Shown piece by piece: positions 1 to 35,078 of a stretch of 35,078 bases of DNA; the first letter of the stretch is position 1, and every line of letters starts with the position of its first letter. The notes beneath the pieces are model-generated. The model was not told the DNA's origin. It saw only the letters and a program-made list of their open reading frames with translations, and ran no database searches. This stretch comes from a virus. The stretch covers positions 1 to 35,078 of the IMG/VR virus record IMGVR_UViG_3300017714_003165; one strand, written 5' to 3'. The translations under genes were made by a program, and so were the position numbers.

Positions 1-506
1 TCACTTGGTGTATTAAGTTTTTTACGTATGTCGGCCAAACTAAACCCAGTTGCTTCACGTAGTATGTTTAAGCATCTTAATTCACAGTTATTATTTTCTT
101 TCATTTGTGACCTCATATCGTGCATTTTTGATTCCATGGCATCTGAATGTTGGTGATTCATTATACCTGTATTCTTAGCAATGTATCTTTCGCCCTGTTT
201 ACCACTTGCAAAAATTAAAAATCCAGCACTCATAACAGCACCTATACCAATAGTTGATATATGATGATAACTATTTTTCATTATATCAATTAGTGCAAAT
301 GCTTCGTACAAATCTCCACCAACTGTATTAACATATAACTTTAATGTTTTCTTTGGTTTTTTATTTAAATTACAAGATAGTATCCATTTGATTGCATCTT
401 CGATATTGCTTTGATTAATTTCACCTGTCAGGTAGTGAATGTCGTTATCTTGTAAGTGAGCGTCTATTCTTTCCGCCGCTGTGTACTGGTCGTATTTTTT
501 ACTCAT
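1..506 (-). CDS. clpP: ClpP-like serine protease (partial, C-terminus off the left edge)
   Basis: 168 residues are visible, reading leftward off the window. The ClpP fold is recognisable. A YVNTVGGDLYEAFALID block (residues 58-74) matches the ClpP oxyanion strand/Gly-Gly region. GIGAVMSAGF (87-96) carries the nucleophile Ser93, and MNHQH (116-120) carries His118. The catalytic Asp would lie about 50 residues after the His; the window stops in a codon beginning GA just after residue 168, which must encode Asp or Glu and may be that residue. The ATG at 504-506 has an AGGTG ribosome-binding site seven bases upstream. In T4-like phages a ClpP-type protease could act in prohead maturation or proteolysis of host proteins; which one cannot be told here. 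The gene follows the small protein at 562-819 on the same strand. Family assignment is strong, role is inferred. Confidence 0.9.
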   Translation of the reverse strand, partial: MSKKYDQYTAAERIDAHLQDNDIHYLTGEINQSNIEDAIKWILSCNLNKKPKKTLKLYVNTVGGDLYEAFALIDIMKNSYHHISTIGIGAVMSAGFLIFASGKQGERYIAKNTGIMNHQHSDAMESKMHDMRSQMKENNNCELRCLNILREATGFSLADIRKKLNTPS

Positions 507-561
507 TTAATGCACCTATATGCAGTATTTAGTGTATTCTCAATATTATAGTATATTATTA

Positions 562-819
562 CTATTTCTTCTTTTTTGGAGGATAATTGCCATTTGGCAT
601 ACCAGCACCTGCTGTAAATTTAGGGCCTTTTGTTGGTCCGTATCTTTTGTTAGTATTGCTGATTTTTCCACCGATTTGAGCATCTTCACCTTTTACTGCG
701 TTTTTCTTTGATTTTTTTATTTTAGTATAGATACTTGCTGACTTATCACCACCACCTAAAGGCATAGCCAACCCAGCAATTGCTCCGCTAAAACTTTCAT
801 CAATATCTTTAATTTTCAT
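562..819 (-). CDS. Small basic protein of unknown function
   Basis: This 85-residue ORF starts MKIKDIDESFSGAIAGLAMP and ends in a lysine run (PPKKKK). It is rich in Gly, Lys and Ser, has no clear membrane segment and shows no motif I recognise. It is read in the same direction as the ClpP-like gene 55 bases downstream. A perfect TATAAATA late box lies at 828-835 on the minus strand, only eight bases above the ATG, and no Shine-Dalgarno sequence is visible. The message may therefore be nearly leaderless. The basic, low-complexity tail could bind nucleic acid or another virion component, but this is a guess. Coding status is supported by the promoter and by position in a compact phage genome. 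Confidence 0.6.
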   Translation of the reverse strand: MKIKDIDESFSGAIAGLAMPLGGGDKSASIYTKIKKSKKNAVKGEDAQIGGKISNTNKRYGPTKGPKFTAGAGMPNGNYPPKKKK

Positions 820-827
820 AACAAAAC

Positions 828-835
828 TATTTATA
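828..835 (-). promoter_or_regulatory. T4-type late promoter box (TATAAATA), minus strand
   Basis: Eight of eight match to the T4 late consensus recognised by the gp55 sigma factor. It faces the small gene at 562-819. The expected start of transcription, five to seven bases past the box, falls within about three bases of that ATG. Confidence 0.55.
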
Positions 836-866
836 ATTGATAATTATATACGTATATAAATTCGTA

Positions 867-874
867 CATAAATA
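867..874 (+). promoter_or_regulatory. T4-type late promoter box (CATAAATA) for the gp25-gp6 block
   Basis: Seven of eight match to TATAAATA, placed 33 bases before the gp25 ATG, which leaves room for a normal leader carrying the GAGG at 898-901. It diverges from the minus-strand late box at 828-835. In such AT-rich DNA chance matches occur, so position is the main support. Confidence 0.5.
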
Positions 875-907
875 TTAATAACATAGCAGTTATTATTGAG
901 GTAAAAA

Positions 908-1390
908 ATGGCATATAATACACCGGTTAATTACGGAACAGACAGAACAGTTGCATCCAGAACAATCTCTCCAGCTGACAGCGGAGCAACTACAAATAGT
1001 ACGTATGTAAGTCCGAGGATTTACAAAGGATTCAGTTCCAATAATCCTAACGCAAAAAACAATATGTTATACGATGCTGACATTATTAAACAAGATATCT
1101 ACAATCATTTTATGACTGCAAAAGGTGAAAGAGTAATGCTACCTAACTTTGGTAGCATTATTTGGGATCATTTATATAATCCATTAGATGAACAAACTAA
1201 ATCATTAGTTGAAGAAGATGCTAGACAAATTGTATCACAAGATCCAAGAGTATCATTAACAAGTTTAAATGTCGTTGGATTTGAACACGGTATTATTGTT
1301 AATTTAACATTAACTATATTGCCACAGAATATGGTAGAAAAAATGGCAATAGAATTTAATGTTAATGGAAGTACAGGGGGTGGTTATTAA
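908..1390 (+). CDS. 25: Baseplate wedge protein gp25
   Basis: 160 residues. The middle and C-terminal part (about residues 45-150) has the gp25/GPW family pattern: an early block with IKQDIYNHFMTAKGERVMLPNFGS, then the short acidic IIWDHLYNPLDE, a helix, and a final pair of beta strands (GFEHGIIVNLTLTI). In T4, gp25 joins wedges and helps start sheath assembly. The N-terminal 40 residues are Ser/Thr/Asn rich and look like an extension relative to T4 gp25 (132 residues). ATG at 908 with GAGG six bases upstream. The stop overlaps the next start as TAATG, so it is translationally coupled to gp6, matching the gp25-gp6 order of many marine T4-like phages. Confidence 0.93.
   Translation: MAYNTPVNYGTDRTVASRTISPADSGATTNSTYVSPRIYKGFSSNNPNAKNNMLYDADIIKQDIYNHFMTAKGERVMLPNFGSIIWDHLYNPLDEQTKSLVEEDARQIVSQDPRVSLTSLNVVGFEHGIIVNLTLTILPQNMVEKMAIEFNVNGSTGGGY
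1134..1160. repeat. 10-bp perfect inverted repeat inside gp25
   Basis: TAATGCTACC and GGTAGCATTA are separated by a seven-base loop (taacttt). It lies in the codons for VMLPNFGSI. No T-run follows, so it is not a normal terminator. It may be an RNA structure or chance. Confidence 0.5.
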
Positions 1391-4300
1391 TGAGTCAACT
1401 AGTTAGACAATCAAATTTATTTGCGGCAGAAGATTGGAAAGTAATTTACAGATCATTTAAAGATGCTGATTTCAAATCATATGATTTTGAAACTATAAGA
1501 GCATCAATGTTAAATTATATTAGTAGAAACTATCCTGAAAACTTTAACGATTATATTAACTCATCAGAGTTTATTGCTATATTAGATTTATTAGCATATC
1601 TAGGACAAAGTTTATCATTTAGAATTGATATAAACGCAAGAGAGAATTTTATAGATACAGCTTCAAGAAGAGATTCAATATTGAAGTTAGCAAATATGCT
1701 GAGCTACAAACCAAAAAGAAATATGCCAGCAAGAGGTTTAGTAAAACTTCAAGCAATACAAACAAGCGAGCCAGTTACAGATTCAATAGGAAACAATCTA
1801 AGTAATGTAGAAATTAAATGGAACGATCCAAACAATGCAAATTGGTACGAACAATTTATTACAGTATTAAATGCATCGCTAATATCAACTAACAGGTTTG
1901 GTAAACCAACAGCATCAAAAACAATTAATGCTGTGCAAAATGATTTGTATACTGTTAATAATACAAAAGCAATTGCTGTAGCACATCCGTTTACAGCAAG
2001 AATAGATAACAAGTCAATGTCATTTGAAATAGTTAGTCCATCATTTAATGCCGCAGGATACGTTGAAGAAGCATCTCCAGATCCATTAAATGCTGTAGGA
2101 ATAATTTACAAAAATGATAGCAAAGGTTTTGATAGTGTTAACACAGGATTCTTTATGTATATGAAAGAAGGATCTTTAGCTTACAAAGATTTTAATTTTG
2201 ATTCTCCAGTAACAAATAGAACACAATCAATTGACATTGATGACATTAACGATTTAGATGTTTGGGTGCAAGAAATTGGTTCAAATGGATTAACACAAGC
2301 ACAATGGACAAAAGTTCCAACACTTGCTGGACAAAATATTATTTACAATAGTTTAGCATTAGGTACAAGAACAATTTTTGAAGTACAATCAAAAACAGAT
2401 GATCAAATTGATATTAAATTTTCAGATGGACAGTTTGGTGATATACCAGTTGGATTATATAGAATTTGGTATAGAGCAAGTCAATCAAAAGGTGAAACAA
2501 TTTCACCTACAGATATTAAAAACAAAGCAATTGGTTTTACATACGTTAATTCAAACGATCAAACGTTTGATTTATCATTAACATTTAGTTTAGAATATAA
2601 TATTGATAATTCTTTTGTAAGAGAATCAATTGAAGAAGTTAGAACAAATGCAAGTCAAGGTTATTATACTCAGGACAGAATGATTAATGCTGAAGATTAT
2701 AATGTATTTCCAATTACAAAAGTTTCTGGAATACAAAAACTAAAAGCAATAAACAAAACACACGCAGGTCATTCAAGATTTATTGATGTACAAGATCCAA
2801 CAGGTACAGTTTCAAATGTAAACTGTATTGGTGAAGATGGTATTCTTTATAAAGAACCAAATAATTCAGAAAAAGTTTTAAATGTAATTGATTCAAGCTC
2901 ATATGATAATATGGTATTAGAAATTGAAAAAATGATTCAATTAATACAAACACAAAACTTTTATTTTGACCCTTATAAAAAAGCAATTGAGGCAGTACCA
3001 ATTTCAGGTTACCCAGCAAAGTTTATATTTTTAACAGGTGGCAGTGATATAGCACATTGGAGAACTATGCCAATTGCAACATCTAGTTACTATGGCTATC
3101 TTACACAGTCGCTAACAACAGACAGTGAGTCAACAGCAAAAAATTCTACTAACTTAAGAAAAGTACACAAAGCACCAACTACTGACAAGTATGGATTAAT
3201 ACGTAAAGGTTCAAGGATTGAATTTGTAGATAACTATTCTAATCCAACTAAAATAATTTGGGCTACAATTAAAAGTGTAACAGCAAATGGTGATCCTGCA
3301 AATTTAACATCAGGACCAATACAGTTAAGCGAATCTATTCCAGCAGGTTACAGAGCTAGAGCAATTATACCAAATTTAAGAACTACACTAACATCAGCTG
3401 AAAAAACGTCTATTAAATCAAAATTAAGTGAAGCAACAGCAACATTGAGTAAATTTGGTATTGGTTATAATTATTTTGATTCATCATCAAAAGAAGAATC
3501 ATGGTACATTATTGATGCTGACAAAATTGATACAACTAGTGAATTTAATGTAATCAATAATAGTATTGGTAGTGGTACAGCAGGAACAAATAACGATTCA
3601 AGTTGGTTAATAAGATCACAGTTTACAGAAAAAAGTGCAAACACAAATCCTAAATTTACATTTACATCAAGAGGATTAGATTACATATTTCAATCAACTG
3701 ATGACGTGAGATTCTTTTATGTAAAAGATTATAAAACATTAGATAGTGCAACAGGTTTAAGTATTCAAGATAAAATTGATGTACTTGCAGATGTAAACAG
3801 TAAAATTGAAGAAGGTTCAGGAGCATCTGCTTTAGCAACTATTGATTTAACAATAACATCCAGCGGAGCAATTGGAACAGCAACTAAAGATGAAATAGTA
3901 ACTCAAACAAACTCAGGTGCAAAAGGAAAAGTAAAAGTTAGTATTTCAGGCTCAACAAATTTACAATTAACTGATGTGTCAGGAACATTTACAACTAATG
4001 CATCAGACCTATTAACAGGATCAGTAAACGGTGCTTATAATAGATATCCAAATGTTATAACAGGTGGAGCAGTAACAGGGTTTACTGATTCAGCAGGAGC
4101 ATCTATTACAGCTTCAAATACAACAGGATTAAATTATACATCAGCACCAACAGTTTCATTTTCAGGCGGGGGTGGTTCTGGAGCAAACGCAATTGCAACA
4201 GTATATCAAGGTGCAATAGTTGACTTTACAATTATTGACGGTGGTTCAAGTTATGAGTCACCACCAACAGTAACAATTACTCCACAATCAGTTGGTGGAA

Positions 4301-5343
4301 AATTAGATGAAACAATTTCACTAGCAGTAGTTGATAGTGCCGTAGAACAAGATGGTTATGTTGACGATAGAAAAATAAAAGTATCAACATTTGATTCAGA
4401 CGAAGATGGTATGCCAGATCTTCCTTTAGCAATTGACCAATTAGTTCATGACACATCGAATGGTAAAAACTATGTGTTCTTTGAAAGTTACACTGACTTT
4501 GACAATTACGTTTATTATAAATTGACAACGTCAGTTATGCAACGTTCAACATTAACTAATAATGGAATAGAGTTTTTAACAACTAATAACAAGTTTTATA
4601 AAGATGGTGCAGTACAAACTACAACTGGATCAGGAGGAGCATACGAATCTACTATAAGTTCAGTAACTTATAAAGCATTTGTTGGCAGATCATATTATAC
4701 TCCAGCAGGTGTTAGTGATCCAATGTTCTTCCAATGGAAACACACAGCACCAAGAGATCAAAGGATTGATCCAAGTATTTCAAACATTATTGAACTACAA
4801 GTTCTTACAACAAAATATTATGATGATGTTTTAAGTTGGACAGCAAACGAAAAACCTGCAAGTGAATTTCCAGAAGAACCAACAGTAGAAGAATTAAATG
4901 AAATGTTTGCATCTAATTTAAATTCATATAAAGCAATTGGAGATCAATTAATTTATACTCCTGCTAAATTTAAATTATTATTTGGAGCATCAGCTAACGA
5001 AACATTACAAAGTAAATTTAAAGTTGTAAAAGCCGTTGGTGCAACAATGACCGATAACGAAATTAAAGCAAGAATACTTGCATCAATTAATACATTTTTT
5101 GATATTACTAATTGGAACTTTGGTGAAAGTTTTTATTACACAGAGTTAAGTGCGTACATACACAATCAATTATCAACACAGATTAGTTCAGTGGTAATAG
5201 TTGGTTCAGATGCTGAATCAAAATTTGGAGACCTATTTGAAATTGTATCAGCATCAAACGAATTATTCTATTCAACAGCAACGGTAGATAATATTGAAAT
5301 TGTAAATGCGTATACAGATCAGAATTTGAAAAAGGGGTCGTAG
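1390..5343 (+). CDS. 6: Baseplate wedge protein gp6, enlarged
   Basis: 1317 residues, about twice T4 gp6 (660). The first 120 residues carry the gp6 hallmark: DFETIRASMLNYI, SSEFIAILDLLAYLGQSLSFR, then INARENFIDTASRRDSILKLA and a PKRN..ARG segment. The C-terminal 150 residues (helical IKARILASINTFFDITNWNFGE, then strands around ISSVVIVG) match the gp6 dimerisation end. gp6 forms the iris-like ring that ties the baseplate wedges together. The extra length includes a Gly/Ser/Thr-rich insertion at about residues 811-981 with the motif YTSAPTVSFSGGGGSGA and a second copy (SSYESPPTVTITPQ). The same module recurs in the giant neighbour. The N- and C-terminal assignment is firm; the insertion's role is unknown. 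Confidence 0.92.
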   Translation: MSQLVRQSNLFAAEDWKVIYRSFKDADFKSYDFETIRASMLNYISRNYPENFNDYINSSEFIAILDLLAYLGQSLSFRIDINARENFIDTASRRDSILKLANMLSYKPKRNMPARGLVKLQAIQTSEPVTDSIGNNLSNVEIKWNDPNNANWYEQFITVLNASLISTNRFGKPTASKTINAVQNDLYTVNNTKAIAVAHPFTARIDNKSMSFEIVSPSFNAAGYVEEASPDPLNAVGIIYKNDSKGFDSVNTGFFMYMKEGSLAYKDFNFDSPVTNRTQSIDIDDINDLDVWVQEIGSNGLTQAQWTKVPTLAGQNIIYNSLALGTRTIFEVQSKTDDQIDIKFSDGQFGDIPVGLYRIWYRASQSKGETISPTDIKNKAIGFTYVNSNDQTFDLSLTFSLEYNIDNSFVRESIEEVRTNASQGYYTQDRMINAEDYNVFPITKVSGIQKLKAINKTHAGHSRFIDVQDPTGTVSNVNCIGEDGILYKEPNNSEKVLNVIDSSSYDNMVLEIEKMIQLIQTQNFYFDPYKKAIEAVPISGYPAKFIFLTGGSDIAHWRTMPIATSSYYGYLTQSLTTDSESTAKNSTNLRKVHKAPTTDKYGLIRKGSRIEFVDNYSNPTKIIWATIKSVTANGDPANLTSGPIQLSESIPAGYRARAIIPNLRTTLTSAEKTSIKSKLSEATATLSKFGIGYNYFDSSSKEESWYIIDADKIDTTSEFNVINNSIGSGTAGTNNDSSWLIRSQFTEKSANTNPKFTFTSRGLDYIFQSTDDVRFFYVKDYKTLDSATGLSIQDKIDVLADVNSKIEEGSGASALATIDLTITSSGAIGTATKDEIVTQTNSGAKGKVKVSISGSTNLQLTDVSGTFTTNASDLLTGSVNGAYNRYPNVITGGAVTGFTDSAGASITASNTTGLNYTSAPTVSFSGGGGSGANAIATVYQGAIVDFTIIDGGSSYESPPTVTITPQSVGGKLDETISLAVVDSAVEQDGYVDDRKIKVSTFDSDEDGMPDLPLAIDQLVHDTSNGKNYVFFESYTDFDNYVYYKLTTSVMQRSTLTNNGIEFLTTNNKFYKDGAVQTTTGSGGAYESTISSVTYKAFVGRSYYTPAGVSDPMFFQWKHTAPRDQRIDPSISNIIELQVLTTKYYDDVLSWTANEKPASEFPEEPTVEELNEMFASNLNSYKAIGDQLIYTPAKFKLLFGASANETLQSKFKVVKAVGATMTDNEIKARILASINTFFDITNWNFGESFYYTELSAYIHNQLSTQISSVVIVGSDAESKFGDLFEIVSASNELFYSTATVDNIEIVNAYTDQNLKKGS

Positions 5344-5346
5344 ACA

Positions 5347-8300
5347 ATGGCTGAACAATTTGTAGCCTCAAAACAATTACCATATGTTTTGCAATCAACA
5401 AAGTTAAAAAACTTTTTTGATTCAACAGTTGACCAATGGTTCAAAAATGAAGATAACGAATTTACAAATGGATTTGTTGGAAGACGTGAAGGCAGAATTT
5501 ATCAAGCAAAAAAAGATGCATACCTAGGCGAACCATCAGTAGATAGAATTAATTATCAACTAGAGCCATCAGTTGTTGTAAGAGATAACGACACACAAAA
5601 TATATCATATCAAACAGTATATGATGATTTAGTTAATAAAATAAGATTTGATGGTGGTGGTGTTACTAACCATGCAAAACTATTTGAAGAAAGTTATTAT
5701 TCATTTGCTCCACCAATTGATATAGATAAGTTTTTAAACTATGCAAATTATTATTGGTATCCATCAAATGATGATTTATCAACTGAAACTAATAGTGTGT
5801 TTTCTAAATTACCTGCTACAATTATTGACGGTTCTGGTGGTAACCAAATTGATCCAGCAACTGACATTATTGGTAAGTCTACATATACAGCACCAGATGG
5901 TACGATATTTACAAATGGATTACAAATACAATTTGGACAATCAGTTACAAACAACGCATACAAATTTTATCATACAATTACAGCATTAAATTTAACAGCT
6001 GGTGGAACTGGATATGCTGTTAATGATACAATTATTATTTCAACAGTAGCAGTTGGTAAAGTAACCAGTGTGAGTAGTGGTGTAATTACAGGTATAGATT
6101 TAACTACAACAGCATTAGGTGATGGTGTTACTCCAACAGCAGTAACAGTAGTAAGTTCAAGCGGTAATGGTGCAACTATAACAGCATCAACAACACAAAC
6201 AAATAACACATACATGATTGAAGGTGTTGGTAAAGAAATTAAATTAATTGACGTAAGAACTTTAAGAAATTTAAAAGAAGAATCAACTTCAACAAAAGAT
6301 TATATTACAGTTCAACGTGGTGCCAGAGATGGTAATGTTTGGTCTAAATCAAATGGTTGGGTACACAAAAGTACATTAGAAAATTATCCAAGTTTAACAA
6401 CTTCATCAACTGAAAACCATTTATGGGACACAGGTGATTGGGATGAGATTAGTCAGGCATGGGATAGTGTTACTGTAACTTCAACAACTGCATTTACTAA
6501 AACAACTGGAAGACGTGCAACAAGACCAATTATAGAATTTAATAAAGATTTAGAATTATATGATTATGGTAAAAAACATTTACTTGATGTTACTGTTATT
6601 GAAGGAACGTTATCAAAAACACAAATTGAAACACAATCAAATATAGCAATTGATGGTAGACAAATTCAAAATAGAGATACAATACTATTTCCAAATGCGG
6701 CTTCGCAAGATGATTATGTCCAATGGGACAGTGGTTTATGGGATCATGATGTAGACTCAGATGCTACAACAGGTGGCGGTGGTAACACAGGTGGTGACAC
6801 TGGTTGGGACGTATCGAGTACATCATTTACAATTGAAGGATCAATTTGGAAAGTATCTGGTGTAGGATCACAAATAAAATTAACTCAAGTAGTTTCAAGT
6901 GTTGATAAAGATGATAAAGTATACATTTCTCAAGGTACAACATATGGTGGTACTGAATGGTACTATGATGGCTACAATTGGAATCAAGCACAAGAAAAAA
7001 CAGTATCAAATTCTGCACCATTGTTTAACTTATATGATAACAACAAAGTTTTATTAAGTGATAGTGGAATTTATTCTTCATCATCATTTACAGGATCAAA
7101 AATATTTGGTTATAAAGTTGGTACAGGTACTAACGATACAGAATTAGGATTTCCATTATCTTATGTTACAGGTAGTGGGCAAAGTGATATTGAGTTTTGT
7201 AATTACCTCAATCTTGACTCATACACATATAATACCTCAACTGCAATAACAGGATACAACTATTTCAAAGAGTATTTGTATCCTGAAACAATTGCTAAAA
7301 CTATTGATTATCAAGTAAACATTAATCCAAGCACAAGAGATTCAACTAAAAATGTTTTCTACATTGGCAGTGAAGAACAACCAATATTAATTTTACAAAG
7401 AGGTAATACATATAACTTTAAATTAAGTTCTCCAGAATCAAGTTCATCAGGATATACAGGAAGTAATCATCCATTTTATCTTTCAACAGGAACAACTTGG
7501 TCACAAAATGGATATGAAAATGAATACCTAACTGGAGTAACAGGATCAAGAGCTTACTATGGTGGAGCAAGTTCAGTTTTAGAATTTACAGTTCCATCAA
7601 CAGCACCAAACACATTGTATTACAATTGTGCAACACACAATTCTGCAATCAAGTTAGTAATTATTGACAACCCAATTACTAAATTAAATGATGCTACTGA
7701 AACATACTATAAGAACGAATGGAACAGTGGCAAAAAATTAAGACAACGTTTAGTACAAGAACATACAGTTTCAAAAGCAAACTTAACTGATAAACCAACA
7801 CTAGAAGTTATACCAACTTCTATTATTGATATGGCTGTATATAAAAATGGAATCAAACAAGTGTTTGGAACAGACTATACAACAAATAGAAGTGTTGAAA
7901 TTGTGTTTACAACTGCTTTAGTAGAAAATGATTTTGTAAAAGTTTATTATGATACAAATAACGATTCTCCAATTAAAGCAATTAACTATTACGAAATACC
8001 AAAAAATTTAGAATCAAATGCTTCTAATGATGAAGTTTCTTCTGGTTCATATTCAGAATTTTTCCAACACTTTGAATCTATAGTTCAAAATCAAATAGAC
8101 TTTAGTGGAGACATAGGCGGTGCAAACAATTATAGAGATACAGCAAAAGATTTAGGTAAAGGATCAATTATTTTACAACATAACGGTTCATTACTTAAAA
8201 CAATGGCATTTGCAAATAATGATGATTTAGATGTGATGTCATCAATACGTTATGTTAAAAATAGATATCAAGAATTTCAATTAAAATTTTTAAATGCTGT

Positions 8301-11300
8301 AAACAAAATACAAGTTACACAAGATGCATCATTAATAACTACAGCACAAATAGTTGATAAAGCACTTAAAAATATTAATATAGATAAACTTCCATCTAGT
8401 CCTTTTGCAAATTCATTTATGTTAGCAAGTGGAGATAGATTTACAGCAGAGACTTATAACATTACCGCAACAAATCATACTTGGGGTAATACAAATACAT
8501 TCTTGCAAGGAAGTGAAACACAAGAAATATTTAATACAGAACCAGGACTAACAATTAGTTCAGCATATAATCCAGATACTGATTTTGATAAACAAGCATT
8601 GTACGTTTATAAAAATAATGTTTTAATGCTGTATAATCATGAATATATTATTAACACATCATCAGCAGGAACTAAAATTATTTTTATAGGTTATGCCGCT
8701 GACAAACCAAAAGTTAATGATACTATTACTATTAGACATTATACAACAATTCAACCAACATGGGTTCCACCTACTCCAGCAAAACTTGGAGCATCTAAAG
8801 TTTACAAACCAGAAGAAATATCTGATACAGTTACATATTCAAGTGGAACACGAAACTTTATACAATGTCATGATGGTGCATTAGTATTAAAATATAACGA
8901 CTTACGTGATACAGCATTATTAGAATTAGAAAAAAGAATATATAATTCGATTAACAAAAGATTTACAAATCGTGACTATGCAGTATTACTTGACATTAAT
9001 AAAATACAACCAAATTTCTTTAATGGAACTAGTTGGGCTAGAGACGACATTAATAATTTATTAAGACCATTGTTTACACGATGGGCTTCAGAGAATGCAG
9101 TAAACTATCAAGAAAATACTGGTTACACAAATATAATTAATTTTTCAAGTTCTTCAGGAACATTTAAAGTAGGCGAAAAAGTAAATGGCGGAACTTCTGG
9201 AGCAGAAGGTATTATTACTTCAGTAGGAGCAAATACAATTACAATTAATAAAGTTATTGATTCGTTCCAACTTTCAGAAACTGTAACAGGTGAAACTAGT
9301 GAAGCTACTGGAACTATTGCAACAAGTAGTGGAGTATTAATTGATTGGAAAGTTTTAAATTATTCATCAATAAATGATGCAAACGGATTATCATTACCAG
9401 GACACTGGAGAGGAATTTATCGTTGGTTCTATGGCACTGATCGACCACATACTCATCCATGGGAAATGTTAGGATTTTCACAAAAGCCACTTTGGTGGGA
9501 TAATTATTATTCTTGGACAGCAACGTCAACAAGAACACAATTGATAAATGATATAGAACAAGGTATTATTAGAGATGGCTCACGTCAAAACTATGCTAAC
9601 AATACATATCTTAATGCTGATAATGTTTATAAAAAACCAGGATTTAGTTCTTATGTACCTGTTAGTTCTACAGGAAACTTATTAAGTCCATTACAAGCAG
9701 GTATTATTACAAGTAACCCTACAGAAGTAAATTCACAAATAGATTGGGAATTTGGAGATGGTGCACCGGTTGAAAATGCATTTTACACTTCGTCAGTTTA
9801 TCAATATGCAATACAAAAATTATTATATCTAACAACACCTGGGTCATATATTGATTTACTTTGGGATTCAAATAATATTCTTAAATCATCTGCAGATAAC
9901 AAACAAATTATTGACTTAACAACAGGTAAGAGATCTAACAATACTAATTATTATGTTCATACTGAAACTGATAATAATCAAAAAACTTATTATAGATCTG
10001 GTGTACAGAATTTTATTGTTGAATATTTAAATTATAAAGGTAAATCAATTACTAGTTCTTTTGGTAATGTTGTTAGAAATTTACAAACAAACTTAACATA
10101 TCGTTGTGCAGGTTTTATAGATAGTCAAACACTACAAGTTGAATCTGAAGCATATGATTCAACAAGTAATGCAACAAGTATTACAGTACCAGCAGAAGAT
10201 ATATCTGTATCTTTACACACAGGCGGAAGTATACAAGAATCTGTGTATGGTGGTGTTGTGGTACAAGCAGTAGAAGGTGGATATAAATTATTTGGATACG
10301 ATATTGTTAATCCATATTTCAATGTACTTGTTCCAGTAATATCTGGCAGATCTAAAAAAGTACGTGTTGGTGGAAAAACAATTTCACCTGTAGGATATAA
10401 TGCAGGAACTACATATCATAAAGACGAAGTAGTACAACATGAAACAAAATATTATCAAGCAACAAGCACACACGTTTCTTTAACTACTGAAAAGACTCCA
10501 AACTTAACTAAATGGAAAATACTAAAAATACTTCCAACAGTTGGTGGAACTGAAGTTGAACATTATTTTGATTATGATAACAATGAAATTAAGCAATGTG
10601 CATATGGTACAGTTTACAAAACAAGACAAGAAGTTTATGATGTTATACGTGGATATGGAGAATATCTAATAAGCAATGGTTGGATTTTTGATGATTTTAA
10701 CGTTGACGTTGGAGAAAACAAAGACTTTGATTATAGTGCAAAAGAATTTTTATTCTGGAGTTTAGGTAAATGGGACAAAGGAACATTTATTACATTAAGT
10801 CCAAGTGCAGATAAATTAAGGTTTGCACCATCGTCTGGTGTAGTGCAAGGAATTACAGATATTAATAGTGGAGTGTATAGTGTTCTTAACAAAGAAGGAT
10901 TTGGATTAGATGCTAAACAACTAGAAGTTATACGTGATGATGATGTTGTAACTATCACACACAAACAAAAAATTGGTATATACGGATTACGTTTATCTGT
11001 TAAAGAAACAGAACACGTAATAACATTGAACAACAAAACAATCTTTAATGATACAATTTACAATACTATTTTAGCACAAAGACAACCACGTATTAAATTA
11101 AGCACAATTAGAACATTAGGATGGAACGGTAAACTTGAATCAGATGGTTATATTATTAGTGGTACAAGTTTAATAAACAACTTTGAAAAATCAGTTACCG
11201 ATAGTAGATTGTATTATGATGTAGATTCTTCATTAGTTAGTACAGGTTTTAGAGATGCGGCAATGCACTTAATTGGGTATCAAGAAAGAGATTATTTAAC

Positions 11301-14300
11301 AAACTTAAAAATTAGTAAAACTAATCAAGTTAAGTTTTATCAAGGTATGGTAAAACAAAAAGGTACAACAAATGCTATTGATAGATTATTACGTTCAACA
11401 ACTGTAAGTACAGATCAAACATTTAACACTTACGAAGAATGGGCATTTAAAGTTGGAGACTTTGGATCAACAGCATTTAATCAACAAATAGAATTAAAAG
11501 TAAAAGCAAATGATATTGTTAGTGATCCACAAACATTTGAATTTTTATTACCATCAGATGATACAACAACATCAGGTTATGATAATGCAACTGATGATGT
11601 AATTACTATTGACATTGATGATACAACACGTTGGTTGAAAAGACCAAAAGGTGAAAAATCTTTGGCTAACTTATGGCCAACAACATCAACAGTTAATAGT
11701 GTTATTCCAACATCAGGGTATGTTCACTTTGACGACGCAACATATAAAGCATTAGATTCAACAGCACTAGCGAACGTATATGCAACAACATCAGCAAATG
11801 TTTCAATAGGCAGTACAGTTTGGGTAGCCAAAGATGTATTATCTGGTAAAGATTGGAATGCTTACAAGTTATATGATACTGGTACAACTATTGATAGTAT
11901 TGCAACCAGTGGTGATGCTAATACGGCTATGACTGTTACTGTATCTGGCACAGGTGCAGATATTGGTCAAGAAAAAGATTTAATACTACATAAAAAATAT
12001 GACGGCGATGGTAATTTAGAAATTGATCCTCAAACTTGGGGAACACATAAAATAAAACTTGAAACAACAACACCAACAGAACCAACTGCTACAGTTTCGT
12101 TTTCAAATATTGCAGGCTCAGGAGCAGACATTGCCGTTGCTAATATTAATGGAACAATTGCAACAGTAACAGTATCAGGTGGTGGTGCCGGCTTTGCAGA
12201 AGGTGACGTTATATCATTTAGTGGTAGCGGTGGAACTGGTGCGGCAATGACCGTTGAAAAAATTAATGGTGGTAGTGGTGCTAAAGCAACTGCAACTGTA
12301 AATGATACATTTCCAATTACTGCTATACAAGTTTTAGATCAAGGTTCAGGTTACAGTTCAGCAACTGTTAATATATCAGGTGGTGGTGGAACTGGTGCAA
12401 CAGGGTCGGCAACAATTGCCGGTGGTAAAGTAACAGGAATTACTTTAACAGCCGCTGGTACAGGATATACATATCAACCAACAGTTACTATCACAGGAGA
12501 TGGAACTGGTGCAACAGCCTTTGCAACACTAGGACAAGAAAAAGATGGATTAATTACTGCTATAACAATTAGTACAGGTGGAGTTGGTTATTCATCACCA
12601 CCAGTGATAAAAATTTCTGATAGTTCAGGTGTAGGTGCAACAGCAACTTGTACAATTGATGGAAGTGGTACTGTTAATGCAATTACTATAACTAATGCAG
12701 GTAGCGGATATACTTCTCCAACAGTTGCATTTACAGGAGCACTAGCAGGTAATACTGGAGGAACTGGATTAACGTTAGATAGTGGTGGCGACAATTACGC
12801 AGAAGGACCAGATAGTTATTCAGTTGTTGATTCATCTGGAACAGTAAAAACTGCAGGTACACATTATACACCAGCAACATTTTCATTTACTGGAGATGGT
12901 GCAAGTGGACGTTTAGGTGAAATTAAAGATTTATCAATTATTAATGGTGGAACAAATTATCAATCTCCAAGTATCAAAATTATAAACAATAGCGGATCAA
13001 CAGTAGCAACACTAACAACACCAGGAAATATTACTGTGTCCGGTGGAGTTATAACTGCAATTTCAGTTCCAACAGGTTTATGGAATCAAGGATTTAGTGC
13101 AGGAATTATTAGTACAGCAACAGGTAAAATAACAGTTGTAGATACTAAAACAAATTATACTATAGACTTATCTCCAAATTTAAGTAAGATACATATTTTA
13201 AATAATCTTACTGCAAATGTAACAACAGCATTTGATGGAGTAGTTACAGCCGTTATTGAAAAATGGGATGGTTCAACAGCAACAACATTATATACACTAA
13301 CAGGTTTAGGAACAACAGGAGTTAAAACAATTTCTCCGTCAGTAAATATTACAAACAACTCAAACGCAACAGTTAGAGCAAACGTTTCGGTAACATCAGC
13401 AACAGCTGGAGTTATGTCTTTATCATTAAATTATACTAAAAAAGAATATTCTGTTACTAAACCAGATGGTAATGCTGAATATATTACTACTAATAATTTA
13501 AGTGGTGGAATACAATTACTTGATTGGAAAGATGTAAGATTAAACAATGGTATTGCAACTGACAAAGCATACGTATCAACAAGTACTTCGACTACAATTA
13601 CAAACTTCTTAGCAGGCACAGGATTATCAAATAGTGCTTGGACAGAAGGCTCATTAATTTGGTTAGATGATGACTTTACTGGTAAGTGGGGAGTATATAG
13701 ATCTACTGCTAACGCAACAATAATATCTTCATATAATACAATACGTGGCAGTGAGCCTGCAAGTGTAAGTGCGGCAGGTACTACATGGATTTTACATAGT
13801 GGAGTAGATTATAGTGACGCAAGTCAAACTACTGCATCTTATTTTTCTAAAACAAAACGTAGACAAAAAGATAAGATTGATACAACACAATTTAACAAAA
13901 CATCATTATACGATGATAGAGATCATCAAATTGATGTAAACATGAATATTTACGATCCTGCAAAAGGTATATTACCTGCAAGTGCTGATCGTGAAATAAC
14001 ATATAAAACTGAAATAGATCCTGCAATATACAATAATCATTCTGATACAACACAAATTAGTGTAAACAATCCTTGGAAAAATGAATATGTAGGACAAGTT
14101 TGGTGGGATCAATCAACAACAAGATACATTGATTATGAAAGTCATGACAATGATTATAGAAGAACATATTGGGGCAGATTATTTACAGGATCAACAATTG
14201 ACATTTATGAATGGGTTAAATCATCACTAGCACCAGCATCATATGATGGAACTGGTACAGTTAAATCAACAACAAATTATGTTAGTGAAGTTACAGTTGA

Positions 14301-17052
14301 TCCATATACAAATGCAAATATAACAACTTATTATTATTGGGTTAAAAACAAAACAACAACACCACAAATAGAATCAAGAATAAGTGATACTGCAACAGTT
14401 TCAAGTTTAATGACTTCCCCATTAACACAAGGGTTGAGTTATTTTGCACCAATATCACCAAATTCATTTATGATTGCAAACGTTGTTAATAATTTAACCA
14501 AAGACAATACTGTGTTACAAGTTAATTATAGAAACAGAAAAACAAAAGATAAAACAGATAAAGCACACGCACAATGGTTATTAATTAGAGAAGGATATTC
14601 TGATACACAAATTCCAAATCAAATTTGGAATAAAATGACTGACAGTATTTGTGGTTTTGATGTTATTGGAAATACTGTTCCAGACACAACACTTTCAATT
14701 AATGATAGATATGGTTCTAAAGTTAGACCAAGACAAACTTGGTTCAAAGATATTAAAAAAGCAAGAAAAGTTTTATTCCAAAATTTAAATAACATTACCG
14801 CTAATATTAGTTTAGACGTAGAACATTCAAATTGGGATAATACAGTTACAACATCAGTATATCATGAAAAAATAAATTGGTATTATAATACTACGTTTAG
14901 CGATGCAACAGTTATTGATGAAATTGTTGATTACAAAACAGATATAGTTACAGATAATCTTAATGAAGGTGATGTAGTTAAAGTAAATTATGATTATGCA
15001 TCTAAATGGGCATTATACAAATATACTGACGCTGACTTCTTAGCAGGTACAACAACGTCAATTGATTCAGATAACTTATCATTAGTAAGAATTGGTTTGC
15101 AAACAGCAACAACTAAATTAAAAACAACTGTATATACTGAAGATAACTCTACAGCATTGGCAACAGAATTAAGACAATACATATCAGCATTAAGATCAAA
15201 TGTGTTTATTAGTGATAAACTTGGTAAACAAAATGATGTTTTATTTGCATTGATAAGATATGTTAATAGTGAGCAAGATAATACAGATTGGTTATTTAAA
15301 ACAACATACGTAAATGTAATTCAACAAGATACTACATTATCACAAAAAGCATCTTATGAAAAAGATCCATTTAATGATATACGAACTTACATTGAAGAAG
15401 TAAAACCTTACAAAGCAAAAATTAGAGACTTTTTAAGTAAAAAAGCCCCAGCAAGAGAAAATGCAAACTTGGCAATGTCTGACTTTACTTCTACATCAGA
15501 TTATACAATTAACAATAGTGGTAGTGGTACAACTAATCCTACTCCTAAAGTTACAACTAAATTAGCATTTGACAGAGTAAGTTCTAAGATAACATTGTTA
15601 TCACCGTCAACAAATAATCCAAATTACACATGGGCAAATGGACAATCATATGTAGCAGGACAAAGTATAAAACACAATGGTGGTTATTGGCAAGTTACTG
15701 TAAATCATACTTCAGGAAATTTTGTTACAGATGTACAAGCAGGTAAATTAATATCTTATAACTTTAGTCCAACAACTGCACCAACTGATGGAGCATTAAT
15801 TGATAAAGTTAAAACATCAACTCCTGAATCAACACACGTTGATAGATTAGCAAAATACTATTTTGCAAATGAGTTGGCAAATGTAGATACTGCAAACGTA
15901 ACTCAAGTAAGTACGTTTACAACTAATTTAGAAAATGCAATTATATCATTTAAAGATTTAGATGTACAACCAATTGGCTTTGTTGTAAACAGAGATAGAA
16001 TTGGAAAAGACTTAACTAACTTTGCTTGGGATAGTTTAAGATGGGATGCCACAGCATTAGATACAAATACTGAAATTGGTTATGATGACGAAGCAACACA
16101 AATTTGGTACAATTCAAAATTTGTAAATGAAAACTTACAATGGAAAACAGGAACGTCATTTGAAAAAGATTCATTTGTTAAATATTCAGACTTAACACAC
16201 TTTACAGCATGGTCGGCCGCAACAAGTTATACAGTTGGTGACATTGTAAAACACAATGACAAAGTATATGTTGCAAACGTAACACATAAAAATTTAACAA
16301 GTGAAACAACACTACAAGAGTCACGTTGGGATTTAGTTAGTGAATTAATTTACTATACAAACGAAACACACACAGCGTCAGCAACATTTGAAACTGATTA
16401 TGATGCAGGCAAATGGGTGTTAGTAAAATCTAAATTAGATTCAGCAGGATTTGTAAGACCAGACAAAGATCCAAATCCAGAAGAACTTGCACCAATTAAA
16501 CCAAAAGAAACTTTAAATATAAAAGTTAAAACTTATACAAGTGTAACAGGTGCTGGTACCAATGCAGATCCATATGTTGGAGCAGGTGATTTATCACAGT
16601 ATATGATTCACTATAAACCATACGGAACAGTTTCATATTTAAGACAAAAATTTGTTGATGCTGTTGGTGGAAATTCAACAACAGATCATACAACATTGAC
16701 AGCGGCAGTTACACCATACGCAAATAAAATTAGTGTAGCCAATGCAAGTCTTTTACCTAAGCCAAAAGATGTTGGAGTAACGGCTAGTGGAGCATATACT
16801 CTTCAACCAGCTGTAATTTATATTGGCAATGAAAGAATTGAATACAGTAGAATTAACGGCAATGACTTGTTAGATGTTGTACGTGGAACACAAGGTACAA
16901 CAATTACAACTCACGCAAATTCAAGCGAAGTATACAGTGGAGATACTAATATACCAGGCTCATCAGAAGGATTCTGGAATGATAACGGGTATAGTTTGCT
17001 TGATAGCACAAATTCAACAGGGGACACAGCAAAATACTTGCGTAATGAATAA
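5347..17052 (+). CDS. Giant virion structural protein in the gp7 position (baseplate wedge/fibre-like, modular)
   Basis: 3901 residues in one uninterrupted frame, three bases after gp6, so its position is that of T4 gp7 (1032 residues). I cannot show gp7 homology by eye. Modules by residue: N-terminal region 1-150 with no recognised domain; a GGTGYAVNDTIII repeat at 208-280; a cupredoxin-like segment at about 659-777 ending LYYNCATHNSA (Cys761, His764); an FKVGEKVNGGTSGAEG module at 1265-1327; carbohydrate-binding (CBM5/12-like) modules near 1681-1728, 3426-3471 and 3619-3668, with the pattern Y..GD.VKH....Y.A...H.......W; and a tandem Gly-rich GSGYSSPPTVTI..GGGTGATA array at 2244-2551. Such modules are typical of host-contacting tail parts. 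It probably combines a wedge role with fibre or receptor-binding roles done by separate proteins (gp7 to gp12) in T4. The structural call is firm, the exact counterpart is not. Confidence 0.8.
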   Translation: MAEQFVASKQLPYVLQSTKLKNFFDSTVDQWFKNEDNEFTNGFVGRREGRIYQAKKDAYLGEPSVDRINYQLEPSVVVRDNDTQNISYQTVYDDLVNKIRFDGGGVTNHAKLFEESYYSFAPPIDIDKFLNYANYYWYPSNDDLSTETNSVFSKLPATIIDGSGGNQIDPATDIIGKSTYTAPDGTIFTNGLQIQFGQSVTNNAYKFYHTITALNLTAGGTGYAVNDTIIISTVAVGKVTSVSSGVITGIDLTTTALGDGVTPTAVTVVSSSGNGATITASTTQTNNTYMIEGVGKEIKLIDVRTLRNLKEESTSTKDYITVQRGARDGNVWSKSNGWVHKSTLENYPSLTTSSTENHLWDTGDWDEISQAWDSVTVTSTTAFTKTTGRRATRPIIEFNKDLELYDYGKKHLLDVTVIEGTLSKTQIETQSNIAIDGRQIQNRDTILFPNAASQDDYVQWDSGLWDHDVDSDATTGGGGNTGGDTGWDVSSTSFTIEGSIWKVSGVGSQIKLTQVVSSVDKDDKVYISQGTTYGGTEWYYDGYNWNQAQEKTVSNSAPLFNLYDNNKVLLSDSGIYSSSSFTGSKIFGYKVGTGTNDTELGFPLSYVTGSGQSDIEFCNYLNLDSYTYNTSTAITGYNYFKEYLYPETIAKTIDYQVNINPSTRDSTKNVFYIGSEEQPILILQRGNTYNFKLSSPESSSSGYTGSNHPFYLSTGTTWSQNGYENEYLTGVTGSRAYYGGASSVLEFTVPSTAPNTLYYNCATHNSAIKLVIIDNPITKLNDATETYYKNEWNSGKKLRQRLVQEHTVSKANLTDKPTLEVIPTSIIDMAVYKNGIKQVFGTDYTTNRSVEIVFTTALVENDFVKVYYDTNNDSPIKAINYYEIPKNLESNASNDEVSSGSYSEFFQHFESIVQNQIDFSGDIGGANNYRDTAKDLGKGSIILQHNGSLLKTMAFANNDDLDVMSSIRYVKNRYQEFQLKFLNAVNKIQVTQDASLITTAQIVDKALKNINIDKLPSSPFANSFMLASGDRFTAETYNITATNHTWGNTNTFLQGSETQEIFNTEPGLTISSAYNPDTDFDKQALYVYKNNVLMLYNHEYIINTSSAGTKIIFIGYAADKPKVNDTITIRHYTTIQPTWVPPTPAKLGASKVYKPEEISDTVTYSSGTRNFIQCHDGALVLKYNDLRDTALLELEKRIYNSINKRFTNRDYAVLLDINKIQPNFFNGTSWARDDINNLLRPLFTRWASENAVNYQENTGYTNIINFSSSSGTFKVGEKVNGGTSGAEGIITSVGANTITINKVIDSFQLSETVTGETSEATGTIATSSGVLIDWKVLNYSSINDANGLSLPGHWRGIYRWFYGTDRPHTHPWEMLGFSQKPLWWDNYYSWTATSTRTQLINDIEQGIIRDGSRQNYANNTYLNADNVYKKPGFSSYVPVSSTGNLLSPLQAGIITSNPTEVNSQIDWEFGDGAPVENAFYTSSVYQYAIQKLLYLTTPGSYIDLLWDSNNILKSSADNKQIIDLTTGKRSNNTNYYVHTETDNNQKTYYRSGVQNFIVEYLNYKGKSITSSFGNVVRNLQTNLTYRCAGFIDSQTLQVESEAYDSTSNATSITVPAEDISVSLHTGGSIQESVYGGVVVQAVEGGYKLFGYDIVNPYFNVLVPVISGRSKKVRVGGKTISPVGYNAGTTYHKDEVVQHETKYYQATSTHVSLTTEKTPNLTKWKILKILPTVGGTEVEHYFDYDNNEIKQCAYGTVYKTRQEVYDVIRGYGEYLISNGWIFDDFNVDVGENKDFDYSAKEFLFWSLGKWDKGTFITLSPSADKLRFAPSSGVVQGITDINSGVYSVLNKEGFGLDAKQLEVIRDDDVVTITHKQKIGIYGLRLSVKETEHVITLNNKTIFNDTIYNTILAQRQPRIKLSTIRTLGWNGKLESDGYIISGTSLINNFEKSVTDSRLYYDVDSSLVSTGFRDAAMHLIGYQERDYLTNLKISKTNQVKFYQGMVKQKGTTNAIDRLLRSTTVSTDQTFNTYEEWAFKVGDFGSTAFNQQIELKVKANDIVSDPQTFEFLLPSDDTTTSGYDNATDDVITIDIDDTTRWLKRPKGEKSLANLWPTTSTVNSVIPTSGYVHFDDATYKALDSTALANVYATTSANVSIGSTVWVAKDVLSGKDWNAYKLYDTGTTIDSIATSGDANTAMTVTVSGTGADIGQEKDLILHKKYDGDGNLEIDPQTWGTHKIKLETTTPTEPTATVSFSNIAGSGADIAVANINGTIATVTVSGGGAGFAEGDVISFSGSGGTGAAMTVEKINGGSGAKATATVNDTFPITAIQVLDQGSGYSSATVNISGGGGTGATGSATIAGGKVTGITLTAAGTGYTYQPTVTITGDGTGATAFATLGQEKDGLITAITISTGGVGYSSPPVIKISDSSGVGATATCTIDGSGTVNAITITNAGSGYTSPTVAFTGALAGNTGGTGLTLDSGGDNYAEGPDSYSVVDSSGTVKTAGTHYTPATFSFTGDGASGRLGEIKDLSIINGGTNYQSPSIKIINNSGSTVATLTTPGNITVSGGVITAISVPTGLWNQGFSAGIISTATGKITVVDTKTNYTIDLSPNLSKIHILNNLTANVTTAFDGVVTAVIEKWDGSTATTLYTLTGLGTTGVKTISPSVNITNNSNATVRANVSVTSATAGVMSLSLNYTKKEYSVTKPDGNAEYITTNNLSGGIQLLDWKDVRLNNGIATDKAYVSTSTSTTITNFLAGTGLSNSAWTEGSLIWLDDDFTGKWGVYRSTANATIISSYNTIRGSEPASVSAAGTTWILHSGVDYSDASQTTASYFSKTKRRQKDKIDTTQFNKTSLYDDRDHQIDVNMNIYDPAKGILPASADREITYKTEIDPAIYNNHSDTTQISVNNPWKNEYVGQVWWDQSTTRYIDYESHDNDYRRTYWGRLFTGSTIDIYEWVKSSLAPASYDGTGTVKSTTNYVSEVTVDPYTNANITTYYYWVKNKTTTPQIESRISDTATVSSLMTSPLTQGLSYFAPISPNSFMIANVVNNLTKDNTVLQVNYRNRKTKDKTDKAHAQWLLIREGYSDTQIPNQIWNKMTDSICGFDVIGNTVPDTTLSINDRYGSKVRPRQTWFKDIKKARKVLFQNLNNITANISLDVEHSNWDNTVTTSVYHEKINWYYNTTFSDATVIDEIVDYKTDIVTDNLNEGDVVKVNYDYASKWALYKYTDADFLAGTTTSIDSDNLSLVRIGLQTATTKLKTTVYTEDNSTALATELRQYISALRSNVFISDKLGKQNDVLFALIRYVNSEQDNTDWLFKTTYVNVIQQDTTLSQKASYEKDPFNDIRTYIEEVKPYKAKIRDFLSKKAPARENANLAMSDFTSTSDYTINNSGSGTTNPTPKVTTKLAFDRVSSKITLLSPSTNNPNYTWANGQSYVAGQSIKHNGGYWQVTVNHTSGNFVTDVQAGKLISYNFSPTTAPTDGALIDKVKTSTPESTHVDRLAKYYFANELANVDTANVTQVSTFTTNLENAIISFKDLDVQPIGFVVNRDRIGKDLTNFAWDSLRWDATALDTNTEIGYDDEATQIWYNSKFVNENLQWKTGTSFEKDSFVKYSDLTHFTAWSAATSYTVGDIVKHNDKVYVANVTHKNLTSETTLQESRWDLVSELIYYTNETHTASATFETDYDAGKWVLVKSKLDSAGFVRPDKDPNPEELAPIKPKETLNIKVKTYTSVTGAGTNADPYVGAGDLSQYMIHYKPYGTVSYLRQKFVDAVGGNSTTDHTTLTAAVTPYANKISVANASLLPKPKDVGVTASGAYTLQPAVIYIGNERIEYSRINGNDLLDVVRGTQGTTITTHANSSEVYSGDTNIPGSSEGFWNDNGYSLLDSTNSTGDTAKYLRNE
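12110..12990 (+). repeat. Tandem GxGY/GGGTGA-coding repeats in the giant structural gene
   Basis: At least five degenerate copies of a roughly 40-codon unit, of the form ITAI.....GSGYSSPPTVTISGGGGTGATATATV. At DNA level the segment ggaactggtgc recurs near 12232, 12388 and 12499. The unit probably folds as repeated beta structure. Two related copies lie in gp6 near 4070-4290. Confidence 0.75.
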
Positions 17053-17071
17053 ACAGAGTATATTATATAAG

Positions 17072-17079
17072 TATAAATA
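17072..17079 (+). promoter_or_regulatory. T4-type late promoter box (TATAAATA)
   Basis: Perfect eight-base match in the 41-base gap after the giant gene, 14 bases before the ATG of the next gene. The gap is AT-rich (tattatataagtataaatat). Confidence 0.65.
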
Positions 17080-17093
17080 TATATTAAGTTAAT

Positions 17094-17741
17094 ATGGAAA
17101 AGAACATGGAACATAACACAGATAAAGAGCAAAACGAAATTATGCCAAATGAAGGTGCAAAAGTTAAAATGCAAGGTCATTTGCTAATTCGCGATGCCGA
17201 AACTGGTGAAGAAATAGTTAACAAAAGAAATGCTATTCACTTTGGTAATATGGCGTTTGTGATTGCAAACGCAATGTCGTACTGGAAAACAGCTGATAAC
17301 GGCATATATCATATGGCTTTTGGTAATGGTGGATCAGATGTACTTAACACTGGTGAAATCAAATATAAAGCAACTAACACTGGTAATATTAAAGATGACT
17401 CGGCGGCTTTATACAATAAAACATATGAAAAAATTATTGGTAAAGATCCATCAACAGATACCAAAAACAATGTAGCAATTGTTACAAGTTCTAGTTCATA
17501 CACAGATTTAAAAATCACTTGTACACTTGATTTTGGTGAACCATCAAGTCAAACTACTTCAGACACAGCAACTTCAGATTCATCAACAGATTATATATTT
17601 GACGAATTGGGAATTTATGCGTATAATGTAAGTGGTATAGCAAGTGAATATCTATTAACACACGTTATATTTCATCCTGTGCAAAAGAGTTTAAATAGGG
17701 TGATTGAGATAGTGTATACTATCAGGGTACAACTGCAATAA
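17094..17741 (+). CDS. Tail-fibre or baseplate appendage protein, unassigned
   Basis: 215 residues. After a charged start (MEKNMEHNTDKEQNEIMPNEGAKVKMQGHL) comes a domain with KRNAIHFGNMAFVIANAMS and IYHMAFGNGG, and a beta-rich end (YIFDELGIYAY, VIEIVYTIRVQLQ). This organisation is familiar from small appendage proteins of marine myoviruses encoded after gp6, but I cannot match it to a specific T4 protein. Two starts are possible. 17094 lies only 14 bases from the late box and lacks a Shine-Dalgarno. 17106 (MEHNTDK) has a GGAAAAG upstream and may be the true start. It sits between the giant gene and the fibre gene at 17849, each with its own late promoter, so it was likely a separately regulated late product. 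Confidence 0.65.
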   Translation: MEKNMEHNTDKEQNEIMPNEGAKVKMQGHLLIRDAETGEEIVNKRNAIHFGNMAFVIANAMSYWKTADNGIYHMAFGNGGSDVLNTGEIKYKATNTGNIKDDSAALYNKTYEKIIGKDPSTDTKNNVAIVTSSSSYTDLKITCTLDFGEPSSQTTSDTATSDSSTDYIFDELGIYAYNVSGIASEYLLTHVIFHPVQKSLNRVIEIVYTIRVQLQ

Positions 17742-17775
17742 TCTAAGTGTATAGCTTTATTATTGTGGTGGATAT

Positions 17776-17783
17776 TATAAATA
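17776..17783 (+). promoter_or_regulatory. T4-type late promoter box (TATAAATA)
   Basis: Perfect match in the 107-base gap before the fibre gene, 65 bases upstream of its ATG; the leader carries AGGAG nine bases before the ATG. Nothing else is seen in the gap. Confidence 0.68.
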
Positions 17784-17848
17784 ACTAATATAAAGTAAGT
17801 ATTTTATATACTACTTTTAAAGATTGAAAGTTTAGGAGAACATAAACA

Positions 17849-19171
17849 ATGCCATATACAGTAAACAACACAAGAGGAAGTATTGTTTCAACGGTAAATG
17901 ACGGTACTACTGCTTCTATAGGTGGTATTACTTTAATTGGTAAAAACTTCACTGGTTACGGTGAAACTATTGCCGAAGATTTTATAAAATTATTAGAAAA
18001 CAATGCAAATACATCAGCACCAGCAGATCCACAAGAAGGACAACTTTGGTGGGACACAACAAATCAATCTTTAAAAGCAAGACTTTCAGGTTCAACTGGT
18101 TGGCATCCATTAACAGTACACGTAGGTGCAACATATCCTCATGCAACTACAACAGGTTCTCTATGGTACAATACATCTACAAAACAATTAAATGTTAATG
18201 TAGATGGTACTGCAACAGGTTACAAACAATTTGCTTCAGCATCAGATAAATCATACACACAGGTTGTAGAATTAACTGCAACACACGTTGATGATGCATC
18301 AGCAAACAACAACGGTTACGTTGTTTCAGACAAAATTCAAGTAATTGCAGAAATTTTACAAACTAAAGCAGGTGCAGTTGAAGTAGCAAGAGTTGTTTCT
18401 CCAGCACACTTTAGATTTGCTGATCCAGGATCAGGCACAGGTGTAAAAGTTGAAAAAGCAATCTTTGATGGATTTACAGCGGCTATTACAGTAAGTTCAT
18501 CTACAAGTACACAAACAGGTACATTAATTCACGGAGTTAATACTTGGGACAGTTTACAATCAGAAGGTGTTAACGCAGACCAATTAGGTGGTCATAGTGC
18601 GGCGGCATTTTTAAGATTAACACAAACAAATCCACAAACAGTACAAGGACATATTGTTCCACCTGCACACGGTACAGCAGGTCAACCATCAGGAACACAA
18701 CAAGGTTCAGCATCAATTGATTTAGGTGGCGATGGTAAGTTTTTTAGAAACGTTTATGCACAGGCAATGATTGCACAATATGGTGATATAGCAGAACGTT
18801 ATGAAGCTGATGAAGAATATGATTGTGGAACAGTTGTTGCACTAGCAGGTGACAAAGAAGTAACACAAACAACAGAATTTAAAGATACAAAAGTATTTGG
18901 TGTAGTATCACAAAAACCAGGTCTAAAGTTAAATGCTTTAGCTGGAGATGATGCAACCCATCCATATATTGCTTATCAAGGTCGAGTGCTAACGAAAGTT
19001 ATCGGCTCAGTAAGTAAAGGTGATCGTATTGTTTCTAGTTCACTACCGGGCGTAGCACAACTAGTAGAAGACGAGAACAATGTTGATTACCGTGCGGTTA
19101 TTGGCCGCAGTCTTGTCGACAAGACTTCGGAAGAAGTCGAATTAATTCCAATTGCAATAGGAGTAAAATAA
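17849..19171 (+). CDS. Tail fibre-like structural protein with C-terminal G2/autoproteolytic-type domain
   Basis: 440 residues. The N-terminus (GGITLIGKNFTGYGETIAED, then LLENNANTSAPADPQEGQLWWDT) is a signature of tail fibre or appendage proteins in marine T4-like phages. The middle repeats a GSLWYNTSTKQLNV unit. A LGGHSAAAFLRLT segment precedes the C-terminal 150 residues, which have YGDIAERYEADEEYDCGTVV..., GVVSQKPG and the final strands VIGRSLVDKTSEEVELI. That end resembles the peptidase G2/intramolecular chaperone type of fibre C-terminus. No catalytic residues were assigned. AGGAG precedes the ATG. The stop overlaps the next start as TAATG. The last 150 bases are GC-richer than their surroundings and carry a palindrome, which may mark exchange of the tip. 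Confidence 0.78.
   Translation: MPYTVNNTRGSIVSTVNDGTTASIGGITLIGKNFTGYGETIAEDFIKLLENNANTSAPADPQEGQLWWDTTNQSLKARLSGSTGWHPLTVHVGATYPHATTTGSLWYNTSTKQLNVNVDGTATGYKQFASASDKSYTQVVELTATHVDDASANNNGYVVSDKIQVIAEILQTKAGAVEVARVVSPAHFRFADPGSGTGVKVEKAIFDGFTAAITVSSSTSTQTGTLIHGVNTWDSLQSEGVNADQLGGHSAAAFLRLTQTNPQTVQGHIVPPAHGTAGQPSGTQQGSASIDLGGDGKFFRNVYAQAMIAQYGDIAERYEADEEYDCGTVVALAGDKEVTQTTEFKDTKVFGVVSQKPGLKLNALAGDDATHPYIAYQGRVLTKVIGSVSKGDRIVSSSLPGVAQLVEDENNVDYRAVIGRSLVDKTSEEVELIPIAIGVK
19109..19126. repeat. 18-bp perfect palindrome in the fibre gene
   Basis: AGTCTTGTC followed at once by GACAAGACT, centred on a SalI-type GTCGAC. A second hairpin, GACTTC-GGAA-GAAGTC (19123-19138), overlaps it. Both lie in coding sequence for RSLVDKTSEEVE. 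Confidence 0.8.
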
Positions 19172-20109
19172 TGGCTTACCAACAAGGTGATACAATTACA
19201 GCAAGTGATTACAACACATTTGCTACAAACATTAACACAATTATTGGTACTGGCTCAACAGATAGTGGGTATGGTAATACAGAAATCGCGGCGGTTTCTG
19301 CAGGTGCTGTAATCACAGCGGCACAATGGAATGCATTGCTTTCTGCTTTACAGAAAGGTGCTAATCACCAAGGTACTACATTGACGAATGCGTCAAACAC
19401 GGTATCAGCAGGTGGTAACATTTTGCCATTATCTAATTTAGAGGCAGATATCACACTAATTACAAATAACAAAGCGACTGCAGATGCGGCGAATATGTCA
19501 ACTGACACTGGTGTAACTTCAACAAGAACATCAGCTTGGACAGGTACAGTACAACACATATTCACAGTAACATTTGCATCAGCTAACGCGGCTAGACACT
19601 TTTTTAATTCAGGCGGTGAAGTAAGATTTGCAGGATCACGTTCAGGTGGTTCTTCAACAGATCAAAACACTGATTGGACTAACTTATTGTCAGATGCGGC
19701 AACAGTAAAATTTGCAGAGACTTCAACTTCATACACTGGTTCAGGTGGAACAGCGGCTTCAGTAGGTTTTGATGATTTAACAACTTCAAATCAACAAATC
19801 TTTACAGCAACTGGCGATGGACAGTATACAGCGAATGATTGGACAATCGAAGCAAAAGCAGATGCGGCTTATGGCTCAGCAACTGTTTTAACTTTTACAG
19901 TTTACTTTAAAGATGATCATGCGGCGGCAACTGGTACTTACACTGGTGGCGGTTTAGGAACTGCTCCAAATGAAGGTAACGCTTGGACTGGCGCTGATTC
20001 AGTTGATGGAACTTTAACAAGCACAATTACTACTTTAAGAGCGGATGACGCCTCAAAAGTACAAGTTGCTAACCCAAGTTTCAGTACAACAACAGAAGTA
20101 AGTGCATAA
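19171..20109 (+). CDS. Tail appendage protein, Ala/Thr/Ser-rich
   Basis: 312 residues starting MAYQQGDTITASDYNTFATNIN, followed by AGAVITAAQWNALLSALQKGANHQG. Both phrases occur as helical starts of appendage proteins in T4-like marine phages, where the second half is beta-rich. No Cys and almost no Met after the start, in keeping with a secreted or virion surface protein. There is a central run with IFTVTFASANAARHFFNSGGEVRF, typical of fibre-associated beta domains. It is coupled to the fibre gene by TAATG and is the last gene of the late block. A terminator-like hairpin follows at 20136-20176. A structural role is likely; receptor binding is possible but unproven. Confidence 0.68.
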   Translation: MAYQQGDTITASDYNTFATNINTIIGTGSTDSGYGNTEIAAVSAGAVITAAQWNALLSALQKGANHQGTTLTNASNTVSAGGNILPLSNLEADITLITNNKATADAANMSTDTGVTSTRTSAWTGTVQHIFTVTFASANAARHFFNSGGEVRFAGSRSGGSSTDQNTDWTNLLSDAATVKFAETSTSYTGSGGTAASVGFDDLTTSNQQIFTATGDGQYTANDWTIEAKADAAYGSATVLTFTVYFKDDHAAATGTYTGGGLGTAPNEGNAWTGADSVDGTLTSTITTLRADDASKVQVANPSFSTTTEVSA

Positions 20110-20123
20110 TAATTAAAAAGTAT

Positions 20124-20152
20124 TTGACTTTTACGCCTCCGTTATGTATAAT
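20124..20152 (+). promoter_or_regulatory. Sigma70-type promoter of the sugar/radical SAM operon
   Basis: -35 TTGACT at 20124-20129, a 17-base spacer and -10 TATAAT at 20147-20152. Transcription should start near 20159, about 18 bases before the ATG at 20177. This is a host-type early promoter, unlike the TATAAATA boxes used upstream. Confidence 0.8.
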
Positions 20153-20176
20153 ATTATACATAAACGGAGGTTTTTT
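20136..20176 (+). terminator. Intrinsic terminator-like hairpin overlapping promoter and Shine-Dalgarno
   Basis: The arms CCTCCGTTATGTATAAT and ATTATACATAAACGGAGG are complementary over 17 base pairs with one unpaired A, and are followed by six T. Read from the upstream late genes this should end transcription. The right arm supplies the GGAGG (20166-20170) used by the next gene, so any read-through RNA would hide that ribosome-binding site. Confidence 0.72.
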
Positions 20177-20527
20177 ATGAATGACGAACGCTTACACAAG
20201 GCACTTGAATTTGCTAATTACAGGCAGACATTCTTTAATCAAAAGCAGATCCTGAAAAATAAAAGTCAGGCATTGCTATCATATTCAACAGATGGTGGTA
20301 CATTTAAAGTAACACAAGAGCTTATTGCTTTTGTTGGAACTTTTGTGCAACAAGGATATGAAGAAATGGTATTGTTAGATGTAAATGAAAATCCAATTAA
20401 AATAGAAGATTTAAAATCTTTTTTAACGGAAATTACATCAAGATATTTTGAAGTAACAAATGATTATCATAAACAATATAGTGAAATGCAAACAAAAAGA
20501 AGAACTGCAAAATTAGTAGAAGCATGA
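20177..20527 (+). CDS. Conserved phage protein of unknown function, first gene of the operon
   Basis: 116 residues starting MNDERLHKALEFANYRQTFFNQKQIL. An earlier in-frame ATG at 20144 overlaps the -10 box and has no ribosome-binding site. The ATG at 20177 has CGGAGG six bases upstream, so it is chosen. The protein is mostly helical, with a small GGTFKVTQELIAFV segment and a C-terminal coiled-looking part rich in Glu, Lys and Gln. Proteins of this pattern occur in other marine T4-like phages, as far as I recall, without known function. The stop overlaps the glycosyltransferase start as ATGA. Being first behind an early promoter, it is likely the best translated member of the operon. Confidence 0.75.
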   Translation: MNDERLHKALEFANYRQTFFNQKQILKNKSQALLSYSTDGGTFKVTQELIAFVGTFVQQGYEEMVLLDVNENPIKIEDLKSFLTEITSRYFEVTNDYHKQYSEMQTKRRTAKLVEA

Positions 20528-21408
20528 GCCGAGGTATAGTATTTTTTGCACATAACAATTCAGAAATTGATTATGGTAGTATAGCATTAGCAAACGCTTT
20601 AATGATTAAACATCATATGGGGCTTGACGCTATTACTTTGATTACTGACGAAGGTACTGTACGACATCTAAAAACACAATATGATCAAAGTTTAATTGAT
20701 AGTACTTTTGAAAATATAAAAATACAACCAAGAAAAAGAGTAGATAATAACAAACGTTATCGAGACACAAGACATACAGTAAACTTATTACAATTTTATA
20801 ATATTAATAGGTCAACAGTCTTTACACAATCTCCATATGATGAAACATTAGTTATTGATGTTGATTATTTAATTTGTAATAATACGTTAAATCAAATTTG
20901 GGGACATAAAGAAGACTTAATGATTAATAGAAAAAGTTATGATTTATTATCTGGAAGACGCTACCAAGAATTTGATAGAGTAGATGATTTTGGAATTGAT
21001 TTTTATTGGGCTACTGTATTTTTCTTTAGAAAAACAGAACAAACAGAAATATTTTTTAATCTATTAGAAGCTATTAAAGAAAATTATCCTTACTTTAAAA
21101 CACTTTATGGAATTAATACATATAACTTTAGAAATGATCATGCATTTAGTATTGCTGTTCATATGTTTAATGGTTTTGCAAAAAGTCGATTAGTAAAAAA
21201 CCTTCCAGTCGATTTTTTACAACACACATTAGATTATGATGAACTTCATAATATAAATTCAAAAGGATCACTATCATTTTTATTAGAAAAAATAAGTGAA
21301 CCTGGAAACTTTATTCCAGCACGTACTGATGGCGTTAATGTCCATGTAATGAACAAATATTCAATTGTACGACAGAGTAAAAAAATAGTGGAGATGTATA
21401 GTGCATAA
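20524..21408 (+). CDS. GT-A fold glycosyltransferase, family 8-like
   Basis: 294 residues. The N-terminal strand IVFFAHNNSEIDYGSIALANALMIK is the start of a nucleotide-sugar binding fold, and the metal-binding DxD motif is VIDVDYLI (Asp112, Asp114). The C-terminal half has the aromatic blocks FYWATVFFFRK and FRNDHAFSIAVHMF seen in GT8-like enzymes, in which a late His helps bind the metal (HVMNK here). It would transfer a sugar from a nucleotide donor in the cytoplasm; donor and acceptor are unknown. It overlaps its neighbours by 4 and 8 bases, so it is cotranslated. A second enzyme of the same type follows at 22125. Confidence 0.75.
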   Translation: MSRGIVFFAHNNSEIDYGSIALANALMIKHHMGLDAITLITDEGTVRHLKTQYDQSLIDSTFENIKIQPRKRVDNNKRYRDTRHTVNLLQFYNINRSTVFTQSPYDETLVIDVDYLICNNTLNQIWGHKEDLMINRKSYDLLSGRRYQEFDRVDDFGIDFYWATVFFFRKTEQTEIFFNLLEAIKENYPYFKTLYGINTYNFRNDHAFSIAVHMFNGFAKSRLVKNLPVDFLQHTLDYDELHNINSKGSLSFLLEKISEPGNFIPARTDGVNVHVMNKYSIVRQSKKIVEMYSA

Positions 21409-21955
21409 AATTTTATTAACAGACATAGACGGCGTAGTATTAAACTGGTCAGATCATTTTCAAAAATATTTAAAACAGTATTATCCAGAAGTATCGTTGT
21501 GGGATCCTACAACATTTGCACAATCAGATCAAACAGCAGATATTATAAAATATTATAATAATACTGCATGGATTGGATTCTTACCTCCTTTAAGAGACGC
21601 ACAAGAAATATTACCAAAGTTTAAACAAGAGGGTTGGGAAATTATTGCTTGTACATCAATGGGTGTAGATCAATATGCAAACGCATTACGAAAACAAAAT
21701 ATTGAAAGTTTATTCCCAGATGTTTTTGCAAGAATTGATATTATTCCATTTATGGAACCAAAAAACAAATGGCTATCACAATACAAAGGTAGTGGTGCTA
21801 TATGGGTAGAAGATAAGTGGACAAACGCAGTAGCCGGTGCTAATATTGGGCTTAAGACGTACTTTATGAAGCATAGTTACAATGCTATGTATGATGCAGA
21901 CAATATTGAAAAAGTTGATAATTGGATACAAATTTACAATAAGGTAAACAAATGA
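21401..21955 (+). CDS. HAD-family phosphatase-like hydrolase
   Basis: 184 residues from a GTG at 21401, with GGAG seven bases upstream; no ATG fits. Motif I is LLTDIDGVVL (nucleophile Asp8, acid/base Asp10), motif II is the CTS at residues 84-86, a Lys near 121-123 can serve as motif III, and motif IV is WVEDKW (Glu137, Asp138). This is a complete catalytic set for a phosphohydrolase. It lacks a large cap domain, so a small phosphorylated metabolite such as a sugar phosphate or nucleotide, or a nucleic acid end, are all possible. The position between two glycosyltransferases favours a sugar phosphate. Overlaps: 8 bases upstream, ATGA with the next gene. Confidence 0.8.
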   Translation: MHKILLTDIDGVVLNWSDHFQKYLKQYYPEVSLWDPTTFAQSDQTADIIKYYNNTAWIGFLPPLRDAQEILPKFKQEGWEIIACTSMGVDQYANALRKQNIESLFPDVFARIDIIPFMEPKNKWLSQYKGSGAIWVEDKWTNAVAGANIGLKTYFMKHSYNAMYDADNIEKVDNWIQIYNKVNK

Positions 21956-22128
21956 TATACGAAGTAATCTATATTCCAAGAATACACGATGAAGTGGCAA
22001 TTGCAAAATTTAATAATTTAGATGATGCAAAAAAGTTAATGCAAACAATAAAAGAAAATAGGCCAAAAGCATTCCCACATCATTATATTTGGGATAAAGA
22101 AAACGAAACGAAAGTTAATTACATATGA
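21952..22128 (+). CDS. Small protein of unknown function (58 residues)
   Basis: A short ORF that exactly fills the space between the HAD and glycosyltransferase genes, overlapping each by ATGA. It begins MIYEVIYIPRIHDEVAIAKF and ends HHYIWDKENETKVNYI. The pattern of strand (YEVIYIP), helix (LDDAKKLMQTIKEN) and strand (HHYIWDK) suggests a small alpha/beta fold. The exact coupling at both ends is the main support that it is real. No family is recognised. It has no Cys and no leader/core arrangement. Confidence 0.75.
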   Translation: MIYEVIYIPRIHDEVAIAKFNNLDDAKKLMQTIKENRPKAFPHHYIWDKENETKVNYI

Positions 22129-23000
22129 AACAAGGTTATTTGGTAATAGCACAAAATTCAAAAGATGCAGAGGGCAAATCTATTAATTATGTACGTATGG
22201 CTTATGCGTTAGCATTAAGTATTAAGCATACACAATCACAAATTAAAAATATATCTATTGCTGTTATTAATAAATCAGACGTACCAGAACATTATAAAGC
22301 AGTATTTGATGAAGTTATTGAATTACCTTTTGAAGATGATGCTCAAATGGCAGATTGGAAAATTAATAACAAATGGAAGTACTATCATTGCACACCATAT
22401 GAACAAACAGTAATACTAGATACTGATATGTTGTTTATGACTGACCTAAGTCATTGGTGGGAATATTTCACACATTGGGATATGATGGCAACAACTAACG
22501 TTCAAACATATCGCGGAGAAACAATAATTGATAACCATTACAGAAAAACATTTGGCCCAAATATGTTACCTAATGTTTACACAGCATTTTTCTATTTTAA
22601 TAAAAAATCAAATATGGTAAATGAATACTTTAGTGTAGTTGAAGATATATTTAGACGTTGGGAATATTACAGAGATACAGCATTAGTTTTACCTAAGCAA
22701 GAATTTTTAAGTGCTGACGTTGTATATGCCATGGCAATGAAAATGTTAGATATTGTTGAACAATCAACAAACCCAGCGGTAACTTGTCCAACATTTGTTC
22801 ATATGAAACCAAAATTACAAAATTGGAAATCTGGTTCAACAGAAGATTGGACAAAACATATTGGTGCTTATTTTACACCAGATTGTAGATTAAAAATTGG
22901 AAACTATCAACAAACATTACCAGTTCATTATGTAACAAAGAATTTTCTTACAGATGAAATTATAAAAAGATATGAGGAGCAAGTATATGTCAACGTCTAG
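22125..23000 (+). CDS. GT-A fold glycosyltransferase, second copy
   Basis: 291 residues. It starts with YLVIAQNSKDAEGKSINYVRMAYALALSIKH, followed by the DxD block TVILDTDMLF (Asp99, Asp101), which sits where it does in the first enzyme at 20524. The region MMATTNVQTYRG and NVYTAFFYFNKKS is a typical acceptor-side loop of these enzymes, and FVHMKPKLQNW supplies a late His. Identity between the two is low by eye, so they are old paralogues or separate acquisitions with likely different acceptors. Both appear catalytically complete. ATGA overlap with the small gene before; the next gene starts inside its last 14 bases. Confidence 0.78.
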   Translation: MKQGYLVIAQNSKDAEGKSINYVRMAYALALSIKHTQSQIKNISIAVINKSDVPEHYKAVFDEVIELPFEDDAQMADWKINNKWKYYHCTPYEQTVILDTDMLFMTDLSHWWEYFTHWDMMATTNVQTYRGETIIDNHYRKTFGPNMLPNVYTAFFYFNKKSNMVNEYFSVVEDIFRRWEYYRDTALVLPKQEFLSADVVYAMAMKMLDIVEQSTNPAVTCPTFVHMKPKLQNWKSGSTEDWTKHIGAYFTPDCRLKIGNYQQTLPVHYVTKNFLTDEIIKRYEEQVYVNV

Positions 23001-23601
23001 AATATTATATTATGATTTAGAAACAAAAGACATTATAAAAATTGTTCGTGAAGTTGATAACTCTGTTACACATCCATATTATGAAATTGAGTTTGAAGAT
23101 ATAAAAGAATTTATTGACGGTACAAAAGTACAATCACAATATTATATAGAATTAAATCCAAAAGATCCAAATGATTTTACAATTAAGAAAAAAGAAATAC
23201 ATTTGAATATAAGAGAAATTGATAAAACATTACATAAAATTAGACAAGGTACAGATGATGATTTAAGTTATGATATCAGAGTTGTACACAATAAACAAGA
23301 TAAAACAATTAGTTTTGAATTTAACCCTACATTAAAAGCATATATGGCAAGTAAGTATCAACTTACAGGGAAACAACAAAAGTTTACTAATCCAGAAATG
23401 CTTGTAATAAATGGAACAAGTATACTAAACTTCTTTATAACACAAACAGGTGATCCACATGATTTATTTGAAAGTTATTATGTACCTGTTGTACAGTTGC
23501 TTACACAAGATAAGTTAACAGCACCTTACAAAGGAGAGTTAAATACTTGTAACGTGTTTACACGAAGAATTTATGATGATTACTTAATGGTGGAGATATA
23601 A
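22987..23601 (+). CDS. Protein of unknown function in the glycosyltransferase operon
   Basis: 204 residues. The ATG at 22987 is preferred to one at 22972 because GAGGAG lies at 22974-22979, seven bases upstream of the later one. It begins MSTSRILYYDLETKDIIKIV. The sequence mixes beta segments (YYIELNPKD, IRVVHNKQDKTISFEFN) and ends with QLLTQDKLTAPYKGELN..VFTRRIYDDYLMVEI. There is no membrane segment, no recognised motif and a single Cys. It shares 14 bases with the preceding enzyme, so coexpression is certain to be tight. It may be a scaffold or a substrate of the pathway; nothing in the sequence decides. Confidence 0.7.
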   Translation: MSTSRILYYDLETKDIIKIVREVDNSVTHPYYEIEFEDIKEFIDGTKVQSQYYIELNPKDPNDFTIKKKEIHLNIREIDKTLHKIRQGTDDDLSYDIRVVHNKQDKTISFEFNPTLKAYMASKYQLTGKQQKFTNPEMLVINGTSILNFFITQTGDPHDLFESYYVPVVQLLTQDKLTAPYKGELNTCNVFTRRIYDDYLMVEI

Positions 23602-23604
23602 ACA

Positions 23605-24615
23605 ATGAGTGCTGATAAAAAAATAAAAATTGCAGATATTGATATATTTTATCTGTCTTATGATGAACCTAATTACAAAGAGCATTGGGCAGATATTGTA
23701 AACAAAGTGCCATGGGCAAAACACGTACACGGTGTAGAAGGATCAGATGCGGCACACAAAGCCTGTGCAAATAGAAGTGATACTGATAGATTTATTACTG
23801 TAGACGGTGATAATAAATTAGTCAATTGGGAAAAATTAATGGATTTAGAACTTGATTTTTCTGAATATGAATTAGAAAATTTAAAACATTCAGTAATATC
23901 ATTTACAGGTTATAATAATATCAATGGATTAATGTATGGTAATGGTGGTATTAAATGCTGGCCTAAACAAGCAGTACTTGATATGAAAACACACGAAGCC
24001 GCAGAATCAGAAGGATCAGCAGTAGATTTTTGTTGGGATATGAATTACATACAATTAAATGAATGCTTTTCACACGTATATAATAACGCAACACCTTATC
24101 AGGCATACAGAGCAGGGTTTAGAGAAGGTGTTAAAATGTCATTAGACAGAGGGTTTAAAGTTGATCCAGTTAACTTTGAAAAGAATATACATGACAAAAA
24201 CTATCACAGACTTTTAATTTGGGCAACTGTAGGACAAGATGTTGACAATGGATTATGGGCATTGTACGGAACAAGACTTGGTTGTTACATGACTAATTGT
24301 ACAGATTGGGATTTTGTTAATGTAAGAGATTTTGAATGGCACACTAAATTTTGGAACGAAACTGTAAAACCACAATTTGCAGGAGGTAACGAAAAGTGTA
24401 CACACGAAAATTACTCTTGGGATAAAGAAAAACTTTGGAATGAAACTGTCAGACTTGGTAAAGAGTTAAGAAACAAACTTGGAATGCAAATAGATGATCT
24501 AAGTGCTGAAGGTTCTGCATTCTTTAAAAAAGTATATTGGAATCCACCTCGCTCTGGAGCATTTGTAACAGAGAAAGGACAAGACGGAATTACTCGTTAT
24601 AAAGTGTTGAAATGA
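23605..24615 (+). CDS. Glycosyltransferase-like protein of marine phages
   Basis: 336 residues. The N-terminus, IDIFYLSYDEPNYKEHWADI then KHVHGVEGSDAAHKACA and DRFITVDGDNKL, is a pattern I recall from other T4-like marine phages. VDGDN (Asp67, Asp69) would be the DxD motif of a GT-A-like fold. A second conserved-looking block is SFTGYNNINGLMYGNGGIKCWPKQAVLDM (residues about 105-134). The long C-terminal part, rich in Trp (DWDFVNVRDFEWHTKFW), is not recognised. It has its own GGAG nine bases from the ATG, and its stop overlaps the radical SAM start as ATGA. Glycosyltransferase function is inferred from the motif; the fold is not proven. Confidence 0.65.
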   Translation: MSADKKIKIADIDIFYLSYDEPNYKEHWADIVNKVPWAKHVHGVEGSDAAHKACANRSDTDRFITVDGDNKLVNWEKLMDLELDFSEYELENLKHSVISFTGYNNINGLMYGNGGIKCWPKQAVLDMKTHEAAESEGSAVDFCWDMNYIQLNECFSHVYNNATPYQAYRAGFREGVKMSLDRGFKVDPVNFEKNIHDKNYHRLLIWATVGQDVDNGLWALYGTRLGCYMTNCTDWDFVNVRDFEWHTKFWNETVKPQFAGGNEKCTHENYSWDKEKLWNETVRLGKELRNKLGMQIDDLSAEGSAFFKKVYWNPPRSGAFVTEKGQDGITRYKVLK

Positions 24616-26000
24616 CAGATGAAGTACCTAAGATTAAACAAACCAGAGATGAACTAAATGCTGTATCTCCAAGTTTCTGCCTAGCCAAGTGGTATCAATC
24701 AACAATACACTTGCAATATGGACATACTCATAGTTGTCATCATCCTAGAACACACAAAGTACCTGTAGAAGAATTAAAAAATAATCCTAGTGCTTTACAC
24801 AATACAGAATATAAAAAATCACAAAGAGAATTAATGTTAAAAGGTGTACGTCCACCTGAATGTCAATATTGTTGGAACGTGGAAGACTTAGGTCCAGAAC
24901 ACTATAGTGATAGAAGTTCTAAGTCACACGAATATTGGGCTAAACCCTTTTTAAAAGAAACTTCACAAATGGTTGGTGTAGAAAATGTTAATCCAACTTA
25001 TGTTGAAGTTAGTTTTTCAAATGTATGTAACTTAAAATGTTCTTACTGTTCACCTGCATTTAGTAGTTCGTGGATGGAAGAAATTCAATCACAAGGTGCA
25101 TACCCAACTAGCGATAATTTTAATAATTTACATTGGCTTCGAAAAGAAGGCAAATTACCAATTCCACACCGTGAACATAATCCTTATGTTGACGCATTCT
25201 GGGAATGGTTTCCCGACCTGTACAAAAACCTCCAAGTTTTCAGAATCACAGGCGGGGAACCTCTTTTAACCAAAGACACATTTAAAGTTTTAGATTATAT
25301 TAATAATAATCCAAGACCAGAATTAGAACTAGCAATTAACTCTAATGGATGTGTTCCAGATAAACTTTTTGATCAATACATTGAAAAAATGAAACGTATC
25401 ACATTGGATAACAAAATTGGATTAACAAGATTATACACTAGTGTTGATACATTTGGTGAACAAGCAGAATATATTAGAGATGGATTAAACTTTAATCAAT
25501 GGTATGATAATATATGTCGTGTGCTAACAGAATTGCCAAAAACAAAAGTAACAATAATGTGTACAACTGGACTATTGAGTTTACCTAACTTTCATAAACT
25601 TGTTGATATGATTCATCCTTTAAAAAGAGAATTTTACAGTAATGAACGTAGAGTTCCAATAACGTTAGACACAGCAATACTAAGGCATCCTAGTTATCTA
25701 AGTGGTGTTGTTGCTGATCCTAGTTATTCTAAGATGCTTGATCCTTCTGTAGAAATTATGTTAGAAAATGCAGAAACACATGACAACGCATACAAAGGAT
25801 TCTTTGATTTTGAAATAGCCAAATTAAGAAGATTTCAAGAGTACATTGCCGCAGGACCTAATCCGCAAGAGAGATTAAATATACAACAAGTGCGAAAAGA
25901 TTTTGTATCATATATAGATGAATATGATAAAAGAAGAAATAAAGATTTCTGTAAAACTTTTCCAGAACTAGAAGAATTTTATAATTTGTGTAAACAGTAA
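24612..26000 (+). CDS. Radical SAM enzyme with N-terminal extra Cys set (twitch-like), copy 1
   Basis: 462 residues. CNLKCSYC (Cys139, Cys143, Cys146) is the CxxxCxxC site for the SAM-binding 4Fe-4S cluster, and RITGGEPLL near residue 212 is the GGE motif that holds SAM. Before the core lies a separate block with Cys23, Cys42 (HSCHHP), Cys84 and Cys87 (ECQYCW). That is four cysteines, enough for an auxiliary cluster placed N-terminally rather than in a C-terminal SPASM or twitch domain. This matches the N-terminal twitch radical SAM class as I recall it. The enzyme would generate a deoxyadenosyl radical on an unknown substrate. ATGA overlap with the gene before, one base from the next. The paralogue follows. 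Confidence 0.88.
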   Translation: MTDEVPKIKQTRDELNAVSPSFCLAKWYQSTIHLQYGHTHSCHHPRTHKVPVEELKNNPSALHNTEYKKSQRELMLKGVRPPECQYCWNVEDLGPEHYSDRSSKSHEYWAKPFLKETSQMVGVENVNPTYVEVSFSNVCNLKCSYCSPAFSSSWMEEIQSQGAYPTSDNFNNLHWLRKEGKLPIPHREHNPYVDAFWEWFPDLYKNLQVFRITGGEPLLTKDTFKVLDYINNNPRPELELAINSNGCVPDKLFDQYIEKMKRITLDNKIGLTRLYTSVDTFGEQAEYIRDGLNFNQWYDNICRVLTELPKTKVTIMCTTGLLSLPNFHKLVDMIHPLKREFYSNERRVPITLDTAILRHPSYLSGVVADPSYSKMLDPSVEIMLENAETHDNAYKGFFDFEIAKLRRFQEYIAAGPNPQERLNIQQVRKDFVSYIDEYDKRRNKDFCKTFPELEEFYNLCKQ

Positions 26001-26001
26001 T

Positions 26002-27522
26002 ATGACAAAGAAAAGAAAAACAGAAACATATCAACAATATAGAGATAGGGTAATCAACCCAATATCAACTTCATGGTGCGGTGCCAAATGGTACAATGCT
26101 ACTATATGGTTGAATAGTGGAACAACAGCAAGTTGTCATCACCCGCCTGCACATAAAATACCATTAGAAGAAGTGTTAGCAAACCCAAAAGCAATACATA
26201 ATACCAAATATAAAAAAATGGTACGTAAACAAATGCAATGTGGTGAGCGACCTAAAGAGTGTGAGTATTGTTGGAAAGTTGAAGACTTGGGTCCTAAAAA
26301 TGTTTCTGATAGAGTTTACAAAACAGTTATATACACAGAAGATCAAATTAAAGAAGCAAGTGAAATGGATTGGCAAGCAGATGTTAATTTAAAAACATTA
26401 GAAATTGCATTTGATGCCAACTGTAACTATGCTTGTTCATATTGTAATGCTAGTTTCTCAACACAATGGCAAAATGATATAAAGAAAAGCGGTGCTTATC
26501 AAAATTTAGTATCAGACGGTGCAAGAGCATTTCAACAAGATGGTAAATGGGCTATGCCGTACGGTAAAAAGAATGAAGGTAATCCTTACGTTGAAGCGTT
26601 CTTTAAATGGTGGGAATCAGATTTACAGTATACACTACAAGAATTAAGAGTAACAGGTGGTGAAGCAACAATGTCACAAGACTTCTGGCGTTTGCTAGAA
26701 TGGTGGCAAAGCAACAAAGATTGTGATGTAAGATTAGCAGTTAATTCTAATTTAGGAACTAAACCAGAACTAATAGATAGACTAGCACGAGAAAGTCACG
26801 CATTTAAAGATTTTGATTTATATACATCAAATGAATCATTTGGTTCTCATGCAGAGTACATACGTGATGGGTTAGTATGGGAAACTTGGTTAGGCAATAT
26901 TCATAAAATGATGGAACAAGGTAATGTACGTGAACTACATATGATGATGACCATTAATGCCATGTGCTTGTTTAGTATTACAGAATTTATGGACGAAATG
27001 ATTAAACTAAAAGAACGTTATGGACAATTTGCACCTGCAATGAGTTTTAATATATTACGTTTTCCTAGTTTCCAATCAGCATTAACATTACCACAAGATA
27101 TTAGAAAACGTTTAGCAGACAATTTAGAAAATTGGTTAGAAAATGTAGGTAAACCACATGAATTGTTTTTTGATATGGAAGAAGATGGTGTAAGTAGATT
27201 AATTAATTACTTGCGTGAAGTAGAAGTAGGCCATCAAGGTACATCTTCAATTGAATCACGTGAAAGAGATTTTAAATCATTTTATTCACAATATGACGTA
27301 AGAAGAAACAAATTATTTGAAAACACATTTCCAGAAGATGTTGTTAAATGGTATAAATCAATACCAGATACAAATTTACAAAAATTACAAAGTATAGTTG
27401 ATGGTGATTCAACTAAAGGTAATATGATGAAAAAAGAATTAGAACAACGAGCTAAAAAAGAAGGTTGGGTTATGAATCCGCAAGGCCCCAATCCAGGATC
27501 TCAAGAGTATAAAGAGGAGTAG
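26002..27522 (+). CDS. Radical SAM enzyme with N-terminal extra Cys set (twitch-like), copy 2
   Basis: 506 residues, a paralogue of the preceding gene. The radical SAM site is CNYACSYC (Cys141, Cys145, Cys148) and the GGE motif is RVTGGEATM near residue 216. The N-terminal set is Cys26, Cys45 (ASCHHP), Cys87 and Cys90 (ECEYCW), at the same spacing as copy 1, with one further Cys at 80. Both copies share HNT.YKK and YCW.VEDLGP phrases, so the arrangement was duplicated as a unit. The C-terminal 50 residues are extra and charged (VDGDSTKGNMMKKELEQ). Two intact, non-identical copies suggest either two steps of one pathway or a heteromer. Substrate unknown. Confidence 0.88.
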   Translation: MTKKRKTETYQQYRDRVINPISTSWCGAKWYNATIWLNSGTTASCHHPPAHKIPLEEVLANPKAIHNTKYKKMVRKQMQCGERPKECEYCWKVEDLGPKNVSDRVYKTVIYTEDQIKEASEMDWQADVNLKTLEIAFDANCNYACSYCNASFSTQWQNDIKKSGAYQNLVSDGARAFQQDGKWAMPYGKKNEGNPYVEAFFKWWESDLQYTLQELRVTGGEATMSQDFWRLLEWWQSNKDCDVRLAVNSNLGTKPELIDRLARESHAFKDFDLYTSNESFGSHAEYIRDGLVWETWLGNIHKMMEQGNVRELHMMMTINAMCLFSITEFMDEMIKLKERYGQFAPAMSFNILRFPSFQSALTLPQDIRKRLADNLENWLENVGKPHELFFDMEEDGVSRLINYLREVEVGHQGTSSIESRERDFKSFYSQYDVRRNKLFENTFPEDVVKWYKSIPDTNLQKLQSIVDGDSTKGNMMKKELEQRAKKEGWVMNPQGPNPGSQEYKEE

Positions 27523-27524
27523 TT

Positions 27525-27866
27525 ATGAAAAAAGGAAGGCCACCTTATCCTGACCCAAAAAGGGTAAAACAATTATCAAATTTAATTGACAAATATAGAA
27601 AAAATATATTGCTAACTTGTTTAACCGAAGGTATAACAAAAAAAGATATAATTGAATACAGTACAAGATTGTGTGCTATAAAACATTTAGATGACATATT
27701 AAACGATCCTTGTCCTATGAAACTGATTGCAGAAATAGAAGATTTGGCTGAATATAAAAGACTTTGTGTACATCAACAAAAACAAGTTGATAAAATAAAG
27801 TACGGATCTGATTATGTTGATATCGAAGAATTATATGGGCATGGGTGGACGCAAGGGTTAACCTAA
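27525..27866 (+). CDS. Small helical protein of unknown function
   Basis: 113 residues, starting MKKGRPPYPDPKRVKQLSNLIDKY. GAGGAG lies five bases before the ATG. Mostly helical, with four Cys (TCLTEG, RLCAIK, DPCPMK, RLCVHQ) that are spaced too widely for a classical zinc finger but could bind metal. The RPPYPDP start is proline-rich. It directly follows the radical SAM pair and overlaps the next start as TAATG, so an accessory role in the same pathway is possible. No family recognised. Confidence 0.7.
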   Translation: MKKGRPPYPDPKRVKQLSNLIDKYRKNILLTCLTEGITKKDIIEYSTRLCAIKHLDDILNDPCPMKLIAEIEDLAEYKRLCVHQQKQVDKIKYGSDYVDIEELYGHGWTQGLT

Positions 27867-28498
27867 TGCAAAATCTTGCAATATGTGGTTGCAGTTGGGC
27901 AAGTGATTTTGATAGTTCAACGTATTCAAATAAAGAAGTTACAAATAATTCTCAATTATGGCAATACAATTTAGGATACAATCCTAAAATATATGCTCGT
28001 CCAGGATCATCTAATTTAAAAATATACATACAGGTCCAAGAAGCAATTGAAGAAGGATTTGATATATGTATGGTCTTTTTAACATCACCAACAAGGATTA
28101 ATATTGCCTGGAAAGAATCAGACGGCTGGAATTTTGAAAGCAAGTTTAGTTGGGGAAGAACTGATGTTGTTAATAAACACGCACCAAAAGAAACACAAGA
28201 ATATATAGCCAAATATTATAATGAAGATTTAGAAATACTGAACAGTTTTGTAATCACAGAAGCAATATATTGGAAACTAAAACAAACAGGAAAACCGTTT
28301 TATATTTTTACAAATGCGTTCACAGATTATATTCACAAAGACTGGAAAATATTTAATCAACCAAATGTTATTCGTAATGGACCTTATGAATTTATTAAAC
28401 AACAAGAATGTCAAGGCGATGATATTCCCAATCATCTTTCGTTAATTGGCCAGCAAGGTGCTAAAGATTTAATCCTAAAGTGTGTGGATAACAACTAA
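27866..28498 (+). CDS. SGNH/GDSL hydrolase-like protein
   Basis: 210 residues from the ATG at 27866 (TAATG overlap, AAGGG eight bases upstream); a GTG at 27845 is less likely. Block I is ICGCSWASDF with the nucleophile Ser10. ARPGSSN gives the block II Gly (47) and an Asn (50). LTSPTRIN follows at 72-79. Near the end DDIPNHLS supplies the Asp and His190 of the usual DxxH, here spaced DxxxH. The family includes esterases and acetyl transferases that act on glycans. As the last gene of the sugar/radical SAM operon, a deacylase of a sugar or conjugate fits. No signal peptide, so it acts in the cytoplasm or on the virion. Confidence 0.72.
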   Translation: MQNLAICGCSWASDFDSSTYSNKEVTNNSQLWQYNLGYNPKIYARPGSSNLKIYIQVQEAIEEGFDICMVFLTSPTRINIAWKESDGWNFESKFSWGRTDVVNKHAPKETQEYIAKYYNEDLEILNSFVITEAIYWKLKQTGKPFYIFTNAFTDYIHKDWKIFNQPNVIRNGPYEFIKQQECQGDDIPNHLSLIGQQGAKDLILKCVDNN

Positions 28499-28504
28499 CT
28501 CGTG

Positions 28505-28535
28505 TATTGTAATTAAATTACAATAATGCTATAAT
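28505..28535 (+). promoter_or_regulatory. Sigma70-type extended -10 promoter with operator-like palindrome
   Basis: -35 TTGTAA (28507-28512), a 17-base spacer, -10 TATAAT (28530-28535) preceded by TGC, which makes an extended -10. A perfect inverted repeat, TATTGTAAT-taa-ATTACAATA (28505-28525), covers the -35 and half the spacer, where a repressor could sit. It drives the transporter gene. Confidence 0.72.
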
Positions 28536-28566
28536 AATGACTAATCTTTATATAAAGGAGAATCGT

Positions 28567-29226
28567 ATGTTTAATTTTAAAAACATAGACAAGAGTATGC
28601 TTTGGAAGTTGGTGTTATTACACGTTGTAGTAATTACAGTTTCAAATGCTCTTGTGGCAATACCGGTACAGATACTTGGTATTAAACTTACATGGGCGGC
28701 ATTTACATTTCCGCTAGTTATATTAGCAACTGATTTAACTATTAGGTTGTTAGGAAAACACATAGCAAGATCAACAATTGCATTAGCATATCCATTTGCA
28801 ATTATAGGATCTATTTTGGTTGTATTGGCAGAAGGCGCCCCACAATCAGTAGCATTAAGAATTGGATTTGCAAGTGCAACAGCATACGCAGTAGGTACAA
28901 TGCTTGACGTATATGTATTCCAAGTATTAAGAGAAAGAATGTCTCAATGGTGGATAGCACCAGCATTATCAACAGTTGTAGCTAATATTATTGATACATA
29001 CACATTCTTTTACGTTGCATTCAACAACTCAGCTGATGAGTATATGGCGGCAAACTGGATAGAAATTGCAGGGTCACAAGTTGTAATTAAAATCGCAGTA
29101 GGTTTAATTATATTCTTACCGGCTTATGGAGTACTACTTAGATATCTATCTACTAGAATAAAAGTTAGCGAATCAGTGCAATCATCATTTAAAAATGCTG
29201 GTTCTGATTTGAAAAAAATTAAGTAG
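28567..29226 (+). CDS. YhhQ/VUT-family transporter (queuosine precursor uptake)
   Basis: 219 residues from the ATG at 28567, which has AAGGAG six bases upstream; an upstream ATG at 28537 lacks one. Six hydrophobic segments can be picked out, with the family's charged signatures between them: an early VVVITVSNALVAIPVQILG, LTWAAFTFPLVILATDLTIRLLG, and AYAVGTMLDVYVFQVLRE followed by WWIAPALSTVVANIIDTYTFFYVAF. The bacterial family (COG1738) imports the queuosine precursors preQ0/preQ1. In a phage it could supply 7-deazaguanine for tRNA or DNA modification. It has a private promoter and no operon partner. Confidence 0.85.
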   Translation: MFNFKNIDKSMLWKLVLLHVVVITVSNALVAIPVQILGIKLTWAAFTFPLVILATDLTIRLLGKHIARSTIALAYPFAIIGSILVVLAEGAPQSVALRIGFASATAYAVGTMLDVYVFQVLRERMSQWWIAPALSTVVANIIDTYTFFYVAFNNSADEYMAANWIEIAGSQVVIKIAVGLIIFLPAYGVLLRYLSTRIKVSESVQSSFKNAGSDLKKIK

Positions 29227-29259
29227 TTGGCCAAAACAATCCTGTTTTGAAAAAAAGAC

Positions 29260-29288
29260 TTGACAAGATCAATATATGAATATAATAT
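29260..29288 (+). promoter_or_regulatory. Sigma70-type promoter of the HTH gene
   Basis: Perfect -35 TTGACA at 29260-29265. The -10 is TAATAT at a 17-base spacing (29283-29288) or TATAAT at 15 bases (29281-29286). A seven-base-pair stem-loop (29232-29249) lies just upstream, after the transporter stop, without a T-run. Confidence 0.7.
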
Positions 29289-29326
29289 ATAAAAATAACT
29301 TAACTTGTTAGAACTGGAGAAATAAC

Positions 29327-29590
29327 ATGGGATTACATAATGTAAAAGTAAAAGGTGCTTCACAGTACAAAGTAGGAACTCAAAAACAAAGAATCCTACA
29401 ATACTACTGGGGTACTGGATCTACAGTAACTAATAAATCATTAGTTTCAAGATACAAAATCATGAAGCCAACTGCAAGAATTTGTGAGTTGAGACAAAAC
29501 GGTTTTGATATCAGATCACTAAGATTTGTTACTAGAGATACTAAAAGAAGTGCGGTAAAATATCGTATTATGCAAAGAAAAGTTGCCTAA
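29327..29590 (+). CDS. Small HTH_39-like DNA-binding protein
   Basis: 87 residues. TQKQRILQYYW (about 18-28), then TNKSLVSRYKIMKPTARICELRQNGFDIRS (35-64), form the helix-turn-helix and wing of the HTH_39 pattern seen in phage proteins. Net charge is strongly positive (pI high), consistent with DNA binding. GGAG lies seven bases before the ATG. The gene stands alone between its own promoter and the strong terminator at 29609, so it is a monocistronic unit. It could regulate the neighbouring promoters; no target is shown by the sequence. Confidence 0.78.
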   Translation: MGLHNVKVKGASQYKVGTQKQRILQYYWGTGSTVTNKSLVSRYKIMKPTARICELRQNGFDIRSLRFVTRDTKRSAVKYRIMQRKVA

Positions 29591-29608
29591 TTAGGCCACT
29601 TTAGTATT

Positions 29609-29646
29609 AAAAGCCTGTAAAAGTCTATACTTTGCAGGCTTTTTTT
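29609..29646 (+). terminator. Intrinsic terminator after the HTH gene
   Basis: AAAAGCCTG pairs with CAGGCTTTT, extended inward by AAAG/CTTT across a mismatch, with a short loop and a run of seven T (640-646). The clearest terminator in the window. A GCCTAATTAGGC palindrome (29585-29596) at the stop codon lies just before it. Confidence 0.9.
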
Positions 29647-29660
29647 ATGGCTTTTTTTGG

Positions 29661-29688
29661 TTGACAGATTTCTATATTGTGTTATAGT
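29661..29688 (+). promoter_or_regulatory. Sigma70-type promoter of the lipoprotein gene
   Basis: Perfect -35 TTGACA (29661-29666), a 16-base spacer and -10 TATAGT (29683-29688). It begins right after the terminator, and the expected start near 29695 gives a leader of about 18 bases. Confidence 0.78.
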
Positions 29689-29712
29689 AGTAAGAATATG
29701 AAGAGGTATAAA

Positions 29713-30288
29713 ATGTATAAAATAAAAAAACTAATAGCAAGTTTATTTGCTGTTATATTTCTAACTAATTGTACGGCTACAACAGGACAAACTGTTTCTA
29801 AAACAGACACTTACACATTAGGTGGTGCTGTTATTGGTGGTGTAATTGGTAATCAATTTGGTAGTGGAAGTGGTAAAGATGCCGCAACTATTTTGGGTGT
29901 AATACTTGGTTCGCATTGGGGACGTAACGTAGGAGCTCAATTAGATCATTATGAAACTATCAAACACGAAAAAGTTGCCTATAGAGCATTTGAATATGCT
30001 AAAGACGGTGTCCCTGTTACTTGGGAAAATCCAAACACTGGCCATAGAGGTGGTGTAATGGTAACTGAAACTTACTACATACAAAACGGACAAATACCTT
30101 GTCGTTCTTTTATCCAAGAAGTACAAATTGGTGCAAGAATGGAACAAAGTGAAGGTGTTGCTTGTAGAACAGCTTCAGGTAAATGGGAACTTATGAAAGA
30201 CCCTAAAGTTAAAATTGAAAATGGTATGCAGGTTACTAACGACAAAGGTCAATATATGCTGACACCAGTTGGTGTTGGTTGGAATTAA
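29713..30288 (+). CDS. 17 kDa surface-antigen-like outer-membrane lipoprotein
   Basis: 191 residues. The ATG at 29713 has AAGAGG six bases upstream; earlier TTG and ATG codons in frame overlap the -10 or lack a site. A Lys-rich start and a hydrophobic core lead to the lipobox LTNC with Cys20 (Asn at -1 is unusual). Residues 35-70 form a glycine zipper (GGAVIGGVIGNQFGSGSG, then GVILGSHWGRNVG). The rest (WENPNTGHRGG, then CRSFIQEVQIG and GVACRTASGKWEL) follows the C-terminal domain of the Rickettsiales 17 kDa antigen family. It should sit in the outer membrane of the infected cell. Capture from an alphaproteobacterial host is inferred. The stop overlaps the opposing gp5-like gene by four bases (TTAA). 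Confidence 0.85.
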   Translation: MYKIKKLIASLFAVIFLTNCTATTGQTVSKTDTYTLGGAVIGGVIGNQFGSGSGKDAATILGVILGSHWGRNVGAQLDHYETIKHEKVAYRAFEYAKDGVPVTWENPNTGHRGGVMVTETYYIQNGQIPCRSFIQEVQIGARMEQSEGVACRTASGKWELMKDPKVKIENGMQVTNDKGQYMLTPVGVGWN

Positions 30289-31745
30289 TCTGTATATTCT
30301 TGCCTAGCAAAAGGTTCTCTAGTTGGGAACCTTGTTAGGATAGTTCCAACTCTTTCAGTATTTCTTTTATCTTCACTATTTCTTGTGTAAAGAGTATTTG
30401 TAAAATACAATATACCTTTAGCATTTGCTTTAACAGTTAATCCACCATAATTACTTGCACCAGCGGCCGCAGGACCGTTCATATGTATTGCTGATGCTGT
30501 TTCATGATGATTGCCACCACTTAAAATTTCAGTGTTTGCAGAAGCAGTAAGATGATTTGATCCTGTGGTTGATAAATTAAAACTTGCTCCAGATGTAATT
30601 TTAGTTGAACCACCTGTTTTAATTCTTACTTGACCTTCTACATCTAAATTTAAATTTCCATCTACTGATGTTAATGTATTTGTTGTATCTGATGGTTGGC
30701 CAGTATCACTTGTTTTGTGTGCTTTTATATTAATATGTCTACCTGATTCAAAATTAAGATCTCTGTCTGCTCTTAAATTTATATCTTTTTGTGAACGTAC
30801 ACTAATCGAATCATTTGCCCAAACATCAATCTTTCCATCATTATCAATTTCAACATATCCTGATCCTTTTTTATTAATAATATAAACATTACCATTAGTT
30901 TCATCTAACAATATTTGTGCACCTGATTTAGTTCTTAATCTAATTAGTTGTTGATCACCATCGTCCATTACAAATTGATTTGCATCTGGAGTTAATACTC
31001 CAAATACTTTTGAAGGTGATTCACGTCTTGCTGATGAACTTGTTAGTCCTCTAGTATTATCTTCTTCTAAACCTTGTTCTTTCAACCCGTTATAATGTAA
31101 AGTATGTACAGCTCTTTTAACATTATCAGTTGGAGTTAATCCATCACTTGAACGTGATTTTGTATAATCTACATTACTAGCAACATCTGATGCTTTGTTA
31201 TATTCTGCTGTAGGAGTTTCTTTTAATTCAGATTCTACAGATGTAAATGTTCTTGCTTTAGCAATACCAGGAACCATATGATTCATTAAATGTTGATATA
31301 AACATCCAACAACAACACCTTTAGCTAAATCACCACCAATAAACATTACTAATACTTTGTTTCCAACATCTGGTGGAATCATCCACATACCATAACTTCT
31401 TTGTGCTCCATCAAAAGTTTTATCTGGATCTATATCTGAATGTGGATTTACTCCACCTGATTTTATTGTGTTTGATATGTTTGTTGCTCCAGCAAATGGA
31501 GAACTCCAACGTACAGTTAAGTTTAAGTGTGATTCACTTTTTGTATAACTATCTGGTAAATCTGTTATTTTTATATTTGTGCCAACTAATCTAACAACAA
31601 GTCTTCCATTTTTTTGTATATCTTTTGCATTAACTACAACGGCTTCATATATACCGTCATATGTTTTTACGTGACCTAAAGTTTTTAACTCATCTGAATG
31701 CAAATTTTTAAGGCTTGTTACTGATTGTATTTTTTTAGTTGCCAT
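30285..31745 (-). CDS. 5: Baseplate hub spike, gp5-like without lysozyme domain
   Basis: 486 residues. The OB-fold of gp5-type spikes occupies about residues 30-150: YEAVVVNAKD..RLVVRLVG, then YGMWMIPPDVGNKVLVMFIGGDLAKGVVVGCLYQ. The C-terminal half is a run of short beta repeats (GAQILLDETNGNVYII, GYVEIDNDGKIDVWA, then INLRADRDLNFESGRHINIKAH) that would form the needle-like triple beta-helix. T4 gp5 (575 residues) has a lysozyme domain between these parts. Here only a Ser/Thr-rich linker of about 100 residues is present, with no catalytic Glu/Asp/Thr arrangement. It is two bases downstream of the 937-residue gene and convergent with the lipoprotein gene. Confidence 0.86.
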   Translation of the reverse strand: MATKKIQSVTSLKNLHSDELKTLGHVKTYDGIYEAVVVNAKDIQKNGRLVVRLVGTNIKITDLPDSYTKSESHLNLTVRWSSPFAGATNISNTIKSGGVNPHSDIDPDKTFDGAQRSYGMWMIPPDVGNKVLVMFIGGDLAKGVVVGCLYQHLMNHMVPGIAKARTFTSVESELKETPTAEYNKASDVASNVDYTKSRSSDGLTPTDNVKRAVHTLHYNGLKEQGLEEDNTRGLTSSSARRESPSKVFGVLTPDANQFVMDDGDQQLIRLRTKSGAQILLDETNGNVYIINKKGSGYVEIDNDGKIDVWANDSISVRSQKDINLRADRDLNFESGRHINIKAHKTSDTGQPSDTTNTLTSVDGNLNLDVEGQVRIKTGGSTKITSGASFNLSTTGSNHLTASANTEILSGGNHHETASAIHMNGPAAAGASNYGGLTVKANAKGILYFTNTLYTRNSEDKRNTERVGTILTRFPTREPFARQEYTD

Positions 31746-31747
31746 TG

Positions 31748-34561
31748 TTATTCTTCCTTAAATTCTTCTAATATTGATGTATCGTAAATAAAGTTTTCAC
31801 GTGGACCTTTAATATTTTGTGTAAACAATCCACCTTCAAATCTACTTGTTACATTTACAACAGCATAAACACCATTAAGTAATTGTTCTTTTTTAGTGTC
31901 TCCTGGAGTTGCTATACCAGTATTTATATCAGGTTCACCTGCACTTGTAATTGCTCTAAATAATAGATAATTTTCTCCTGAATAATATGACGCTGTTTCT
32001 GAACGTGGGTCTGCTTCACTTTCTAACCAATACATATCTCCTCTAATATCCATATCCATTTGAACCATATCTGCTTGAAAATCGTTTAATGATGCCTGCA
32101 TTACTGCATCAAATTGATGCTTACCTTTGTTTTCAGGATGGCCTTCGTCATTAAAGTTTCCAGCTGATGCATCTCTTGTTACTCCCCACATTACATGAGT
32201 TGGAATTTGACCTGATTCAATTTTATTTGATAAATCATTTTCGTCAATTAATTCTCCAATAATTCTTTTTTGCTCGTTTCCACCTAATTCGGAAGATGAC
32301 GTTGGACCATTTGAACTAATTCTTCCTTTATTATTTTCTGTTAATTTACTTTCATACGTATCGAGACTTGTTAATTTATTAGCCAATGCTTCATCACCTT
32401 CAATAGTTCCGTCTTCAATTCTTCCTACATATTGATTTATTAGTTTTTCTCTTTCTTTTTTAAATTGATTATATGTACTAGAAGATGCCATTTCTACAAT
32501 TGGATCAAAACCTTTTTTTCCTACTTTGGCCGCTTTATTTGTTAAGTATGCTTTCCAAGCCGCTTTTACTTGTGCTTGTTGTTGTTTAAATTCTCTTAAT
32601 TTTTCTCCTGAATCAACAATTCTATCTTGTGTAGATTTGTCAATATTATCATATAAGTTTTGATAACTATGCATAGCCATAAAAAAGTTATTGTTAAATT
32701 TAAGATCAAATCTTAAAACTTTATCATTCATACCAGTAAACAAATAGTCATATCTTTTTCGTAACCCTCTATATTTTGTTCTAGTTTTACCTTCACCTAT
32801 ATCAGGACTAGTTAATTCTTTAACTTTTTCTCTTACGGCTTCAACTTGTTTTGCGTAAGTACCCATTAAAATTTCTGGTCTAATAGTTGGAAATAATGAT
32901 ACAGTATAATGATATTCTCTTGCGTAGTCATTACGCAACATATCCCAACCAATATTAACAACATCTGCTTTTATCTTAAAAATAAATTTTTTATATTTTT
33001 TAATTTTAGCTGAATCTGTTGAATCTGGATCTTTGTCATTTTCGTCAAATCCTTTTGCTAAATTCTGTAATTTTCTTGAATGTGATAATGCAAATTCCAT
33101 TATTCGATTTAAGCCTGTGTTTTGCGGAATTTTAAATGTTCGAAGTAACTTTTTTTCTCCTTCTTCATCATTGGAATCTGCTTGGTATGATGAAAATTGG
33201 TTTGCATTTGCTACTCCTTTTTCATTAGTTGGAACTATTTCGTCATCTGCTAATATTTTTTTTGCGTTTTCGTCAATGTGTATATAATATTCATCTAATA
33301 TTGCTTTTTCAATTGCCAATTTATCAATTTCATTAACATTAATAGCATCAGCCAATTTTTGCATCATATCATTTACAGTTTTAATATTACTTAATTCCAT
33401 TGGACGGTCTGTTGAATATACGTGTTGATAAGTTCCTTGGTCACCACTTCTAACGGCGGTTACATTGAATATACCTCCAGTAGTATCAACAGTTTGTTCT
33501 ACTCCAACTATATTAATTAAAAATTGTCTTTCAGTATTTAGAATAGGATTTACATCTGCTCCAGTTTTTGCATCTCTACCAATAAATTTTAATTTTAAAA
33601 GATACGTTGCTTTTAAGCCATCTGGCATACCTAGTTGTACTGCACCATTAACAATTAAGTTTGTAAATGAAACCCCTAAAGGTTGTGCAAAGGTCATTTG
33701 GAAATTTGTAGCACCTGTAACACGGTGTTGATTATTTGTTGGCCCTGCTACAGCTTCAATCATACATGATTGTAAATTTAAAACAGTTGAACCAGTTTCT
33801 GCTATTGTTACTGGTTGTGCCGCAGTTGGTCTCCAATTTTCAAATGGATCATCTGCTTCTAATATCCAACGTTGTGCCAGTGTTGCATCGGCTTCTGATA
33901 TCATTTGCAATTCAAAATGATATGTTGGTCCATCATAATCAAGTAATACATTTCTTTTATACATAGTATGATGAACATATTCTTTTTTTTCTCCTTCAGG
34001 ATACCCATCATCTGATGTAGCATAATTTTCATTTACAACACCTTTTGGATTTTCTTTATATTCTGGATGATTTCTTGCATCAAAATTATTATATGCACTT
34101 TTATCTTCACCTTCAACCATGCCCATAATTTTATCATTATAGATATAAGGAGAATTTGCATCTTCAACTTTTGCTTTTATTTCTTGAACATCTTTTTGGC
34201 TTAATGATTCACCTTTTGCATTTGCTTTTGCTTGAGCATCAGTCGTTTCAGTAATATAGTTTAAACCTTTGTTATTGGTGCCTCTATCATATTCTGGATG
34301 ATTTTTTGGTTCGTGCCAAGTTGGTAAGAATGTGTTTGTAACTGCTGATACTCCTGCATCTAATTCTTTTGACTGATTTTTTTCTGCTACACCAGTTGCA
34401 ACTTCAGATGCTGTAACCTTGTCGGCATTTACTTTACCGTATCCAGCCATAGATCCATCACCTTTATATTTTTTTGCTTGGATGGTTTCTAAATCTATAT
34501 TAGGATCAGAATCGACTTTAGCGTCTTTTATGTGTTTTCCACCTGTACCTTTGCCTGGCAT
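31748..34561 (-). CDS. Large virion structural protein between gp53 and gp5-like genes
   Basis: 937 residues. The N-terminal 200 residues are polar and low in complexity (MPGKGTGGKHIKDAKVDSDP, repeated KNHPEYDRG/RNHPEYKEN). A beta-rich domain follows around residues 195-400, including MYKRNVLLDYDGPTYHFELQM and FQMTFAQPLGVSFTNLIVN. A later block near 560-660 reads REYHYTVSLFPTIRPEILMGTY, then KRYDYLFTGMNDKVLRFDLKFNNNFFMAMHSY. Blocks like the last occur in baseplate-associated proteins of cyanophages and other marine myoviruses, as I recall. AAGGT precedes the ATG. It is probably a baseplate hub or tail-tube-end component; the T4 counterpart is not clear. Confidence 0.72.
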   Translation of the reverse strand: MPGKGTGGKHIKDAKVDSDPNIDLETIQAKKYKGDGSMAGYGKVNADKVTASEVATGVAEKNQSKELDAGVSAVTNTFLPTWHEPKNHPEYDRGTNNKGLNYITETTDAQAKANAKGESLSQKDVQEIKAKVEDANSPYIYNDKIMGMVEGEDKSAYNNFDARNHPEYKENPKGVVNENYATSDDGYPEGEKKEYVHHTMYKRNVLLDYDGPTYHFELQMISEADATLAQRWILEADDPFENWRPTAAQPVTIAETGSTVLNLQSCMIEAVAGPTNNQHRVTGATNFQMTFAQPLGVSFTNLIVNGAVQLGMPDGLKATYLLKLKFIGRDAKTGADVNPILNTERQFLINIVGVEQTVDTTGGIFNVTAVRSGDQGTYQHVYSTDRPMELSNIKTVNDMMQKLADAINVNEIDKLAIEKAILDEYYIHIDENAKKILADDEIVPTNEKGVANANQFSSYQADSNDEEGEKKLLRTFKIPQNTGLNRIMEFALSHSRKLQNLAKGFDENDKDPDSTDSAKIKKYKKFIFKIKADVVNIGWDMLRNDYAREYHYTVSLFPTIRPEILMGTYAKQVEAVREKVKELTSPDIGEGKTRTKYRGLRKRYDYLFTGMNDKVLRFDLKFNNNFFMAMHSYQNLYDNIDKSTQDRIVDSGEKLREFKQQQAQVKAAWKAYLTNKAAKVGKKGFDPIVEMASSSTYNQFKKEREKLINQYVGRIEDGTIEGDEALANKLTSLDTYESKLTENNKGRISSNGPTSSSELGGNEQKRIIGELIDENDLSNKIESGQIPTHVMWGVTRDASAGNFNDEGHPENKGKHQFDAVMQASLNDFQADMVQMDMDIRGDMYWLESEADPRSETASYYSGENYLLFRAITSAGEPDINTGIATPGDTKKEQLLNGVYAVVNVTSRFEGGLFTQNIKGPRENFIYDTSILEEFKEE

Positions 34562-34567
34562 CTTGTT

Positions 34568-34846
34568 TTACCTTATGTTTTCTAATTTAGGAATTTTTAT
34601 AACGCAACCTGCTTTGAAATCTTGTATAGGGTCAACAATTTTATCTGGGTTTCTTACTGCAAACACCCACCAATATTTTACTGATCCAAAAAGTTTATTA
34701 GCTAGTAAATCTGGTCTCATTTCATATCTAGATTCAATTTCATAACTTTCATCTGACTCATCTCTAATAATAAATTTTGGATTCATTATATCAAGATAAT
34801 CACCTTTCATTGGTGTTTTGCTATATGGACTATTTGAACTATACAT
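34568..34846 (-). CDS. 53: Baseplate wedge protein gp53
   Basis: 92 residues. The signature is SRYEMRPDLLANKLFGSVKYWWVFAVRNPDKIVDPIQDFKAGCVIKIP, which reads as the gp53/LysM-like phrase of T4-like phages; the end is a short strand pair before IR. T4 gp53 is about twice as long, and short forms are common in marine relatives. gp53 binds wedge proteins and is needed to close the hexameric baseplate. Its ATG overlaps the stop of the upstream gene by one base (TAATG), and the 937-residue gene starts six bases after it. The order gp53 then gp5 in one operon agrees with T4. Confidence 0.85.
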   Translation of the reverse strand: MYSSNSPYSKTPMKGDYLDIMNPKFIIRDESDESYEIESRYEMRPDLLANKLFGSVKYWWVFAVRNPDKIVDPIQDFKAGCVIKIPKLENIR

Positions 34847-35078
34847 TAATAAAATCCTTTGTCTAATAATTTTCCAGTACGGAAATCTTCTAAGTTAAAT
34901 TCATCTCTTAACTGCGATGGATTTGGACTAACAACTGCATCAACAAATATATTTAATACTAGTGGCAAATATGATTTTGCTAGATAACTGTCAAGTGTTC
35001 CATCACCAGTTTCTTCTAATCCTGAAGTAATTGGTACATAATCTACATCTTGGTCTAAACCAAAAGAAACTGATCTAA
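34846..35078 (-). CDS. Protein of unknown function (C-terminal 76 residues, start off the right edge)
   Basis: The frame is open from the right edge to a TAA at 34846-34848 that overlaps the gp53 start. The visible end contains GLDQDVDYVPITSGLEETG, then LDSYLAKSYLPLVLNIFVDAV and finishes RTGKLLDKGFY. It lies upstream of gp53 in the baseplate operon, so a virion role is likely, but I recognise no family from this fragment. Confidence 0.65.
   Translation of the reverse strand, partial: RSVSFGLDQDVDYVPITSGLEETGDGTLDSYLAKSYLPLVLNIFVDAVVSPNPSQLRDEFNLEDFRTGKLLDKGFY

Follow-up and report, generated by a model that had tools for sequence, protein, structure and literature searches.

An eleven-gene cassette that combines glycosyltransferases with two radical SAM enzymes sits directly behind the tail-fiber genes of a T4-like jumbo myophage, and it probably serves to coat the phage's own fibers or the surface of its host with an unusual sugar. 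The sequence analyzed, here called the window, is a 35,078-nucleotide (35-kb) IMG/VR fragment of this phage, a relative of PA5oct and Atu_ph07. As originally predicted, an operon of eleven open, co-directional ORFs spans 20177-28498, with junctions that are either overlaps of 1-14 bases (using internal starts) or gaps of 1-3 bases; three of the ORFs have alternative starts (Table 1). The operon lies between a 3901-aa structural protein with the fiber genes, on one side, and gp5 on the other. QueT, a preQ0 transporter gene at 28537, was considered as a twelfth member and rejected, as it has its own promoter-like site and was not found in the relatives L003, L004 and L011.

Table 1. Features of the cassette and of the structural block upstream of it, in window positions
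Feature	Position	Strand	Basis
T4-type late promoter box TATAAATA upstream of w215	17072..17079	+	Sequence
w215, structural-region protein, first gene of the conserved upstream block	17094..17741	+	phrog_11259; 48/80 p336-anchored loci
T4-type late promoter box TATAAATA upstream of w440	17776..17783	+	Sequence; box kept in several relatives
w440, tail-fiber-like structural protein	17849..19171	+	Virion/tail-fiber PHROG matches
w312, structural-region protein immediately upstream of the cassette	19171..20109	+	64/80 p336-anchored loci; composition; alignment
Sigma-70-like cassette promoter, TTGACT-17-TATAAT	20124..20152	+	Sequence; conservation in relatives
Hairpin: -10 hexamer at tip, Shine-Dalgarno GGAGG in 3' arm, then T6 and start codon	20135..20171	+	Fold z; arm-swap test
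c127, small conserved protein	20177..20527 (longest frame from 20144)	+	71/80 p336-anchored loci, normally w312-c127-GT1; alignment
GT1, glycosyltransferase, paralogue of GT2	20524..21408	+	Same protein cluster as GT2; Asp112-x-Asp114
HAD-type phosphatase (NT5C-like)	21401..21955	+	PF06941, phrog_420; close relatives only
58-aa ORF (o58), doubtful gene	21952..22128	+	Missing from L003 and L011
GT2, GT8-type glycosyltransferase	22125..23000	+	Glycogenin profile match; predicted fold
p209	22987..23601 (longest frame from 22972)	+	Cluster in 31 loci
p336, GT-A-fold glycosyltransferase with helical C-terminal part	23605..24615	+	D67-x-D69; predicted fold
rSAM1, radical SAM enzyme with N-terminal twitch domain	24612..26000	+	NF033640, 343.7 bits
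rSAM2, paralogous twitch radical SAM enzyme	26002..27522	+	NF033640, 293.1 bits
p113	27525..27866	+	Close relatives only: L003, L004, L005, L011
SGNH-hydrolase-like protein	27866..28498 (longest frame from 27845)	+	GCSW, GSSN and late His197 conserved

Enzymes of the cassette

The original prediction had read this gene set as one that builds and edits a sugar, a reading supported by enzyme families and folds. The predicted structure of GT2 (pLDDT 94) has a GT8-type fold, with Z scores of 13-15 against GlyE, glycogenin, LARGE1, UGGT and LgtC. The best matches (Z 15.2 to GlyE, LARGE1 and glycogenin) align at 3.6-4.2 Å over 211-237 residues, LgtC scores Z 13.8, and a profile match to glycogenin covers 103 residues (E about 2e-5). 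GT2 shares with glycogenin, GlyE, LgtC and LARGE1 a fold common to its full length and a DxD-type metal site, in which the second Asp is invariant and the first position is mostly D or E. It differs from these enzymes in sequence, at about 10-14% identity, and a Pfam search matched no family for either GT1 or GT2. Identities of GT2 among viral loci themselves reach down to about 30%. Its paralogue GT1 keeps its two aspartates invariant across 40 sequences. The third glycosyltransferase, p336, is modeled as a GT-A fold with a DGD motif (pLDDT 87; D67-x-D69 invariant); residues 6-163 match viral and animal GT-A enzymes at Z about 8-9, with nucleotidyltransferases close behind, and the matches include the PBCV-1 capsid glycosyltransferase, mimivirus R699 and COLGALT1/LH3. 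Profile searches of the PDB with p336 and c127 returned chance matches only.

Both radical SAM enzymes, which are 38% identical to one another, score well above the curated cut-off of 170 bits for NF033640 (N_Twi_rSAM) and keep the CxxxCxxC motif and N-terminal twitch cysteines of that family. In rSAM1, C139xxxC143xxC146 and C23, C42, C84 and C87 are invariant in 43 sequences; in rSAM2, C141xxxC145xxC148 and C26, C45, C87 and C90 are invariant in 35. NF033640 models a subfamily and has no function assigned to it, and single contigs of the window's relatives contain as many as 19 matches to the profile. These relatives also encode Fe-S assembly genes, either SufC with SufE or IscU. A T4-like environmental (marine) viral genome similarly has 12 radical SAM genes together with Fe-S assembly genes (PMC5332604); there, the radical SAM genes are not tied to glycosyltransferases or a fiber locus, and the word 'glycosyltransferase' is absent from the text.

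The accessory genes are more restricted. The HAD protein (PF06941 at 27.2 bits against a cut-off of 24.8) is confined to the close relatives L003, L004, L006 and L011, and o58 and p113 likewise occur in close relatives only. In L003 and L011 the HAD gene abuts GT2 and the 58-aa ORF is missing, so that this ORF is doubtful as a gene. The p209 cluster lies between GT2 and p336 in the loci displayed. For the SGNH-like protein no Pfam family was found at E <= 1. Five copies conserve Gly15, Ser17, Gly54, Asn57 and His197, of which Ser17, Gly54 and Asn57 were assigned by eye to SGNH blocks I, II and III and His197 to the C-terminal His; related islands repeatedly contain other SGNH-like proteins.

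A conserved order within a host recognition island

The cassette and its upstream neighbors form a conserved block, w215-w440-w312 followed by c127-GT1-GT2-p336 and often by radical SAM. Its core, w312-c127-GT1-GT2-p336-rSAM, keeps a fixed order across more than 100 related viral contigs. Among 80 IMG/VR loci anchored on p336, GT1 is present in 75 and radical SAM in 40 (c127, w312 and w215 are given in Table 1); because it is missing from half of these loci, the radical step appears to be optional. Anchoring instead on radical SAM (80 loci), we found GT1, GT2 and p336 together in 54, 43 of which are colinear on one strand. This neighborhood search bears out the expectation that the set moves as a unit, and the patterns that would have spoken against it were not clearly seen. 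Rather than being scattered or independently lost, radical SAM switches between presence and absence only twice on a tree built from the GT1 of 56 loci, against a minimum of 12 and a mean of 16 changes in shuffles, and p336 or other glycosyltransferases are found in 16 of the 26 radical SAM loci that lack the GT8 pair. The GT8 pair occurs once per large relative, at the fiber-adjacent site. In two relatives, p336 and rSAM are neighbors at a further site as well, and a Bacteriovoracaceae contig carries the pair 5 bases apart. The 3' genes of the island vary among relatives, and extended islands carry further sugar enzymes (epimerase, RfbC, carbamoyltransferase, nucleotidyltransferase). A DNA-level search of a phage collection with the window gave no match, nor did tblastn with rSAM1, p336 and GT2 among 50,697 phage records; thus, that collection yielded no cultured phage that carries the cassette.

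This kind of island is already known. Pelagimyophages and cyanomyophages have a host recognition cluster, a variable island in the structural region after a large baseplate-associated gene, that contains tail fibers, GT8 glycosyltransferases and radical SAM gene cassettes (PMC7029224). The island in the window likewise lies within the structural region with tail fibers, glycosyltransferases and variable 3' genes, and we regard it as a variant of the published cluster, here in a jumbo phage akin to PA5oct and Atu_ph07. Given this precedent, the proposal of an undescribed system was too strong. The published cluster is bounded by VrlC and gp14. Here, the match of the 3901-aa protein is to phrog_10938, which is annotated 'virion structural protein' and has no VrlC label, and gp14 was not seen within the window. 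Two features go beyond the sections of that paper that describe the cluster: the fixed core, and a promoter that lies inside a covarying hairpin.

A promoter inside a covarying hairpin

The predicted host-type promoter before the operon was recovered as a conserved element: 11/11 closest relatives with a readable start have one scoring 10-12 of 12 at similar distance. Promoter-like sites overall are no commoner than chance in the AT-rich window (71 found against 77 expected). The surrounding hairpin has a fold z of -4.8, and its arms covary: across 14 loci, pairing is -19.7 kcal/mol with a locus's own arms and -10.6 kcal/mol with swapped arms (0 of 20000 permutations). Because this test favors own arms, we rejected a chance palindrome. 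As read from its sequence, the hairpin would mask the ribosome-binding site in read-through RNA, which supports control of the cassette separate from its neighbors. In such an arrangement, only RNA begun at the cassette promoter would be translated well, the ribosome-binding site being hidden in late read-through RNA. A CTAAATAC box upstream of c127, conserved in five freshwater loci, was discarded as a late promoter for its unsuitable spacing to the start codon.

Early-type control had been taken to argue against simple virion glycosylation alone, an argument that does not hold. In 9/11 closest relatives checked, the structural gene w215 is itself preceded by a sigma-70-like site scoring 10-12 of 12, so the cassette promoter is no argument against virion modification and expression timing is uncertain; moreover, the glycosyltransferases are almost inseparable from structural genes.

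Candidate acceptors of the glycan

From gene order, enzyme families, catalytic residues and hairpin covariation we infer an acceptor, a sugar, a radical reaction and a timing. Our best, if tentative, reading is that glycan assembly and radical editing take place on the phage's tail-fiber proteins. The operon would supply the glycan for a jumbo-phage host-recognition island, with the two GT8-type enzymes and one GT-A enzyme building a short glycan in the cytoplasm from host nucleotide sugars. The twitch radical SAM enzymes would then alter it by epimerization, dehydrogenation, deoxygenation or similar radical chemistry, with the SGNH and HAD proteins as optional finishing enzymes and c127 as a possible adaptor. 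The most likely acceptor would be one of the phage's fiber-region proteins encoded just upstream, w312 or w440. A PA5oct homologue of w440 was detected in virions by mass spectrometry, per its database record. w312 is Cys-free and rich in Ser/Thr (27%), a richness kept at a mean of 27% over 43 copies.

Several observations favor fiber glycosylation. The structural block is kept with the glycosyltransferases in most of the 80 p336-anchored loci, and in large relatives the GT8 pair is found solely beside the fibers. The p336-rSAM pairing recurs elsewhere. The modeled GT2 resembles protein-directed GT8 enzymes (GlyE, glycogenin, LARGE1, UGGT), and modeled p336 resembles viral GT-A enzymes and COLGALT1/LH3. 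Family and profile searches recognized no membrane protein or lipid-carrier enzyme in the cassette. The sugar enzymes of extended islands point the same way, as do the rhizobial jumbo phages Phosso and Atu_ph07, which carry radical SAM genes in the same slot beside a protein with a modification-like tail. Precedent comes from mycobacteriophages, whose own glycosyltransferases act on virion proteins (Freeman et al. 2023, as cited in PMC12619734); these are other phages on another host, and the cited account includes no radical SAM enzyme. Against fiber glycosylation, linkage to fiber genes could reflect co-adaptation to the receptor, radical SAM was not seen in half of the p336-anchored loci, and the promoter-hairpin suggests expression apart from late genes. 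GT8 enzymes such as LgtC, furthermore, have lipopolysaccharide as their target.

This last point bears on a second possibility, which we consider a serious one: that early GT8 and GT-A action on lipopolysaccharide or another envelope glycan, followed by radical SAM editing, remodels the host surface and excludes competing phages. The LgtC-like side of GT2 and the cassette's own promoter, insulated by the covarying hairpin, are in line with it. So are the bacterial homologues of the radical SAM enzymes, often found in polysaccharide-export-type loci, with glycosyltransferase, Wzm/Wzt-type exporter, carbamoyltransferase or DegT neighbors in 41/71. Surface remodeling is also favored by the authors who described the pelagimyophage cluster (PMC7029224). 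However, no flippase or polymerase was recognized in the cassette either, the strict linkage to structural genes is left without a direct explanation, and the sites before w215 weaken the case from the promoter.

The radical SAM enzymes might instead act directly on a peptide or protein, with the glycosyltransferases glycosylating the product, as in RiPP-like maturation. We think this unlikely. Beside the bacterial homologue, 13/71 loci encode a PqqD-like protein and 5 encode one from a second such family, but no PqqD-like gene was recognized in the window. In Phosso and in the cultured Agrobacterium phage Atu_ph07, where the protein is gp170, the protein adjoining the same-slot radical SAM genes ends in a conserved (CHxS)3 tail; the Phosso enzymes, however, are SPASM-type and weakly related to those of the window, and no comparable Cys/His tail was found in any twitch radical SAM locus examined. 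A comparison of c127 with the N-terminal region of the cupin protein of Phosso did not support homology (hhalign probability 2%). As a separate observation, the (CHxS)3-RGRR protein tail is radical-SAM-linked, widespread in viruses and apparently undescribed.

Phage glycosyltransferases can also glycosylate DNA, and the original prediction had kept DNA modification open. That the cassette glycosylates and edits modified bases of phage DNA is very improbable in our view. The preQ0 transporter gene just downstream would fit, yet it appears to be separately controlled and patchily present, as described above. No thymidylate-synthase or hydroxymethylase family scored above cut-off in four large, possibly incomplete relatives (controls were positive), the GT8 and GT-A folds match protein and glycan glycosyltransferases, and the linked genes are tail genes.

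Returning to fiber glycosylation, a fuller proposal, more doubtful than its core, is that dedicated radical SAM enzymes, which phage Fe-S assembly proteins help to charge, allow jumbo phages to place radical-edited glycans on their own tail-fiber proteins, with a promoter hidden in a hairpin that silences read-through transcripts. If true, radical-edited tail-fiber glycans would represent a previously undescribed class of virion modification. Jumbo phages of marine and fresh waters carry many radical SAM genes, and this locus offers a fixed set of enzymes, a gene order conserved next to the fiber genes and a recurring p336-radical SAM pair found also in a bacterial contig. Together these yield a specific prediction that can be tested, namely that fiber proteins or the host envelope bear a radical-edited glycan; the locus also provides a defined promoter-hairpin switch that is open to testing.

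Conservation of the gene set

We recovered all eleven open reading frames that the original prediction placed in the cassette. The virus record spans 35,078 bases, and the closest relatives of its baseplate wedge protein belong to the jumbo myophages Atu_ph07, SCTP-2 and PA5oct. Among 50,697 phage records we found neither a nucleotide match to the window nor protein matches to rSAM1 (radical SAM), p336 (glycosyltransferase) or GT2. Two further genes lie beyond the cassette. One resembles queuosine-precursor (preQ0/preQ1) transporters (TIGR00697, 107 bits versus 51), follows its own promoter-like site and did not turn up in L003, L004 or L011, the nearest relatives. The other encodes a 17-kDa outer-membrane-antigen/glycine-zipper protein (PF16998, PF05433), sits between the cassette and a gp5-like hub gene, and is kept in all three.

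In 80 viral loci retrieved with rSAM1, 54 carried GT1, GT2 and p336, colinear and on the same strand in 43. In 80 loci anchored on p336 we found GT1 in 75, c127 (the first cassette gene) in 71, the Ser/Thr-rich w312 in 64, GT2 in 61, the tail-fibre-like w440 in 57 and radical SAM genes in 40; since many contigs are truncated, the counts in both sets are lower bounds. The proposal that the radical SAM and glycosyltransferase genes move as a unit is borne out for this core, but only the closest relatives have HAD, o58 (58 residues) and p113. The SGNH homologue occurs in few loci. A GT1 tree (56 proteins) requires only two changes in radical SAM presence or absence; none of 200 shuffles required fewer than 12. 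Protein distances among c127, GT1, GT2 and p336 correlate (r = 0.84-0.94), as do those of rSAM1 with this group (r = 0.70-0.79), and whole-genome shared descent explains part of these correlations. Of 26 rSAM1-anchored loci lacking the GT8 pair, 16 had p336 or another set (a GT7-type pair, GT2-type or methyltransferase genes), and neither was recognised in the remaining ten, three of which encode a sugar epimerase and RfbC.

A promoter within a hairpin

The promoter TTGACT-17-TATAAT recurs before c127 in the nearest relatives. Its -10 element forms a hairpin's tip, and the 3' arm of this hairpin contains the Shine-Dalgarno sequence; six T residues follow the arm and directly abut the ATG. In a comparison of 14 loci, pairing of 5' arms with their own 3' arms averaged -19.7 kcal/mol, whereas swapped arms gave -10.6, and none of 20,000 permutations equalled own-arm pairing, which shows that the arms covary. 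The hairpin is kept without a clear promoter in L031, L034, L037 and L043. In freshwater-type relatives (L018, L023, L027, L028, L076), a conserved box, ATC(C/T)ATCTAAATAC, stands 11-23 bases upstream of c127 and takes the place of the sigma-70 site. RNA initiated at the cassette promoter would start within the 3' arm, leaving the ribosome-binding site exposed, while in read-through RNA the hairpin would conceal that site and might also terminate transcription. The arrangement may be a general device for silencing read-through transcripts. T4-type late boxes precede w440 and w215, another upstream structural-region gene, and none precedes the cassette. Separate control is supported, but early timing is not proved, since sigma-70-like sites also precede w215 in relatives.

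Radical SAM genes in relatives and bacteria

Four large, possibly incomplete contigs (328, 243, 457 and 353 kb, around L011, L015, L070 and L063) hold 18, 19, 12 and 4 radical SAM profile matches, some being pieces of one split gene, and one GT8 pair each. SufC and SufE pass their curated cut-offs on two of the four, and another encodes IscU; these radical-SAM-rich jumbo-phage contigs have Fe-S assembly parts of their own. G001 and G002 have a second p336-like gene ahead of a radical SAM array. At this second site, seen in two relatives, the order is the p336-like gene, c17 (unknown protein) and radical SAM arrays that reach about twelve genes.

The rhizobial jumbo phages Phosso and Atu_ph07 have SPASM radical SAM genes in the equivalent slot, beside a protein, only 42% identical between these two phages, with the C-terminal ends CHTSCHASCHSSRSRR and CHSSCHASCHNSRSRR. 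The same tail occurs on unrelated-looking bodies in two jumbo phages, one of Burkholderia and one of Pseudomonas (L244, L245), where radical SAM arrays are interleaved with 2OG-Fe(II) oxygenases, plus a cupin gene in L245. A coding-pattern scan recovered at least 97 tails ending exactly at the stop codon, in at least 80 loci. Among the matches listed, positions unconstrained by the pattern are conserved too, and a related SPASM gene lies just 5' in 43 of 46 testable loci. Proteins with this (C-H-x-S)3-R-G-R-R ending are widespread in viruses, with differing bodies and a near-invariant tail, and are likely matured by radical SAM enzymes. No paper came up when the literature was searched as text for four variants of the tail.

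Coordinates of features
Feature	Location
Virion structural protein, 3901 aa	window 5347-17052
Cassette promoter	window 20124-20152
Promoter-hairpin	window 20124-20177
Queuosine-precursor transporter-like gene	window 28537-29226
PF16998/PF05433 protein gene	window 29677-30288
SufC, SufE	G001:C1:70850-71521 and 146261-146617
SufC, SufE	G002:C1:89446-90117 and 173218-173544
IscU	G004:C1:102348-102725
Second p336-like site	L366:3843-12373; L367:294-18620
(C-H-x-S)3-R-G-R-R tail proteins	L083:17679-18599; L084:18449-19339; L244:521-1081; L245:3294-3830
(C-H-x-S)3-R-G-R-R tail proteins, among the matches listed	further 80 IMG/VR loci, L246 onward

A radical SAM profile search of 84,980 genomes gave 78 loci, mostly in Bdellovibrionota-type lineages, a few of them phage DNA that had been binned with bacteria. 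The contigs L113 and L115 are filed under a Neomarinimicrobiota MAG; they contain the structural-glycan block of the phage in full and resemble jumbo phage DNA placed in the wrong bin. In the other 71, where family names other than that of an S26-like protein come from reading of sequences, neighbouring genes in 41 encode a glycosyltransferase, an ABC exporter of polysaccharide type, a carbamoyltransferase or DegT; 13 loci carry a PqqD-like gene, and 14 encode a protein similar to the S74 fibre-chaperone domain. In Bacteriovoracales (L132, L133, L134, L136, L141, L146, L153, L157), the radical SAM homologue lies beside both a PqqD-like and a small S74-like protein, often inside a polysaccharide-type cluster and in some cases with a prepilin-like repeat protein. 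In one Bacteriovoracaceae contig, 5 bases separate a p336 homologue from the radical SAM homologue that follows it.

Enzymes and their candidate acceptors

Both rSAM1 and rSAM2 match NF033640 (344 and 293 bits; cut-off 170); the CxxxCxxC motif is invariant, as are four twitch cysteines in the N-terminal part. The full length of the GT2 model (pLDDT 94) matches GlyE, LARGE1, glycogenin, UGGT and LgtC at Z 13-15, and the GT2 sequence profile also finds glycogenin; GT1 is a paralogue with an invariant D-x-D. In the p336 model (pLDDT 87), the first 160 residues adopt a GT-A fold (Z 8-9), but nucleotidyltransferases score close behind, so that its DGD motif and conserved NGLxYGNGG stretch are required to name it a glycosyltransferase. 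The HAD-type protein resembles NT5C, and the last protein is putatively SGNH, solely from conserved residues.

Together, these enzymes point to glycan assembly and radical editing. Phage fibre proteins are our leading, if tentative, candidate for the acceptor, because the cassette is strictly linked to structural genes and has a Ser/Thr-rich neighbour, membrane or lipid-carrier enzymes were not recognised, and the look-alike glycosyltransferases are protein-directed. The host envelope is a possible but less probable acceptor, consistent with the insulated promoter and the polysaccharide-type contexts of bacterial homologues, and favoured by the authors of a pelagimyophage study (PMC7029224). 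Less likely than either, direct maturation of a peptide by the radical SAM enzymes seems doubtful, and action on DNA very improbable.

That study describes a 'host recognition cluster' which, like the window locus, combines tail fibres, GT8-type enzymes and radical SAM genes, there in cassettes; in a T4-like marine genome, Fe-S assembly genes accompany 12 radical SAM genes (PMC5332604). Since both were already reported, the locus varies a known theme, and 'undescribed system' overstates its novelty. What it adds is a defined core, the pairing of p336 with radical SAM genes in phage and in a bacterial contig, and the promoter-hairpin.
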